Of a stretch of DNA of 64,000 nt, positions 1 to 64,000 are shown one piece after another (positions within the stretch are counted from its first letter, which is position 1; each line of letters starts with the position of its first letter). The stretch comes from Microbacterium sp. cx-55 (GTDB lineage: Bacteria; Actinomycetota; Actinomycetes; Actinomycetales; Microbacteriaceae), in the NCBI RefSeq assembly GCF_021117345.1, contig NZ_CP088261.1, positions 744,001-808,000 of the forward strand, in the 5' to 3' direction. The notes beneath the pieces are model-generated. The model saw only the letters and a program-made list of their open reading frames with translations, was not told the DNA's origin and made no database searches. The position numbers were made by a program, and so were the translations under genes.

Positions 1-2103
1 GTGGTCGACATGTCCGGCTGGACCCTGATCGACAACGACCCTGCCGGGCACGCGGCCGAGACCACGCCGCTCCCCGCCGGCACCGTGCTCGCGTCGGGCG
101 AATACTTCGTCTTCGACGGCGGCACGAACTTCGTGTTCGGACTCGGCAACGGCGACACCGCGACCGTTCGCGACGCGACCGGCAACACGGTCGCCTCCTA
201 CTCCTACCCGGCGCACGCCGCCGGTGTGTGGGCACGCTGCGCCGACGGAACGGGCGACTTCATCGACGTCGCGGTCTCCACGAAGGGACTCCGGAACGCC
301 TGCGGCAACCCCGTGCGGATCAACGAGATCGAATCCGACGGCGGATCACCCGACGACTGGATCGAGCTCGTCAACCCGACGGATGCGGCACTCGACGTCT
401 CGGGCATTGTGCTGAAGGACGACGACGACACGCACGCCTACGCGATCCCCGCGAACACGACGATCGCTGCGCGCGGCTACCTCGTGATCGACCGCGCCGC
501 GCTCGGCTTCGGCCTGGGTGGCGGCGACGCGGTGCGACTGTTCGATGGCGACCTCGCCATCGACGAGACCACGTGGGGCGCCGGCCACGCGGCGACCACC
601 TGGGGTCGCTGCCCCGACGTGACCGGGCCTTTCGCGGTGACCGTGGAGTCCACCCGGGGTGCGGCCAACATCTGCGCCGGTGAGATCCCGGTGAGCCCGT
701 GGCCGGGGTCGGCATCCGTGACGGTGCTCGACGAGGCACCCACGTTCCTCGAAGACAGCTCCGGCCTCGACGCGCAGGCGACAGCGGACGGAACCTTCCT
801 CTGGGCCGTCGACAACGGCACCGGAACGTTCTGGAAGCTCGCGGTCGCCGCCGACGGCTCGACGACGTTCGCCGAAGGGTGGACGAAGGACGGCAAGCGC
901 GCCCGCTTCCTGAAGGACGCGAACGCGCCCACCGCAGCCGGCCCCGACACCGAGGGCATCACGGTCGCCGACGACGGGTTCGTGTATCTGGCCTCCGAGC
1001 GCGACAACAGCGCGAAAGCGGTCAACCAGAACATCGTGCTCAAGATCGACCCGAACGCGCCCGGTCCGGATGTCGTCGCCACCCAGCAGTGGGACCTCAC
1101 CGCCCTCCTGCCGAAGGTGGAGGCGAACCTCGGGATGGAGGCGGTCGAGTGGATCGCGGATGCGGACCTGTCGGCGTCGCTGATCGACGACACGACCGGG
1201 CAGCTGTACGACCCGGCGCAGTACCCCGGGCACGGCAACGGGCTGTTCTTCGTCGCCGTCGAAGACACGGGTGATGTGTACGCCTTCGCCCTGAAGGCGG
1301 ACGGATCGGCGTCGCTCGTGGCGACGATCGACCCGGGCCTCGCAGGGGTCATGGCGCTCGATTACGACACGGTGCTCGACGTCCTCTGGGCCGTGTGCGA
1401 CAACGGATGCGACGGCGCCGCGGCGCAGATCACCCTGAACGGGACGACCGAGCCGGCCATCGCGCACTTCGCTCGCCCGGCGGGGATGCCGAACGTCAAC
1501 AACGAGGGCTTCGCGACCTCTCCGACCGCCGGCACGGGCACGCGCGCCGCGTGGTGGTTCGAAGACGGTGTGAAATCCGGCGCGCTGCGCCTCGGCACTG
1601 TTCCCACGGCAGCCACCCCCGAGGTACCCGGACCGGGCGAGAACCCGCTGCCCGGCACCGATCCCTCGGTCCCGCTGCCCGGCACCGGACCGTCGGTGCC
1701 GCTGCCTGGCATGGCTCTCACGGGCGACAACAGCGGCTCCGTGATCGCCCCGGCGACCGCAGAGCGCGGCCAGCGAATCACCGTGTCGGTCGGAACGGCG
1801 TACGCCGGTGAGCCCGTCACCGTCTGGCTCTACTCGACGCCAGTGCAGATCGCGGCCGGAGCGGTGGACGCATCCGGTCGGATCCAGGTCACGATCCCGG
1901 TGGATGCTGCGCTCGGCGACCACCGCCTCGCGGTCTACGGTGCAGACAGCGAGCTGATCGGATGGACCGCCCTCCGCGTCGTCGATGGTGCGCTCGCCGC
2001 CACCGGGGGAGGTTCAGCCGAAGGCGCGTTGGTGCTCGGGCTGCTGATGCTGCTCGCCGGGGGCATCGCGGTCGCCGCGCGTCGCCGCATCCGTTCCGCC
2101 TGA
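1..2103 (+). CDS. Lamin-tail / esterase-like surface protein, sortase-anchored (5' truncated)
   Basis: The reading frame is open from the first base, so the true start lies upstream and the signal peptide is missing. About 700 residues remain. A truncated lamin-tail domain comes first, then a full one around residues 103-230 (motif RINEIESDGGSPDDWIELVN). Next is a beta-propeller region like the esterase-like phytase domain (about 240-540), then a Pro-rich linker with the repeated motif PLPGT. The C-terminus has a sorting signal near residue 665 (LAATG), a hydrophobic helix and a basic tail (RRRIR). LAxTG fits class E actinobacterial sortases. I infer a cell-wall-anchored protein of unknown substrate, possibly an extracellular phosphoesterase or nuclease accessory. 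No sortase gene is in view. Confidence 0.8.
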   Translation: MVDMSGWTLIDNDPAGHAAETTPLPAGTVLASGEYFVFDGGTNFVFGLGNGDTATVRDATGNTVASYSYPAHAAGVWARCADGTGDFIDVAVSTKGLRNACGNPVRINEIESDGGSPDDWIELVNPTDAALDVSGIVLKDDDDTHAYAIPANTTIAARGYLVIDRAALGFGLGGGDAVRLFDGDLAIDETTWGAGHAATTWGRCPDVTGPFAVTVESTRGAANICAGEIPVSPWPGSASVTVLDEAPTFLEDSSGLDAQATADGTFLWAVDNGTGTFWKLAVAADGSTTFAEGWTKDGKRARFLKDANAPTAAGPDTEGITVADDGFVYLASERDNSAKAVNQNIVLKIDPNAPGPDVVATQQWDLTALLPKVEANLGMEAVEWIADADLSASLIDDTTGQLYDPAQYPGHGNGLFFVAVEDTGDVYAFALKADGSASLVATIDPGLAGVMALDYDTVLDVLWAVCDNGCDGAAAQITLNGTTEPAIAHFARPAGMPNVNNEGFATSPTAGTGTRAAWWFEDGVKSGALRLGTVPTAATPEVPGPGENPLPGTDPSVPLPGTGPSVPLPGMALTGDNSGSVIAPATAERGQRITVSVGTAYAGEPVTVWLYSTPVQIAAGAVDASGRIQVTIPVDAALGDHRLAVYGADSELIGWTALRVVDGALAATGGGSAEGALVLGLLMLLAGGIAVAARRRIRSA

Positions 2104-2112
2104 CGACACGAT

Positions 2113-2150
2113 CCGAGTCCCCCGCGTGCATGATGCCGCGGGGGATTCGG
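2113..2150. terminator. Bidirectional hairpin terminator
   Basis: A 14-bp stem (CCGAGTCCCCCGCG and its near-complement, one mismatch) with a 10-nt loop lies between two convergent genes. There is no long T-run, as is common in this GC range. Confidence 0.65.
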
Positions 2151-2153
2151 CGT

Positions 2154-3125
2154 TCAAAAGCGGGCGCGCAACCACTCGACCTGGCGGTGCCAGTGGCGGA
2201 ACCCGCCGCCCTCGTGACCGTTGAAGCCGTAGACCTCGATGTGGGCGTCGGATGCGGACAGCGCGTTGAACGCGGCGAACACCGACCCGGGCAGGACGAC
2301 CTCGTCCATCAGTCCGACCGAGAACAGCGCCGGCACGGTGATGCGGCGCGCCAGGACGGCGCCGTCGAAGTAGGAGAGCGTCCGCAGCACCTCTGCCGCA
2401 GCATCCTTGTGCACCGCGAGGTAGCGCGTGATCTCGGTGAACGGCGCCTCGGGCGTGCGCGTGATCGACCGCGGAAAGTCGCACAGGAACGGAACGTCGG
2501 GCAGCACCGCGCGGGCGTGCGGGGAAAGCGCCGCGGCGGCGATCGCGGTGCCGCCGCCCTGGCTCACCCCCGTGACGGCGATGCGAGCGGCGTCGACGAA
2601 CGGCAGGTCGACGACCGCGTCCAGCACCTGCACCGCATCCGTGAACAGGCGACGGTAGTAGTAGGTGTCGGGGGAGGAGATGCCGCGGGTCATGTATCCG
2701 GCGACGGCGGGCCCGGAGCCGTGCGGATCCGGGGTGTCTCCGCCGCTTCCCCAGCCGCTGCCCTGACCGCGGGTGTCCATCAGGACGTGCACGTAACCGG
2801 CGGCCGCCCACGCGAGCCGCTCGCCCGGCAGGCCCCGCCCTCCGCTGTAGCCGAGGTACTCGACGACGGTCGCCCTCGGTTCGTCGCCCGGGGGTCGGGT
2901 GATCCACGCCTTCACGGGTTCGCCCGCGAACCCGGGGAAGGTGAGGTCCTCCACGACCAGCTCGGTGATCGGCTGGGCGACGGGCTCGATGCGGACCTCG
3001 CCGCCGGCCGCCCGCGACTCCTCGAGCGTGCGGCGCCAGAAGTCGTCGAGGTCGTCGGGAACGGGCAGATCGGGCGCGTACTCCCGCAGGAGGTCGAGCG
3101 GCAGATCGGTGTGCGTCAGAGCCAT
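2154..3125 (-). CDS. Acetylxylan esterase (AXE1/Cah) family alpha/beta hydrolase
   Basis: 323 residues. The family deacetylates xylo-oligosaccharides or cephalosporin C. The serine-hydrolase elbow GVSQGGG is visible mid-protein, with a later Asp in GLMDEVVLPG and a His in NGHEGGG completing the triad. Length matches the roughly 320-residue AXE1 family. The frame stays open far upstream, antisense to the helicase gene, but the ATG at 3125 (MALTHTDLPLDLL) has a GAGGA box 9 nt upstream and gives the normal family N-terminus. There is no signal peptide, so it acts in the cytoplasm. It diverges from the helicase gene. Substrate is uncertain; the family is promiscuous. Confidence 0.85.
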   Translation of the reverse strand: MALTHTDLPLDLLREYAPDLPVPDDLDDFWRRTLEESRAAGGEVRIEPVAQPITELVVEDLTFPGFAGEPVKAWITRPPGDEPRATVVEYLGYSGGRGLPGERLAWAAAGYVHVLMDTRGQGSGWGSGGDTPDPHGSGPAVAGYMTRGISSPDTYYYRRLFTDAVQVLDAVVDLPFVDAARIAVTGVSQGGGTAIAAAALSPHARAVLPDVPFLCDFPRSITRTPEAPFTEITRYLAVHKDAAAEVLRTLSYFDGAVLARRITVPALFSVGLMDEVVLPGSVFAAFNALSASDAHIEVYGFNGHEGGGFRHWHRQVEWLRARF

Positions 3126-3206
3126 GCGCTCATCCTCACGCATCCGGCCCGCGGCCACTCGTTCCACGGGCGCCGTGTCCGGGGTCGCGCCTACACTTGA
3201 CACGCA

Positions 3207-5654
3207 ATGACCGACGCATCCACGCCCCTCATCGTCGGCGGTGGTCGCGGCCCGCAGGCGGCCGCGTCCGTACGCCCCGACGAAGACCTGCTCGACGGCC
3301 TCAACGAGCCGCAGCGCGAAGCCGTGACCTACCGCGGGCCCGCGCTCCTCATCGTCGCGGGCGCGGGGTCGGGCAAGACGCGGGTGCTGACCCACCGCAT
3401 CGCGTCGCTGCTGCGCGCCCGTGAGGCCTGGCCCAGCCAGATCCTCGCGATCACCTTCACTAACAAGGCCGCGGGCGAGATGCGCGAGCGCGTCGGGCAC
3501 CTCGTCGGCGAGAGCGCTCGCGGCATGTGGATCTCGACGTTCCACTCGGCGTGCGTGCGGATTCTTCGCAAAGAAGCGCAGCAGTTCGGCTTCACGACCG
3601 CTTTCACGATCTACGACTCCGGCGACTCGCGAGCCCTCATCAAGCGGCTCGTGAAAGAGCACGAGGCGGATGCGTACGGGCTCACCCCCTCTTCGGTGCA
3701 GGGTCGCATCTCGAAGCTGAAGAACGAGCTCGCCGACGCCGAGTCCTACGCGCGTCAGGCGAACATGTCCGATCCCGCGGAGCGCATCTTCGTCGCAATC
3801 TTCGGGGACTACCAGCGGGCGCTCCAACGCGCCAACGCGTTCGATTTCGATGATCTGATCGCCCAGACGGTGTACCTCTTCCGCGCGTTCCCGCACGTCG
3901 CCGACGTCTACCGGCGCCGGTTCCGGCACATCCTCGTCGACGAGTACCAAGACACGAACCACGCGCAGTACGCACTCATCCACGAGCTCACCCGCCCCGT
4001 CGGCGGGGGTGAAGCCGAGCCATATGCTTCCGGCGGCATGATGATCTTCGAGGCCGAGAAGGCGCCCGAGGCGGAGGGGGCGTCGCTCACCGTCGTCGGC
4101 GACTCCGACCAGTCGATCTACGCCTTCCGCGGCGCCGACATCCGCAACATCAGCGAGTTCGAACGCGACTACCCGGGTGCGAAGGTCGTGCTGCTCGAGC
4201 AGAACTACCGATCGACGCAGAACATCCTGTCGGCGGCGAACGCGGTCATCAGCAACAACTTCGACCGCAAAGACAAGAAGCTCTGGACCGACGTGGGCGC
4301 GGGTGAGCCGATCGTCGGCTTCACGGGCTACTCGCAGCACGACGAGGCGCAGTTCATCGCCGACGAGATCGAGAAGCTGCGCCGGAAGAACGTCGCCTAC
4401 TCCGACATCGCGGTCTTCTACCGCACCAACTCGCAGTCCCGCGCGCTGGAAGAGATCTTCATCCGCTCCGCCGTGCCCTACAAGATCATGGGCGGCACGA
4501 AGTTCTACGAGCGCGCCGAGATCAAGGACGCGCTCGCCTATCTCGTCTCGGTGGCGAACCCGGCTGACGAGATGGCCCTCCGCCGCATCCTGAACCGCCC
4601 GAAGCGGGGCATCGGCGACGTGACCGCGACCTCGATCGCCCGGTTCGCCGAAGAGCACGAGATCACCTTCCGCGATGCCCTGGCGGCATCCGCGCAGCTG
4701 GGGGTGGGGCCGAAGCTGCAGGCGTCCATCGCGCAACTCGACCGCGTGCTCGCCGAGGCGACCGCGATCATGCTGCCGTCCTCGGGCGAACTCGCGCCGC
4801 CGACGGCCGTCGCCGAAGGCCTCACGCTGCTGCTGCAGAAGAGCGGATACCTCGATGCGCTGCGCGCGAGTCGCGACCCGCAAGACGAGGCGCGACTCGA
4901 GAACCTCGACGAGCTCGTGGCTGTGGCGCGCGAGTTCGCCCGCAACAATCCCGACGGCACGATCATCGACTTCCTCACCGAGGTGGCGCTCGTGGCCGAC
5001 GCCGACGACCTCGACGACGCGTCGGGCTCGGTGTCGCTCATGACGATGCACACGGCCAAGGGACTCGAGTTCGACACGGTGTTCCTCACCGGCGTCGAAG
5101 AAGACCTCATCCCGCACCGGATCTCGGCCGGTGAACCCGGTGGCCCCTCCGAAGAGCGACGCCTGTTCTACGTGGGCGTGACCCGCGCCCGGCAGCGCCT
5201 GTACCTGACGCTCGCGATGACCCGCGCGCAGTTCGGCGAGGTGACCGTCGCCATGCCGTCCCGGTTCCTGCAAGAGATCCCGGCGGAACTCATCGACTGG
5301 CGTCAGTCGCCGGGCGACGTCAACTCCCGCGGCGGTGCCGGATCCCGGGCCCTCAACGCGCGCCGGCCCGGTGGCGGCAGCGGCGGCGGTTGGGGCGGAC
5401 GACGCGACGATCCGCCCGCCCTCGCGCCCAAGTCCACCTCGCTCGATCGGTTCCCGAACCGCATCCCCGCGAAGGTCCGCGACAACAGTGCGATGGAACT
5501 CGGGCAGGGCGACCGCATCCGGCACGAGGACTTCGGCGAGGGGCGTGTCGATGCGGTCACCGGCGAGGGCGCGAAGCGCATCGCGCACGTGCGTTTCGAG
5601 TCGGCGGGTGCGAAGAAGCTGCTGATCAAGATCGCGCAGATCGAGAAGCTCTGA
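3207..5654 (+). CDS. pcrA: ATP-dependent DNA helicase PcrA/UvrD
   Basis: 815 residues, superfamily 1A 3'-5' helicase used in nucleotide excision repair, transcription-coupled repair and removal of RecA filaments. Seen: Walker A AGAGSGKT at residues 51-58, motif II VDEYQDTN, motif III GDSDQSIYAFRGAD, motif IV EQNYRST, and motif V/VI TMHTAKGLEFDTVF and VGVTRARQRLYL. The C-terminus carries the Tudor-like extension (RHEDFGEGRVDAV) that in PcrA contacts RNA polymerase. A Gly/Arg-rich linker precedes it. Actinobacterial UvrD1 is the other common name. The ATG start at 3207 gives the expected N-terminus. Confidence 0.95.
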   Translation: MTDASTPLIVGGGRGPQAAASVRPDEDLLDGLNEPQREAVTYRGPALLIVAGAGSGKTRVLTHRIASLLRAREAWPSQILAITFTNKAAGEMRERVGHLVGESARGMWISTFHSACVRILRKEAQQFGFTTAFTIYDSGDSRALIKRLVKEHEADAYGLTPSSVQGRISKLKNELADAESYARQANMSDPAERIFVAIFGDYQRALQRANAFDFDDLIAQTVYLFRAFPHVADVYRRRFRHILVDEYQDTNHAQYALIHELTRPVGGGEAEPYASGGMMIFEAEKAPEAEGASLTVVGDSDQSIYAFRGADIRNISEFERDYPGAKVVLLEQNYRSTQNILSAANAVISNNFDRKDKKLWTDVGAGEPIVGFTGYSQHDEAQFIADEIEKLRRKNVAYSDIAVFYRTNSQSRALEEIFIRSAVPYKIMGGTKFYERAEIKDALAYLVSVANPADEMALRRILNRPKRGIGDVTATSIARFAEEHEITFRDALAASAQLGVGPKLQASIAQLDRVLAEATAIMLPSSGELAPPTAVAEGLTLLLQKSGYLDALRASRDPQDEARLENLDELVAVAREFARNNPDGTIIDFLTEVALVADADDLDDASGSVSLMTMHTAKGLEFDTVFLTGVEEDLIPHRISAGEPGGPSEERRLFYVGVTRARQRLYLTLAMTRAQFGEVTVAMPSRFLQEIPAELIDWRQSPGDVNSRGGAGSRALNARRPGGGSGGGWGGRRDDPPALAPKSTSLDRFPNRIPAKVRDNSAMELGQGDRIRHEDFGEGRVDAVTGEGAKRIAHVRFESAGAKKLLIKIAQIEKL

Positions 5655-5674
5655 CCGCCCCGTAGGCTGGCACG

Positions 5675-6745
5675 ATGGCTCTCTTCTCGCGCCGACCGAA
5701 GAACTCCGACGACGACTCGACCGGCGCAGTGCCGCCCCAGGGCGGTGCGCAGACGCCGGATGCGGCGGCCCCCGACGTCGAGCCGTCCGTTCCGGCCGAG
5801 CCGGTGCCGCACGTGGGGATCTCGGTCTCCACGTTCGGCAGCGTCAGTGCCGCCACGTCTCGCGCCGATACCCCGGCCGCGCCGGCCCCCGCCATCCCGC
5901 CGGGTGCGACGCCGGCCCGCCCCGCGCACCTCGCCTCGCCGGCCGCGGAGGCATCGAGCCGAGTGGAGACCGTACCGGGGCTCCGCGACAACGTGCTGCT
6001 GCGCGACGCGCTCGCCGCGCTCCCGGCCCAGGCCCAGCCGACCGAGATGATCAACGTCGCCCGGCAGCTGCTGCAGGGTCACGTCTACATCCGCGTCCAG
6101 GGCGACGCGCGCGAGCTGCTCGCGCAGGGCAAGAGCCTGCCGACGTCGATGGTGACGTTCAAGGACGAGAAGTACATGCTGGTGTACTCGGGCGGCGCCG
6201 CGCTGCAGGACGCGATCAAGGCCGACGGAGATGCGGGCACTTCCGCGCTCGCGCAGTCGGTTCTCGGGCTGCTGCAGCAGGTGGTGGCGGGTCCGATGGG
6301 AGGCGTCGCCATCGACCACGCCTCGCGTCCCGGGTCGGCCCTCCTCCCGAAGCAGCTGATCGAGAAGGCGCTCGCCGACCTCGACCCCGCCCAGCGCATC
6401 AAGTCGCTCTTGGCCGGAAAACGCACCTCCGAGACCGCGGACGACGTGGCGGTCGCGATGACCGAAGCTCCGCTGTGGATCGCGGCGCGTCGATCGGATG
6501 ACGGGCAGGTCGGTATCGCTGAACTCCGCACCCCCGACGGCGCGCGGCTGCTCGAGGTCTTCTCGCACCCTCTCGAACTGCTCGCGCTCGGGCGCGGTGA
6601 CCAGGCCGTCAAGGTCGAACCGACGCAGCTAGCCAAGGCCCTCCGCGGTGACACGGGGCTGAGCGGCGTGGTCGTCGACCCGGCCGGTCCCTGGATCCGG
6701 CTCACGCGCGACCAGCTGCATCCGCTGCTCATCGTCGGCGCCTGA
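5675..6745 (+). CDS. SseB-family protein
   Basis: 356 residues. The N-terminal about 100 residues are low-complexity Pro/Ala. A region at about 105-235 matches the SseB N-terminal domain (MINVARQLLQGHVYIRVQG, then VTFKDEKYMLVYSGG), and a second SseB-like unit follows. The biochemical role of SseB domains is not established; the name comes from enhanced serine sensitivity in E. coli. It lies 20 nt downstream of the helicase gene and may be co-transcribed. No membrane segments are seen, so it is cytoplasmic. Confidence 0.75.
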   Translation: MALFSRRPKNSDDDSTGAVPPQGGAQTPDAAAPDVEPSVPAEPVPHVGISVSTFGSVSAATSRADTPAAPAPAIPPGATPARPAHLASPAAEASSRVETVPGLRDNVLLRDALAALPAQAQPTEMINVARQLLQGHVYIRVQGDARELLAQGKSLPTSMVTFKDEKYMLVYSGGAALQDAIKADGDAGTSALAQSVLGLLQQVVAGPMGGVAIDHASRPGSALLPKQLIEKALADLDPAQRIKSLLAGKRTSETADDVAVAMTEAPLWIAARRSDDGQVGIAELRTPDGARLLEVFSHPLELLALGRGDQAVKVEPTQLAKALRGDTGLSGVVVDPAGPWIRLTRDQLHPLLIVGA

Positions 6746-6817
6746 ACGCCGACTACCGTGCGTGGCGGCTCCGCGCCACCGGTATCGCCGGCGCGGGTGG
6801 CGTCCTAGGGTCAGCAC

Positions 6818-7840
6818 ATGGCCTCCGAGCGCATCACCCTGATCGTTCCCGGTACGGACGGTGACCGCGAGGTCGACCTGTCGAGCCCGAACCGCATGGT
6901 CTGGCCGGAGGTCGGCATCACCAAGCGGGAACTCGCCGAGTACACCCTGAGCGTGTCGGAGGCTTTCCTCCGCGCGAACGGCGATCGCCCGGTCTCCCTC
7001 GAGCGCTTCCGCGACGGCATCGGCGGGGAGAGCTTCTTCTCGAAGAACCCGCCGAAGGGCACGCCCGACTACGTCGATGCGGTGACGGTGACCTACAACA
7101 GCGGGCGTCGGCATCCGCAGGTCGTGCTGAACGAGCCCGCCGCAACGCTCTGGGCCGTGCAGATGAACACGGTCGTGTTCCACCCGTGGGCATCGCTGGC
7201 GGGCGACTCGGACCACCCCGTGGAACTGCGCATCGACCTGGACCCGCAGCCGGGAACGGACTTCGCGGATGCTGCCGCCATCGCACCGCTCATGCGCGAC
7301 GTGCTGGCCGACGCCGGACTGGAGTCGTGGATCAAAACGAGCGGAAACCGCGGCATCCACCTCTTCTGCCCCATCGAGCCGACGCACGAGTTCCTCGACG
7401 TGCGGCACGCCGTGATCGCCGCGGGCCGCGAGCTCGCCCGCCGCGAGCCCGACCGCGTGACGATGAACTGGTGGAAGGAAGAACGCGGCGCGCGCATCTT
7501 CATCGACTTCAACCAGGCGAACCGCGACCGCACGATGGCGGGGGCGTACAGCCCGCGGTCGCTCCCGACGGCGACGGTCTCGACCCCCATCACCTGGGAC
7601 GAGCTGCCCGGCGTCGATCCGCACGCGTTCACCGTGCGGACGGTGCCCGAGCGCGTGCGCACGGTCGGTGACCCGTGGGCCGAGTTCGCCGCGCGGCCGG
7701 GGCGCATCGACACGCTGCTGGAATGGTGGGAGCGCGATATCGCCGACGGCCTCGGGGAGCTGCCGTTCCCGCCCGAGTTCCCCAAGATGCCCGGTGAACC
7801 GCCGCGGGTGCAGCCCAGCCGCGCCCGCACGCCCGAGTAG
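6818..7840 (+). CDS. Stand-alone LigD polymerase/primase domain (NHEJ)
   Basis: 340 residues of archaeo-eukaryotic primase fold, the LigD PolDom family that fills gaps with ribonucleotides during non-homologous end joining. The metal-binding DLD is at residues 140-142 in RIDLDPQPGTDF. Other family motifs are seen: SFFSKNPPKGTPDYVD, KTSGNRGIHLFCPI and FIDFNQANRDRTMAGAYSPR. It is a single-domain form with no ligase or phosphoesterase fused, as in many actinobacteria. The matching ligase domain is encoded on the opposite strand about 360 bp away. No Ku gene is in the window. Confidence 0.92.
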   Translation: MASERITLIVPGTDGDREVDLSSPNRMVWPEVGITKRELAEYTLSVSEAFLRANGDRPVSLERFRDGIGGESFFSKNPPKGTPDYVDAVTVTYNSGRRHPQVVLNEPAATLWAVQMNTVVFHPWASLAGDSDHPVELRIDLDPQPGTDFADAAAIAPLMRDVLADAGLESWIKTSGNRGIHLFCPIEPTHEFLDVRHAVIAAGRELARREPDRVTMNWWKEERGARIFIDFNQANRDRTMAGAYSPRSLPTATVSTPITWDELPGVDPHAFTVRTVPERVRTVGDPWAEFAARPGRIDTLLEWWERDIADGLGELPFPPEFPKMPGEPPRVQPSRARTPE

Positions 7841-7853
7841 CCCGCGTTCCGCC

Positions 7854-8121
7854 GCTCACGTGTCGGGATCGGTCGGGTGGGGCGGCGCTTTGCGCCACGT
7901 GAGTGGGTGAGGCTGATGCTCACGTGTCGCGATCGGTCGGGTGGGGCGACGCTTTGCGCCACGTGAGCGGGTGAGGCGTGAGCGGAGCGGGCCGGGTCGG
8001 GCGGATGCTCACGTGTCGCGATCGGTCGGGTGGGGCGACGCTTTGCGCCACGTGAGTGGGTGAGACGGATGCTCACGTGTCGCGATCGGTCGGGTGGGGC
8101 GACGTATTGCGCCACGTGAGC
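7854..8121. repeat. Four 51-bp palindrome-bounded intergenic repeats
   Basis: Copies run 7854-7904, 7918-7968, 8007-8057 and 8071-8121. Each opens with GCTCACGTG and closes with CACGTGAGC (or -GAGT), a 9-bp inverted repeat. In copies 2-4 an inner arm pair GTCGC/GCGAC can extend the hairpin, the last copy having CGACG where others have the same inner arm. Copy-to-copy distances are 64, 89 and 64 bp. They fill the gap between the convergent NHEJ polymerase and ligase genes. No coding sequence is seen in 7841-8198. Confidence 0.85.
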
Positions 8122-8198
8122 AGGGGGAGGGGCGGCGCGCGCGGGGCGAGTGGAGCGGATGGAGGCGCGCCGGGGCCGATATAGCGAGGCGAAGCGGG

Positions 8199-9230
8199 TC
8201 AGTCCAGGACGTCGGCGAGGTCGTAGGCCGACACCCGGTCGAGCTGGCCGAACGTGCACGACCGCGCGTCGCGGTCGGGGCGCCAGCGCTCGAACTGCAC
8301 CGTGTGCCGGAACCGCATCCCCTCGAGCTGGTCGTAACGCACCTCGAGCACGCGCTCCGGTCGGAGCGGAACGAATGACACGTCCTTCGACCCGGAGAAA
8401 CGCGACCGCTCCGTCTCGGCGCCGACGGGGGTGCCGTCGGCGTTCCGCTGCACGAGCGGCTCGAGTTCGTCGATCAGCGCGAGGCGCCGCGCATCGGTGA
8501 AGGCCGAAACCCCGCCGACGTTCCGCAGCATCCCGTCACCGTCGTAGAGGCCGACCAGCAGCGATCCGACGCCCGTCCCGCTCTTGTGCACGCGGTAACC
8601 GAGGGCGACGACGTCGGCCGTTCGGGCGTGCTTGATCTTCCCCATCGTGCGTTTTCCGGGGGAGTAGGGTGCGTCGAGCCGTTTCGCCATGACTCCGTCC
8701 AGGCCCGCCCCCTCGAAGTCCGCGAGCCAGCGGCGCGCGAGGCCCGCATCCGCGGTCGCGCGCGTCACGTGCACCGGCGGCGGCACCGACCCGAGCAGGC
8801 CGACGAGTTCCATGCGCCGCGTCGCGAACGGTTCGGGCTGCAGGTCGCGGTCGCCGCGGGCGAGCAGATCGAACGCGATGAGTAACGCCGGAGTCTCGCG
8901 CGAAAGCGTCGCCACTCGAGAAGCGGCGGGATGGATGCGCTGGCTGAGGGCCTCCCAATCGAGGCGCTGCGCCCCGCTCGGGCCGACCGGGATCACGATC
9001 TCGCCGTCGATCAGGCAGGGCTCGGGCAGGATCTCGGGCAGCGCCGCGACCAGCTCGGGGAAGTATCGCGTGAGCGGTTTGGCACCGCGCGAGCCGAGCT
9101 CAACGTTCTCGCCGTCCCACGCCGCGAGCACGCGGAACCCGTCCCACTTCGGCTCGAAGAGGTAGCCCTCCGCATCCGGTACCTGCGGCACCGCCTTGGC
9201 GAGCATCGGAGCCGGGATGACGTACCGCAC
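8199..9230 (-). CDS. ATP-dependent DNA ligase (LigD-type ligase domain / LigC)
   Basis: 343 residues. It seals nicks using ATP; the adenylation lysine is K28 in motif I, EPKWDGFR. Motifs EPCLIDGEIV (III), GVMAKRLDAPYSPGKR (IIIa/IV) and KIKHARTADVVALGY (V) follow, then a C-terminal OB-fold domain. I chose the GTG at 9230 (VRYVIPAPMLAK) because the frame upstream overlaps the transporter gene, which stops at 9244, leaving a 13-nt gap. Paired with the nearby polymerase domain it forms a split LigD-like NHEJ pair; base-excision repair is an alternative role. Confidence 0.9.
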   Translation of the reverse strand: MRYVIPAPMLAKAVPQVPDAEGYLFEPKWDGFRVLAAWDGENVELGSRGAKPLTRYFPELVAALPEILPEPCLIDGEIVIPVGPSGAQRLDWEALSQRIHPAASRVATLSRETPALLIAFDLLARGDRDLQPEPFATRRMELVGLLGSVPPPVHVTRATADAGLARRWLADFEGAGLDGVMAKRLDAPYSPGKRTMGKIKHARTADVVALGYRVHKSGTGVGSLLVGLYDGDGMLRNVGGVSAFTDARRLALIDELEPLVQRNADGTPVGAETERSRFSGSKDVSFVPLRPERVLEVRYDQLEGMRFRHTVQFERWRPDRDARSCTFGQLDRVSAYDLADVLD

Positions 9231-9243
9231 GGGGGGATCCGGA

Positions 9244-10401
9244 TCAGTCGATGGCGGATTCGCGAGGCTTCGAACGCGCCCACCGCGGCGGGGTGTTCGG
9301 GCCGTCCCACACCTGGATGATGCCCCAGACGGTCGCGGTGATCGGCACGGCGAGCACCGCACCGACGAGACCGCCGAGCACGGTGCCGACGGTCAGGGCG
9401 ACCAGGATGACGAAGGCGTGCAACTTCATCGAACGCCCCATCAGGAACGGCTGCAAGAAGTTGCCCTCGAGCTGGTTGACGAGCACCACGACACCGACCA
9501 CGAACAGCGCGTTGACCCACCCGTTGGCGACGAGCGCGACGAGGGCGGCCAGAATGCCCGCGAGAGTGGCACCGACGATCGGGATGAAGGCGAGAAGGAA
9601 GACGAGAACCGCGAGGGGGATGGCGAGCGGCACCTGCAGGATGAGCAGACCGATCAGGATGCCGATCGCGTCGACGAGGGCGACGGTCGCCGTGCCGCGT
9701 ACATAGGCTCCGAGGACCGAGACCGTCTTGTCGCCGATGCGACGACCGCGGTCGTACTGGCGGCCGCGGAAGGGGCGGAGGAGGAACTCCCACATCCAGG
9801 GTCCGTCTTTCAGGAAGAAGAACAGGATGACGACCATCAACACGAGTCCGGTGACGAAGTTCGCAACGACGCTGACGCCGGCGAGCGCTCCCGATCCGAA
9901 CTGCGAGCTGGTGACGAAGTCGCCCGCCGTGCTCAGCCAGTCATCGATCTGGTCGGAGGTCGGCGCGAAGGGAAGCGTGTTCACCCAGGCGAGCAGCTCC
10001 TGCACGCCAGCCTCGGCCTGCGAGTAGAGGTCGTCCCACTGGTCGCGGACCGCCCAGACGATGAGCCAGCTGACGCCGCCCAGCAGCACCACGATCACGA
10101 GCAGGGTGACGACCGTGGCGAGAAGGGAGGGCACGCCGTGCCGCCGTATCCATCCCATGGCCGGCGCGAACGCGGACGCGAAGATCAGCGCGATCACGAG
10201 CGGGATCGTCACGACGGTGACCGAGTGGATGGCGAAGAATATCGCCGCAGCCAGCCCCACCACGACGATGATCTGCACGGCCCGGATGGCGAGCGAGCCG
10301 AACGAGTCGGCCCACAGGCTCCAGGGTGCGCGGGTGGCCGTCAACTCGACGTCGCGGGAGGTGAGCTGGACTTCTCGGGCGGAGCGGCGGAACAATCCCA
10401 T
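9244..10401 (-). CDS. AI-2E family transporter (TqsA/PerM-like)
   Basis: 385 residues of integral membrane protein. Several helices are seen: an N-terminal pair (AVQIIVVVGLAAAIFFAI, VTIPLVIALIFASAFAPAMG), a long soluble loop (about 130-190), and a C-terminal bundle with the family signature region around PIVGATLAGILAALVAL and NFLQPFLMGRSMKLHAFVIL (cited in part). Family members act as autoinducer-2 exporters or Na+/H+ antiporters, so substrate cannot be set from sequence. The ligase gene follows 13 nt downstream on the same strand. Confidence 0.88.
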   Translation of the reverse strand: MGLFRRSAREVQLTSRDVELTATRAPWSLWADSFGSLAIRAVQIIVVVGLAAAIFFAIHSVTVVTIPLVIALIFASAFAPAMGWIRRHGVPSLLATVVTLLVIVVLLGGVSWLIVWAVRDQWDDLYSQAEAGVQELLAWVNTLPFAPTSDQIDDWLSTAGDFVTSSQFGSGALAGVSVVANFVTGLVLMVVILFFFLKDGPWMWEFLLRPFRGRQYDRGRRIGDKTVSVLGAYVRGTATVALVDAIGILIGLLILQVPLAIPLAVLVFLLAFIPIVGATLAGILAALVALVANGWVNALFVVGVVVLVNQLEGNFLQPFLMGRSMKLHAFVILVALTVGTVLGGLVGAVLAVPITATVWGIIQVWDGPNTPPRWARSKPRESAID

Positions 10402-10472
10402 GCTGAGACCGTAGCGGTACCCCGCCGCGCTCCCGCCACGGTTGACGACGGCCCCCGCCGCGTGCTCGTCGG

Positions 10473-10545
10473 CCGCGAGACAGCATCTGTGCGGCGAGAC
10501 GTTGGTCCGGAGCCGACGTCTCGTGCCGAAACTGCGGTCTCGCGG
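10473..10545. repeat. 73-bp nested palindrome element, copy A
   Basis: Outer arms CCGCGAGAC (10473-10481) and GTCTCGCGG (10537-10545); inner arms CGAGACGT and ACGTCTCG around 10495-10523. Same overall length and layout as elements at 15488 and 44711. It lies upstream of the AI-2E gene and downstream of the acyl-CoA dehydrogenase gene. Confidence 0.8.
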
Positions 10546-10578
10546 TCGGTGGGCCGGGCAGCGGATGCGGCCGGTGGG

Positions 10579-11820
10579 TCAGACGAAGGCGCTGACGCCG
10601 GTGATGTCGCGGCCGAGGAGCAGCGCCTGCACGCTCTCGGTGCCCTCGTAGGTGTGGATGGCCTCGATGTCGGCGAGGTGCTGCATGACGCCGTTCTCCA
10701 GCAGGATGCCGTTGCCGCCCAGCAGATCGCGCGCGGTCGACGCGATTCGACGCGCGGCGCGCGTGTTGTGGTACTTCGCGAGCGACGCCTGCGTCGGACG
10801 CAGATCCCCGGATGCCTCGAGGTCAGCCAGTCGCCGACAGTAGAGCTGCATGGCGGTGAGCTCGTCGAGCATCTGCGTCAGCCGCTCCTGCACCATCTGG
10901 AACTTCGCGAGGGGCTTTCCGAACTGCACGCGTTGCTGCGCGTACGACAGCGCCGCCTCGTAGCAGGCGGTCGCGTGCCCGAGCGCCGACCAGGCGACGC
11001 CCGACCGGGTGGAGTAGAGAACGATCGAGGCGTCCTTGAAGGTGTGCGCACCGGGGAGCACCGCTTCGGCGGGAAGGCGCACCTCGTCGAACACGATGTG
11101 CGCCTGGTGGATGCCGCGGAGCGACCCCTTGCCGGTGATCACCGTGCCGGTGTAGCCGGGCGTGGTCTGCTCGACGAGGAAGCATCGGACGGCGCCGTGC
11201 TCGGCCGCATCCGGGTCATCCACGCGGGCCCACACGAACGTGATTCCTCCCGACGCGCCGTTCCCGATCCACTTCTTGGTGCCGCTGAGCACCCACTCCT
11301 CGCCGTCGCGGCGGGCGACCGACTCGAGCGAGACCGAATCGGAACCGTGGTCGGGTTCGGTGAGAGCGAAGGCGCCGAGCACCTCGCCGCGAGCGAGCGG
11401 TTCGAGCCAGCGGTCCTGCTGCGCGGGGCTGCCGAACAGCGCGAGGGTACGCAGGGCCAGCCCGCCCTGCACGGCCACGATCGTGCCGAGCGAGCCGTCG
11501 CCGCGCGAGATCTCCATGTTGACCAGGCCCGCAGCCAGGGGGGAGAAGTGCGTCAGACGAGGGTGCTCGATGCCGTCGTTGTACAGGTCGAGCTCGCCGA
11601 GGCGGGCGGTGAGATCGACCGGGTACTCGGCCGCATCCCACGCGTGCGTCATGCGGTCGCCGACCTCGTCGACGAACGCCTTCGCGCGGTCCCAGACGGC
11701 GCGATCCGCGGCGGGGATGTCGGCGAACACCGCGTAGTAGTCGGTATCGCGGCGGCCGAGGATGTCGTAATCCGTCACTCGTTCGCCCGGGAAGGTGCCG
11801 TCGGTCGTCGGGGTGCTCAT
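10579..11820 (-). CDS. Acyl-CoA dehydrogenase, glutaryl-CoA dehydrogenase-like
   Basis: 413 residues, FAD-dependent alpha-beta oxidation of an acyl-CoA thioester. Domain order is N-terminal helical, middle beta (FALTEPDHGSDSVSLESVA, WVLSGTKKWIGNG), and C-terminal helical. The C-terminal IHTYEGTESVQALLLGRDIT places the catalytic Glu in the YEGT motif and resembles glutaryl-CoA dehydrogenases. Glutaryl-CoA oxidation in lysine/tryptophan breakdown is the best guess, but a short- or branched-chain substrate is possible. The ATG at 11820 gives a full-length enzyme. The convergent or nearby TetR gene may be its regulator. Confidence 0.85.
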   Translation of the reverse strand: MSTPTTDGTFPGERVTDYDILGRRDTDYYAVFADIPAADRAVWDRAKAFVDEVGDRMTHAWDAAEYPVDLTARLGELDLYNDGIEHPRLTHFSPLAAGLVNMEISRGDGSLGTIVAVQGGLALRTLALFGSPAQQDRWLEPLARGEVLGAFALTEPDHGSDSVSLESVARRDGEEWVLSGTKKWIGNGASGGITFVWARVDDPDAAEHGAVRCFLVEQTTPGYTGTVITGKGSLRGIHQAHIVFDEVRLPAEAVLPGAHTFKDASIVLYSTRSGVAWSALGHATACYEAALSYAQQRVQFGKPLAKFQMVQERLTQMLDELTAMQLYCRRLADLEASGDLRPTQASLAKYHNTRAARRIASTARDLLGGNGILLENGVMQHLADIEAIHTYEGTESVQALLLGRDITGVSAFV

Positions 11821-11982
11821 GATGCTCCTGGATGCGGCGCGCCGCCGTGGCGCGAGCCGAGTCCAGGGTACTCCGCACGGAACGCGGTGTCTCGCTCCAT
11901 GGGACGCAGTTTCATCCGGGCGCCTCGCGCGCCCGTCAGCCGGGCGTCTCTCGGGCGAAGCCGTGCGCCTCGCGCGCGCCCG

Positions 11983-12648
11983 TCAGAGCTCGCGCTGCAG
12001 CCGTCGGGCGAGCTCGGCGGGCGGCATCCGCCGCGGGAACACGGCCACGACGACCTCGTCCTCGCCCGTGCGAGGGGAGGTGCCCACGCCGAACCGGTCG
12101 AGTGCCTCATCGAGCGCGCGCCGGAGCACGGTCACCGGCACCTTCTTCGGCCCGCGGAGCAGCTGGCGCAGGACGTGGTTGTGGACCGCCGTCACGAGCG
12201 CAGCGAACCCCACAGCGTCGAGCGGGTCGAGTCCGGGCAAGGACCGGCGGAGGTACTCGTCGAAAAGCCGCTCGTAGCGGAAGACCGTGACGATCTCGCG
12301 GTCGCGGAGGGCGGGCACGCCCCGCACGACCGTGTATCGCCGCCGCGCGAGCTCCGGATCCGCGGCGAAATGACGGAAGACCTGCAGCGAGGCCTCGCAG
12401 ACGGCCTCCCAGGGGTCGGCGTGCTCACCCGACAGGTAGGTGCGGAGGCGCTCGAGGAGCTCCTCGTGGTCGGCGAAGACGACGTCATCCTTGCCGCCGA
12501 ACTGGCGGAAGAACGTTGACCGGGAGATGCCGGCCGCCTGGGCGATCTGATCGACCGACGTCGCCTCGAAACCCTGCCGGGCGAACAGATCGAGCGCTGC
12601 GGCGACGACGTCGTTGCGCGCGGCGGACGGGGACGATGGCTCGCTCAT
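11983..12648 (-). CDS. TetR/AcrR family transcriptional regulator
   Basis: 221 residues. The N-terminal helix-turn-helix is clear (FARQGFEATSVDQIAQAAGI, then SRSTFFRQFGGKDDV at about residues 20-55). The C-terminal ligand-binding part is not assignable. It lies upstream of the acyl-CoA dehydrogenase gene on the same strand with a gap of about 160 nt, so control of that gene is plausible, and it diverges from sucC. No clear operator is seen in the gap 11821-11982. Confidence 0.88.
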   Translation of the reverse strand: MSEPSSPSAARNDVVAAALDLFARQGFEATSVDQIAQAAGISRSTFFRQFGGKDDVVFADHEELLERLRTYLSGEHADPWEAVCEASLQVFRHFAADPELARRRYTVVRGVPALRDREIVTVFRYERLFDEYLRRSLPGLDPLDAVGFAALVTAVHNHVLRQLLRGPKKVPVTVLRRALDEALDRFGVGTSPRTGEDEVVVAVFPRRMPPAELARRLQREL

Positions 12649-12764
12649 GTGGACAGCAGCCTAGACCCGCGCCGCCCGCCCTCACGCGCAGATCCGGCGT
12701 CCGCATCCGCGCCCGTGGCGACGAGGCGGGCGAAACTGCGGTAGTAGGCTGGGTCACTGGTCGT

Positions 12765-12782
12765 TATCTCGACGTCGAGACG
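12765..12782. promoter_or_regulatory. Palindromic operator candidate upstream of sucC
   Basis: TATCTCGACGTCGAGA starts at 12765 and contains a perfect 14-bp palindrome, TCTCGACGTCGAGA (12767-12780). A -10-like TAGGCT sits just upstream at 12745-12750, so the site would overlie the start of the transcript. It matches the core of the icd upstream palindrome at 15 of 16 positions. Confidence 0.6.
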
Positions 12783-12826
12783 TTTTTGCGTCTGCCCACC
12801 CCCTCGTCCCAGCGGAGGACTGCACT

Positions 12827-14919
<2,093 letters not shown>

Positions 14920-14929
14920 GCCCCACCGC

Positions 14930-14991
14930 CGAGGGGGCGGATGCGGAAGCCGGCGCGAGAGCGTGCGGCACCGCATCCGCCCCCTCGTTTT
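14930..14991 (+). terminator. sucCD terminator
   Basis: Perfect 17-bp arms (14930-14946 and 14971-14987, CGAGGGGGCGGATGCGG and complement) with a 24-nt loop, followed by TTTTCC. This is a strong intrinsic terminator just after sucD. Confidence 0.85.
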
Positions 14992-15029
14992 CCGACCGCC
15001 ATCGGGGCGCCCCGCGGTACCCTGAGGCC

Positions 15030-15473
15030 ATGCCGCTAACCGGAGAGTACAAGCCCAGCACGAGCGAGTGGGCCCGCACCCAGGCCGAGAAGTACGAGGC
15101 GTCGGGAGGGACCGAAGCGAACGAGCTGCGGGGTGTGCCGATCATCGTGCTCACGACCGTCGGCGCCAAGTCGGGGGCACTGCGCAAGACCGCGCTCATG
15201 CGCGTCGAGCACGACGGGGCGTACCTCGTCGTCGCCTCGAAGGGCGGCGCACCGGACGAGCCCGCGTGGGGCGCCAACATCCGCAAGAACTCGCACGTCG
15301 AACTGCAGGATGGCGCCGACCGCCGCGACTACACCGCGCGCCTGCTCGAGGACGGCCCCGAGCGCGACGAGTGGTGGAACCGCGCCGCGCGGGTCTGGCC
15401 GGACTACAACGAGTACCAGAAGAAGACCGACCGCCAGATCGCGATCTTCGTGCTCGAGCCCCGCGACGCCTGA
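15030..15473 (+). CDS. Deazaflavin (F420)-dependent nitroreductase family protein (DDN-like)
   Basis: 147 residues of the split-barrel DDN family typical of actinobacteria. Motifs: [40 protein letters not shown] and [18 protein letters not shown]. Members bind F420, and some reduce nitroaromatics or quinones; the physiological substrate here is unknown. It sits alone between the sucCD terminator and a 73-bp palindrome. Confidence 0.85.
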
Positions 15474-15487
15474 CCGGCACCCGCCTT

Positions 15488-15560
15488 CCGCGAGACAGCG
15501 CTTTCGCCACGAGACGTCGGTTCCCGACCGACGTCTCGTGGCGCGAATGCAGTCTCGCGG
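15488..15560. repeat. 73-bp nested palindrome element, copy B
   Basis: Outer arms CCGCGAGAC (15488-15496) and GTCTCGCGG (15552-15560). The inner stem is a perfect 15-bp inverted repeat, CCACGAGACGTCGGT (15507-15521) against 15527-15541, with a 5-nt loop. It lies between convergent genes and could also act as a terminator. Confidence 0.85.
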
Positions 15561-15571
15561 CCGGAAGGCGG

Positions 15572-17032
15572 TCAGACGCCGAGCACGGCCTCGATCGGGC
15601 CCCGGGCGAAGAAGACGACGAAGCCGGCCGCGACGACCCACAGGAGTGGGCTGATCGTGCGGGCGGCACCGGTCAGCGACCGGACCACGACCCACGCGAT
15701 GAAGCCCGCGCCGATGCCGTCGGCGATCGAGTAGGTCATCGGCATGATGATGACCGTCAGGAACACCGGGATCAGCACCGACGGGTCGGTGAGGTCGACG
15801 TGCCGGATCTGGCTCATCATCAGCGCGCCGACGAGCACGAGCGCGGCCGACGCGATCTCGGTCGGGACGATCGTCGTGAGCGGAGTGACGAACATCGCCA
15901 GCACGAACAGCGCCCCCGTTACCAGGTTCGCGATTCCCGTGCGCGCGCCCTCGCCGATCCCCGTGCCGGACTCCACGAACACCGTGTTCGACGAGGATGA
16001 GGTGAGCCCGCCCGCCACGGCGCCGAGGCCCTCGACGACGAGCGCCGAGCGCAGGCGCGGGAAGTTGCCGCGCTCATCGGCGAGTCCGGCCTCACGGCTG
16101 AGGCCGGTGAACGTGCCCATGGCGTCGAAGAAGTTCGTGAACAGCAGGGTGAACACGAGCATGGTCGCGGCGAGCACGCCGATGCGGTCGAAGGACCCGA
16201 AGCTGACCTGACCGATCAGGCTGAGATCGGGCAGGCTGATGACGGATGCGGGCAGCTCCGGCACGGTGAGCGACCAGCCGCCGGGGTTCACGGTGCCGTC
16301 CGCTCCGATGCGCGGGCCGAGGTGCCAGATGGCCTCGACGATGACCGAGAGGACCGTGCCGCTCACGAGCCCGATCAGGAGCGCGCCCTTGACGCGCCGC
16401 ACCATCAGCACGGCGCTCACGAGCAGCGTCAGCACGAACATGAGGGTCGGGACGGTCGCGATCGAGCCGCCCGTGCCGAGCCCGACCGGGGGAGAGGACA
16501 GCCCGGTGGACTGCACGAATCCGGCGTTGACGAGACCGATGAAGGCGATGAACAGGCCGATGCCGACGGTGATTGCCGTCTTGAGCGCGAGCGGGACGGC
16601 GTCGAAGATCCGACGTCGCAGGCCCGTCACCGCCAGCAGCACGATGATCACACCGTTGATCAGGACGAGCCCCATCGCCTCGGGCCAGGTGACCTGACCG
16701 ACGACGCTCACGGCGAGGAATGAGTTGATGCCGAGGCCCGCCGCGAAGGCGAACGGCAGCCGGGCGACGAGACCGAACAGGATCGTCATGACCCCCGCGG
16801 TCAGCGCGGTCGTCGCCGCGACCTGCGCGAACCCGAGCGTATTGCCGGCGACATCCGTTCCGCCGGAGAGGATGATCGGGTTCAGCACGACGATGTAGGC
16901 CATCGCCACGAAGGTCACGACTCCGGCGCGCACCTCGCCGCCGATCGTCGCTCCGCGTTCGGTGAGCGCGAAGTAGCGGTCGATTCGGCCTCGGCGGCCG
17001 GATGCGGGTGGGGTCTCGGCGGGATGGTTCAC
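15572..17032 (-). CDS. NCS2 family permease (adenine/guanine/hypoxanthine type)
   Basis: 486 residues from the chosen start. Polytopic membrane protein of the AzgA/PbuG branch of NCS2 nucleobase:proton symporters. Family motifs: VTFVAMAYIVVLNPIILSGG near the N-terminus, AGLGINSFLAVSVVG, and FTNFFDAMGTFTGLSREAGL. I chose GTG at 17032 (VNHPAETPP) because GAGGAA lies about 10 nt upstream. An earlier GTG at 17053 would add seven residues and has only a weak ribosome site. Purine uptake fits the purine biosynthetic genes just downstream on the other strand. Confidence 0.88.
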   Translation of the reverse strand: MNHPAETPPASGRRGRIDRYFALTERGATIGGEVRAGVVTFVAMAYIVVLNPIILSGGTDVAGNTLGFAQVAATTALTAGVMTILFGLVARLPFAFAAGLGINSFLAVSVVGQVTWPEAMGLVLINGVIIVLLAVTGLRRRIFDAVPLALKTAITVGIGLFIAFIGLVNAGFVQSTGLSSPPVGLGTGGSIATVPTLMFVLTLLVSAVLMVRRVKGALLIGLVSGTVLSVIVEAIWHLGPRIGADGTVNPGGWSLTVPELPASVISLPDLSLIGQVSFGSFDRIGVLAATMLVFTLLFTNFFDAMGTFTGLSREAGLADERGNFPRLRSALVVEGLGAVAGGLTSSSSNTVFVESGTGIGEGARTGIANLVTGALFVLAMFVTPLTTIVPTEIASAALVLVGALMMSQIRHVDLTDPSVLIPVFLTVIIMPMTYSIADGIGAGFIAWVVVRSLTGAARTISPLLWVVAAGFVVFFARGPIEAVLGV

Positions 17033-17196
17033 AGTCGATGGTTCCTCGTGCACCCCACGACGTTAGTCGCCCGGCGGCGATCCGCGCACCGCGGGCTGTC
17101 CCTCCGGTGCGACGCGCCCGGTGTCGGATGCGGAAGTGGGCGCGCCTCGCGTGGGACGCGGGCCCCGCATCCGGTGCTGGGTAGGGTCGATCAGGC

Positions 17197-18459
17197 ATGC
17201 ACCGCCTTCTCGTCTCCCTGCTCTCCGCGCTCGACGCTCTCGTCGCCGCGGTCGTCGGCGTCGCTGTCGCGGTCGCCCCGCTGATGGTGCTCTGGTTCGT
17301 CGTCTTCGGGGCTCCCGATCTCGGGGCAATCTGGCAGACGTCGGCGGCCATCTGGCACCTCGGTCACGCCGTCCCGCTCGCGATCACGCTGCCCGCGGAG
17401 TACCTGGCGCAGGCCGGCATTGATCCGTCGCTCGCGTCGTTCGTGCTGTCGCTCGCGCCCCTCGGGTTCGCCGCCTTCACGTTCCTGTTCGCCGCGCGCT
17501 CCGGCGCCCGAGCAGCTCGGGCCGGCGCGTGGCTGACCGGTGTCGCGACCGGGACCATCGTCTTCACCGCCTTCGCCGTCGGTGTCGCGCTGACCTCCGC
17601 CGCGGAGGTCGTGAGCGTGTCGCTGTGGCAGGCCGTGCTCTTCCCCTCGGCGTTCTACGCGTCGGGACTTCTCGCGGGCGCCGTCCGGGTGGCCTGGACC
17701 GATGGCGACGAGGGGATCGTGGACAGCATCCGGCTCCGCCTCGACCGGGCGGGCCACGCGTGGCCCGAGGTGCCGGGACTCATCGCCCGGGGTACGGCGC
17801 TCGTCGTCACGGCCCTGCTCGGCGCCGGCGCCCTGCTGCTCGCGATCGCGCTCGTCGTGCGTGCCCCGCAGATCGTCGCGCTCTCGCAGTCGGCCAACCT
17901 CGACGGCTTCGGCGCCGTCGTGGTCGCTCTCGGGCAGATGCTGTATCTGCCGACGCTCGTGCTCTGGGCGGTCGCGTTCCTCGCCGGTCCCGGTGTCGGG
18001 CTCGGAGCGGGGGCGGTGGTGGCCCCCGGCGGCACACAGCTCGGCATCCTGCCCGGCATCCCGGTGCTCGGCGTCCTGCCCGAGTCCTCCTCGCCCTGGC
18101 TGCTCGCCCTCGCGCTCCTCCCGGTGGCGGCGGGAGCCGCGGCGGGCTGGGCGGTGCGTTCGCGGCTGTCGCCGCGCGGAAGCTCCGCGGATGCGGAAAC
18201 CACCGGCATCCTGGTGGCGCTGACCGGGGCGATCGCGCTGTTCTCCGCCCTCGCGGCGGCGCTGCTCGCCGTGCTCGCCACCGGTTCGCTCGGACCGGGC
18301 CGCCTCGCCGGCATCGGACCGGATGCGGCCGCGGTCGCGATCGCGATCGGCGTCGAGGTGGGCCTCGGCGCCGGCATCCTGCTGCTCGCCCCGCGCCGCG
18401 GCGCAGGCGCGGGACGCGATACCGCGTTCGCCCCGGACGGCGACCGGTCGCGCCGCTAG
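17197..18459 (+). CDS. DUF6350 family membrane protein (cell division protein PerM family)
   Basis: 420 residues, highly hydrophobic, with about ten predicted membrane helices beginning at residue 5 (LLVSLLSALDALVAAVVGVA). The family motifs LMVLWFVVFGAP and WQTSAAIWHLGHAVPL are visible. Actinobacterial DUF6350 genes usually sit directly upstream of purN-purH, as here (10-nt gap). The family is linked to cell division and stress survival in mycobacteria; the molecular function is unknown. Confidence 0.82.
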   Translation: MHRLLVSLLSALDALVAAVVGVAVAVAPLMVLWFVVFGAPDLGAIWQTSAAIWHLGHAVPLAITLPAEYLAQAGIDPSLASFVLSLAPLGFAAFTFLFAARSGARAARAGAWLTGVATGTIVFTAFAVGVALTSAAEVVSVSLWQAVLFPSAFYASGLLAGAVRVAWTDGDEGIVDSIRLRLDRAGHAWPEVPGLIARGTALVVTALLGAGALLLAIALVVRAPQIVALSQSANLDGFGAVVVALGQMLYLPTLVLWAVAFLAGPGVGLGAGAVVAPGGTQLGILPGIPVLGVLPESSSPWLLALALLPVAAGAAAGWAVRSRLSPRGSSADAETTGILVALTGAIALFSALAAALLAVLATGSLGPGRLAGIGPDAAAVAIAIGVEVGLGAGILLLAPRRGAGAGRDTAFAPDGDRSRR

Positions 18460-18468
18460 ACTGACCGG

Positions 18469-19059
18469 GTGCTCACCGTCGCCGTCCTCATCTCCGGCGC
18501 CGGCTCGAACCTTCGGGCGCTTCTGGAAGCCGCGGCCGCGGCCGACTTCCCCGCGCGGGTGATCGTCGTCGGCGCCGACCGTGAAGCCGATGGTCTGGCG
18601 CACGCGGAGGCCTTCGGCATCCCGAGCTTCGTCGTTCCGTGGCCCGGCGCCGCCGAACGCGAGGCGTGGGGGGCGGAGCTCGCCAGCCAGCTCGAGGTGT
18701 GGAATCCGGATCTCGTCGTGCTCTCGGGGCTCATGCGCCTGCTGCCCGGGGCGGTCGTCGAACGCTGGTCTCCGCGCATGATCAACACGCACCCGGCGTA
18801 CCTTCCGGAGTTTCCCGGTGCCCACGCTGTCCGCGACGCGATGGTCGCGGGCGTGGCCGAAACCGGCGCGAGCGTCATCGTGGTCGACGACGGCGTCGAC
18901 ACCGGTCCGATCCTCGCCCAGGAGCGCGTCGCCGTGCTGCCGGGCGACGACGAGCACGCGCTCCACGAGCGCATCAAGCCCGTCGAACGGCGTCTGCTGG
19001 TCGACGTCGTGCGCCGGATCGCCGTCGGCGACCTCGACCTCGCCGCATCCGTTCTCTGA
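18469..19059 (+). CDS. purN: Phosphoribosylglycinamide formyltransferase
   Basis: 196 residues. Transfers a formyl group from 10-formyl-THF to GAR, the third step of purine synthesis. Seen: N-terminal [15 protein letters not shown] (phosphate binding), the catalytic block [20 protein letters not shown] with Asn and His, and the Asp of [14 protein letters not shown]. The start is GTG at 18469, only 9 nt after the DUF6350 stop. purH follows, and with it PurN consumes the formyl-THF made by FolD elsewhere in the window. Confidence 0.95.
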
Positions 19060-19088
19060 CCGACACCCTTTCCCCACCGAGGAGTCCC

Positions 19089-20696
19089 ATGGCCGGGCCC
19101 AGCCACGATCCGTCCCTCTACCGTCACCGCGACACCGTCCCGGTGCGCCGCGCACTCGTTTCGGTGAGCGACAAGACCGACCTGTTGACGCTGGCCGAGA
19201 GCCTGTCCGCCGCCGGTGTCGAGATCGTCTCCACGGGGTCTACGGCCTCGACGATCCGCGACGCCGGGTTCGCGGTCACGGATGTTTCGGCGGTCACGGG
19301 GTTCCCCGAGTCGCTCGATGGTCGGGTGAAGACGCTGCATCCCGGGGTGCACGCGGGCCTCCTCGCGGATCTGCGTCTGGAAAGCCACGAGCACCAGCTC
19401 GGCGAGCTCGGCATCGCGGCGTTCGAGCTCGTCGTGGTGAACCTCTACCCGTTCGTGGAAACCGTGGCATCCGGCGCCGAGGGCGACGCGGTCGTCGAGC
19501 AGATCGACATCGGCGGCCCCGCGATGGTGCGTGCGTCGGCGAAGAACTACGCGAACGTCGCGATCGTGGTCTCGCCGGAGTCCTACCCGGCGATCATCGA
19601 GTCGATCGCGGCGGGTGGCACGACGCTCGCGCAGCGGAAGGAACTCGCCGCGCGCGCCTTCGCGCACACCGCGGGCTACGACCGGGCCGTGGCGACCTGG
19701 TTCGCCGAGGGCACGCTCAACGGCGACTCCGAACTGCCCGCGCACCTCACGATCGGGGCCGAGCGCCTCGAGACGCTGCGCTACGGCGAGAACTCGCACC
19801 AGCGCGCCGCGATTTACACCCGCAGCGGCGGCCACGGCATCGCCCAGGCCACCCAGCTGCAGGGCAAAGAGATGTCGTACAACAACTACGTCGACGCGGA
19901 CGCGGCGTTGCGCGCCGCGTTCGACATGGTCCAGCCCGCGGTCGCCATCATCAAGCACGCGAACCCCTGCGGCATCGCGGTGAGCGCGCCGAACGCCCTC
20001 GACCCGATCGCGAGCGCGCACCTGCGTGCCCACGAGTGCGACCCGGTGTCGGCCTTCGGCGGCGTCATCGCCGCGAACCGCACCGTCACGCTGAAGATGG
20101 CGGAGAACCTGCGCGACATCTTCACCGAGGTCATCGTCGCGCCGGACTTCGAGCCCGAGGCCCTCGAACTCTTCCGGTTGAAGAAGAACCTACGTGTGCT
20201 GCAGCTGCCCGCCGACTGGCAGCAGGAGCGGTTCGATGTGCGCCTCGTCTCGGGCGGCCTGTTGCTGCAGGATGCCGACCGCTTCCCCGACGACATCGAG
20301 TCGGTCGCGAAGAACTGGGAACTCGTGGCCGGCGAACGCCCCGCCGACGAAGACATGACCAACCTGATCTTCGCGTGGAAGGCGTGCCGCGCGGTGAAGT
20401 CGAACGCGATCGTGCTCGCCCAGAACTCCGCCACCGTCGGCATCGGGATGGGCCAGGTCAACCGGGTCGACTCCTGCCGCCTCGCGGTCGAACGCGCCGG
20501 CGACCGCGCGCGCGGGTCGGTGGCCGCATCCGACGCCTTCTTCCCGTTCTCGGACGGCCCGCAGGTGCTCGTCGACGCGGGCATCTCGGCGATCATCCAG
20601 CCCGGCGGATCCGTGCGCGATGAGGAGACCATCGCGCTCGCCCGCGAGCACGGCGTCACGATGTTCTTCACCGGCGAGCGGCACTTCTACCACTGA
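19089..20696 (+). CDS. purH: Bifunctional AICAR formyltransferase / IMP cyclohydrolase
   Basis: 535 residues catalysing the last two steps of IMP synthesis. The N-terminal IMP cyclohydrolase (MGS-like fold) shows [38 protein letters not shown] and [15 protein letters not shown]. The C-terminal transformylase shows [14 protein letters not shown], the [10 protein letters not shown] motif and [17 protein letters not shown]. An in-frame extension exists upstream, but the ATG at 19089 has a GAGGAG site at 19079-19084 and the normal N-terminus. It is the last gene of the DUF6350-purN-purH run and is closed by a strong hairpin. Confidence 0.96.
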
Positions 20697-20713
20697 GCGC
20701 GGCGGGCGCGTGT

Positions 20714-20753
20714 GAAGAACCGGGTCGGAGTGCGTGCTCCGACCCGGTTCTTC
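20714..20753. terminator. Bidirectional terminator after purH
   Basis: Perfect 16-bp arms GAAGAACCGGGTCGGA (20714-20729) and complement (20738-20753) with an 8-nt loop lie between convergent genes. Purine-rich on one side and T-rich on the other, so it can serve both strands. Confidence 0.88.
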
Positions 20754-20757
20754 GTCC

Positions 20758-22206
20758 TCAGGCGGTCGGCCGCCCGTAGGTCTCGAGAAAGCGGAGCCAC
20801 ACTTCGCTGAGCGTGGGATAGGCGGGCACGGCGTGCCAGAGGCGGGCGATGGGTACTTCGCCGACGATCGCGATCGTGGCGGCGTGTAGCAGTTCGGCGA
20901 CCTCGGACCCCACGAACGTGACGCCGATCAGCACCTGGCGGTCCTCGTCGACGATCGCGCGCGCGGTGCCGACGTAGTCGTCGCTGAACGTGGAGGCGCC
21001 GGCGACCCAGGAGAGGTCGTAATCGAGGGTGCGGATGCGGCGCCCGGCCTTCTGCGCGGCCGCTTCCGTGAGGCCGACCGACGCGACCTCGGGGTCGGTG
21101 AAGGTGACCTGCGGCACGCTGTCGTGGTCAGCCGTCGCGACGTGCGTGCCCCAGGGCGCGTCGTCGACCGTGCCGCCGGTGGCTCGTGCGGCGATGACGT
21201 CGCCCGCGGCGCGCGCCTGGTACTTGCCCTGGTGGGTGAGGAGAGCGCGGTGGTTGACGTCACCGACGGCGTACAGCCAGTCCGAGCCGTGCACGCGCAT
21301 CGTGTCGTCGACCTCGAGCCAGGTGCCCGGCTCCAGCCCGATGCTCTCGAGCCCGAGATCGTCGGTGCGCGGGAGGCGACCCGTCGCGACGAGCACCTCC
21401 GCGGCGCGCACGGTCTCGCCGCTCGAGAGAGTCAGTTCGGCCGTATCGCCCTCACGACGCGCCTCGGTGACCTCGGTGCCGAGGCGCAGCGTGACCCCGC
21501 GCTCGCGCAGCGCGTCACCGACGAGCGTGCCGGCGAACGGCTCCATCCCGCCGAGCAGCGACCCGCGTACGACGAGCGTCACCGACGCGCCGAGGTCCCT
21601 GTACGCGTTCGCCATCTCGGCCGCCACTACTCCGCCGCCGATGATGGCGAGACTCTCCGGCACCTGCTCGGCGCTGGTCGCCTCGCGACTGGTCCACGGC
21701 GAGATCTCGGCGAGTCCGGGGGTGTCGGGCAGCAGAGCGGAACTGCCGGTGCAGACCGCGACCGCGTGGCGGGCGATGAGCTCGGTCACGCCGCCATCTG
21801 CCGAGGTGACGCTCACCCGCTTCTCTCCGACGATCCGCCCGTGACCGCGCACGAGATCGATCCCGGCGCCCTGCAGCCACTCCACCTGCGAGGAGTCGTT
21901 CCACGAGTGCGTCAGGGTGTCGCGGCGTCGCAGCACACCGGCGACGTCGACGTCTCCGGTGACCGCTTGCTTCGCTCCGTCGACGGCCCGCGCGGCGCGA
22001 AGTGCCGAGCCCGCTCGCAGGAGCGCTTTCGAGGGCATGCACGCCCAGTACGAACATTCGCCGCCGACCAGTTCGCTCTCGACGATGACCGCCGTGAGTC
22101 CGCGTTGCACCGCGCGATCGGCGACGTTCTCGCCCACCGGGCCCGCCCCGATCACGATCAAGTCGTACGTGCGGGTGGCGGATGCTCCGGATGCGGCGTC
22201 GGTCAT
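20758..22206 (-). CDS. FAD-dependent pyridine nucleotide-disulfide oxidoreductase
   Basis: 482 residues. The N-terminal FAD site is [18 protein letters not shown]; the redox-active cysteine pair is in [16 protein letters not shown] (C-x4-C). A NAD(P) site ([22 protein letters not shown]), a second FAD motif (LYAVGDVN) and a dimerisation domain with the C-terminal His region ([18 protein letters not shown]) follow. It belongs to the dihydrolipoamide/mercuric reductase branch. No lipoyl or mer genes are adjacent, so the physiological disulfide substrate is open. It diverges from the ada/alkA-like gene. Confidence 0.88.
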
Positions 22207-22337
22207 GCCGCGACGCTATCTCGTTCCGGTCACCGGGCGCGAGGGCTTGCGGACCCCGCGGGATGGCCCCCGGCGTGCCGCGCTGCCGTGTCCGAAAACC
22301 GCGAGCGGGTGGCGCCGGCGCGTGTCAGGCTGAGTGC

Positions 22338-23993
22338 ATGCCCCTCGCCGCAATGTCGTTCGACGAACGCTATCGCGCCATCCATTCGCGCGATGCGCGG
22401 TTCGACGGCCAGTTCGTGACCGCCGTTCGCACGACCGGCATCTACTGCCGTCCGAGCTGCCCGGCCCGCACCCCGCTGCCCGCGAACGTCACGTTCTACC
22501 CGACCAGTGCGGCCGCCCACGAAGCGGGGTACCGCGCGTGCAAGCGCTGTCTTCCGGAGGCCGCACCGGGTTCGCCGGAGTGGGACCTCCGCGCCGACGT
22601 CGCCGGCCGGGCGATGCGGCTGATCGCCGACGGAGTCGTCGAACGCGACGGGGTTCCCGGCCTCGCGCAGCGGCTCGGATACTCGTCGCGGCATCTCACG
22701 CGCGTGCTGACCGCGGAACTGGGGGCGGGGCCCCTCGCCCTCGCCCGCGCCCATCGCGCGCACACGGCACGGATGCTGCTCGTCGGCACCGACCTGCCCG
22801 CCTCCGAGGTCGCCTTCTCGGCGGGCTTCGCCAGCATCCGCCAGTTCAACGAGACGGTGCGCGAGGTCTTCGGGATGACCCCGCTCGCCCTCCGCGCGCG
22901 GCGTCGCGGCGAATATCACGCCGAGTCCGGCACGATCGAGCTGGTGCTCGCGCACCGAGGGCCGATCGACCTCGACGGCGTCTTCGGGTGGATGGACGTC
23001 CGCGCCGTCGCGGGCGCCGAGACGGCCACCCCCGACTCCTTCGCCCGCACCCTCCGCCTCGCGAGCGGCACCGCGTGGTTCGAGGTGCGCCGTACGCCCG
23101 ACGCCCTGCGGCTGCGGACGCGGCTGACGCGCCTGTCGGACCTGCCCCAGCTGCTCACGCGCGTGCGCCGGCTGTTCGACCTGGATGCCGACCCGACCGC
23201 GGTCGATGACGCACTCGCCCGCCACCCGGAGCTCGCCGCCCACGTGCGCGCCGTGCCCGGGATCCGAGTGCCCGGCGCCGCCGATCCGCACGAGATGCTG
23301 ATCCGCGCGATGGTCGGGCAGCAGATCACGGTCGCCGCCGCGCGCACCGCGTTGAACGCGCTGACGGATGCGCTCGGCGAGCGGGTACCCGCGCACGCCG
23401 GCACGGACCGGCTGTTCCCGACGATGGCCGCGATCGCGGCGCACGGCGCGGACGTGCTCCGCGGGCCGGGTGCCCGCATCCGCGCGATCACGGGCGCCGC
23501 CGCGGCGCTCGCCGACGGAACCCTGACCCTCGACGCGGGCGACGATGCGCAGGAGCAGCGCGCGCGACTGCTGGCGACGCCGGGCATCGGGCCGTGGACC
23601 GCGGACTACGTGCGGATGCGGGTGACGGGTGACCCCGACGTCTTCCTCCCGGGCGACGTGGCCGTCCGTGCCGGCGGCGCACGGCTCGGCCTCCCCGCCG
23701 ACCCCCGGGGCATCGCGGCCTGGGCCGAGCGCGGAGCACCCTGGCGGAGTTACCTCACGGCGCACCTGTGGCGCGCCGCCGCGGCGCCCGGGGCGGCCGC
23801 CCGGGCGGCCGCTGTGGCTGGGCCGACTGTGGCGCGCGCGGCGCCCGCGGCGGCCGCCTCTCGCCCGGCGGCGCGGAAGAGGACCGCAGTCGTCGGACCG
23901 GACCCCGCCGCGGCGCCACATCCGTCCCACGAGTTCACATCTGCCCCAGCGGTCCGACGACTCGCGACCACCCCCACCCAGGAGACGCCATGA
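22338..23993 (+). CDS. Ada/AlkA fusion: alkylation-response activator and DNA-3-methyladenine glycosylase
   Basis: 551 residues. Order of domains: Ada N-terminal zinc domain with Cys37, Cys41, Cys68 and Cys71 (Cys37 being the predicted phosphotriester methyl acceptor), an AraC-type HTH (about 85-190; [20 protein letters not shown]), an AlkA N-terminal domain, and an HhH-GPD glycosylase ([16 protein letters not shown], with the catalytic Asp in FLPGDVAVR). A low-complexity Ala/Arg tail ends it. The ATG at 22338 gives the standard [10 protein letters not shown] start. The stop overlaps the next start (ATGA), so activator, glycosylase and methyltransferase are made together. Methylation of the zinc domain would switch on the operon by analogy with E. 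coli Ada. Confidence 0.92.
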
Positions 23994-24514
23994 CCGCCCT
24001 CATCGAGACCATCGACACCCCCGACGGGCCCTTCACCGCGCTCGTCGACGACCGCCAGCGCGTGCTCGCGTCGGGGTGGACGGCCGATCGTGAGGTCGCC
24101 CTCGGCCGGCTGCGCGCGGCGGCGCGGCCCGCGGAGGCCCGGGACGGCACGGTCGAGGCCATGGCGGCCGTGCGCGCCTACTACGCGGGCGACGTGACGG
24201 CGATCGACGACGTCGCGGTGCACCAGGTCGGCACGGTCGGTCAGCTCGCCGGGTGGCGCGCGCTGCGGAGCATCGCGCCCGGCGCGCCGCTCACCTACAC
24301 GGAGTTCGCGATCGTCCTGGGCTCTCCGCGGGCGGTGCGGGCGGCCGCATCCATCTGCGCCCGGAACGCACCCGCGCTGTTCGTGCCGTGCCACCGCGTG
24401 CTTCGCACCGGGGGAGCGCTCGGCGGCTTCGCCTGGGGGCTCGACGTCAAGCGCAGCCTTCTCGACCGCGAGCGCGGCGAGCGCGGCGAGCTCGTCGTGC
24501 ACCGGACGACTTGA
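23990..24514 (+). CDS. ogt: Methylated-DNA--protein-cysteine methyltransferase
   Basis: 174 residues. It removes alkyl groups from O6 of guanine by suicide transfer to Cys134 in [12 protein letters not shown]. The usual Asn hinge region and the PCHR motif are intact. The segment before the HTH reads [18 protein letters not shown], slightly unlike the common GTxFQxxVWxAL. It overlaps the stop of the Ada/AlkA gene by 4 nt (ATGA) and supplies the O6-methylguanine activity missing from that fusion. Confidence 0.93.
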
Positions 24515-24590
24515 GCGTCGAGGGCGTCGTGCGGCGGACGGTCTGAGCGCGGCGAGCACCGTCCCGGGAAGGGTGTGGCGCTCGCGCGTG

Positions 24591-24620
24591 TTGCATCCAG
24601 CGAATCCACAGGCATATTCT
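24591..24620 (+). promoter_or_regulatory. Sigma-70-type promoter for the ABC exporter operon
   Basis: TTGCAT (24591-24596), an 18-nt spacer and TATTCT (24615-24620) lie 76 nt before the start of the exporter gene, in an AT-richer patch of the gap 24515-24696. Assigned by eye. Confidence 0.5.
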
Positions 24621-24696
24621 GGAGGGCTGCTCTCCCTCCGCATGCGCCCCGCCGATCGCGGGGCTCCGGACCTGCGCCACGCACCCCCCAGGAACC

Positions 24697-26505
24697 ATGA
24701 CACCCTCTTCCACGCTCTCCACTCCGCGCGCCCTCGCGCGGTTGCTTCCGTTCGCGCGCCCCGTGCTTCCGCGGCTCATCCTCGGCGCGGTCAGCGCCCT
24801 GGCGGCCAGCATCGTCGCGCTCATGATCCCCCTCGTCCTCGAGGGCGTCGTCGGCGGCCCGATCGCTTCGGGCGACCCCGGCCAGATCCTGTGGGGCGCG
24901 ATCGCGGTCCTCGCCCTGGGATTGGCGGAGGCGATTCTCGTGTGGGCGCGGCGCTGGTTCGTGCTCGCGCCCTCGACGCACATCGAGTACGAGTTGCGCA
25001 CCGGGTTCTACCGACGGCTGCAGCGTCTCCCGGTCTCGTTCCACGACCGCTGGCAGTCCGGACAGCTGCTGAGCCGCATGATGCAGGACATCAGCCTCAT
25101 CCGCCGCTGGCTCGCGTTCGGCCTCATCCTGCTGGTCGTCAACGTGCTCACGATCGCCATCGGCACCGTGCTGCTGTTCCAGTGGCACTGGCTGCTCGGT
25201 GTGATCTTCCTGATCTTCTCCGCGCCGCTCTGGTACGCCGGCTTCCACTTCGAGAAGCAGTACGGCACGCTCGCCCGGCAGAGTCAGGACCAGGCCGGCG
25301 ATCTGGCGACGTCGGTCGAGGAGAGCGTGCACGGCATCCGCGTGCTGAAGGCCTTCGGTCGGGGCGGGCACGCGCTGGCGAAGTTCACCCGCCAGGCCGA
25401 GACGCTGCGTCAGACCGAGCTCCGCAAGGCTCGGGCGATCGGGCAGATCTGGTTCTGGCTCGTGCTGCTGCCGGAGATCGCCTTCGCGTTCTGCCTGGGC
25501 GCCGGCATCGTGCTCGCCAGCCTCGGTGAGCTCTCGGTCGCGCAGCTGTTCGCCTTCTTCGCGATGGCGACCGTGCTGCGGTGGCCGATGGAATCCATCG
25601 GCTTCCTCTTCTCCTTCATGCTCGACGCCCGCACGGCCACCGACCGTATCTACGAGGTGTTCGACGAGGAGAACACGATCGTCGATCCGGCCGCGCCGAA
25701 GACGATCCCGACGGCGCGCGGGCGACTCGTGTTCGAGGACGCGCACTTCCGCTATCAGGATGCGCCCGAGACGCAGCGCGACCTCCTAGACGGGGTCGAC
25801 CTCGCGCTCGAGCCGGGCGAGACGATGGCTCTCGTCGGTCTCACGGGTTCCGGCAAGACCACCCTCACGACGCTCCCCGCGCGGCTCTACGACGTGACGG
25901 GCGGTCGGGTCACGCTCGACGGCGTCGACGTCCGCGACCTGACGCTCGAAGAGCTCCGCACCCATGTGGCGATGGCGTTCGAGGACGCGACGCTCTTCTC
26001 CGCAAGCGTCCGCGAGAACGTGCTGCTCGGTCGGGACGACCTCGATCCGGCCTCGCCGGAGGGCGAGCGGGTGATGCGCGAGGCTCTCACGATCGCGCAG
26101 GCCGGCTTCGTCGACGAGCTTCCCCGTGGCGTTGACACCGTCATCGGCGAGGAGGGCCTGAGCCTCTCCGGCGGCCAGCGCCAGCGCCTCGCCCTCGCCC
26201 GTGCGGTCGCGGCGCGCCCGGCCGTGCTGGTGCTCGACGACCCGCTGTCGGCCCTCGATGTCGACACCGAGGCGCTCGTGGAAGAGGCGCTTCGTCGCGT
26301 GCTCGCCGAGACCACCGCGCTCATCATCGCCCACCGCCCGTCGACGGTCGCGCTCGCCGACCGCGTCGCGCTCATGGAGCACGGCCGGGTCACCGCGGTC
26401 GGCACGCATTCCGAGCTCATGCGCACCTCGGACCACTACCGCTACGTCATCTCCAGTCTCGACAGCGATGACGCGGATGCAGCCCACGAAGGAGTCGCGT
26501 CATGA
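24697..26505 (+). CDS. Heterodimeric ABC exporter subunit 1 (degenerate Walker B)
   Basis: 602 residues: six-helix transmembrane domain (about 1-320) fused to an ATPase. Walker [10 protein letters not shown] is near residue 380, signature [14 protein letters not shown] near 488, H-loop [11 protein letters not shown] near 548. Walker B reads [12 protein letters not shown], with Asp where the catalytic Glu normally stands, so its own site should be weak. It overlaps the next gene by 4 nt. The pair resembles TmrAB/BmrCD-type asymmetric exporters of drugs, lipids or peptides; the substrate is unknown. Confidence 0.9.
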
Positions 26506-28313
26506 CGACCGTCACCGGAACCGGCGGAGAAGACCGCTCCGACTACACGCGTGAAGAGAGCCGCCACATCCGGCGCCGGTCGCTGCGCCTGCTCGGCTCG
26601 CTCGTGACACCGCTGCGCGGGCATCTGATCCTCGCGGCGCTCGTGCTCGTCGTCTCGACGGCGCTCCGTGTGATCGGCCCGGCACTCATCGCCTACGGCA
26701 TCGACACGGCGCTTCCTGCGGTGATCGACCGGATGGACTGGATGCCGGCGATCGGCGTGTTCGCCGTGTACCTCGTGTCCGCCATCGGCGGGGCGGGGCT
26801 CATCGGCTGGTACGTGGTCGTCGCCGCGCGGCTCACCCAGGCGGTCATGATGGACCTCCGCACGCGCATCTTCCGGCACACGCAGCGACTCAGCCTCGAG
26901 TTCCACGAGTCGTACACCTCGGGCCGCATCATCTCGCGCCAGACGAGCGACCTCGACACCATCCGCGAACTGCTCGACGGCGGGCTGAACGAACTCGTCT
27001 CTGGTGTTCTCTACGGCGGGTTCACCCTCGTCGCGCTGCTGCTGCTTGACTGGGAGAGCGGCGCCGTCCTCGTGATCATGGGCGTGCCGCTGTGGCTGCT
27101 CATGCGGTGGTTCTACCGGCGGTCCCAGGTCGTGTACCGCGAGTCGCGGGTCGTGAGCGCGAAGGTTATCGTGCAGTTCGTCGAGAGCATGACCGGCATC
27201 CGCGCGGTGAAGGCGTTCCGCAAGGAGCCGCGCAACGACGAGGCTTTCGGCGAGCTGTCGGGTCAGTACCGCGATGTGAACATGCGCTCGATCAAGCTGT
27301 TCGGCACGTTCGAGCCGGCCCTCATGGCGATCTCGGCGGCGACGCTCGCGCTCGTGATCCTGTGGGGCGGGCTCCGCGTCTCGAGCGGCGAGTTGGAGGT
27401 CGGTGTGCTGCTGGCCGCGGTGCTGTACGTGCGTAACTTCTTCTCGCCGCTGCAGGAAGTGGCGATGTTCCTCAACTCGTACCAGTCCGCCGCCGCGGCG
27501 CTCGAGAAGGTGTCGGGCGTGCTGGAGGAGGAGCCGTCGGTGCCCGATCCGGTGACGCCGGTCGACCTGCGTTCGGCCCGCGGCGCCATCGGGTTCGACG
27601 ATGTCGAGTTCGGGTACGGCGACGGCCGGGTCGTTCTGCCGGGCTTCTCGCTCGACGTTCCCGCGGGGCAGACCATCGCTCTCGTGGGCACCACCGGCGC
27701 GGGGAAGACGACGCTCGCGAAGCTGGTGTCGCGCTTCTACGACCCGACCGCGGGGCGTGTGACGCTCGATGGCGTGGACCTTCGGGAACTGCATCCGAAG
27801 GATCTGCGGCGCGCGATCGTCATGGTGACGCAGGAGGCGTACCTGTTCAGCGGAACGGTCGCCGACAACATCGCGCTCGGCAAACCCGACGCCACCTTCG
27901 AGGAGATCCAGCGGGCGGCGCGGGCTGTCGGCGCCGAGCAGTTCATCGAGGCGCTGCCCGACGGGTACGACACCGACGTGAACAAGCGCGGCGGACGGGT
28001 GTCGGCGGGGCAGCGTCAGCTGATCTCGTTCGCCCGCGCCTTCCTCGCCGATCCGGCCGTGCTGATCCTCGACGAGGCGACCGCGTCGCTCGACATCCCG
28101 AGCGAGCGGCTCATCCAGGAGGCGCTGCAGACCCTGCTCGCCGACCGCACGGCCATCATCATCGCCCACCGGTTGTCGACCGTCGCGATCGCCGACCGGG
28201 TGCTCGTCATGGAGCACGGTCGCATCATCGAGGACGACACCCCGGCCACCCTCATCGCCGGAACCGGTAAGTTCGCCCAGTTGCACGCGGCCTGGCGGGC
28301 CTCGCTGGTCTGA
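26502..28313 (+). CDS. Heterodimeric ABC exporter subunit 2 (catalytic Walker B)
   Basis: 603 residues, six membrane helices then an ATPase. Walker [13 protein letters not shown] is near residue 395, Walker [13 protein letters not shown] (catalytic Glu present) near 520, but the signature is [14 protein letters not shown] rather than LSGGQ. In the heterodimer the consensus ATP site is therefore this subunit's Walker A/B with subunit 1's LSGGQ, and the degenerate site is the reverse. It starts in the stop of subunit 1 (ATGA) and is the last gene of the operon. Confidence 0.9.
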
Positions 28314-28357
28314 GGTGCGTCACCGCCCGTTCAACCGGGCGGCGTAGCGTCGCGCTC

Positions 28358-29170
28358 GTGCCCCTGCCGCATCCGCCTCCGACCGTCGCCGCGAGCGGTG
28401 GGCTCCGGTGGTCGCGCGTGGCGGGTGGGATCGTGATCGTGACGGCGCTGTGCGTGGCCGGGGCGGTGCTCGTTCGTCCGACAGACGTGGGCCCGGGCGC
28501 GGCTCCGGCCGCCGTGCCGGTCGTGTCGGCTGCCGTCGCGCCGGTGGCGGAGGCGTTACCGGCGGGGGAGGCCGCGGCGGGAGCTGCCGCCACGGTGGAG
28601 AGCGTCTCGGTCGTCGTCGCGCCGGATGCCGGGTGGGTCGAGGCGACGGCCGCGCGCACGGGGATCCCGGTGCGTGCGCTCGAGGCCTACGCGCGCGCCG
28701 ATCTCGTGATCGATGCCGAACAGCCCGGATGCGGAATCGGGTGGAACACGATCGCCGGGATCGCGGCGATCGAATCCGATCACGGTCGGCACGGCGGTGC
28801 GGTGCTCGGGGCCGATGGGTACTCGACCCCGACGATCCGCGGCGCGGCGCTGGACGGCCGCGGGGTCGCGGCGATCCCCGACACCGACGGGGGAGCGTGG
28901 GACGGGGATGCGGTCTGGGATCGCGCGGTCGGACCGCTCCAGTTCATCCCCGCCACCTGGAGCACCTGGGGCGCCGACGGGAACGGCGACGGCGCGGCGG
29001 ATCCGAATCAGATCGATGACGCGGCCCTCGCGGCGGCGCGCTACCTGTGCGCGTCGGGTGAGATGACGACGGTCGGCGGATGGCGCACCGCGGTGTTCAG
29101 CTACAACCATCTCGACGTCTACGTCGACGATGTGGCTCGTGTCGCGCAGCAGTACGGGGCGTCCGGCTGA
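28358..29170 (+). CDS. Membrane-anchored lytic murein transglycosylase
   Basis: 270 residues. An N-terminal hydrophobic segment at about residues 23-45 (VAGGIVIVTALCVAGAVLV) acts as signal anchor, an Ala/Val-rich linker follows, and a lysozyme-like SLT_2 catalytic domain covers about 90-268. The catalytic Glu is in GIAAIESDHGRHGG. Further family blocks are AVGPLQFIPATWSTWG, DPNQIDDAALAAARYLC and AVFSYNHLDVYVDDV. It cleaves peptidoglycan at the MurNAc-GlcNAc bond, at or outside the membrane. The GTG start at 28358 is the first that keeps the anchor. Confidence 0.88.
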   Translation: MPLPHPPPTVAASGGLRWSRVAGGIVIVTALCVAGAVLVRPTDVGPGAAPAAVPVVSAAVAPVAEALPAGEAAAGAAATVESVSVVVAPDAGWVEATAARTGIPVRALEAYARADLVIDAEQPGCGIGWNTIAGIAAIESDHGRHGGAVLGADGYSTPTIRGAALDGRGVAAIPDTDGGAWDGDAVWDRAVGPLQFIPATWSTWGADGNGDGAADPNQIDDAALAAARYLCASGEMTTVGGWRTAVFSYNHLDVYVDDVARVAQQYGASG

Positions 29171-29185
29171 ATCCCGGCGGCAGGA

Positions 29186-29638
29186 TCAGATCCGGATGCG
29201 GGCGACGATCTCGCCGAACTCGGTCTCATCGAACGGCTCGAATCCGACGCTCCGGAAGAACATCTCCGGACCCTCTTCGCCGGCTTCGTAGATGACGTCG
29301 ACATGGTCCATGCCGCGCTCGCGCGCCTCGGAGATCAGGCTGTCGACGGCGAATCGTCCGACGCCGCGGCGCTGTTCGTCCGCGTCGACGTTGATGCGCC
29401 AGAGGACGGAGCGGAAATGCTCGTTCGAGGAGTCCGCATCCAGGTTCGCGCTCACGAAGCCCACGACCTCGTCGCCGTCGAGCACGACGCGCTGCCAGGT
29501 GGTGCGCGGGTCGACCACGGTGGCCGCGACTCCGTAACTGACCGGGGCGAGGAACTGTTCCTGCCCGGGCTTGAGGGACAGCGTGTTCACGGCGACGATC
29601 GTCGCGGCGGAGAGCTCTTCGAGGCGCAGTTCCGTCAT
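29186..29638 (-). CDS. GNAT family N-acetyltransferase
   Basis: 150 residues. The acetyl-CoA motif A is visible as WRINVDADEQRRGVGRFAVDSL (cited in part), with R-R-G-V-G binding the pyrophosphate, and a C-terminal MFFRSVGFEPFDE typical of the fold. An upstream GTG at 29644 would add two residues; neither start has a strong ribosome site. The substrate is unknown. It converges with the transglycosylase gene and diverges from icd. Confidence 0.85.
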   Translation of the reverse strand: MTELRLEELSAATIVAVNTLSLKPGQEQFLAPVSYGVAATVVDPRTTWQRVVLDGDEVVGFVSANLDADSSNEHFRSVLWRINVDADEQRRGVGRFAVDSLISEARERGMDHVDVIYEAGEEGPEMFFRSVGFEPFDETEFGEIVARIRI

Positions 29639-29726
29639 ACCCACAGGCTAGCGCGCACGGCTCCCTCCCCGAAGGGATCGGACCGTGCATTACCGCGCGC
29701 CGCGTTCGCGCGCGCTGACAGAGGCG

Positions 29727-29756
29727 GAAAACTATCTTGACGTCGAGATAGTTTTC
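29727..29756. promoter_or_regulatory. 30-bp palindromic operator upstream of icd
   Basis: A 30-bp near-perfect palindrome pairs 14 of 15 positions; its core is TATCTTGACGTCGAGATA, flanked by GAAAAC and GTTTTC. A -10-like TAGGCT follows at 29767-29772, so the palindrome spans the -35 region. The core is nearly identical to the site before sucC, pointing to one regulator for both TCA-cycle genes. Confidence 0.75.
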
Positions 29757-29774
29757 GGCCGTGGGGTAGGCTGA

Positions 29775-32030
<2,256 letters not shown>

Positions 32031-32038
32031 TCACCGGA

Positions 32039-32084
32039 AACGACGGAGGGGGCGGATGCTGCAGCATCCGCCCCCTCCGTCGTT
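32039..32084. terminator. 46-bp perfect palindrome terminator after icd
   Basis: Two 23-bp arms meet at CTGCAG with no unpaired loop; the arms contain GGAGGGGGCGGATGC. It lies between convergent icd and the L,D-transpeptidase gene, so it can end both transcripts. Confidence 0.88.
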
Positions 32085-32093
32085 CGGTCTCGC

Positions 32094-33545
32094 TCAGTGG
32101 TGAACGGAGACCTCGGTGCCGTTGGGCGCCCAGTCGAACACGAACTTCGCCTGCGACACCGGCATGTTGACGCAGCCGTGGCTCATCGGGTTGCCGAAGT
32201 TGTTGTGCCAGTAGGCGCCGTGGAAGCCCACGTCCGGCGCGAAGTAGGTCACCCAGGGGACGTCCTTCGTGCAGTAGGCCGAGGTCGGGCCGCACCCCAT
32301 GTCTTGCATGGACACGTGGGCGAAGACCTCGAAGTTGCCGGTGGGCGTCGCGGTGCCCGGAAGACCCGACGACACCGCCCAGCTCTGCACGACCTGGTCG
32401 TTCTCGTAGAGGACCGCGCGCTGCGTGGACAGGTTCACATCGATGTGCCGGTACAGCGCCGTCGTCTGGAAGGGCGTCTCGGCGACCGTCAGGCGGTAGG
32501 CGGCGTCGCCACCGGCGAGCTGCGCGGCGAACGCGCTCGCGATGCTCGAGGTGTCGTCGAGGCTGCGTCCGGCCAGGCCCGCGGTGAGTTCCCTGAGGGT
32601 TTCGCCCGCGGAGTTGGTGACCACCGTGGCGTTGACCGGCGCGCGGTCGACGAGGCTCGGGAGCGTGTCGACGGTCGCCTGGATCGCGCCGGCATCCGCC
32701 GCGAGGGCGATGTCGCCGTCGACGTCCGACACGGTGAGCCAGGATGCGGCGACCGCGCGGTCGACCGGCACGGTGCGCTCGTCGCCGACGTAGAAGCCGA
32801 CCGTGTCGAGCAGGCCGTTCAAGCGCCCGACGGCGGCATCGGCCTCGGGCGTCGTGACCGCGGCTTCGACCGGGACGACCGTCGCGTCGATGCGCGCGGT
32901 GCCCGCTCCGCTCGTGAAGGCGTCTTCCAGAGCCGCACGGACGGTCGCGAGGTCGAGACCGGCGCCCTCGGTGGCCGGCGTCGTGACGTAGGAGGCGGAT
33001 GCAGCGTCGAAAGCGACCGTCGCGTCGACCGGGTCGACGTAGGCCGCGCCCGCGGCAGAGCGCAACGACTCTTCCGCCTGCGTCGCGTCGATGGCCACGT
33101 CGGCGTCGATCGGCGCCGAGTTCCACTGGGTCACGTTCCACATCGGGTGCGCGGCGAACGCGGCTTCGGCGAGGGCCCGAGCATCGACCGTCGCGCCGAG
33201 GTCGGCTCCCGTGACGGTGGCGACACCATCCGCGGTCTCGAGCTCGACGGTCGTTCCGGCCAGGCGCGCCTGGAGGGCGTCGGCGGCGGCGCCCACCGTG
33301 AGGCCGCCGACCGGGACTCCGGCGACCGCCGTTCCGGGGGCGATGAGGATGAGGGAGAGCACGGCGGCCGCAGCCGCGACGACGCCGCCGGGGATGCCGA
33401 GCCAGAGTCCGAGGTGCCGCTTCTTCGCGGCCGGCTCTTCCGGTGCCCAGGCATAGGTGGGCGCATCGATATCGCACGAGTCGCCACCCTGGGGCGAAAC
33501 GGACGTGTCGGTCTGCGGCGTCGGGCCGGTCACGAGATCGGTCAC
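32094..33545 (-). CDS. L,D-transpeptidase (YkuD) with PG_binding_4-type domains
   Basis: 483 residues. A cytoplasmic N-terminus is followed by one membrane helix (about 47-70) and two repeated alpha/beta domains resembling PG_binding_4. The C-terminal YkuD catalytic domain ends in MSHGCVNM with catalytic Cys458 and its upstream His. It makes 3-3 peptidoglycan cross-links outside the membrane. The GTG at 33545 is preceded by AGGGGG. It converges with icd and diverges from the ROK regulator gene. Confidence 0.92.
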   Translation of the reverse strand: MTDLVTGPTPQTDTSVSPQGGDSCDIDAPTYAWAPEEPAAKKRHLGLWLGIPGGVVAAAAAVLSLILIAPGTAVAGVPVGGLTVGAAADALQARLAGTTVELETADGVATVTGADLGATVDARALAEAAFAAHPMWNVTQWNSAPIDADVAIDATQAEESLRSAAGAAYVDPVDATVAFDAASASYVTTPATEGAGLDLATVRAALEDAFTSGAGTARIDATVVPVEAAVTTPEADAAVGRLNGLLDTVGFYVGDERTVPVDRAVAASWLTVSDVDGDIALAADAGAIQATVDTLPSLVDRAPVNATVVTNSAGETLRELTAGLAGRSLDDTSSIASAFAAQLAGGDAAYRLTVAETPFQTTALYRHIDVNLSTQRAVLYENDQVVQSWAVSSGLPGTATPTGNFEVFAHVSMQDMGCGPTSAYCTKDVPWVTYFAPDVGFHGAYWHNNFGNPMSHGCVNMPVSQAKFVFDWAPNGTEVSVHH

Positions 33546-33696
33546 GCGCTCACCCCCTGCGAGTCATGTGTCTTCTCATGGTACGCGACCGCTCGGGCGT
33601 GTCGGCAACGATCCGGTCTCGACTGCGGCGCATCTCGATCGTGCGTCCGAAGGTAACGGTCATGTAAAACCGGGTGCCGGTGGTTGCGTTCGATTT

Positions 33697-33719
33697 GTTT
33701 GTAAGGTCTACTAACAAAC
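33697..33719. promoter_or_regulatory. ROK operator and leaderless promoter
   Basis: The inverted repeat GTTTGTAAG-N5-CTAACAAAC abuts the ATG at 33720. It contains a -10-like TAAGGT (33702-33707) 12 nt before the ATG, so transcription should start at or near the start codon (leaderless). The block TGTAAGG-N4-CTAACAAA is exactly shared with 43180-43198. It implies self-repression by the ROK protein. Confidence 0.72.
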
Positions 33720-34919
33720 ATGACTGCATCGGAAGTGCAGCGCGGCTCTTCCTCCTCGGGTTCCGCGCACCCTCGCACCGACCTCACCTCCCTCCCGGCC
33801 ACCGGCCGTGCCCGACGGGGTGCCGCGAAGGTGCTGCCGGAGCACGCCCGCGGCCACAACCGCTCGCTCGTGCTGCAGACGCTGTTCCACGCCGGAGCCA
33901 TGAGCCGGGCCGATCTCTCTCGGGAGACCGGCCTCACCCGCGTCACCATCTCGGACCTCGTCGCCGAGCTCATCACCGACGGCTTCATCACCGAGAAGGG
34001 GCCGCGGGAGTCCGCCCGCCCCGGCAAACCCGCGATCCTCGTGGACGTGGACCGCACCGGCCACCGCATCGTCGGCATCGACCTGTCGGGCAACGACGTC
34101 TTCATCGGCGCCATCCTCACCCTCGACGGCGACATCGTCGCGCGGCGCGAGGTGCCGCATCCGGCCGACGCGGCCGACGTGCTCGACACCGTGATCGATC
34201 TCGCCCGCGCCCTCGTGGCGGACGCCCGCGAGCCCGTGCTCGGAATCGGCATCGGAACGCCGGGCGTTATCGATGACCGGGGAGTCGTGCTCACGGCGCC
34301 GAACCTCGGCTGGGTCGGCTTCGATCTCGAGGGAGTCCTCGTCGAGGCGCTCGGTCTTCCGGTGCTGGTCGCGAACGACGCGAACGCGGCGGTGCTCGCG
34401 GAATACACGTTCGGCGGCGCGAACGAGGACGTGCTGCTCGTGAAGGTCGGCAGCGGTGTCGGCTCGGGCCTGCTCACGGGCGGACAGCCGATGCGCGGCA
34501 GCCGCTTCGCCGCAGGCGAGATCGGGCACGTCACTGTCGGCACCGACGGCGGCCCGCAGTGCGCGTGCGGCAAAGTCGGATGCCTCGAAGCGTGGCTTTC
34601 GGTGCCCTCGCTCAGCGCGCGGCTCGCGCAGGAGTCCGACCCGGAGGCCCGATCGCTCGTGCTGCGCGACGCGGGGGAGCGCCTGGGCATCGCCCTCGCC
34701 CCCGTCGTCGGCGCCCTCGACCTGTCGGAGATCGTGCTCTCCGGCCCCCCTGAACTCCTCGACGGTGTGCTTGCGCAGGCCACCGTCGAGGCCCTCCGCA
34801 CCCGAACGCTCGCTCCTTTCCACGAGGGCGTCCAGGTACGGATGACGGCGCAAGGCCAGGACATCGTCCTGCGCGGAGCAGCCGTCATGGTCTTGACCGC
34901 GAGACTCGGCGTCTCGTAG
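33720..34919 (+). CDS. ROK family transcriptional repressor (NagC-like) of amino-sugar genes
   Basis: 399 residues. An N-terminal winged HTH (about 40-95; MSRADLSRETGLTRVTISDL) is fused to a ROK sugar-kinase-like domain with GIDLSGNDVFIGAI, VANDANAAVLAEYTFGG and the zinc site EIGHVTVG...CACGKVGC. NagC/Mlc-type regulators bind a phosphosugar or sugar and leave DNA. It heads the transporter-kinase-nagB run and carries the same operator as the GH20 gene, so GlcNAc or chitobiose derivatives are the likely inducers. No ribosome site precedes the ATG, in line with leaderless expression. Confidence 0.9.
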   Translation: MTASEVQRGSSSSGSAHPRTDLTSLPATGRARRGAAKVLPEHARGHNRSLVLQTLFHAGAMSRADLSRETGLTRVTISDLVAELITDGFITEKGPRESARPGKPAILVDVDRTGHRIVGIDLSGNDVFIGAILTLDGDIVARREVPHPADAADVLDTVIDLARALVADAREPVLGIGIGTPGVIDDRGVVLTAPNLGWVGFDLEGVLVEALGLPVLVANDANAAVLAEYTFGGANEDVLLVKVGSGVGSGLLTGGQPMRGSRFAAGEIGHVTVGTDGGPQCACGKVGCLEAWLSVPSLSARLAQESDPEARSLVLRDAGERLGIALAPVVGALDLSEIVLSGPPELLDGVLAQATVEALRTRTLAPFHEGVQVRMTAQGQDIVLRGAAVMVLTARLGVS

Positions 34920-34987
34920 CGGACCACGCGGGGCGAGCCGTCGGCGCGTCCCACCACCACACCTGAGAGAGAACAGAAGGACAACGC

Positions 34988-36256
34988 ATGAAGAAGTCCC
35001 TCGGAGCCGTCGCCCTGTTGGGTGCGTCGGCGCTTACGCTCGCCGGTTGCGCCGGAAGCGGCGGCGGCTCGACCGAGTCGTCATCCGCAGAGATCCGTGT
35101 CTGGCTCGCCGGCACCGATACCTCGCAGGACGCGCGCGACTACTTGACCCAGACGTTCGAAGACGAGAATCCGGGCTCCACTCTGGTCATCGAAGAGCAA
35201 CAGTGGACGGGTCTGGTCGACAAGCTGACCACCAGCCTGTCCTCGAACGACAGCCCCGACGTCGTCGAGATGGGCAACACCCAGGCGCCCGCCTTCACCT
35301 CCAGCGGCGCGCTCCTCAGCCTCGACGACATCGCCGCCGATCTCGGCGGAGACGACCTGCTGCCCGGCTTCGTGGAGGCCGGTACGTGGGACGGCACGCT
35401 GTACGCGGTGCCCTACTACTCCGGCGCACGCGTGGTGTTCTACAACACGGCCCAGTACGCCCAGGCGGGCGTCGCGGTGCCGACGACGCTCGACGAGTAC
35501 GTGTCGAACGCCGTCACCCTCGCGGGTGCGCTGCCCGGTGTGTCCGGGGTCTACTTCCCCGGCAAGGACTGGTACAACGCGCTTCCCTTCGTCTGGGCGA
35601 ACGGCGGCGAGGTCGCCGTTCAGGCGGACGACGGCAGCTGGGACGCACAGCTCTCCAGCGACGAGTCGATCGCCGGCCTCACGCAGGTGCAGGAGCTGCA
35701 GGAGAAGGCGTCGCTCGCCCCGAAGGACGGCGACGAGACCGAGGGCTGGGTGCCGTTCCGCACGGGCGAGGCCGCGACCTACTCTGCGCCGAGCTGGGCG
35801 TACTGGTCGATCGTCGCCGACGAGGACAAGCAGCCCACGCCCCTCACCGACACGACGGGGTACTTCGCCCTGCCGGGCGCGGACGGGGATGCCGCACCGG
35901 TGTTCGCCGGTGGCTCCAACATCGGGATCGCCGCGAAGTCCGCGCATCCGGACCTCGCGAAGTCGGCGCTCGAGATCATGCTGAGCGACGAGTACCAGTC
36001 GATCCTCGCCGAAGGCGGCCTGGTGCCGGCGAAGACGTCGCTCGGTGACAAGGTCGCTGCGGCGACGCCCGAGCTCGCGACCGTCATCGCCGAGGCCGCG
36101 GCCAACGCCAAGCTGACTCCGGCGTCGCCGAAGTGGGCGGATGTGGAAGCGCAGGGCGTCATGCAGGACCTGTTCGTCAACATCGCGAACGGCGGCGACG
36201 TGGCGTCGCTCGCCGCAGCGGCCGACGAGCAGATCGAATCCATCCTGAACGGCTGA
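34988..36256 (+). CDS. Sugar ABC transporter substrate-binding lipoprotein
   Basis: 422 residues. Lipoprotein signal peptide with lipobox LAGC at about residues 18-21 (ALTLAGCAGSGGG), then a family 1 extracellular binding protein (AEIRVWLAGTDTS, YYSGARVVFYNTAQYAQAG, AKSAHPDLAKSALEIMLSDE). AAGGA lies before the ATG. The context (ROK regulator, GlcNAc kinase, nagB) points to GlcNAc or N,N'-diacetylchitobiose uptake, like DasA/NgcE. No ATPase gene is in the cluster; such importers often share a distant MsiK-type ATPase. Confidence 0.88.
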   Translation: MKKSLGAVALLGASALTLAGCAGSGGGSTESSSAEIRVWLAGTDTSQDARDYLTQTFEDENPGSTLVIEEQQWTGLVDKLTTSLSSNDSPDVVEMGNTQAPAFTSSGALLSLDDIAADLGGDDLLPGFVEAGTWDGTLYAVPYYSGARVVFYNTAQYAQAGVAVPTTLDEYVSNAVTLAGALPGVSGVYFPGKDWYNALPFVWANGGEVAVQADDGSWDAQLSSDESIAGLTQVQELQEKASLAPKDGDETEGWVPFRTGEAATYSAPSWAYWSIVADEDKQPTPLTDTTGYFALPGADGDAAPVFAGGSNIGIAAKSAHPDLAKSALEIMLSDEYQSILAEGGLVPAKTSLGDKVAAATPELATVIAEAAANAKLTPASPKWADVEAQGVMQDLFVNIANGGDVASLAAAADEQIESILNG

Positions 36257-36265
36257 TCGCGACCC

Positions 36266-36292
36266 CGCGCCCGGCGTCATCCGCCGGGCGCG
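36266..36292 (+). terminator. Intercistronic hairpin between binding protein and permeases
   Basis: Perfect 11-bp arms CGCGCCCGGCG and CGCCGGGCGCG around a 5-nt loop, with no T-run. Such hairpins commonly lower downstream expression or protect the upstream message so that binding protein exceeds permease. Confidence 0.65.
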
Positions 36293-36335
36293 AGGCGCCG
36301 CATCCGAGTACACGTCCGATCGTCCGAGGAGTTCC

Positions 36336-37301
36336 ATGTCCGTCCAGGCCCCGCCTGCCCCGCCGACGCGGGGACCGGAGAGCGTGCACGACGCGCCCGC
36401 CCCGCCGCGCCGGCGCCGCGCGCAGAAAGCGCCGCTCCTGCTGATCGCGCCGGCGCTCATCATGCTCGTCGTGTTCATCGGCTGGCCCCTCGTGCAGATG
36501 ATCGTCATGTCGTTCCAGGAGTTCGGGCGCCCGCAGATCTTCGGCGCCCCGGCGCCGTTCGTCGGCCTGGCGAACTACGTCGCGGTGCTCGGCGACTCGC
36601 AGTTCTGGCTCGTCCTCGCCCGCAGCATCGCCCTCTGCGTCGTCTGCGTCGCGCTCACCATGACCCTCGGCGTGCTCGTCGCGCTGCTGATGGCCAAACT
36701 CGGCCGGGTCATGCGGCTCGCGGTCTCTCTCGCGCTGCTGCTGGCGTGGGCGATGCCCGCGCTCACCGCGACGATCGTGTGGGGCTGGATCTTCGACACC
36801 CAGTACGGTCTCGTGAACTATGCGCTGACCCAGCTCACCGGCACCGACTGGACCGGGCACAGCTGGCTCATCGAACCGCTCAGCTTCTTCACGGTGGCCG
36901 CGATCATCATCACGTGGGGGGCGATCCCGTTCGTCGCCTTCTCGGTGTACGCGGGACTCAGTCAGATCCCCACCGAGGTGACGGAGGCCGCATCGCTCGA
37001 CGGTGCCGGCGCCGTCGCACGCTTCCGCTTCATCCTGCTGCCGTATCTGCGGTCGATCCTCTTCGTCCTGCTGATCCTGCAGGTCATCTGGGATCTGCGG
37101 GTGTTCGCGCAGATCTACGCCCTGCAGACGATCGGCGGCGTCCGCGCCGACACCAACACGATCGGCGTCTACATCTACAGCGTCTCGATGGCGTCCGGCG
37201 ACCTCGGCTCCGGGGGCGCGATCTCCGTCATCCTCGTCGTCGTCATGCTGCTCATCTCGGCCGCCTACATCCGTTCGATGCTGCGTGAGGACAACGCATG
37301 A
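36336..37301 (+). CDS. Sugar ABC transporter permease 1 (MalF type)
   Basis: 321 residues with six membrane helices, the first at about 30-50 (LLLIAPALIMLVVFIGWPLV). The EAA loop that docks the ATPase reads EVTEAASLDGAGAVARFRFI. It overlaps the second permease by 4 nt (ATGA), and follows the binding-protein gene after an 80-nt gap holding a hairpin. Confidence 0.9.
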   Translation: MSVQAPPAPPTRGPESVHDAPAPPRRRRAQKAPLLLIAPALIMLVVFIGWPLVQMIVMSFQEFGRPQIFGAPAPFVGLANYVAVLGDSQFWLVLARSIALCVVCVALTMTLGVLVALLMAKLGRVMRLAVSLALLLAWAMPALTATIVWGWIFDTQYGLVNYALTQLTGTDWTGHSWLIEPLSFFTVAAIIITWGAIPFVAFSVYAGLSQIPTEVTEAASLDGAGAVARFRFILLPYLRSILFVLLILQVIWDLRVFAQIYALQTIGGVRADTNTIGVYIYSVSMASGDLGSGGAISVILVVVMLLISAAYIRSMLREDNA

Positions 37302-38173
37302 CCGCGCCCGCCGTCCGCATCCGTCCCTCCAGCGTGGGCGCTCGCCGCATCCGTCCGGGGCGCGTGCTCCTGAACCTGGCCGCCCTCGTCGTCATCGTCT
37401 GCGCGGTGTTCCCCGTGTACTGGATGGTGAACACGTCGCTCCTGCCCTCGTCGGCGACCAAGACCGCGACGCCGCACCTGTGGCCCGACCAGTTCACGCT
37501 GCGCAACTACGCGACCGCGTTCGCGGACGGCGGTTTCGTCGCCGCGCTCGGTGTGTCGGTCTCCGTCACCCTCCTCGCGCTCGTCGTCAGCCTCGTCTTC
37601 GCGTTCCTCGCGGCGGTGGCGGTATCGCGCTTCCGGTTCCGCAGTCGGAAGACGTTCATCGTCGCGATCCTCGTGGTGCAGATGATCCCGGCCGAGGCGC
37701 TCATCATCTCCACGTTCCGCGTGCTCGACAGCTGGGCGCTCGTCAACACGATCATCGGCCTCACGTTCGTCTACGTGGCGCTCGTGCTGCCCTTCACGAT
37801 CTGGACCCTCCGCGGATTCGTGAACGGCGTGCCGGCCGAGCTCGAAGAGGCCGCGATGATCGACGGATGCAGCCGCACCGGCGCGTTCTGGCGGGTCACG
37901 TTCCCGCTCCTGGCTCCCGGTCTCGTCTCCACCGGGGTGTTCGCGTTCATCCAGGCGTGGAACGAGTTCGTCTTCGCGCTCGTGATCATGACCCGCCCCG
38001 AATCGCAGACCCTGCCGATCTGGCTCCGGAGCTTCGTGCAGGTGACGAAGGCCACCGACTGGTCGGTCGTGATGGCCGCGTCGACCCTGATGGCGATCCC
38101 CGTCATCATCTTCTTCCTGCTCGTGCAGCACCGCATGGCCAGCGGGCTCATGTCGGGCGCGGTGAAGGGGTGA
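37298..38173 (+). CDS. Sugar ABC transporter permease 2 (MalG type)
   Basis: 291 residues with six membrane helices, the first at about 24-45. EAA motif: ELEEAAMIDGCSRTGAFWRV. It forms the heterodimeric channel with the preceding gene. Its stop overlaps the kinase start (TGATG), so uptake and phosphorylation are translationally coupled. Confidence 0.9.
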   Translation: MTAPAVRIRPSSVGARRIRPGRVLLNLAALVVIVCAVFPVYWMVNTSLLPSSATKTATPHLWPDQFTLRNYATAFADGGFVAALGVSVSVTLLALVVSLVFAFLAAVAVSRFRFRSRKTFIVAILVVQMIPAEALIISTFRVLDSWALVNTIIGLTFVYVALVLPFTIWTLRGFVNGVPAELEEAAMIDGCSRTGAFWRVTFPLLAPGLVSTGVFAFIQAWNEFVFALVIMTRPESQTLPIWLRSFVQVTKATDWSVVMAASTLMAIPVIIFFLLVQHRMASGLMSGAVKG

Positions 38174-39096
38174 TGCGCGTCGGACTCGACGTCGGCGGCA
38201 CCAAAACGGATGCGGTCGTCGTCGACGCGCACGATGCGGTGATCGGCAGCGTCCGGCTGCCCACGCTCTGGGGGCCGGACGGCGTCGCCCGCACGGTCGT
38301 CGATGCGGTCGCCGCGCTCGGCGCACGTGCGGGTGTCGACCCGGGATCGTTCGCCTCCGTGGGTATCGGGATGCCGGGGCAGGTGCGTCCAAGCACCATG
38401 CGCGTGTCGCACGCCCTGAATCTCGGCATCGATCGGATGGACGTGCGCGAGACCCTCGCGCCGCTGCTCGGACTGCCGGTGCGCGTGGAGAACGACGTCA
38501 AGGCCGCCGCGGTGGGCGCGGCCGTGCTGCAGGGGCGCGACAGCATCGCGTACCTGAACCTCGGCACCGGCGTCGCCGCGGGCATCGTCGTGGGCGGCCG
38601 GGTCTGGCGCGGACGCCGCGGCGCCGCGGGCGAGGTCGGGCACATCTCGATCGACCCGCACGGCCCCGAATGCCGGTGCGGGGGGCGCGGATGCATCGAG
38701 TCGCTCGCGGGCGGCGCATCGATCGCCGCACGATGGGAGCGGCCGGGGGAGTACCCGGTACGCGACGTGTTCGACGCGGCCGACGGCGGTGACGTCCTCG
38801 CAATCGAGCTGCGCGCGGGCCTGGCTTCCGCGGTGGCGGCGGCGGTCCGCATCCTGGTTCTCACCGCCGACGTCGACGCCGTCGTGCTCGGCGGCGGGCT
38901 CACCGCGCTCGCCGACCGGATGCTGCCCGAGGTTCGCGCGGCGCTGTCGCGCGGGGCGGCCGGCTCGCCGTTCCTCCGCTCCCTCGCCCTCGCGGATCGG
39001 GTCGAAGTTCTGCCGCCGGGGTCTCCCGCGGCGGCGCTGGGGGCGGCGATCGTGGGCGGAACCCGAGACACGGAAGAGGTGGTCGTTCATGGCTGA
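38173..39096 (+). CDS. ROK family sugar kinase, probably N-acetylglucosamine kinase
   Basis: 307 residues. Phosphate motif LDVGGTKTD at the N-terminus, catalytic Asp in RVENDVKAAAVGAA, and zinc motif EVGHISIDPHGPECRCGGRG with C-x-C-x4-C. It lacks an HTH, unlike the regulator upstream. Position between the transporter and nagB suggests phosphorylation of imported GlcNAc to GlcNAc-6-P. The start ATG at 38173 overlaps the permease stop; its own end overlaps nagB by 8 nt. Glucose is an alternative substrate. Confidence 0.85.
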   Translation: MRVGLDVGGTKTDAVVVDAHDAVIGSVRLPTLWGPDGVARTVVDAVAALGARAGVDPGSFASVGIGMPGQVRPSTMRVSHALNLGIDRMDVRETLAPLLGLPVRVENDVKAAAVGAAVLQGRDSIAYLNLGTGVAAGIVVGGRVWRGRRGAAGEVGHISIDPHGPECRCGGRGCIESLAGGASIAARWERPGEYPVRDVFDAADGGDVLAIELRAGLASAVAAAVRILVLTADVDAVVLGGGLTALADRMLPEVRAALSRGAAGSPFLRSLALADRVEVLPPGSPAAALGAAIVGGTRDTEEVVVHG

Positions 39097-39868
39097 GGTC
39101 GTCATCGTGGAGTCCGAGGCGGAGGCGGGGGCGCTCGTCGCCGACGAGATCGCCCGCCGGGTCGCCGCGCGGCCCGACGCCGTGCTCGGACTGGCGACCG
39201 GGTCCACCCCGCTCCCCGTGTACGAGGCGCTGACCTCCCGTCTGGCGGGTGTCGATGTTTCGCAGGTGCGCGGCTTCGCGCTCGACGAGTACGTCGGCCT
39301 CGACCCGCAGCATCCGGAGAGCTACCGTTCCGTCATCCACCGAGAGGTCGTGGTCCCGCTCGGCCTCGACGCGGATCGGGTGCAGGTGCCCGATGGGCGG
39401 CTCGCCGGGATCGAGACGGCGGGCGACGAGTACGAACGGGCGATTCGGGCCGCGGGAGGGGTGGACCTGCAGATCCTCGGGATCGGCACCGACGGCCACA
39501 TCGCCTTCAACGAGCCCGGCTCGTCGTTCGCGTCGCTCACGCGGGTGAAGACCCTGACGGCGCAGACCCGCGCCGACAACGCGCGCTTCTTCGCCCACCC
39601 GGACGACGTGCCCCGCCACTGCATCACGCAGGGGCTCGGCACGATCCTGCGCGCAGGACACCTCGTGCTGCTCGCGTTCGGGCAGGGGAAAGCGGATGCG
39701 GTCGCCGGCGCGGTCGAGGGGTCCCTCACGGCGATGCTGCCCGGGTCGGCGATTCAGCTGCATCCGCACGCGACGGTCATCGTCGACGCCGCGGCGGCGT
39801 CGCGGCTGCGCCTCGCGGACTACTACCGTGCGGCGTGGCGCGACAAGCCGGACTGGCAAGGGCTCTGA
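39089..39868 (+). CDS. nagB: Glucosamine-6-phosphate deaminase
   Basis: 259 residues. Converts glucosamine-6-P to fructose-6-P and ammonia. Motifs: LGLATGSTPLPVYEAL, FALDEYVGLDPQHPES with the catalytic Asp, and GIGTDGHIAFNEPGSSF with the catalytic His/Glu. It is the last gene of the plus-strand amino-sugar run and overlaps the kinase gene by 8 nt. Together with nagA on the opposite strand it links GlcNAc-6-P to glycolysis. Confidence 0.95.
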   Translation: MAEVVIVESEAEAGALVADEIARRVAARPDAVLGLATGSTPLPVYEALTSRLAGVDVSQVRGFALDEYVGLDPQHPESYRSVIHREVVVPLGLDADRVQVPDGRLAGIETAGDEYERAIRAAGGVDLQILGIGTDGHIAFNEPGSSFASLTRVKTLTAQTRADNARFFAHPDDVPRHCITQGLGTILRAGHLVLLAFGQGKADAVAGAVEGSLTAMLPGSAIQLHPHATVIVDAAAASRLRLADYYRAAWRDKPDWQGL

Positions 39869-39910
39869 GTCCCGGGGCTCCGGGGCGCCGGAGGCGACTC
39901 GGGCGCGGTG

Positions 39911-39970
39911 GCAGGTCGGGCGAAGCGGCGGCAGGTCAGGCGAAACGGTGCCGGCTCAGGTGAAGCGGCG
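39911..39970. repeat. Three 20-bp tandem repeats
   Basis: Imperfect tandem units at 39911, 39931 and 39951 (consensus GCAGGTCAGGCGAAGCGGCG). They run through the stop codon of the minus-strand YrdB gene, between it and convergent nagB, and may have arisen by slippage. Confidence 0.6.
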
Positions 39971-40387
39971 TCGGCCGGCGATGGCGCCGACCGTGATCGC
40001 GATGACGGCGTAGACGACGCCGACCCAGGTGAGGCCCATCGCCCAGAACGCCGCGGTCGCCCCGGCGTACACGAGCAGCTCGACGATCGCCCGTACGAAC
40101 GGGTGCACGGAGAAGACGGCCCGCGGCGACACGAAGAGCGCCCACAGCAGGATCGCGGCGACGGGCGTCCCGATGCCGGCGACGATGTTCCATGGGAACA
40201 CCCAGAAGACGAAGCCCCACACCGCGAGCACGATGAACGCGACGATCTCGCAGACGAACGAGAGCACCTCGACCGCGCTGAGCGGTCGGCGCGTGCCCGC
40301 GGGCAATTCGTTCGCCGCCGACCCGTCGCCGCCGGTCGAGAGCGGGGCGGAGGAAGGAGCGGGGCGCGGATCGGTCACGAATTCCAT
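39956..40387 (-). CDS. YrdB family (DUF2568) membrane protein
   Basis: 143 residues with four predicted helices (VLSFVCEIVAFIVLAVWGFV, IVAGIGTPVAAILLWALFV, FVRAIVELLVYAGATAAFWA, WVGVVYAVIAITVGAIAG). The motif FVSPRAVFSVHPFVRAIVE matches the YrdB family. Function is unknown. It starts 1 nt after the nagA stop and is probably co-transcribed with the hexosaminidase and nagA. The last bases include tandem repeats. Confidence 0.8.
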   Translation of the reverse strand: MEFVTDPRPAPSSAPLSTGGDGSAANELPAGTRRPLSAVEVLSFVCEIVAFIVLAVWGFVFWVFPWNIVAGIGTPVAAILLWALFVSPRAVFSVHPFVRAIVELLVYAGATAAFWAMGLTWVGVVYAVIAITVGAIAGRRRFT

Positions 40388-40388
40388 T

Positions 40389-41564
40389 CTACGAGCGCGA
40401 CGCGGCTCCCCGATCCGGGACGCCGGCGGTCCAGACCCCGTGCACGCGCAGGTCGTCCGACAACAGCACGAGATCGCCGAGGGCGCCCGGGACGAGCCGC
40501 CCGAGGTCCGCGCGACCGATCGCCCGCGCCGGGGTCGTCGTCAGGGCCTGCACCGCGACGGCCAGCGGAACACCCGCTCCCACCGCGACCCGGAGTGCGG
40601 CGTCCTGGGTCAGGGTCGAGCCCGCGATGGTGTCGGTGCCCGCGATCCGCACCTCACCGCCGCGCACCGTGACGTCGAGGCCGCCGAGCAGATAGTCGCC
40701 CTCGGGCGCGCCCGCCGCCGCCATGGCGTCGGTCACGAGCGCGATGCGGCCGGGGGCCGTGGCGCACAGCATCCGCACGATGATCGGATGCAGGTGCACG
40801 CCGTCGGCGATGACCTCGAGCGTGATCCGGTCGTCGGCGAGGGCGGCGCCCACCGGCCCGGGGCTGCGGTGATGGAGCCCCGGCATCGCGTTGAAGGCGT
40901 GCGTGAGGATCGTCGCCCCGGCATCGAACGCGGCCGCGGCGGTGGCGGCGTCGGCCGCCGTATGACCGATGGCCGCGGCCGCCCCGTGCTCGACCACCCG
41001 GCGCACCGCGTCGAGCCCGCCGGCGAGCTCGGGCGCGAGCGTCACCTGGCGGATCGTGCCGGTCCCCGCATCCAGCAGACGATCGAGCGCATCGGGGGCG
41101 GGCGCGCGCAGCAGGTCGCCGTCGTGCGCACCGCGGTGGCCCGGGTCGAGGAACGGGCCCTCGAGATGCGAGCCGAGCACATCGGCGTCGGTGCGGGTGA
41201 GGTCCGCGACCAGGCGGACGCGTGCGGCGAGGTCGGGAAGCGGCGCCGTTACGAGCGAGATCACCGCGCGCGTCGTGCCGTGCGCGCGGTGCAGGGCACG
41301 CGCGGTGCGGATGGCGTCCACGCCGTCGTCGTTGGCGCGGCCCCCGCCGCCGTGGCCGTGCAGGTCGATGAATCCGGCCGTCAGCACGGCGCCCGCGCCG
41401 GCCCGCGCCGCGGCGTCCACGATCGTCGTCTCGGGCGACACGGATGCTCGCCACGAGTCCCCGGTTCCGGATGCGGTCACCCGCCCCTCGGTGACGTGCA
41501 CCCAGCCGTTCTCGGTCACGACGCCGTCGTCGACGACGCGCGCCGAATGGACGATGAGGGTCAC
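40389..41564 (-). CDS. nagA: N-acetylglucosamine-6-phosphate deacetylase
   Basis: 391 residues. Hydrolyses GlcNAc-6-P to glucosamine-6-P and acetate. Metal and substrate motifs: TAGFIDLHGHGGGG, SHLEGPFLDPGHRGAHD, AAIGHTAADAATAAAAFDAG, THAFNAMPGLHHRSPG and the Asp in ALVTDAMAAAG. The frame is open upstream, but the GTG at 41564 overlaps the hexosaminidase stop (GTGA) and yields the family N-terminus. Its product feeds nagB on the opposite strand. Confidence 0.95.
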   Translation of the reverse strand: MTLIVHSARVVDDGVVTENGWVHVTEGRVTASGTGDSWRASVSPETTIVDAAARAGAGAVLTAGFIDLHGHGGGGRANDDGVDAIRTARALHRAHGTTRAVISLVTAPLPDLAARVRLVADLTRTDADVLGSHLEGPFLDPGHRGAHDGDLLRAPAPDALDRLLDAGTGTIRQVTLAPELAGGLDAVRRVVEHGAAAAIGHTAADAATAAAAFDAGATILTHAFNAMPGLHHRSPGPVGAALADDRITLEVIADGVHLHPIIVRMLCATAPGRIALVTDAMAAAGAPEGDYLLGGLDVTVRGGEVRIAGTDTIAGSTLTQDAALRVAVGAGVPLAVAVQALTTTPARAIGRADLGRLVPGALGDLVLLSDDLRVHGVWTAGVPDRGAASRS

Positions 41565-43180
41565 GACGCGGACCCCGCTGCGGATTCGGCGGGGGACGCG
41601 GACCCGGCGGGATCGGAGTCGGCCGCCGCGGATTCGGACTCGGCTGCGGCCTCGGCTCCTGCGACGGGCGGCGGTGACGCGATGCGGCCGGCGCGGATGC
41701 CCGCATCCGCCCACAGCTCAGCGAGTACGGCCACCCGTTCCCGGAACGCGGGCCAGGTGCGCTCGGGGCCGTCGGCCGCCGACCACGCGATCTCGGCCGC
41801 CGCGGCGATCCGCGGGTAGACCATGGCTTCGATGTCGGCCTCGGTCGCGAGGGTCTCGGTCCACAGCGCCGCTTCGACGCCGAGGATGTCGCGGTCCGAT
41901 GCCCCGGCGATGACACGCGTCGGCTCCCACGAATACGCCGCTTCGAGGCTCGTCGGACCGTTCGCCCACTCGAGCCCGAGGGCGGACTGCGCGTCGGGTT
42001 TCATGTCGAGGTAGATCGCATCGGCGGGGGAGAGGATGAGGCGACCGCCGCCGGCGATGAACCCGCGGGCATCCTCGTCCGCGCCGTCGATCGGCGTGAC
42101 GAAGCCCCAGTACTGCCCGATCGTTCCGGGCGCGATCCTCGCGACGCGACCCGCCTCGTGCCAGGCGACCGGGGTCTTTCCGAGCCCCGCCACGATCTCG
42201 GTCGCCCGAGTGAGGAAATACGCGTAGTCCTCGGCGGACGTGCCGAGGGCCTCGTCTCCGCCGATGTGCAGGAGGGGGCCGGGGGTGAGCGCGGCGATCT
42301 CGCCCAGCACATCCGCGAGGAACTCGTAGGTCGCCTCATCGCAGATGCGGAGCGACGAGAACCCGACCGCGAAGCCCGTGTACGGCTCACCCGGCGTCGG
42401 GATGCCGCCCCCGAACGTCGCGGCCGTCTCGGCGACGGAGGCCGAGATCACCGGCGGCTCGACCAGCTCGGGGTAGGCGAGACCGACCGCGTGCGTGTGC
42501 CCCGGAAGATCGATCTCGGGAACCACGCGCACGTGCCGCGCCGCCGCGTAGGCGACGAGGTGCGCGTAGTCGGCGCGCGTGAAGTGCCCGCCCGGATCGC
42601 CGAGCGCCGACGTCTGCGACCCGCGATGAGCGAGCGCGGGCCGGGACTGCAGCGCGAGGCGCCATCCCTGATCGTCGCTCAGATGCAGGTGCAGCACGTT
42701 GAGCTTCAGCGCCGCGATGCGATCGATCAGGCGTTCGACGACGGGGACGGGGAAGAAATGGCGGGCGACGTCCAGCATCATCCCGCGGTGCGCGAACCGC
42801 GGAGCGTCGCTGATGTCGGCCGCGGGCAGATCCCATCCGCCCGCATCGTTGTGAGAGAGCAGCTGCACGAGCGTCTGGGCGCCGTAGAAGAGGCCGGCCG
42901 CATCCGGGGACTCGAGCGCGACACCACCGGGATCGACCCGGAGCCGATAACCCTCCGGCGCCCCGGTGCCGGTGCGGCGCACAGCGATCGTGCGTCCGGA
43001 CGCGGCGGCGGCGGCGACGGCGACGGCGACGCGCAGGCGTACGCCGGTGCGGGCGAGGACGAGATCCGCGATGACGGATGCGGCCTCCGCATCGCCGGTG
43101 AGAACGACCTCGGGCGACAGGGCGAACGCGCCCGCGCGCGTGCTCAGCGACCGCGGGAAGGGGACCACGCCGAGCACCAT
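41561..43180 (-). CDS. Beta-N-acetylhexosaminidase, GH20, cytoplasmic
   Basis: 539 residues. GH20b-type N-terminal domain (about 1-125), then the catalytic barrel with [14 protein letters not shown] and the catalytic Asp309-Glu310 in [11 protein letters not shown]. It releases GlcNAc/GalNAc from non-reducing ends by substrate-assisted catalysis. No signal peptide is visible at the ATG (43180), so it should act inside the cell on imported chitobiose-like sugars. The C-terminus is an Ala/Ser/Glu-rich tail. Start codon abuts the ROK operator. First gene of hexosaminidase-nagA-yrdB. Confidence 0.9.
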
Positions 43181-43199
43181 GTAAGGAACCCTAACAAAA
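43180..43199. promoter_or_regulatory. ROK operator at the GH20 start codon
   Basis: TGTAAGGAACCCTAACAAAA overlaps the minus-strand start codon and shares TGTAAGG-N4-CTAACAAA with the operator before the ROK gene. Read on the minus strand it also holds a -10-like TAGGGT, 7 nt before the ATG, so this transcript should be leaderless as well. Confidence 0.72.
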
Positions 43200-43231
43200 T
43201 AGTCCCGGACGCCGCATCCGCTATGCTCGTT

Positions 43232-43305
43232 CCTGTCGCGACTGGCGTTGAGGTGGGCCACCACCGGGGAGCGAACGACACGGTATTCGGCCGTACGCCT
43301 GGGCC
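43232..43305 (+). promoter_or_regulatory. ZTP (pfl-motif) riboswitch upstream of glyA
   Basis: The region contains the conserved blocks of the pfl RNA in order: CGACTGGCG, then a short hairpin (GTGGGCCACCAC), GGGGAGCGA, and after a variable loop the 3' block CCGTACGCCTGGGCC. The family senses ZTP/ZMP, signals of 10-formyl-THF shortage, and is known upstream of glyA, folD and purH. A -10-like TATGCT lies at 43222-43227. The ATG of glyA follows 44 nt later. Expected effect: ZTP binding raises glyA expression. Confidence 0.9.
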
Positions 43306-43348
43306 GATGCGGAACCTCTCTCATCCGATACCGCTGTCAAGGAGTGTC

Positions 43349-44623
43349 ATGACCGACCCGCTCTTCACCGCCCCGCTCGCCGAGGTCGACCCCGAGATCG
43401 CCCAGGTGCTCGAGCGCGAACTCGACCGCCAGCGCGGCTACCTCGAGATGATCGCGTCCGAGAACTTCGTGCCCGTCGCCGTCCTGCAGTCGCAGGGGTC
43501 GGTGCTGACGAACAAGTACGCCGAGGGATACCCGGGTCGCCGGTACTACGGCGGCTGCGAAGAGGTCGACGTCGCCGAAGAACTCGCGATCGAGCGCGCC
43601 AAGACGCTGTTCGGTGCCGGGTTCGCGAACGTCCAGCCGCACTCCGGCGCCTCGGCCAACGCGGCCGTGCTGCACGCGATCGCCCGCCCCGGAGACACCC
43701 TCCTCGGCCTTTCGCTGGATCACGGCGGGCACCTGACCCACGGGATGAAGCTGAACTTCTCCGGGCGGCTCTACGACATCGTCGCCTACGGCGTCGACGC
43801 CGAGACCTCCCTCATCGACATGGACGAGGTGCACCGCCTCGCCGTGGAGCACAAGCCGAAGGTCATCATCGCCGGCTGGTCGGCCTACCCGCGTCAGCTC
43901 GACTTCGCGCGCTTCCGTGAGATCGCCGACGAGGTCGGCGCGTACCTGTGGGTCGACATGGCGCACTTCGCGGGCCTCGTCGCCGCGGGCGTGCACCCGA
44001 ACCCGGTGCCGCACGCGCACGTCGTCTCGTCGACCGTGCACAAGACGATCGGCGGACCGCGCTCGGGCTTCATCCTGAGCAACGACGCCGACATCGCGAA
44101 GAAGATCAACTCGGCCGTCTTCCCCGGGCAGCAGGGCGGCCCGCTCATGCACGTCATCGCGGCGAAGGCCACGGCCTTCAAGCTCGCCGGCACCCCCGAG
44201 TTCCGCGAGCGCCAGGAGCGCACCATCCGCGGCGCGCAGATCCTCGCCGAGCGGCTCACGCAGCCCGACGTGGCGGCGGCGGGAATCACGCTCCGCTCCG
44301 GCGGAACCGACGTGCACCTCGTGCTCGTGGACCTGCGCGACGCGGCGATCGACGGCAAGCAGGCCGAAGACCTGCTGCACGATATCCACATCACGGTGAA
44401 CCGCAACTCGGTGCCGAACGACCCCCGCCCGCCGATGGTGACGTCGGGGCTCCGGATCGGCACGCCCGCGCTCGCCACCCGCGGCTTCGGCGACGCCGAG
44501 TTCACCGAGGTCGCCGAGGTGATCGCGCAGGCGCTGCTTCCGGATGCGGACGTCGAGGCGCTGCGCGTGCGCGTCGCCGCCCTCACCGCCGCGTTCCCGC
44601 TGTACCCCGGCCTGCAGCAGTAA
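43349..44623 (+). CDS. glyA: Serine hydroxymethyltransferase
   Basis: 424 residues. PLP enzyme that converts serine and THF to glycine and 5,10-methylene-THF. Seen: [36 protein letters not shown], and the PLP lysine in [16 protein letters not shown]. The ATG at 43349 has AAGGAG upstream; the open frame further 5' is noncoding antisense to the hexosaminidase gene. It is controlled by the ZTP riboswitch and followed by folD. Confidence 0.97.
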
Positions 44624-44710
44624 CCCCGGCTGCGTGCCCCCCGCATCCCGACTCTCGGTTGCGGGTTGCCGCGCAGCATCCCTCCCGGCATAGTGATTCG
44701 AACGCCCCTG

Positions 44711-44783
44711 CCGCGAGACGGGATGTTCGCGCCGAGACCGTGGGGTAACCCCTCCGTCTCGGCGCGAAGAACCCGTCTCGCGG
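44711..44783. repeat. 73-bp nested palindrome element, copy C
   Basis: Perfect 12-bp outer arms CCGCGAGACGGG (44711-44722) and complement (44772-44783), and perfect 13-bp inner arms TTCGCGCCGAGAC (44726-44738) and complement (44756-44768), with a further GGGGT/ACCCC apex. It sits in the glyA-folD gap and may separate their transcripts. Confidence 0.87.
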
Positions 44784-44832
44784 TCCGGGGGGTGCGGGAT
44801 CGCCGCCACGACGACGTGAGGAACACAGACAC

Positions 44833-45714
44833 ATGACCGCTCAGAAGCTCGACGGAAAAGCGACCGCCGCGGCGATCAAGGAGGAGCTCCGCGTCCGCGT
44901 GGCTGCGCTCGCCGAGAAGGGCGTCACGCCCGGAATCGCGACCGTGCTCGTGGGCGCCGATCCGGCCTCCCAGCTCTACGTCGGTATGAAGCACCGCCAG
45001 TCCGAGGCGATCGGGATGAACTCGATCCAGCGCGAGCTGCCCGCCGACGCGACGCAGGAGCAGGTCGAAGCGCTCATCGACGAGCTGAACGCCGATCCGA
45101 CCTGCCACGGCTACATCGTGCAGCTCCCGCTCCCGAAGCATCTCGACACCGACGCGATCCTCGAGCGGATCGACCCGGCGAAGGATGCGGACGGCCTGCA
45201 CCCGACGAACCTCGGCCGGCTCGTGCTGAATGTAAACGCGCCGATCACCTCGCCGCTGCCGTGCACGCCCCGCGGTGTCATCGAACTGCTGCGCCGCAAC
45301 GGCTACGACCTCGGCGGAAAACACGTCGTGGTCGTCGGTCGCGGCGTCACGATCGGCCGGTCGATCGGGCTGCTGCTCACGCGTCGCGACGTGAACGCCA
45401 CCGTGACGCTCACGCATACCGGCACCGAGGACATGTCGCAGTACCTCCGGCAGGCCGACGTCATCGTCGCGGCGGCGGGCGTGAAGCACCTCGTGCGGGC
45501 CCAGGACGTGAAGCCGGGCGCCGCGGTGCTGGACGTCGGCGTCACGCGCGAGGACGACCCCGAGTCGGGGACGCAGAAGGTCTACGGCGACGTGGATCCG
45601 GATGTGGCCGAGGTCGCCGGGTGGCTCTCGCCCAACCCCGGCGGCGTCGGGCCGATGACCGTGGCCCTGCTCATGCTCAACGTCGTCGAGGCCGCGGAGC
45701 GCGCCGCATCCTGA
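44833..45714 (+). CDS. folD: Methylene-THF dehydrogenase / methenyl-THF cyclohydrolase
   Basis: 293 residues. Interconverts 5,10-methylene-, methenyl- and 10-formyl-THF using NADP. Family blocks: [20 protein letters not shown] with the catalytic Lys/Tyr region, [25 protein letters not shown], and the Rossmann motif [18 protein letters not shown]. The common GRSxxVGxP is slightly altered to [11 protein letters not shown]. It works downstream of GlyA, supplies formyl-THF to PurN and PurH, and lies directly before the folate-linked catabolic cluster. Confidence 0.95.
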
Positions 45715-45720
45715 GCCCGC

Positions 45721-45828
45721 GCGGATCGTGAACCCGCGCCGTGTGCGGAGCGCGCAGCGGATCGTGAACCCCCGCCGCGTGCGGAGCCCGCGGCGGATCG
45801 TGAACTTGCGCCGCGTGCGGAGCCCGCG
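45721..45828. repeat. Three 36-bp tandem repeats
   Basis: Units start at 45721, 45757 and 45793, each opening with GCGGATCGTGAAC and closing with GTGCGGAGC(C/G)CGC. They fill most of the gap between folD and the amidohydrolase. Identity between units is high, with a few substitutions. Confidence 0.82.
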
Positions 45829-45867
45829 GCGCGACGGGCGCGCGGCCGGACGTGGTATCAACGGAGG

Positions 45868-47190
45868 ATGCTGACCCTCACCGGCGCCGACCGCATCCTG
45901 ATCGATCCGCAGACGGAACGGGGCGGCACGCTGTCGGTCGGGCCCGACGGGCGCATCGCCGCCGAACCGTCCGCGGACCCGGATGCGGTCCACCTCGACG
46001 TGAGTGGCTGCGTCGTCACCGCGGGGCTCGTCAATGCGCACCATCACCTGCTGCAGAGCGGGTTCCGAACCCTTCCCGACACGCGGGGCGCCGCGATGCG
46101 CGACTGGTTGCCGGCGATGGCAGGGGCATATGCCGCAGCCGGCATCGACGCATCGCTGACCCGTGCGACGGCCGCCGTGGGGGTCGCGGAGTCGCTGCTC
46201 TCCGGCGTCACGACGGTGGCCGACCACCAGCTGAACTGGCCCGCACCGGGCGAATCTGCAGACCCTGTGGCGGAGACGGTCGAGATCGCGCGGGCGATCT
46301 CCGCGGCGGCCGCGTCGCTGGGGGCACGGCTGGTCTTCGTCCGCGGGTCGGCGCGCGATGACCCCGCACTCGCCGCGGCCAGCGCGGACGCGATCATCGA
46401 CGACCTGCTGCCCCGCGGCCATGTCGGCGGCGTCACGGACGACGGGATGCGGCAGATCGCCGTCGGGCCCGCGGGCGTGCACTCGGACGGCGAGGCGACC
46501 TTCCGAGCGCTCGGCGAGGTGGCCGCCCGTCACGGTGTGCGCCGACGCACCCAGGCCAACGAGCAGGTGGACACCGAGATCGCTCTGGCGCGGTACGGCC
46601 GGCGACCGCTCGACCTGCTCGAGGAATGGGGGTGGCTCGCGCCCGACGTCACGATCGCGCACCTCTGCGACGTCACCCCGGACGAGATCGACCGGCTCGC
46701 CGCGGCGGGGGTGAGTGCGACGCACGCCCCCGGATGCGACGTGCCGATGGGATGGGGCATCGCTCCGGTGGCCCGGCTGCGCGAGGCGGGCCTCCGCGTC
46801 GGGTTGGGCACATCGGGCGGCGGCTCGAACGACGCCGGACACCTGCTGGCGGACGCGCGTCTCGCGATGCAGATCTCGGGCCTCGTCGGCCCGCAGCTCC
46901 CCGCCCGCGCGGTGCTCGGGATGGCGACGGAGGATGGCGCCGTCGGGCTCGGTCGCGCCGACCTCGGGCACCTCCGGGTCGGGGCCCGCGCCGACATCTG
47001 CGTCTGGGATGTCTCCGGGGTCGCGGATGCGGGCGTCGCCGACCCGGTCGCGGGGCTTCTCTGGGCCTCGCCCGGCCGTCGTCCCCGGCACGTGGTGGTG
47101 GGCGGCCGCGTGGTCGTCCGGGACTATCGCCTCGTCGGCCACGACGAACACGCCATCGTCGCGGCGCTCCGCGCGCGCCTGCAGAGCTGA
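45868..47190 (+). CDS. Amidohydrolase, 8-oxoguanine deaminase/AtzB-like, with altered metal ligands
   Basis: 440 residues of the cog0402 aminohydrolase family. The beta-1 motif VNAHHHLLQSG and the beta-6 His (TIAHLCDVTPDEIDRL) are present. At beta-5 the usual HxHxxE block reads RTQANEQVDTE, with Gln where the metal His is normally found, and at beta-8 the usual VDGSASND reads GTSGGGSND, with Ser in place of Asp. The protein may use a different metal site, a different reaction, or be inactive. The ATG at 45868 has GGAGG directly against it, an unusually short spacing. Substrate unknown; purine- or triazine-like rings are typical of relatives. Confidence 0.8.
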   Translation: MLTLTGADRILIDPQTERGGTLSVGPDGRIAAEPSADPDAVHLDVSGCVVTAGLVNAHHHLLQSGFRTLPDTRGAAMRDWLPAMAGAYAAAGIDASLTRATAAVGVAESLLSGVTTVADHQLNWPAPGESADPVAETVEIARAISAAAASLGARLVFVRGSARDDPALAAASADAIIDDLLPRGHVGGVTDDGMRQIAVGPAGVHSDGEATFRALGEVAARHGVRRRTQANEQVDTEIALARYGRRPLDLLEEWGWLAPDVTIAHLCDVTPDEIDRLAAAGVSATHAPGCDVPMGWGIAPVARLREAGLRVGLGTSGGGSNDAGHLLADARLAMQISGLVGPQLPARAVLGMATEDGAVGLGRADLGHLRVGARADICVWDVSGVADAGVADPVAGLLWASPGRRPRHVVVGGRVVVRDYRLVGHDEHAIVAALRARLQS

Positions 47191-47192
47191 CG

Positions 47193-47238
47193 CGAACGCC
47201 AGCCGCCGCGACCTCGGGCTCACACGAACGCCAGCCGC
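47193..47238. repeat. Short direct repeat CGAACGCCAGCCGC
   Basis: Two identical 14-bp copies at 47193 and 47225, 32 bp apart, in the gap between two convergent genes. Probably slippage or recombination residue. Confidence 0.45.
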
Positions 47239-47284
47239 GGCTGACGCGGGCGAACCCGCCGCGGCAGCCTCCGATCCGCGCGGA

Positions 47285-48277
47285 TCAGAGGTCGAGCACG
47301 ATGAGCGGGCACGCCGCCCGGGAGACGCAGATCATCATGACGTCGCCGTGCTCCTGCTCGAGGGGGGTGAGCACCGAGTCCCGGTGCTCGACCTCACCCT
47401 CGAGGACCGGTACCTCGCAGGTGCCGCACGTGCCGCGGCGGCAGCTGGACAGCACGATCGTCTCGGGGGACTGCTGCCGGATGGCGTCGAGGATCGACTG
47501 GTCCGGCGCCACGGTCACGATGTCGCCGCTCGCGGCGAGTTCCACCTCGAACGGCGCGGTCCACACCGGAGCGCCGAACACCTTCGCCTCGAACCGTTCG
47601 ACGTGCAGTGCCTCGTCGGCGCGTTCGGCGAAGACCTCCTCGAGCGCTTCGAGAAGACGCGCCGGTCCGCAGGCGTAGACGACGCCGTCCGGCCCGACCT
47701 CGGCGGCGAGCGCGGCGGGGGAGAGGCGCGCGCCCTCGTCGGCGGCGTGCACCCGCATCCGATCGGGGAATGCGGTGACGAGCTCGTCCACGAACGCCAT
47801 GGTGCGACGTGACCGGCCCGCGTAGTCGAGGTGCCAGTCGACGCCCGCGGCCTCGGCCGCCGTCACCATGCTGCGGATCGCGGTGATGCCGATCCCGCCC
47901 GCAACGAAGCGGTACCGCGTTCCTGCCACCGGTTCGAAGGCGAAGTGGTTGCGCGGGCCCCGGACGCGCACGCGCTGACCGACGCTCACCTCGTCGTGGA
48001 TGCGCGTCGATCCGCCCCGGCCCGCCCGCTCGCGGAGCACGGCGATCCGCCACGTCCCGCGGTCTGCGGGGTCGCTGCAGAGCGAGTACTGCCGTTCGAC
48101 CGGGTCGCCCCCGGCGCCGTTCGGGGCGGGGAGGATCACGTCGACATGGGATCCGGCCGTCCAGGCCGGCAGGTCGCGGCCGTTCGGGGAGGCGAGGTCG
48201 AAGGCGACGACGCCGTCGGCCAGGTCGGTGCGTCCGGTCACGATCAGATCGCGCTCGACGTCGCTGAAGTAACTCAC
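47285..48277 (-). CDS. PDR/VanB-type oxidoreductase (flavin, NAD, 2Fe-2S)
   Basis: 330 residues. N-terminal flavin-binding barrel (RQYSLCSDPADRGTWRIAVL), NAD-binding domain (RFVAGGIGITAIRSMVTAAE, VYACGPARLLEALEEVF), and a C-terminal plant-type 2Fe-2S domain with SSCRRGTCGTCEVPVLEG and a later Cys in MMICVSRA. Such proteins pass electrons from NAD(P)H to Rieske oxygenases, for example in O- or N-demethylation. No oxygenase subunit is adjacent. GTG at 48277 has AGGAGAG just upstream. It diverges from the second amidohydrolase. Confidence 0.9.
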   Translation of the reverse strand: MSYFSDVERDLIVTGRTDLADGVVAFDLASPNGRDLPAWTAGSHVDVILPAPNGAGGDPVERQYSLCSDPADRGTWRIAVLRERAGRGGSTRIHDEVSVGQRVRVRGPRNHFAFEPVAGTRYRFVAGGIGITAIRSMVTAAEAAGVDWHLDYAGRSRRTMAFVDELVTAFPDRMRVHAADEGARLSPAALAAEVGPDGVVYACGPARLLEALEEVFAERADEALHVERFEAKVFGAPVWTAPFEVELAASGDIVTVAPDQSILDAIRQQSPETIVLSSCRRGTCGTCEVPVLEGEVEHRDSVLTPLEQEHGDVMMICVSRAACPLIVLDL

Positions 48278-48414
48278 ATCTCTCCTCGCCGTTCGGCCAT
48301 TCACGCTATCCGCGGCATCCGTCCGACGCGCGCTGCGCGGCATCGTTTAACAGCCCGGCAACACGAGCCGTCGCACATCGAAACACGCTGCGCGTTGAAT
48401 GCTGCCACATCAAT

Positions 48415-48431
48415 TGTTGGTCACGCCAACA
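48415..48431. promoter_or_regulatory. Inverted repeat TGTTGG-N5-CCAACA, possible operator
   Basis: A 6-bp perfect inverted repeat with 5-nt spacer lies in the 190-bp divergent gap between the PDR reductase and the amidohydrolase-ABC operon, 37 nt before the latter's start. A regulator site is plausible. Confidence 0.45.
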
Positions 48432-48467
48432 GGATTCGATGACAGTGTCGACAGGAAGGCGAGGGTC

Positions 48468-49778
48468 GTGAGCATCCATCCCGAGGATCTCGAAGCCGGT
48501 CAGCAGGTGGCGCGCCTGGACGGCGTGACCCTGCCCGACGGCACGACCGCGACGGTGCACATCACCGACGGCGCCCTGACCGACGGGCGCCAGGATGGCG
48601 CTCCGACCGGGCGCGTCAGCGCGGGGACGGATGCGGACGGCACCGAGTGGCTGCTGCTGCCGCCCGCCGCCGACCTGCACGCGCACATCGACAAGGCGTA
48701 TACGTGGAGCCTCGCGGGTGAACCCGAAGGATCGCTCGAGGATGCCGTCGCGTGCTGGCGCGAATTCGGGGCGACGCTCTCGGAGGAGCAGATCGCCGCG
48801 CACGCGCGGCGGCAGCTGGATGCCGCCCTCCGGGCCGGCGTCACCACGATCCGCACCCACGTGAACTACCACGAAGGGGCCGACCCGCTACGAGGCATCC
48901 GGGCGGTGCTCGCCGCGCGCGAGGACTACCGCGGGCTGGTCGACGTGCAGGTGGTCGCGATGCACGGGCAGATCCACGACGACGGTCTCGTCCGCGACGC
49001 CCTCGCCCTCGGGGTCGATCTCGTCGGCGCCGCACCTCACCTCAGCGACGACCCGCGCGGAGAGATCGACCGGGCGGCCGCCTTCGCGGAGGCCGCCGGG
49101 ATCGGCATCGACCTGCACACCGACGAGACCCTGAACCCCGACTCGCTCGACCTCATCGATCTCGCCGAGCGCACGCGGCACTGGCCGCGGGCGATGACCC
49201 GGTCGGCGGGCCACTGTGTGAGCCTCGCGGTCCAGCCGCCGGACCGGCTCGCAGCGGCCCTCGACGCGGCCGCGGAGGCCGGGGTCAGCATCATCGTCAA
49301 CCCGCTCACCAACCTCTACCTGCAGGGGTGGCAGCATCCGGTCTCGATGCCGCGGGCGATTCCTCCGCTGCGGGCGATCCTCGACGCGGGCGTGGCGCTC
49401 GCCGCCGGCGGCGACAACGTGCAGGATCCCTTCAATCCGCTCGGCAACGGAGACATGGTCGACGTCGCCGCATCCCTCGTGATCGCCGGTCACCTCACCC
49501 CGCGGACCGCGTGGGACGTCGTGACGGCGGGGCGTTCCCTCGCGGGCCTGCCGCGCGCGACGGGAGCCGTCGGCGACCCGGCCGATTTCGTGCTGGTGCG
49601 CTCCGCATCGGTCGCGGCGGCGCTCGCGGAGCGCGCGCCCGATCGGGTCGTCGTCCGCGCCGGCCGCGTCGTGGCGACGCGCCGCACGCACACGACGACC
49701 GTGCCCGTCCCGGCGCACGCCGCGCCCCCCGAGAGGCCCGGAATACCCGAGCGACAGAGAAAGGCGGTGCAGGCATGA
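48468..49778 (+). CDS. Amidohydrolase, cytosine deaminase-like
   Basis: 436 residues. The metal ligands look complete: DLHAHIDKAYTW (beta 1), GIDLHTDETLN (beta 5), RSAGHCVSL (beta 6), and Asp in AAGGDNVQDPFNPLGNGD (beta 8). This is the CodA/N-isopropylammelide hydrolase type, deaminating or hydrolysing cyclic amidines. GTG at 48468 is preceded by AGGAAGG about 9 nt upstream. Its stop overlaps the ATPase gene start (ATGA), so hydrolase and importer are coupled and likely share the substrate. Confidence 0.87.
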   Translation: MSIHPEDLEAGQQVARLDGVTLPDGTTATVHITDGALTDGRQDGAPTGRVSAGTDADGTEWLLLPPAADLHAHIDKAYTWSLAGEPEGSLEDAVACWREFGATLSEEQIAAHARRQLDAALRAGVTTIRTHVNYHEGADPLRGIRAVLAAREDYRGLVDVQVVAMHGQIHDDGLVRDALALGVDLVGAAPHLSDDPRGEIDRAAAFAEAAGIGIDLHTDETLNPDSLDLIDLAERTRHWPRAMTRSAGHCVSLAVQPPDRLAAALDAAAEAGVSIIVNPLTNLYLQGWQHPVSMPRAIPPLRAILDAGVALAAGGDNVQDPFNPLGNGDMVDVAASLVIAGHLTPRTAWDVVTAGRSLAGLPRATGAVGDPADFVLVRSASVAAALAERAPDRVVVRAGRVVATRRTHTTTVPVPAHAAPPERPGIPERQRKAVQA

Positions 49779-50521
49779 GCGCGACGCTCACCTCGCCCAC
49801 GTTGCGTCTGGACGACGTCACGAAGGACTTCACCACCGGCACGCGCGCGCTGACCGGGGTCTCGCTGACGGTCTCCCGGGGCGAGTTCGTCTCGGTCGTC
49901 GGGCCCTCCGGATGCGGAAAGTCGACCCTCCTGCGCCTGGCATCGGGTCTGGAGACGATCACGCACGGGACGCTCGACGTCGACGCGGCCGTGACGAGCT
50001 TCGTCTTCCAGGACCCGACCCTGCTGGAGTGGCGGAGCGCCCAGAAGAACGTCGAACTCGTCGGCGAGCTCGCCGGCACCGGCGCCGCCGAGCGCGCCCG
50101 CCGTGCCCGCGAGGTGCTCGACCTGGTCGGACTCGGCGGGTTCGAGAAGCAGCATCCGCGTCAGCTCTCCGGCGGAATGCGGATGCGGGTGTCCATCGCC
50201 CGGGCGCTCGTCGCCGAGCCGCAGCTCGCGCTCTTCGACGAACCCTTCGGTGCCCTCGACGAGATCACCCGGCTGAAGATGCAGACCGAGCTGCAGCGCA
50301 TCTTCCAGCTCAAGCAGTTCGCCGCGATGTTCATCACGCACTCGATCTCGGAGGCCGTCTACCTCTCCAGCCGGGTGCTCGTGATGAGCGGTCGGCCGGG
50401 CCGCATCGTCGACGACATCGAACTGCCCTGGTCGTACCCGCGACCGCCCGAACTGCGTTACGAGCCCGAGTTCGGCCGGATCGCCGGACACATCTCAGCC
50501 CTGCTGGAGGAGCACTCGTGA
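49775..50521 (+). CDS. ABC transporter ATPase, SsuB/ThiZ type
   Basis: 248 residues. Walker A GPSGCGKST, Q-loop SFVFQDPTLLEW, signature LSGGMRMRVSIARAL, Walker B LALFDEPFGALDE, H-loop ITHSISEAV. The LSGGMRMR signature with the FDEPFGALDE box is typical of nitrate/sulfonate/taurine and thiamine-precursor importers. Translationally coupled on both sides (ATGA before, GTGA after). Confidence 0.93.
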   Translation: MSATLTSPTLRLDDVTKDFTTGTRALTGVSLTVSRGEFVSVVGPSGCGKSTLLRLASGLETITHGTLDVDAAVTSFVFQDPTLLEWRSAQKNVELVGELAGTGAAERARRAREVLDLVGLGGFEKQHPRQLSGGMRMRVSIARALVAEPQLALFDEPFGALDEITRLKMQTELQRIFQLKQFAAMFITHSISEAVYLSSRVLVMSGRPGRIVDDIELPWSYPRPPELRYEPEFGRIAGHISALLEEHS

Positions 50522-51390
50522 GCGAGAAGACGCTGACCGCCGCCGCACCGACCGCGCCGCCGCCGCTCGGTTCACCGCGCACCGGCGGATCGTTCTCGCG
50601 GGCGGCGAGTGCGACGGGTTCGCGCGTGCTGCCGATCGTGCTGGCGATCCTCGGCATCCTGATCGTCTGGTACGCGGTGTCGTACCTCGTGCTGTCGGAG
50701 AGCCGCCGCTTCCTGCTGCCGCCCCCGCACCAGGTGTTCACCGAGACCCTCGGCAACCCCCAGGTCATCATGCCGATGCTCACGGCCCTCGGCCAGACGA
50801 CCAGCGTCGCGCTGATCGGACTCGCGATCGCGGTCGTGCTCGGGATGGGCTGGGCGATCCTCATGTCGCAGTGGCGGATCGCCGAGCGGGTGCTGTACCC
50901 GTACGCGGTCATCCTGCAGACCATCCCGATCCTCGCGCTCACGCCCCTCATCGGGATCTGGATGGGGTACGGCATCCCCGCCCGGATCGTCGTGTGTGTG
51001 ATCATCGCGATCTTCCCGATGATCTCGAACACCCTGTTCGGTCTGCAGTCGGCGGAGCCCTCGGCGCACGACCTCTTCACCCTCAACAAGGCCACGCGGT
51101 GGCAGCGGCTCACGAAACTGCAGCTGCCGGCCGCCCTGCCCGCGATCTTCACGGGGCTCCGAAACGCCGCGGGTCTGTCGGTGATCGGCGCGATCGTCGG
51201 CGACTTCTTCTTCCAACAGGGATCGCAGGGCATCGGTGGGCTGCTGCGCACCTACACGCTGCGACTCAACATGGAGTCCCTGTTCCTCGCGATCATCTTC
51301 ACCGCCATCTTCGGCGTGGTCGTGTTCTCCGTCTTCGCCGCCCTGGACCGGGCGATCGTCGGCCGCCTGTTCGGCTGGAAGAACCGCTGA
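50518..51390 (+). CDS. ABC transporter permease, SsuC type
   Basis: 290 residues with about six membrane helices, the first at about 38-58 (VLPIVLAILGILIVWYAVSY). The ATPase-docking loop is recognisable around LFTLNKATRWQRLTKLQLPA. GTG start overlaps the ATPase stop. Forms the homodimeric channel for the importer. Confidence 0.9.
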   Translation: MSEKTLTAAAPTAPPPLGSPRTGGSFSRAASATGSRVLPIVLAILGILIVWYAVSYLVLSESRRFLLPPPHQVFTETLGNPQVIMPMLTALGQTTSVALIGLAIAVVLGMGWAILMSQWRIAERVLYPYAVILQTIPILALTPLIGIWMGYGIPARIVVCVIIAIFPMISNTLFGLQSAEPSAHDLFTLNKATRWQRLTKLQLPAALPAIFTGLRNAAGLSVIGAIVGDFFFQQGSQGIGGLLRTYTLRLNMESLFLAIIFTAIFGVVVFSVFAALDRAIVGRLFGWKNR

Positions 51391-51450
51391 TCGCCCCCCT
51401 CGACCTGCTCCGCCCGCGCTCCACCCGACCCCCATCCTCTGGAGGAACCC

Positions 51451-52659
51451 GTGTCGACCGTTTCTGTTTCCCCCCGCCTGCGGCGTGCTCTCGCCGCCGG
51501 CGTCGTCCTCTCCCTCGCCGTGAGTCTGGCCGCGTGCTCGGCTGACTCCGATGCCGAACCCGATGCGGCCAGCACCGGCAGTTCGGCACCGGCCGCCGAC
51601 GCCGGCAGCGCGCTCGACCTGTCCGACGTGTGCCCGGCCACGGTCGTGATGCAGCAGGACTGGCAGCCCGAAGCCGAGCACGGTGCGATGTACGCGCTCG
51701 TCGGCGATGACTACTCGATCGACACCGACGCGAAGACGGTGACCGGTTCGCTCGTCGCCCAGGGCGTCGACACAGGCGTCGACATCGAGGTGCGCCCCGG
51801 CGGACCGAACGTCAACTTCCAGCCCGTACCCGCCCTGATGTATCTCGACACCGACATCCTGATCGGTGCGGTGAACACGGATGCGGCCATCGTCGCGGCG
51901 GCCGACCAGCCGACGGTCGCCGTCGCCTCGCAGCTCACCTGGAGCCCGCAGATCCTGATGTGGGACCCGGAGAGCCACCCGGGCGCGGAGACGATCGAGG
52001 ACGCGACGGCGGACGGCGCGGTGGTCGTGACCTCCGGCGACGTGATCCCGGCGCTCCTCCAATCGCAGGGCATGATCGATTCCTCGCAGGTGGACACCAG
52101 CTACGAGGGCACGCCGCAGCGGTTCGTCTCCGACCCGACGATCCTGCAGCAGGGCTTCGCGACGGCCGAACCGTACATCTACGAGAACGAGATCCCCGAG
52201 TGGGGTCGTCCGATCGACTACCAGCTGCTGTCCGAGATCGGCTACTCGATCTACCCCGAACCGCTCGCGGTGCGGGCGGATGCGGTCGAGGAGTACGGCG
52301 ACTGCCTCGCCAAGCTCGTGCCGATCATGCAGCAGTCGCAGCTCGACTTCCTCGAGGACCCGAGCGCCGCGATCGCGCTGATCCTGGACCTCGTCGACCA
52401 GTACGACACCGGGTGGACCTACTCGGAGGGCGTCGCGGAGTACTCGGTCGCGCAGCAGCTCGAGCTCGGCATCGTCGAGGACGACCCGGCGACCGGTGTC
52501 TTCGGCGCCTTCGACCCCGACCGCATGCAGTCGATCCTCGATGACTTCGTGCCGTTCCTGGTCGAATCCGGAAGCATCTCGTCGTCGGATGCCGACGCAA
52601 TCGACGTCGATTCGCTCTACACGAACGACTTCCTCGACACGTCGATCTCGATGGGCTGA
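51451..52659 (+). CDS. ABC transporter substrate-binding lipoprotein (NMT1/SsuA-like)
   Basis: 402 residues. Lipobox LAAC (about residues 25-28) after a hydrophobic signal. The mature part has QQDWQPEAEHGAMYALVGDD, a pattern typical of NMT1/THI5-like binding proteins that take up HMP-like pyrimidines, sulfonates or other small organic ligands. GTG at 51451 has GGAGGAA upstream. It completes the importer. Its ligand is presumably the substrate of the adjacent hydrolases. Confidence 0.87.
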   Translation: MSTVSVSPRLRRALAAGVVLSLAVSLAACSADSDAEPDAASTGSSAPAADAGSALDLSDVCPATVVMQQDWQPEAEHGAMYALVGDDYSIDTDAKTVTGSLVAQGVDTGVDIEVRPGGPNVNFQPVPALMYLDTDILIGAVNTDAAIVAAADQPTVAVASQLTWSPQILMWDPESHPGAETIEDATADGAVVVTSGDVIPALLQSQGMIDSSQVDTSYEGTPQRFVSDPTILQQGFATAEPYIYENEIPEWGRPIDYQLLSEIGYSIYPEPLAVRADAVEEYGDCLAKLVPIMQQSQLDFLEDPSAAIALILDLVDQYDTGWTYSEGVAEYSVAQQLELGIVEDDPATGVFGAFDPDRMQSILDDFVPFLVESGSISSSDADAIDVDSLYTNDFLDTSISMG

Positions 52660-52684
52660 GCGGGGCTTCTCATGACCTCGATTT

Positions 52685-52725
52685 CGTCGGCATCCGCGTG
52701 GTGGTACGCGGCGCGGATGCCGACG
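52685..52725. terminator. Bidirectional terminator
   Basis: 14-bp perfect arms CGTCGGCATCCGCG (52685-52698) and complement (52712-52725), 13-nt loop, between the convergent binding-protein and cyclohydrolase-like genes. Confidence 0.78.
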
Positions 52726-52743
52726 GAACGAGGCCGCGAAGAG

Positions 52744-53370
52744 TCAGAGCGCCGACGCGACGCCCCGGGCGATCGCGTCCAACGCGTCGGCCGCGAGGAT
52801 CGCCGCGGCGACCCGCGCGCGGAGCGGGGCGAGCGTCTCGTCCGGGCTTCCCTCGGCGACTGCGACCGTCGTGGCGGCCGTCAGGTTGCTGCGCGCGGTG
52901 ACCGCGGCGGAGCGCACCCCCGCGGCGAGCGTGTGGCCGGCGACGACCACATCCGGAGCCAGCATCGGCTCCCCGTGCTCGGCGAGCCAGGCGAGCGGCC
53001 CCGGCAGGGGCACGCCCAGCCCGGCGACGTCGAGACTCGTGACCGTGGCCTCCCGAAGCGCCTCCGCACGCGCGGCGGTCGCGGCGGCGCCATCCGGAAG
53101 CCGGAACGCCGCCACGAGCGCGGCGGATGCGGCCGCGTCGCGGTCGGCGAGAACCAGCGCGCGCTGCCTCGTTTCCGCCGCGAGGTCGAGCGCTCGCGTG
53201 CGATCCGGCCCTGCGGGCGCGTAGCCGGCGGTCATGCCGAGCACGGCGGCGCCGATCGCGAGCGTGACCGCCGCGGCCGCACCTCCGCCGGGCGCCGGTT
53301 CGGGGGCCGCGAGTCGTTCCAGCCAGGGCGCCAGGTGGCTCGTCGAAGCATCGTCTTCGGGGTGCGTCAC
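52744..53370 (-). CDS. Cyclodeaminase/cyclohydrolase family protein (FchA-like)
   Basis: 208 residues, all-helical FTCD C-terminal family. The diagnostic N-terminal block PEPAPGGGAAAAVTLAIGAAV and the later ALVLADRDAAASAALVAAF are seen. Family members act as methenyl-THF cyclohydrolase or formimino-THF cyclodeaminase. Next to MetF-like genes it most likely interconverts methenyl- and 10-formyl-THF. GTG start at 53370 has only a weak ribosome site. It diverges from the MetF-like gene with a 35-nt gap. Confidence 0.83.
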   Translation of the reverse strand: MTHPEDDASTSHLAPWLERLAAPEPAPGGGAAAAVTLAIGAAVLGMTAGYAPAGPDRTRALDLAAETRQRALVLADRDAAASAALVAAFRLPDGAAATAARAEALREATVTSLDVAGLGVPLPGPLAWLAEHGEPMLAPDVVVAGHTLAAGVRSAAVTARSNLTAATTVAVAEGSPDETLAPLRARVAAAILAADALDAIARGVASAL

Positions 53371-53405
53371 GTCGGAAGTCTAGGACGGCGACGGGCGGCG
53401 ACCGG

Positions 53406-54236
53406 ATGAGCGCCATCGCAACTCCGCACCCGGAATTCTTCTCGCTCGACGGACCCGACCGGCTCGCCGACCGACGCGGAACCCTCGGGCGCACCGCCGC
53501 CGCCGAACGGTTCGCCGAGCGCACCCGTCGGCCGGGCCTCGTGTGCGTGACCCTGCCGGCCGAGGTCGCGACGGTCGCCGCCCTGCGCACGGCCGCGCGC
53601 CTGCTCGGACCGGTGGTCGACGCTGTGCTGCTCGATGAGCCCGCGGGTGGCGCCGGCCTCGCCCTCACCCACCGGGCGGCCGTGCTGCGCGCCGAGGGCG
53701 CCGAGGTCATCGTGGTGCTCGGTCGCCGCGATCGGAACCGGGTGGCGCTGGAGGGCGAACTCGCCGCGCTCGCCGACATCGACGTCGCCGCCGTACTCAT
53801 CGCGGCTGGGCACGGCACGGCGGGCGATGCGGCGGCGGACGATCCGTCCGGCGGAGTGTGCGACCTGAGCGCGGCGCAGCTCGCCGCGCTCGCCCGGCGC
53901 GCGGGTCACACGGTCGCCGTGCCCGAGCCGTTCTCCGCGACCGAGGATCTCGCGCCCGAACCGGATCTCCGGGTGCTCGGAGCCGGCGAGCCGCGGCCGC
54001 CCGCCGCGAGGCCGCATCCGGCCCCGCCGATGCTCGCCGTCCTGCCCGTCGACCTCGCCGATGCGGCGCACGGCCCGGCCGCGATCCGAGCGGTCGTCGC
54101 AGCGAGCCGCGCCGCGACTCGCCGGCCGGGCGTGGTCGGGGTGCTCCTCGAGGGGCGCCGCGGCGGACGAACGGATGCGGCCGTCTCCGCGACGATCGCG
54201 CGCATCGCGGGAGCTGTCCGGGAGGCGCAGGCATGA
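53406..54236 (+). CDS. Divergent MetF-like protein (methylene-THF reductase family)
   Basis: 276 residues. Similarity to MTHFR is visible in PEFFSLDGPDR (aligned with the EFFPP block carrying the catalytic Glu, here E10), in LAALADIDVAAVLIAAGHGT, and in the RDRNR motif (LGRRDRNRVALEGEL). The C-terminal half is weakly conserved and shorter than usual. It is translationally coupled (ATGA) to a second MetF-like protein, so the two may work as a complex. A pure structural or inactive role is possible. Confidence 0.65.
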   Translation: MSAIATPHPEFFSLDGPDRLADRRGTLGRTAAAERFAERTRRPGLVCVTLPAEVATVAALRTAARLLGPVVDAVLLDEPAGGAGLALTHRAAVLRAEGAEVIVVLGRRDRNRVALEGELAALADIDVAAVLIAAGHGTAGDAAADDPSGGVCDLSAAQLAALARRAGHTVAVPEPFSATEDLAPEPDLRVLGAGEPRPPAARPHPAPPMLAVLPVDLADAAHGPAAIRAVVAASRAATRRPGVVGVLLEGRRGGRTDAAVSATIARIAGAVREAQA

Positions 54237-55282
54237 CCGCGACTCTCGAGACGGCCCGGCACGCGGGGTGCCCGAAGACCATGACGTACGGCCCGTGCGG
54301 CGGAGTGAACCGCGACGGCACCTGCGAGGTCGCCCCGACGCCCTGCGTCTTTCTCACCGATCGGCTGCCCGTGCCCTGGACCGCGCGGGCGGAGGCGCCT
54401 AGAACCCCGCCGCTGTCAGTGGCGGCGCGGGAGTTCGAAGCCATCCGGATGCGGCGCCCCGTCATCCTCACCGGTTTCCCGGTGCGGGCGATGGTCGCCG
54501 ACGACGTCCTCCGCGCCGCCGATCTGCTGCGCGGCAGTGTCGACGCCGTACTCTCGGGCGATGTGGGTCGGTCCCGCACCCAGTTCCCGCCGTCGTACCG
54601 GGCGCTGCTCATGAGCCAGGCGGGGATGCGGGTGTGGATGGGCGCCAACACCCGCGACCGCACCCGGGACGCCCTCGACCGCGAACTCGCCTCGATGCGC
54701 GAGATCGGCGTCGCTGGGGTGCACTGCGTGACTGGCGACCACACCCGCACCGGCGACCGTCCCGACGCACGGCCCGTCTTCGACCTCGAATCGACGTCGC
54801 TCATCCCGCGGGCGCGCCAGCTCGGTCTGCTCGTCTCGTTCGCCGAGTCTCCCGATGCGCCCCCGGTCGCCGTGCGGGGCGGCCGGGTGCGCGAGAAGCA
54901 GCGCGCCGGCGGGCAGTTCTGCTTCACGCAGTACTGCGGTGACGCCGCCGATGTCGCGGCATTCGTGGACCGGTGCGCGGATGCGGGCGCCGCCGTCCCG
55001 GTCTTTCCGGGCGTGCCGCTCGTGGTCGACCGCGACGGCGCGGAGATGCTCGCCTCTTTCCACGCGGCGACGCTGCCGACGGGGTACCTGGACCGGCTGT
55101 TCGCCGCCGAGGACGTGCGCCGCGAGGGCATCCGGCTGGCCATCGAGTACGGTCGGTCGTTGATCGAGGTGCTCGGTGTCGGGGGACTCGTCGTTGCGGG
55201 CGGCGCCCGGCACGGTGACGAGGCCGCCTATGCGCGAGCACTCGCGGTCGTGGCCGCCGAGCTCGGGGGAGGGCGGCCGTGA
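54233..55282 (+). CDS. MetV-MetF fusion: zinc-motif methylene-THF reductase-like protein
   Basis: 349 residues. The N-terminal about 45 residues carry the MetV-type Cys motif HAGCPKTMTYGPCGGV with further cysteines in GTCEVAPTPC. The rest is a MTHFR-type barrel: ANTRDRTRDALDRELASM, GVAGVHCVTGDHT, ARPVFDLESTSLI, and KQRAGGQFCFTQYCGD. In acetogens MetV and MetF are separate partners. A role in oxidising methyl-THF made by a demethylase, or reducing methylene-THF, fits. It starts in the stop of the first MetF-like gene. Confidence 0.75.
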   Translation: MTATLETARHAGCPKTMTYGPCGGVNRDGTCEVAPTPCVFLTDRLPVPWTARAEAPRTPPLSVAAREFEAIRMRRPVILTGFPVRAMVADDVLRAADLLRGSVDAVLSGDVGRSRTQFPPSYRALLMSQAGMRVWMGANTRDRTRDALDRELASMREIGVAGVHCVTGDHTRTGDRPDARPVFDLESTSLIPRARQLGLLVSFAESPDAPPVAVRGGRVREKQRAGGQFCFTQYCGDAADVAAFVDRCADAGAAVPVFPGVPLVVDRDGAEMLASFHAATLPTGYLDRLFAAEDVRREGIRLAIEYGRSLIEVLGVGGLVVAGGARHGDEAAYARALAVVAAELGGGRP

Positions 55283-55287
55283 GCGGA

Positions 55288-55896
55288 TCAGCGGTTGTGC
55301 TGCTGCTCCTTCACGACGAGCACGCGGCATACGGTACCGGGCGGAGTGCGCCATTTGTGGCGGATGCCGCTCTCGTAATAGGTCGCGTCGCCCGCGTGCA
55401 GCAGCACCTCGGAGTCCTCCAGCACGACGATGATCGCGCCCTCGAGCACGTAGACGAACTCTTCCTCATCGTGTTCCCACCAGATGCCGTCATCGTCGAA
55501 GCTGCCCGAGAACACCATGGGCAGAAAACGCGCGCGATGCTGCGCGAGCACAGCCACCGGCCCGGTGCCGGCGTCGACCGGCGACCCGGACGACTGCCGG
55601 TACACGTGATAGTTGCCCTCGGGTCGGTCGGGTGTCTCGTCGGTCAGCAGGTCCTGCTGGGTGGTGCCGAGCGTGCGGGCGACGCGGAACAGCGACGCCA
55701 TACTGAGCCGTTCCAACCCTCGCTCGACCTGGCTGAGGAAGGAATGCGACAGCCCCGCCTCCGCCGCCGCTTGCGTCAGGGTGAGCCCGCGGCGCTTGCG
55801 GAGTTCGCGGATGCGGGCGCCCAGGGCACGTGCCGCGGCGTCCAGGTCGGCGGACCGATCCGCCCGCACCGACGATGCCTCATCCGTGTCCGTCAT
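55288..55896 (-). CDS. XRE-HTH and cupin domain transcriptional regulator
   Basis: 202 residues. Helix-turn-helix at about 30-85 (RELRKRRGLTLTQAAAEAGL, SHSFLSQVERGLERLSMASL) and a C-terminal cupin (DEEFVYVLEGAIIVVLED, LHAGDATYYESGIRHKW). Such regulators sense small ligands in the cupin and often control amine or amino-acid catabolism. Its gene ends 5 nt from the convergent MetV-MetF gene and diverges from the FAD oxidase operon, so it probably controls the cluster. Confidence 0.9.
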   Translation of the reverse strand: MTDTDEASSVRADRSADLDAAARALGARIRELRKRRGLTLTQAAAEAGLSHSFLSQVERGLERLSMASLFRVARTLGTTQQDLLTDETPDRPEGNYHVYRQSSGSPVDAGTGPVAVLAQHRARFLPMVFSGSFDDDGIWWEHDEEEFVYVLEGAIIVVLEDSEVLLHAGDATYYESGIRHKWRTPPGTVCRVLVVKEQQHNR

Positions 55897-55987
55897 GGGT
55901 GCAGATTACCGTCGCTCGGGCACTCGGACCGTTCGTCCGGTGCCGAACGTCGCGGCGCGACCAGACCCGGGGCGCGCGCGCCCCGTG

Positions 55988-56016
55988 CAGCGAGTGATCC
56001 ATCACCCGGCTCGCTG
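55988..56016. promoter_or_regulatory. Nested inverted repeat upstream of the FAD oxidase operon
   Basis: Outer arms CAGCGAG and CTCGCTG enclose an inner GTGAT-CC-ATCAC. It lies in the divergent gap between the XRE-cupin gene and the oxidase operon and could be that regulator's site. Confidence 0.4.
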
Positions 56017-56054
56017 TGCACCACACGCGGGAGATGCTATTCAGGAGGACGAAC

Positions 56055-57377
56055 GTGACAGCTATCGACTACACCGCACTCGAAGCGGCGCTGGCCGACC
56101 TGCTCGGCCCACGCGGCGTGAGCAGCGACCTGCGCCAGCGCGAGCGGGCATCCGTCGACGGGGCCCGGATGTCGCCGATCATCGCCGAGCTGCTGCCGCT
56201 CGGCGTGGCCGATCTCGTGGCGTTCCCCACGACCGCGGAGGAGATCGCGGCGGCGGTCGCGATTGCCGCGCGATTCGGTGCGCCCATCACGCCGCGGGGC
56301 AAGGGGACGGGCAACTACGGTCAGGCGATCCCGATGACGGGCGGGCTCGTGATCGACACGTCGCGCGCGCGCACAGTGCACGGCGTGGACGGCGACACCA
56401 TCACGGCCGACGCGGGGGCGCCGATGACCGCACTCGAGCAGGCGGCGCGCGCCGCGGGCAAGCAGCTCTGGATGTACCCGTCGACCGTGCACACCACGAT
56501 CGGCGGCTTTCTCGCCGGCGGATCGGGGGGCACCGGCACGATCGCGCACGGCAGTAACGACATGGGCTTCGTCGTCGCCCTCGACGTCGTCACCCCCGTG
56601 TCGGACGGCGCGCTCGTGCACGTCGAGGGCGACGAGGCCCAGCGGTACGTGCACAACTACGGCACGGCCGGGATCATCGCGCGGGCGACCGTGCGCGTGG
56701 AGGACCTGCAGGACTGGCGGGGGCTGTACGCATCCTTCGACGACTTCTCCGGAGCGCTCTCGGTCCTGCGCGCGCTCGGCCGACTGCATCCGGCGCCGCG
56801 CCTGGTCTCCGCGGATACCCCGCACATCTCCGCCCAGCTCCCGCCCGACGACGCGTTCCCGCCCGGGCGCAGTTCGCTGCGGATGATCGCCGACGCCCGC
56901 ACGGTGGCCGAGGCGACCGCGCTGATCGAGTCCGCGGGGGGACGCGTCGAGGACGTGCGCGAGGGTCCCACCGTGTCGGCCGCGATCTCGGTGCTCAGCT
57001 ACAACCATCCGATCGAATGGCTGCAGAAGTCCGAGCCGGGGGTCTACTTCCACGTCGAGGTGTCGGGCGACGCGCTCGTCGACCGCATCGACGAGGTGCA
57101 CGCCGTATACCCCGGAGGACTTCTGCACATCGAGGCCGGTCACACCGTGCCGATCGGGATGCTGGCGGGCGTGTACGAGAGTCCCGAAGCCGTGTACGCG
57201 GGAATCGCCGCGCTGAACGCTCTGGGGGTCGGGGTGCACAACCCGCACCAGTGGAACGTGGACTTCAAACTCGCGCAGACCGTCGAGCTCGCTCGAGAGA
57301 CCGACCCTCGCGGATTGCTCAATCCGGGCAAGCTCAACCCCGACTACGCCGGCCCGACCAAGGGAGCCATCCGATGA
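56055..57377 (+). CDS. FAD-binding oxidoreductase, GlcD/LldD-like (PCMH type)
   Basis: 440 residues. The FAD-binding PCMH domain shows VAFPTTAEEIAAAVAIAARF, TPRGKGTGNYGQAIPMTGGL and GGFLAGGSGGTGTIAHGSN. The C-terminal GlcD-type cap ends with GLLNPGKL, typical of lactate/glycolate/hydroxyglutarate dehydrogenases. GTG at 56055 has a perfect AGGAGG 6 nt upstream. It is coupled (ATGA) to the creatininase-family gene. The substrate is presumably a hydroxy acid or amine from the same pathway. Confidence 0.87.
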   Translation: MTAIDYTALEAALADLLGPRGVSSDLRQRERASVDGARMSPIIAELLPLGVADLVAFPTTAEEIAAAVAIAARFGAPITPRGKGTGNYGQAIPMTGGLVIDTSRARTVHGVDGDTITADAGAPMTALEQAARAAGKQLWMYPSTVHTTIGGFLAGGSGGTGTIAHGSNDMGFVVALDVVTPVSDGALVHVEGDEAQRYVHNYGTAGIIARATVRVEDLQDWRGLYASFDDFSGALSVLRALGRLHPAPRLVSADTPHISAQLPPDDAFPPGRSSLRMIADARTVAEATALIESAGGRVEDVREGPTVSAAISVLSYNHPIEWLQKSEPGVYFHVEVSGDALVDRIDEVHAVYPGGLLHIEAGHTVPIGMLAGVYESPEAVYAGIAALNALGVGVHNPHQWNVDFKLAQTVELARETDPRGLLNPGKLNPDYAGPTKGAIR

Positions 57378-58171
57378 CCGCACCGTTCACCCCGCCCGGG
57401 CGCCGCTGGGACGACCTGTCGGGACCCTCGCTGGTGGCTGCGACATCGGACCGGTCGATCGCGGTCGTGCCGATCGGTGCCATCGAGCATCACGGGCCGC
57501 ATCTGCCGCTGCGGACGGACGCGCTGATCGCCGAGGCGGTCGCCTCGGCGGCCGTCGAGCGGGTGGCCGCGCAGGGCGTCGATGCGTGGCTGCTCCCGAC
57601 GATCGCGTACGCGAAGTCCGACGAGCACCACTGGGCGCCCGGAACGCTGTGGATCGAGGGCACGACCCTCCTCGACGAGCTGATCGAGATCGGTCGTTCC
57701 ATCGCGATGACCCCGGTCCGAACCGTGGCGTTCGTCAACGGGCACGGCGGCAACGTGATGCTGCTCGGCTGGGTCAACCGCGAGCTGCGACGCCGGTTCG
57801 GGCTGCGATCGTTCTCGATGCCGGCGGGTGTCGGCGGCGCCGGCGACGGGGCGGACGGGCGCCCCGACGAGCTCGGTCAGGGGATCCACGCCGGCTTCGG
57901 TGAAACGTCCATCGTCATGCATCTCGCCCCGCACCTGGTCGCCCCCGAGATGCCGCCGCGCAACGTGCCGGAACGCATCGCGGCGATGACGCACATCGGG
58001 TTCAATCGGAAGCCGGTGATGTTCGGGTGGACGAGCGACGATTTCGGCCCGACGGGTGTCATCGGCGACGCGACGGGCGCGAACGCCGCGGCCGGTCGTG
58101 ACCTCTTCGACCGCGGCGTGGACTTCGTCAGCGAAGCGCTCGTCGAGATCGACGGCTTCGAGTTCGGATAG
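57374..58171 (+). CDS. Creatininase family amidohydrolase
   Basis: 265 residues. Metal-binding blocks: VPIGAIEHHGPHLPLRTD (Glu/His/Asp), YAKSDEHHWAPGTLWIEG, VNGHGGNVMLLG, and a late Glu in FGETSIVMHL. The family includes creatinine amidohydrolase, formamide hydrolases in folate synthesis and mycofactocin maturation protein MftE. Next to two amidohydrolases and an importer, ring-opening or amide hydrolysis of the imported compound is likely. Starts in the stop of the oxidase gene. Confidence 0.87.
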   Translation: MTAPFTPPGRRWDDLSGPSLVAATSDRSIAVVPIGAIEHHGPHLPLRTDALIAEAVASAAVERVAAQGVDAWLLPTIAYAKSDEHHWAPGTLWIEGTTLLDELIEIGRSIAMTPVRTVAFVNGHGGNVMLLGWVNRELRRRFGLRSFSMPAGVGGAGDGADGRPDELGQGIHAGFGETSIVMHLAPHLVAPEMPPRNVPERIAAMTHIGFNRKPVMFGWTSDDFGPTGVIGDATGANAAAGRDLFDRGVDFVSEALVEIDGFEFG

Positions 58172-58179
58172 GACGCACC

Positions 58180-58818
58180 ATGGACACCCCTCCCGGCCGG
58201 CTCGTCATCGACGTGCCGATCATCGATCACCAGACGGATCCCGTGCAGTCCGACGATCCGGTCGACGACCCGTTGGCGTTGGCCGCCTCCTGGCTGCCCG
58301 CCGCGGGCGCCGACCGGATGCTGATGACGCTCTCGACCGTCGACTCCGACGGTTTTCCGCGTGCGCGGACGGTGATGCTCAGCGAGTTCGACGGTGAGCG
58401 CTTCTTCTTCCACACGGATGCGGCGAGTCGGAAGGTCGCCGATCTGGCGGCGGATCCGAAGGTCGCCCTGACGCTGCTCTGGCCGGGATTCACCCGGCAG
58501 ATCGTCGTGCAGGGAACGGCCGAGGTCGCTCCCGAGGGCGAGGTCGCCGACGCCTACGCCACCCGCTCCGCCTATCTGCAGCAGCTCGCGTGGCTGAACA
58601 CCGACGCATTCGCGCAGCATCCGAGATCCGTGCGTGAAGAGCGCTGGGCGGAGTTCGCCGTCCGCCATCCGGCGCCCGCGCAGCCGGAGAGCTGGGTCGG
58701 ATACGCCGTGACCCCGCACCGACTCCTGTTCTGGGTCTCGAACCCGCGAACGGCGAGTCGCCGGGTGGAGTACACGCGTGGTGCGGCGGGATGGGATCGG
58801 CGCTACCTGCCCGGCTGA
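58180..58818 (+). CDS. Pyridoxamine 5'-phosphate oxidase family flavoprotein
   Basis: 212 residues. FMN split-barrel with LSTVDSDGFPRARTVMLSEF, FFFHTDAASRKVADLAADPK and a C-terminal dimerisation region (FWVSNPRTASRRVEY). It resembles PdxH but lacks the full C-terminal RLH motif of canonical enzymes, so a different oxidation within the cluster is possible. Follows the creatininase gene by 8 nt and ends the operon. Confidence 0.83.
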   Translation: MDTPPGRLVIDVPIIDHQTDPVQSDDPVDDPLALAASWLPAAGADRMLMTLSTVDSDGFPRARTVMLSEFDGERFFFHTDAASRKVADLAADPKVALTLLWPGFTRQIVVQGTAEVAPEGEVADAYATRSAYLQQLAWLNTDAFAQHPRSVREERWAEFAVRHPAPAQPESWVGYAVTPHRLLFWVSNPRTASRRVEYTRGAAGWDRRYLPG

Positions 58819-58850
58819 TCCCGGGTCGTGCTTCTTCCGGGGAGTGCCCG

Positions 58851-59645
58851 TCAGGACAGCGTGACGAGCCGCGTGATGTCGTCGTCCGGGAGCGTGTCGG
58901 CGACCGCCGTCACCGAGACGCGATCGAGGTCGGCGCGTCCGGAGAGTACCGAGAGGAAGGCCGTGTCGGCCGCGTCGCGCCCCGTCGCGATCCGCACGAG
59001 CGTCGAGCGGGGAGCGAGGGTCGTCGCGTCGACCGCGCGCCACTCGCCATCGACCCAGGCCTCCGCGATCGCGTGGAAATCCATCGGATCGAGCCCGGGG
59101 GCGTACACCGACACGAGTCGCGCGGGAACGTTCCGCGCACGCAGCAGGGCGACGCAGAGGTGGGCGTAATCGCGGCAGACGCCCTGGCGGGCGAGCAGAG
59201 TGCGGGTGGCACCGTCGGTGGGAAGCGACGATCCGGGCACGTAGAGCAGACGCGTCCCGACCCAGGACGACACCGCCGCGAGCAGGTCGGCATCTCCCTC
59301 GATCCCGCCGAACTCCGCGGCCGCGACGGCGCCCAGAGTGTCGGACTCGGCGTACCGGCTCGGCCGGAGGTAGCGGATGGGGTCGGCGGGCTCTCCAACG
59401 ACCGGCCCTGCCTCGCCATCGATCCGCGCCGAGTAGTCGAGCGTGAACGACCCGACGCCCGCGTGCACGCGGTGCAGTCGAGTGCCGTGCTGATCGGGCA
59501 CCTCCTCTATCGGCACGTCGGCGCCGTCGAGCAGAACGCGGAATGATTCGGTAGCCGAATACCCCGCGCTGACCGCGACGGAGAAGATGAGCTCAGCCGG
59601 CTCGGTGATCGTGAGGGCGATGTGTGCGGAGACGTCCCGATGCAT
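58851..59645 (-). CDS. Transglutaminase-like protease family protein
   Basis: 264 residues. N-terminal beta-domain, then a transglutaminase core with ARQGVCRDYAHLCVALLRAR (catalytic Cys), the His in LDPMDFHAIAEAWVDGEW and the Asp in AVDATTLAPR. Proteins of this group act as cysteine proteases or peptide modifiers; substrate unknown. ATG at 59645; a longer in-frame start exists but gives an atypical N-terminus. It converges with the PNPOx-like gene. Confidence 0.85.
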   Translation of the reverse strand: MHRDVSAHIALTITEPAELIFSVAVSAGYSATESFRVLLDGADVPIEEVPDQHGTRLHRVHAGVGSFTLDYSARIDGEAGPVVGEPADPIRYLRPSRYAESDTLGAVAAAEFGGIEGDADLLAAVSSWVGTRLLYVPGSSLPTDGATRTLLARQGVCRDYAHLCVALLRARNVPARLVSVYAPGLDPMDFHAIAEAWVDGEWRAVDATTLAPRSTLVRIATGRDAADTAFLSVLSGRADLDRVSVTAVADTLPDDDITRLVTLS

Positions 59646-59808
59646 GCGCCCAGCGTGCCACGCCGGGCCGCTCGACCGTAACCGCTTGACCCCGGGCATC
59701 TCGCGCTCCGCGTGCGGGCCGGGGGTTCGGCGGCCGACCGCGGATTGCCGCGCATCGAGAAAGTGGACGCGCTCGTGCGCGGGCGTTCCGGGGCGTCGCA
59801 GCGGGCGA

Positions 59809-59964
59809 GTGGCGGAGTACCAGCGCCGGTTCCGGGAGGGTCACCCCGAGAGAGCGCGAGAGCAGGCCTCCCGGGCGACGCAGAAGTGGCGTGACAAAGA
59901 CGCAGAGCGCACCTGCGCCCGTTGGACGCTCTGCAGCTGCAGAGCGTCATCAGGCCGACCCTGA
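59809..59964 (+). pseudogene. Possible remnant of a phage/HNH-type gene
   Basis: A 51-codon stretch reads VAEYQRRFREGHPERAREQA and further basic, alpha-helical sequence (KWRDKDAER). This charged pattern is common near HNH or GIY-YIG nucleases in mobile DNA. No nuclease domain is adjacent. The rest of the gap 59646-60059 holds nothing I recognise. Confidence 0.3.
59925..59948. repeat. 24-bp perfect palindrome
   Basis: GACGCTCTGCAG followed by its exact reverse complement. It lies at the edge of the less GC-rich region and could be a terminator or a recombination scar. Confidence 0.6.
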
Positions 59965-60059
59965 TGCGTGTCAGCGGTGATGAGCCGCGAACCTCGACCG
60001 GCAGCGTGAGCGCGGCCGCGAGGCAAGCCGACTACGAAAAGCCGACGGCGACGCGCCGG

Positions 60060-60248
60060 TTACTGCTTCTTGCGTGGTGGTCTTCCGGCAATCAGGAACA
60101 CCGCCGCAGCGAGAAGGACTAGTGCGCCGATGAGTGTGATGAGCCACTGATTCGTTGACAGACCGATGAAGATGACAACTACGAAAGGCACCAGCGCGGC
60201 GATAATCGCCGTGTCGGTGAACTGGTGCTTCGGGAAGCTGTTCATCAT
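60060..60248 (-). CDS. Small two-helix membrane protein (immunity-like)
   Basis: 62 residues with two hydrophobic helices (about 13-30, AIIAALVPFVVVIFIGLS, and 35-54, WLITLIGALVLLAAAVFLIA) and a basic C-terminal tail (RPPRKKQ). The ATG at 60248 overlaps the stop of the upstream tiny gene by 4 nt (ATGA), the same coupling used elsewhere in this genome. The layout resembles a bacteriocin immunity protein, but no family is recognised. Confidence 0.55.
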   Translation of the reverse strand: MMNSFPKHQFTDTAIIAALVPFVVVIFIGLSTNQWLITLIGALVLLAAAVFLIAGRPPRKKQ

Positions 60249-60415
60249 TCGCATGCCGATATGACGTTGGCTCCGGCGACCATGAGTGCTCCAACTTCCG
60301 CGCCAAGCAGCAAGCCGGCGCCGACGCCGGCAAGTCCACCCGACGCTATCGTTGCCGCGCCACCTCCGAGGATGGTGGCTTCGATAGCAACGACCGTGCG
60401 CAGCTTGATGTTCAA
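60245..60415 (-). CDS. Gly-rich hydrophobic small peptide (bacteriocin-like)
   Basis: 56 residues from a TTG start with GGGGGA about 5 nt upstream. The N-terminal about 18 residues (MNIKLRTVVAIEATILGG) end in Gly-Gly and could be a leader. The remaining 38 are rich in Gly/Ala with GxxxG-like spacing (SGGLAGVGAGLLLGAEVG), as in pore-forming bacteriocins. The only Cys is the penultimate residue. It overlaps the following membrane-protein gene. Too short for confident homology. Confidence 0.45.
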   Translation of the reverse strand: MNIKLRTVVAIEATILGGGAATIASGGLAGVGAGLLLGAEVGALMVAGANVISACE

Positions 60416-61218
60416 TCTGTTCCCCCGTGCCCCCGAGTATCAACTGCTGCTCACACTGGAGACCTCGAAGAAATTCCACAAGCAAAAGAAAAAGAACACC
60501 CTGGGACTTCGTGCACTTGTAACCTGCGGCTCTCCAACCGATGATGCCTCCACTTGCGAGGACTGCTGGAGCACGGAGCCGCAACTGCACTCCGTCGAGT
60601 GCGGCTCCTCCCCGAACTGGCGGCACCGGACTTGAGAGCCCGTACGTTTCTCGTTGCGCTCTGATTTGAACGGCTACGACTCGCGTGCTGTTCGCTCGGA
60701 TGTGGCAGAGGTTACCGCAGATGCCCATACCCAGGCTTTGTGCTCGATGCCGGCCATCGTAAAGCGGATGGCCTCACGCCCGTTACCGCGCTAGAACAAT
60801 GTTCTTTTCTTTGTGGATGTGCGCACGGTCCTCGATCAGGTCGCGGCGCAGCCGGATCGGGTTCCGTCGTCACGCGCGACCACTTGCAGTTGCGCTGAGC
60901 CCGTGTCGCGGGCTACTTGCCGAATGGTCGAGGCCGCGGTTTGATCCTCATCAACATCAACATCAACATCAACGTCAATTCTGATTCTCCCCCAGCACAA
61001 CTCGCTCTGCGAGATCGCCGCATGCTCGATGCGGCATGGACAGTAACCCTCGCGAGCGACGCGGCTCGCGCAGATGTGCTGTCGAGTAAGTCGGGAGTTG
61101 TGGACACTTGCCGCGGGTGGATGTCCGCCAAAAGGTCGACATGCGGGAGGTCCTGTCTTGCGTCATGATTGGCCTCGACGGGTGTCGGGGGATGTGTCGC
61201 CGCCGCATTGGGGGAGCA
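60416..61218. other. Intergenic region with no convincing gene
   Basis: About 800 bp of lower GC. A 9-bp hairpin (GGAGCCGCA, 60575-60583 with 60600-60608) and a hexanucleotide repeat are present. On the minus strand near 60795-60870 a short stretch reads RRDLIEDRAHIHKEKNIVLA before a stop, perhaps a gene fragment. Other open frames lack ribosome sites and normal codon use. The promoter of the secreted-protein gene is probably near its 3' end. Confidence 0.5.
60949..60978. repeat. Hexanucleotide microsatellite (CATCAA)5
   Basis: Four exact CATCAA units and a fifth CGTCAA. Unit length is a multiple of three, so slippage would not shift a reading frame. Unusual in this genome. Confidence 0.85.
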
Positions 61219-62460
61219 ATGAATTTATGTCGATGGACCGCAGCCGCATGTGCAGCGCCGCTGATTCTGACCAGCATCGCGGCCGGAGGGGCTGCCAACG
61301 CCGAACTGCGAGACGGGGCACTCGAAGAGCCTGATCTCATTGAGAAATCGGCGGACGAATCTTTTCATCTACTCGCCTTCGCTCATCCCGTCTCTCTGGA
61401 GTCCGCCACCTCCGTGACAAGCGGAGCCAACCTGCCAATCGAGGGATATCACTTTGAGAGTGAGTCCATCACTGGGGACTACTGGCTGGATGGAGGGCTC
61501 ACCGTCGAGACCTTCCTCGACGAGGTCGTGGCAAGGACCGGGACCTTCCCGGAAGTCACAGCGGCATATGTCGATGCCCCGGCTTATGCAGACCGCCGGA
61601 CGGCGAAACGGGGTGCCGAGGAGGCAGCACTGGGTGTAGAGCTACCCGTGTACGAAGCGCCCCCTGCAGACCCTTCCCTCGCAGCAGCATCGAGAGGTTC
61701 AGAGAAGAACTCTTCCGTGGCGGGTGAACGACTTGCTGCAACAGATACGTGGCAGCCTAACGACGCCGAAACCATGATCACGCCGATGGGGAGCAATCTC
61801 GCCATCTCCGCAAAGTACTCCTGGTGGGGTTTTGATCCCTACGCGTCGCCTCTTTCGATGGCCAACAGCTGGGGGATGGAGTTCCAGACCGACTTCTACT
61901 CCGCTAACCGTCCTTGGCCACCCGGAACACCTATCAACTTCCCTGGAAAGAACACGCGACCGAACTGCTCTGCCATGGACTACAAGGATTGGGGGGCCGC
62001 GTCAAATCAGCCGTTCGACTGGTTTGGCTGGGTAATCTCTGGGGATGATTATGTCGCGGCCCCTGGAAGTCTCGGCCTGTACGGGGACTATAACGACGCC
62101 ACCGATCCATGCACAGTCAGTTCGATCGCGGTTGGCATGGCAAATCCACAGGCCATGCCTTGGAGCACCCTAGGGACGAATCATTTGGACCTCTACATCT
62201 ACCCCAAGACAGGTCAAGCAGCACAAAGCCCTGTGGGCGCCATCGTTCAGCCGGTCAGTCGAAATTGGTGTGAAATTAACTCCTGGATGCCTCTCACAGA
62301 CTGCATGGGTGTCACGCCGGGAACATATCCTGGCCCTGGTCCCACGCAGAGTCGGATGGTGCTCAACTCGGCCAATAACAACCTGGCGCCGAGCCTGTGC
62401 TGGTACTCCTCGGACTTCGGGACCGTGCCCGCTACATTCTGGGATTGCAGCAGCTTTTAG
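61219..62460 (+). CDS. Secreted cysteine-rich protein of unknown function
   Basis: 413 residues. Signal peptide with cleavage after AANA (about residue 30; TSIAAGGAANAELRDG). The mature protein is acidic then aromatic-rich (SWWGFDPYASP, WGMEFQTDFYSANRPWPPG) and has six Cys in the C-terminal half (for example NCSAMDYKDW, RNWCEINSWM, LCWYSSDF, FWDCSSF), enough for three disulfides. The ATG at 61219 has GGGGGAG upstream; an in-frame GTG/ATG further 5' would spoil the signal peptide. I recognise no family. Less GC-rich than neighbours, likely acquired. Confidence 0.75.
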   Translation: MNLCRWTAAACAAPLILTSIAAGGAANAELRDGALEEPDLIEKSADESFHLLAFAHPVSLESATSVTSGANLPIEGYHFESESITGDYWLDGGLTVETFLDEVVARTGTFPEVTAAYVDAPAYADRRTAKRGAEEAALGVELPVYEAPPADPSLAAASRGSEKNSSVAGERLAATDTWQPNDAETMITPMGSNLAISAKYSWWGFDPYASPLSMANSWGMEFQTDFYSANRPWPPGTPINFPGKNTRPNCSAMDYKDWGAASNQPFDWFGWVISGDDYVAAPGSLGLYGDYNDATDPCTVSSIAVGMANPQAMPWSTLGTNHLDLYIYPKTGQAAQSPVGAIVQPVSRNWCEINSWMPLTDCMGVTPGTYPGPGPTQSRMVLNSANNNLAPSLCWYSSDFGTVPATFWDCSSF

Positions 62461-62978
62461 AGGGGAATGGGCTGATCGTCGATCCACGAGCTGTGCGCCA
62501 CGCACCAACGTGGCTCGGGTGGGCTGCCTTGCTGGCCGCGCTTGCCGTGCCTTTCGCGATCTCACTCACGACGGTGATGGAATTATGGAAGGGGCGTTGC
62601 ACTGAGGAGGTTTCATGGACCTTTGCTCCATTGCTCCTGAGTTGCGGAGTCCCATCGCCCCCCGCCTTAATCACAGGCTGGATGCTGACTGTAGTGACGG
62701 TTCTATCGGCTGCTGTTGCGATTGTGGTGGCAGGCATGGCCTCCAACCACGCGCGGTCTCCCTACCGCCGGAATCTATTCGGGGACATGTACTTTGCGGG
62801 TACGTTGCTGCTCGTCATCGCGACGGTTTCCTGTGCGATTGCTCTGACGGTGGAAAGTACCTGGGGGCGTGGGGCATGGATTTTCTTCGGCTCCGCGAGC
62901 GGCTTGGGAGTGATATGCGTTGCACTTGTTCTGAAGCCGCTTTTACAAGCGGTGCTCACGCCACGGCTCATAAACTGA
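62397..62978 (+). CDS. Four-helix membrane protein of unknown function
   Basis: Up to 193 residues. Four helices: WLGWAALLAALAVPFAISLT, GWMLTVVTVLSAAVAIVVAG, MYFAGTLLLVIATVSCAIAL and WIFFGSASGLGVICVALVLK. The start is uncertain: the GTG given overlaps the secreted-protein gene by 64 nt; a GTG near 62495 just before the first helix would give about 160 residues. No family recognised. Overlap or close spacing suggests co-expression with the secreted protein. Confidence 0.65.
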   Translation: MLVLLGLRDRARYILGLQQLLEGNGLIVDPRAVRHAPTWLGWAALLAALAVPFAISLTTVMELWKGRCTEEVSWTFAPLLLSCGVPSPPALITGWMLTVVTVLSAAVAIVVAGMASNHARSPYRRNLFGDMYFAGTLLLVIATVSCAIALTVESTWGRGAWIFFGSASGLGVICVALVLKPLLQAVLTPRLIN

Positions 62979-63297
62979 GCGCTCGATGGCAGGCTCCGGG
63001 CGTCGCCGCGCGTCCGTGACGTCCCCGGAGTAGACGCATGTGCTCGCTACCCGTCACCATGTCCTGCGGGTTTACCCGTGGTGAGACACTCGACTCCCTT
63101 CCGACCTCGACCGCACGCGCGCAGGGGTATCGCGGCGGCCGAAGGAACGCGGATGTACACCGTGTCGAGTCTTGTGGCGTCAGTGCTCCACGGGGGAGAG
63201 TGGAGACGCGGGGGCGGCGCACGAGAATGGGACCGGCCCGGGCCGCTGCATCCGCCGTGTGATCGAGCCGAGAGACGTCCGCGACGAAGGAGTGCAC
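62979..63297. other. Intergenic gap before gabD, nothing recognised
   Basis: Base composition returns to high GC here. Short open frames lack ribosome sites. The gabD promoter must lie in this gap but no clear -35/-10 pair is seen. Confidence 0.5.
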
Positions 63298-64000
63298 ATG
63301 TCCGACACCCGTGAATCCGACCTGCTGGCGGCGGTTCCCGACGGTCTGTACATCGGCGGCGAGTGGCGCGCGGCAGAGGACGGCCAGACGCTCACCGTGC
63401 AGGATCCGTCGACCGGTGATGTGATCAAGACGATCGCGTCCGCCTCCGTCGCCGACGGCAAGGCGGCGCTGGATGCCGCCGTCGACGCCTTCCCCGCCTG
63501 GGCCGCCACCCCCGCGCGGGTGCGCGCCGAAGTGCTCCGACGTGCGTTCGACCTGCTGCAGGCGCGCAAGGAGGACTTCGCGCTGCTGATGACCCTCGAG
63601 ATGGGCAAACCGCTCGCCGAGGCACGCGGCGAGGTCGTCTACGGCGGCGAGTTCCTGCGCTGGTTCAGCGAAGAGGCGCCGCGCATCCAGGGGCGCTACG
63701 GCGCGAACCCGGAGGGCACCGGTCGCATGATCGTGTCGCAGCATCCGGTCGGCCCCTGCTTTCTCATCACGCCGTGGAACTTTCCGCTCGCGATGGCGAC
63801 CCGCAAGATCGCGCCCGCGCTCGCGGCGGGGTGCACGGTCGTCGTGAAGCCCGCCGAGCTGACCCCCTTGACGACGCTCGCCTTCGTGAAGCTCCTCGAA
63901 GACGCGGGACTCCCGAAGGGCGTGGTCAACGTGATCACCACCGCGCAGTCCGGCGCCGTGTCCGAGCCGATCATCCGCGACCCGCGGTTGCGCAAGCTCT
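63298..64000 (+). CDS. gabD: NAD(P)-dependent succinate-semialdehyde dehydrogenase, 5' part
   Basis: The first 234 codons of an aldehyde dehydrogenase that runs off the window. ATG at 63298 has AAGGAG 6 nt upstream. Seen: N-terminal DGLYIGGEWRAAEDGQTLTV, LMTLEMGKPLAEARGEV, YGGEFLRWFSEEAPRI, the NAD-binding FLITPWNFPLAMATRKIAPA and CTVVVKPAELTPLTTLAFVK. The LEMGKPLxEARGE and GRYGANPEGT-like segments are typical of GabD. The catalytic Cys and Glu lie beyond the end. It oxidises succinate semialdehyde to succinate, for example in GABA breakdown; other short aldehydes are possible. Confidence 0.85.
   Translation, partial: MSDTRESDLLAAVPDGLYIGGEWRAAEDGQTLTVQDPSTGDVIKTIASASVADGKAALDAAVDAFPAWAATPARVRAEVLRRAFDLLQARKEDFALLMTLEMGKPLAEARGEVVYGGEFLRWFSEEAPRIQGRYGANPEGTGRMIVSQHPVGPCFLITPWNFPLAMATRKIAPALAAGCTVVVKPAELTPLTTLAFVKLLEDAGLPKGVVNVITTAQSGAVSEPIIRDPRLRKL

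Follow-up and report, generated by a model that had tools for sequence, protein, structure and literature searches.

A conserved actinobacterial gene cluster as a candidate module for scavenging nitrogen from a purine- or pyrimidine-type heterocycle

Introduction

Which compound does a bacterium take apart when an ABC importer, two amidohydrolases, several redox enzymes and relatives of folate one-carbon enzymes are encoded side by side? The question is raised by a cluster in a 64,000-nucleotide stretch of the Microbacterium sp. cx-55 genome, here called the window. A preliminary description of this DNA proposed the import and degradation of an N-methylated heterocycle or creatinine-like compound, with transfer of methyl carbon to tetrahydrofolate (THF). 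Among the papers listed by searches of an open-access library, a scope outside which most subscription journals lie, none describes the gene set, judged by titles and abstract beginnings. We propose, at about even odds (roughly 0.5), that the cluster serves to break down a heterocycle of the purine or pyrimidine type as a source of scavenged nitrogen, and that within this module MetVF, a fusion of MetV (DUF5981) and methylenetetrahydrofolate reductase (MTHFR) domains, is an accessory.

Results

The families named in the preliminary description are all present. Pfam and NCBIfam confirmed them in 13 genes at 45868-58818, the exceptions being the substrate-binding protein (SBP), which has no family match, and the first of the two MetF-like proteins (MetFs), which is degenerate. 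The 4-nt overlaps between genes are likewise real, at four junctions (ATGA, GTGA, ATGA and ATGA). Three genes lie on the minus strand and thus indicate several transcription units: those of a PDR-type FAD/2Fe-2S reductase (PDR, 47285-48343; Pfam FAD_binding_6 and Fer2), an FchA-like protein (52744-53370) and an XRE-cupin regulator (55288-55896; Pfam/NCBIfam). A strong hairpin at 52660-52743, with an RNA folding energy of -53.7 kcal/mol obtained without shuffle control, is probably a two-way terminator; it sits between the convergent SBP and FchA-like genes.

The counts of loci by gene order, core and MetVF type refer to the best 80 of 143 confirmed loci (the named loci; 19 shorter than 20.9 kb), a set preferred because another of 99 loci held overlapping copies of the same regions. 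The gene-neighbourhood search for synteny across relatives that had been suggested was carried out, and the same gene order was found in 11 of these best 80 of 143 loci (L092-L101 and L126; the sequence of L093 stops before the last two genes, Creat and PNPOx), which argues for an arrangement beyond chance. A looser core, consisting of the amidohydrolase AmidoB, the importer, a GlcD-like oxidase, a creatininase-family protein and PNPOx, stands alongside MetVF in 50 of the best 80 of 143 loci. Core clusters without MetVF occur as well, and the module is present in several actinobacterial families. Among 199 same-family genomes, MetVF, the SBP and uricase showed strong co-occurrence. Same-family genomes with the SBP and without MetVF numbered 12, of which 10 were examined and two (G004 and G123, where the SBP is about 39 kb or more away from uricase) were left out. 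A search of three genomes of the same genus did not find MetVF, which makes the distribution of the module patchy even inside the genus.

These distributions bear on the possibility that the cluster is a chance or generic nitrogen island, its parts acting on unrelated compounds. Several transcription units on both strands and the gain and loss of parts between loci would fit such an island, but the conserved order and the strong cross-genus co-occurrence speak against it, and we regard it as unlikely, though slightly more probable than the other rival explanations. The link that had been drawn to glyA and folD was not borne out: their adjacency is rarely kept (glyA found in 1 and folD in 2 of 11 orthologous loci), on which grounds they were rejected as functional partners and the adjacency is taken as mostly incidental.

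A GlnR-type nitrogen box (TTAAC-n6-GCAAC-n17-GAAAC; 48347-48384, plus strand) lies upstream of AmidoB in the divergent PDR/AmidoB promoter and matches the published GlnR consensus t/gTAAC-n6-Gc/aAAC (PMC10704036). The box was found in 12 of 16 usable window-type loci (18 were given and 2 dropped for missing upstream sequence), 6 of the 12 positives being close relatives, and in just 11 of 43 other loci; it had been spotted in the same promoters before scoring. Judged by this motif, the module is apparently under nitrogen control. A weak candidate operator found by pattern match, GAGTGATCCATCACCCGG (55992-56009, plus strand), is located between the XRE and GlcD genes. Its exact pattern recurs in L093, L100 and L126, three of the 11 strict loci, and 27 of 100 shuffles also matched at up to 3 mismatches.

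MetVF (54233-55282, plus strand) comes in two types, distinguished by whether the Gln183 position holds Gln or Asn, and the window has the Gln (Q) type. Of 63 loci with the sister type, 42 have urate/allantoin genes next to it, whereas the window type adjoins at least two purine genes in 0 of 17 (0 of 14 with the core), both within the best 80 of 143 loci; this split weakens the case for tying the window's type to purines. There is no purine-specific enzyme inside the window cluster. Uricase (TIGR03383) gave 0 matches in the window genome and is likewise missing from 12 of the 16 further genomes that carry all or part of the cluster. A role of the cluster as a uricase replacement was rejected, since the core and uricase do occur together.

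Some sister clusters have xanthine dehydrogenase genes next to them, which would suit the degradation of a pteridine (a pterin or folate fragment); the MTHFR- and FchA-like proteins would then be folate-binding folds put to use on the pterin itself. A pteridine-to-xanthine route belongs to old biochemistry and would account for the urate link of the sister clusters. An SBP fold of the planar-ring type and a weaker match of the amidohydrolase AmidoA to PDB 2paj, which we take to be an isoxanthopterin deaminase, agree with it. However, reading through the neighbourhood proteins by eye brought up no pterin-specific gene, and the catalytic residues of AmidoA are altered; we hold a pteridine substrate to be improbable, second among the rivals.

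The creatininase-family hydrolase Creat (57374-58171, plus strand; PF02633) shares a Pfam superfamily with creatininase; it is nearer to MftE and falls below both cutoffs (creatininase, TIGR04448, 77.8 vs 235; MftE, 129.9 vs 172). The scan of the 13 cluster proteins showed no creatinase, sarcosine oxidase or N-carbamoylsarcosine amidase and no demethylase of the GcvT or Rieske type, and the cutoffs together with the missing partner enzymes led us to reject a creatinine pathway. The genome's three Rieske matches appear by eye to be a suf-operon ferredoxin, an MBL-Rieske protein and QcrA, none of them a ring-hydroxylating Rieske oxygenase, and because they look unrelated a Rieske N-/O-demethylase partner for PDR was also rejected. 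One other locus, L206, encodes a VanA-type Rieske protein. A Rieske motif scan of the loci yielded one further Rieske-like frame, in L157; the matches in L037 and L041 look spurious, and two are the genome's own.

The N-methylated or creatinine-like substrate proposed at the outset thus fares poorly. Degradation of creatinine, methylhydantoin or another N-methyl compound, with its methyl carbon passing to THF, would make use of the creatininase-family, MTHFR-like and FchA-like genes, and distant MetVF relatives adjoin k43-family genes in L086, L087 and L088, the L088 member being a GCV_T aminomethyltransferase. Yet Creat scores far under the creatininase cutoff, none of the enzymes listed above was seen among the scanned cluster proteins, and MetVF is dispensable. 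We give this explanation little credence and place it third. Two further redox proteins complete the end of the cluster: a GlcD-like FAD oxidase/dehydrogenase (56016-57377, plus strand; PF01565), whose nearest solved relative is PDB 6v42 (E 2e-45), an entry for which a literature search found no paper, and a PNPOx-like FMN protein (58180-58818, plus strand; PF01243, below the pdxH cutoff).

How far, then, is the cluster coupled to folate one-carbon chemistry? MetVF has the MTHFR fold, with Pfam PF02219 above its own cutoff, and fails the MetF score test (TIGR00676). MetFs (53406-54236, plus strand), which lacks a MetV domain and has no Pfam match and one weak NCBIfam match, is by its sequence (35% identity over 150 aa) a degenerate MTHFR-like paralog of MetVF. 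The FchA-like protein belongs to the FTCD_C family (PF04961, 75 bits) and stays below the cutoff of NF045657 (50.2 bits vs 275); its gene is fast-evolving and variable, with 8 of the 11 same-order loci giving a match. Of the coupling claimed earlier, the presence of an MTHFR-fold member stands. The link as a whole is optional, because cores without MetVF exist, the FchA-like gene is inconstant and one "MetF" is degenerate, and the best reading is that the MTHFR-like one-carbon enzymes are an optional add-on to the module. FchA-like and formamidase genes seemingly alternate between loci, a pattern weakened by the formamidase in the window genome's own purine island.

The importer consists of an ATPase of the TauB/SsuB type (49775-50521), a permease of the TauC/SsuC/SaoP type (50518-51390), both assigned by Pfam/NCBIfam, and the lipoprotein-like SBP (51451-52659), all on the plus strand. 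The SBP had no Pfam or NCBIfam match at E 0.001 and its sequence profile no solved relative; the fold search alone found relatives, the closest folds to its model being ThiY, a thiamin-binding protein and Thi5, a type that binds pyrimidines and thiamin. It accordingly has a ThiY/NMT1-type fold and fails the Pfam family test. As modelled, a ThiY-like fold leaves the ligand unfixed, and the 38-48% identity to 14 sister-type SBPs means that the ligand may differ between the types. Salvage or degradation of a thiamin-type pyrimidine (HMP/FAMP-like) would agree with these folds and with the pyrimidine-deaminase type of AmidoB, but it leaves the uricase/allantoinase association unexplained, and inspection of the neighbourhood proteins by eye showed no gene of thiamin biosynthesis; it is the least probable of the rivals.

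AmidoB (48399-49778, plus strand) scores 177.8 bits against the cytosine deaminase model NF005759, below the cutoff of 403. Aligned by eye with PDB 1r9z, it has the HxH, HxxE, H and D residues, which we take to be the metal and catalytic residues of cytosine-deaminase-type amidohydrolases, and by these residues it is of the canonical deaminase type. AmidoA (45868-47190, plus strand; Pfam Amidohydro_1) has the solved relatives PDB 3ls9 and 7ww2, reaches 238.1 bits with the 8-oxoguanine deaminase model NF006055 (cutoff 532) and carries the conserved motifs TQA(N/G)EQVD and GTSGGGSND. It lacks both the catalytic Asp and the metal His of HxxE that mark the deaminase group. The replacing Ser and Gln, positions mapped by eye via a TrzN alignment, occur in every orthologue that covers the motifs.

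Discussion

The claim that this is an import-and-degradation cluster fitting a nitrogen heterocycle is upheld by the synteny, the ThiY-like SBP, the deaminase-type AmidoB and the GlnR-type box. From the gene content, synteny, folds, co-occurrence and box motif found by the tools, we infer a substrate class, an order of reactions and a one-carbon role for the proposed nitrogen-scavenging module. Nitrogen limitation, acting through the GlnR box, and probably substrate sensing by the XRE-cupin protein would switch it on. The ThiY-type ABC importer would take up a flat N-heterocycle whose ring is aminopyrimidine-like; a modified purine or a relative of the pyrimidines is the likeliest candidate, and its exocyclic amine may be hydrolysed by AmidoB. 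The product would be oxidised or reduced by the FAD oxidase, PNPOx and PDR, and later intermediates would be hydrolysed by the creatininase-family enzyme and AmidoA, yielding ammonia. MetVF, together with MetFs and the FchA-like protein in this clade, might move a one-carbon fragment to or from THF, as an accessory and not as part of the core.

A bolder and quite improbable version would have a purine- or pteridine-like ring dismantled aerobically in a THF-linked manner, the counterpart of clostridial purine fermentation. The amidine carbon would leave at the formimino/formyl level and be caught by the FTCD_C cyclodeaminase-like protein and the Q-type MetV-MetF pair, the formamidase of related clusters would release formamide, and the MTHFR fold would have split into folate-binding (Gln) and changed (Asn, urate-linked) types. 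Should a modified purine, pyrimidine or pteridine prove to be the substrate, the cluster would represent an unrecognised route of nitrogen recycling. It would also provide a function for the MetV-MetF fusion family, which is annotated merely as methylenetetrahydrofolate reductase, and for AmidoA, an amidohydrolase whose active site is non-canonical.

Compared with known systems, the cluster shows both likenesses and differences. The urate-allantoin clusters of Microbacteriaceae comprise uricase, HIU hydrolase, OHCU decarboxylase, AllB, AllC, a PucG-like aminotransferase and XDH; clusters of the sister type frequently lie in physical linkage with them, whereas the window type does not, and the window genome holds most of these genes as a separate set, without the TIGR03383 uricase. 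Unlike methylenetetrahydrofolate reductases of the MetV-MetF type, MetVF lies far below the MetF cutoff (37.5 vs 293.7). The closest characterised relatives of AmidoA are in the group of N2,N2-dimethylguanine hydrolase, 8-oxoguanine deaminase, AtzB and TrzN (PMC13054789). By eye, the Gln, Glu and His positions of this group are retained in AmidoA, but Ser stands at the catalytic Asp of the deaminases, where TrzN has Thr, and the third metal His (HxxE) is replaced by Gln. The SBP aligns structurally with ThiY (PDB 3ix1) of the ThiXYZ/SsuABC-type importers at 19% identity and exceeds the solved ThiY chain by about 100 residues; unlike importers of that type, the importer of the cluster has deaminases and oxidases linked to it.

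Conservation and layout of the gene cluster

The cluster at 45868–58818 is real and conserved. We delimited 13 genes, and Pfam and NCBIfam recovered the families named in the preliminary description, except for the importer's binding protein (SBP), which had no match in either, and the first MetF-like gene (MetFs, a degenerate MTHFR-like paralog), which matched just one NCBIfam model, weakly. MetFs shares 99% identity with a protein of Microbacterium sp. cx-59. The 4-nt overlaps reported earlier are present at four gene junctions. Because PDR (an FAD/2Fe-2S reductase), FchA-like and XRE (an XRE-cupin regulator) lie on the minus strand, the cluster consists of seven runs by orientation; the SBP and FchA-like genes are convergent, with a strong hairpin (-53.7 kcal/mol) between them. 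The window covers positions 744001–808000 of its contig in a genome of 3.27 Mb, and GC of the window is ~70%, falling to about 0.60–0.64 at 60000–64000, possibly an acquired segment. An exported-looking 450-aa protein at 61108–62460 matched no Pfam or NCBIfam family.

The preliminary description had called for a gene-neighbourhood search across Actinobacteria. Scanning an alignment of MetVF (a MetV-MTHFR fusion) against genome contigs confirmed 143 loci; among the best 80, the gene order of the window recurs in 11 (L092–L101 and L126, the strict loci), hosted by Microbacterium, an actinobacterial MAG and Quadrisphaera granulorum. Median identities to the window proteins over the 11 strict loci were 83% for the ATPase, 80% for the permease, 78% for GlcD (an FAD oxidase), 75% for the amidohydrolase AmidoA, 71% for SBP, 68% for both PDR and MetVF, 63% for XRE and 57% for the second amidohydrolase, AmidoB. 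Fewer loci contributed for the creatininase-family protein (80%, 10/11), PNPOx (64%, 10/11), FchA-like (48%, 8/11) and MetFs (47%, 10/11, with some matches possibly to MetVF itself); L093 stops short of the creatininase-family and PNPOx genes. The adjacency of glyA and folD, once described as directly upstream, is rarely conserved, with folD in two and glyA in one of the 11 strict loci. The glyA start as chosen (43307) overlaps that of a divergent hexosaminidase-like gene (43324; family assigned by eye), and the real start may lie downstream.

Of the best 80 of the 143 loci, 50 carry five or more of the seven core genes. MetVF is unevenly distributed within the genus: searches of the genomes G106, G164 and G537 did not find it, and the oxidase was detected at E 1e-80 in 3 of the 12 same-genus genomes listed, the window's among them. 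Beyond the family, 45 genomes in a phylum sample of 396, the window's own counted, matched MetVF at E 1e-15, the others at 26–38% identity among the matches listed.

Association with purine degradation

The cluster is probably a nitrogen-scavenging route, with a purine- or pyrimidine-type heterocycle as candidate substrate class; the earlier reading of a creatinine-like or N-methylated substrate is weakened. Neighbours in relatives include uricase, allantoinase, HIU hydrolase, OHCU decarboxylase and allantoate amidohydrolase (one representative each, all above the NCBIfam cutoff), xanthine dehydrogenase domains and a PucG-like aminotransferase named by eye. By alignment, MetVF falls into two types, split at the position of MTHFR Gln183: a Gln type (17/80 loci), which includes the window's gene and its strict orthologues, and an Asn type (63/80). 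At least two urate/allantoin genes adjoin 42/63 Asn-type vs 0/17 Gln-type loci (Fisher 2.8e-7, uncorrected for relatedness), and 26/36 vs 0/14 when only core-carrying loci are considered. The physical purine link is therefore that of the sister (Asn) type. Core clusters without MetVF also lie beside uricase (L175–L182), and xanthine dehydrogenase genes occur at such clusters in L175, L180, L182 and L183.

Among 199 same-family genomes, MetVF was present in 21, SBP in 32 and uricase in 56. MetVF and SBP co-occurred in 20 genomes (p 3e-18), MetVF and uricase in 19 (p 3.6e-10) and SBP and uricase in 29 (p 3.6e-16; all Fisher tests uncorrected for relatedness). The uricase search of this sample found none in the genomes of L183 and L184.

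The window's genome carries a separate purine island at about 113–156 kb of the same contig, encoding an allantoinase (526 bits), AllC and adenosine deaminases above cutoff, a xanthine-dehydrogenase-type protein, and HIU hydrolase, OHCU decarboxylase, PucG-like and formamidase matches. Since HIU hydrolase and OHCU decarboxylase matches occur while a genome search found no TIGR03383 uricase, a urate oxidase of another kind may exist. Of 16 other genomes carrying all or part of the cluster, uricase was found in four; Quadrisphaera aside, the 10 strict-orthologue genomes yielded none.

One-carbon genes

The folate part of the cluster appears accessory. Outside the strict loci, FchA-like gave weak matches in L106 and L038 and none elsewhere at the same threshold. 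Formamidase lies near some related clusters (L103, L112, L210, L211; the L112 copy is PF03069) and several sister-type loci. FchA-like and formamidase occur together in none of the loci listed, although the window's genome encodes a formamidase outside the cluster; the distribution hints that the cluster may handle formyl- or formimino-level carbon. The formamidase-type genes (family k51) at L103, L112 and L209–L211 are close to MetVF or to related importer/oxidase/creatininase-family clusters, in some cases accompanied by flavin-reductase or cupin genes.

In three loci of other actinobacterial families (L086, L087, L088), distant MetVF relatives adjoin members of one gene family. The member at L088 is a GCV_T-type aminomethyltransferase, which supports folate chemistry for the wider MetVF family. 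A VanA-type Rieske oxygenase (L206:65-1144) stands beside a COG0402-type amidohydrolase match (c34) and a PDR/MetVF/importer/oxidase cluster, and had no match at E 1e-5 in any other fetched locus.

Promoter motifs

The PDR/AmidoB promoter contains TTAAC-n6-GCAAC-n17-GAAAC (48347–48384), and a pattern built from this sequence has one match in the window vs 0.03 expected. The motif was noticed in these promoters before scoring, with a threshold of at least 11/14. Upstream of AmidoB, 12/16 window-type loci (1/160 shuffles) and 11/43 other loci (1/430 shuffles) reached it; upstream of GlcD, 0/18 window-type loci (0/180 shuffles) and 0/46 other loci (3/460 shuffles) did. The 12 positive window-type loci comprise the window itself plus all 11 strict orthologues, six of the 12 being very similar relatives; L167 and L209–L211 fell below threshold. 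A second motif, GAGTGAYYCATCACCCGG, lies between XRE and GlcD in the window and 3/11 strict loci only, a weak candidate for a regulatory site. The GlnR box of M. smegmatis is given as t/gTAAC-n6-Gc/aAAC (PMC10704036), and purine-type permeases and a putative allantoicase appear in the regulon table for GlnR of that species (PMC3662644).
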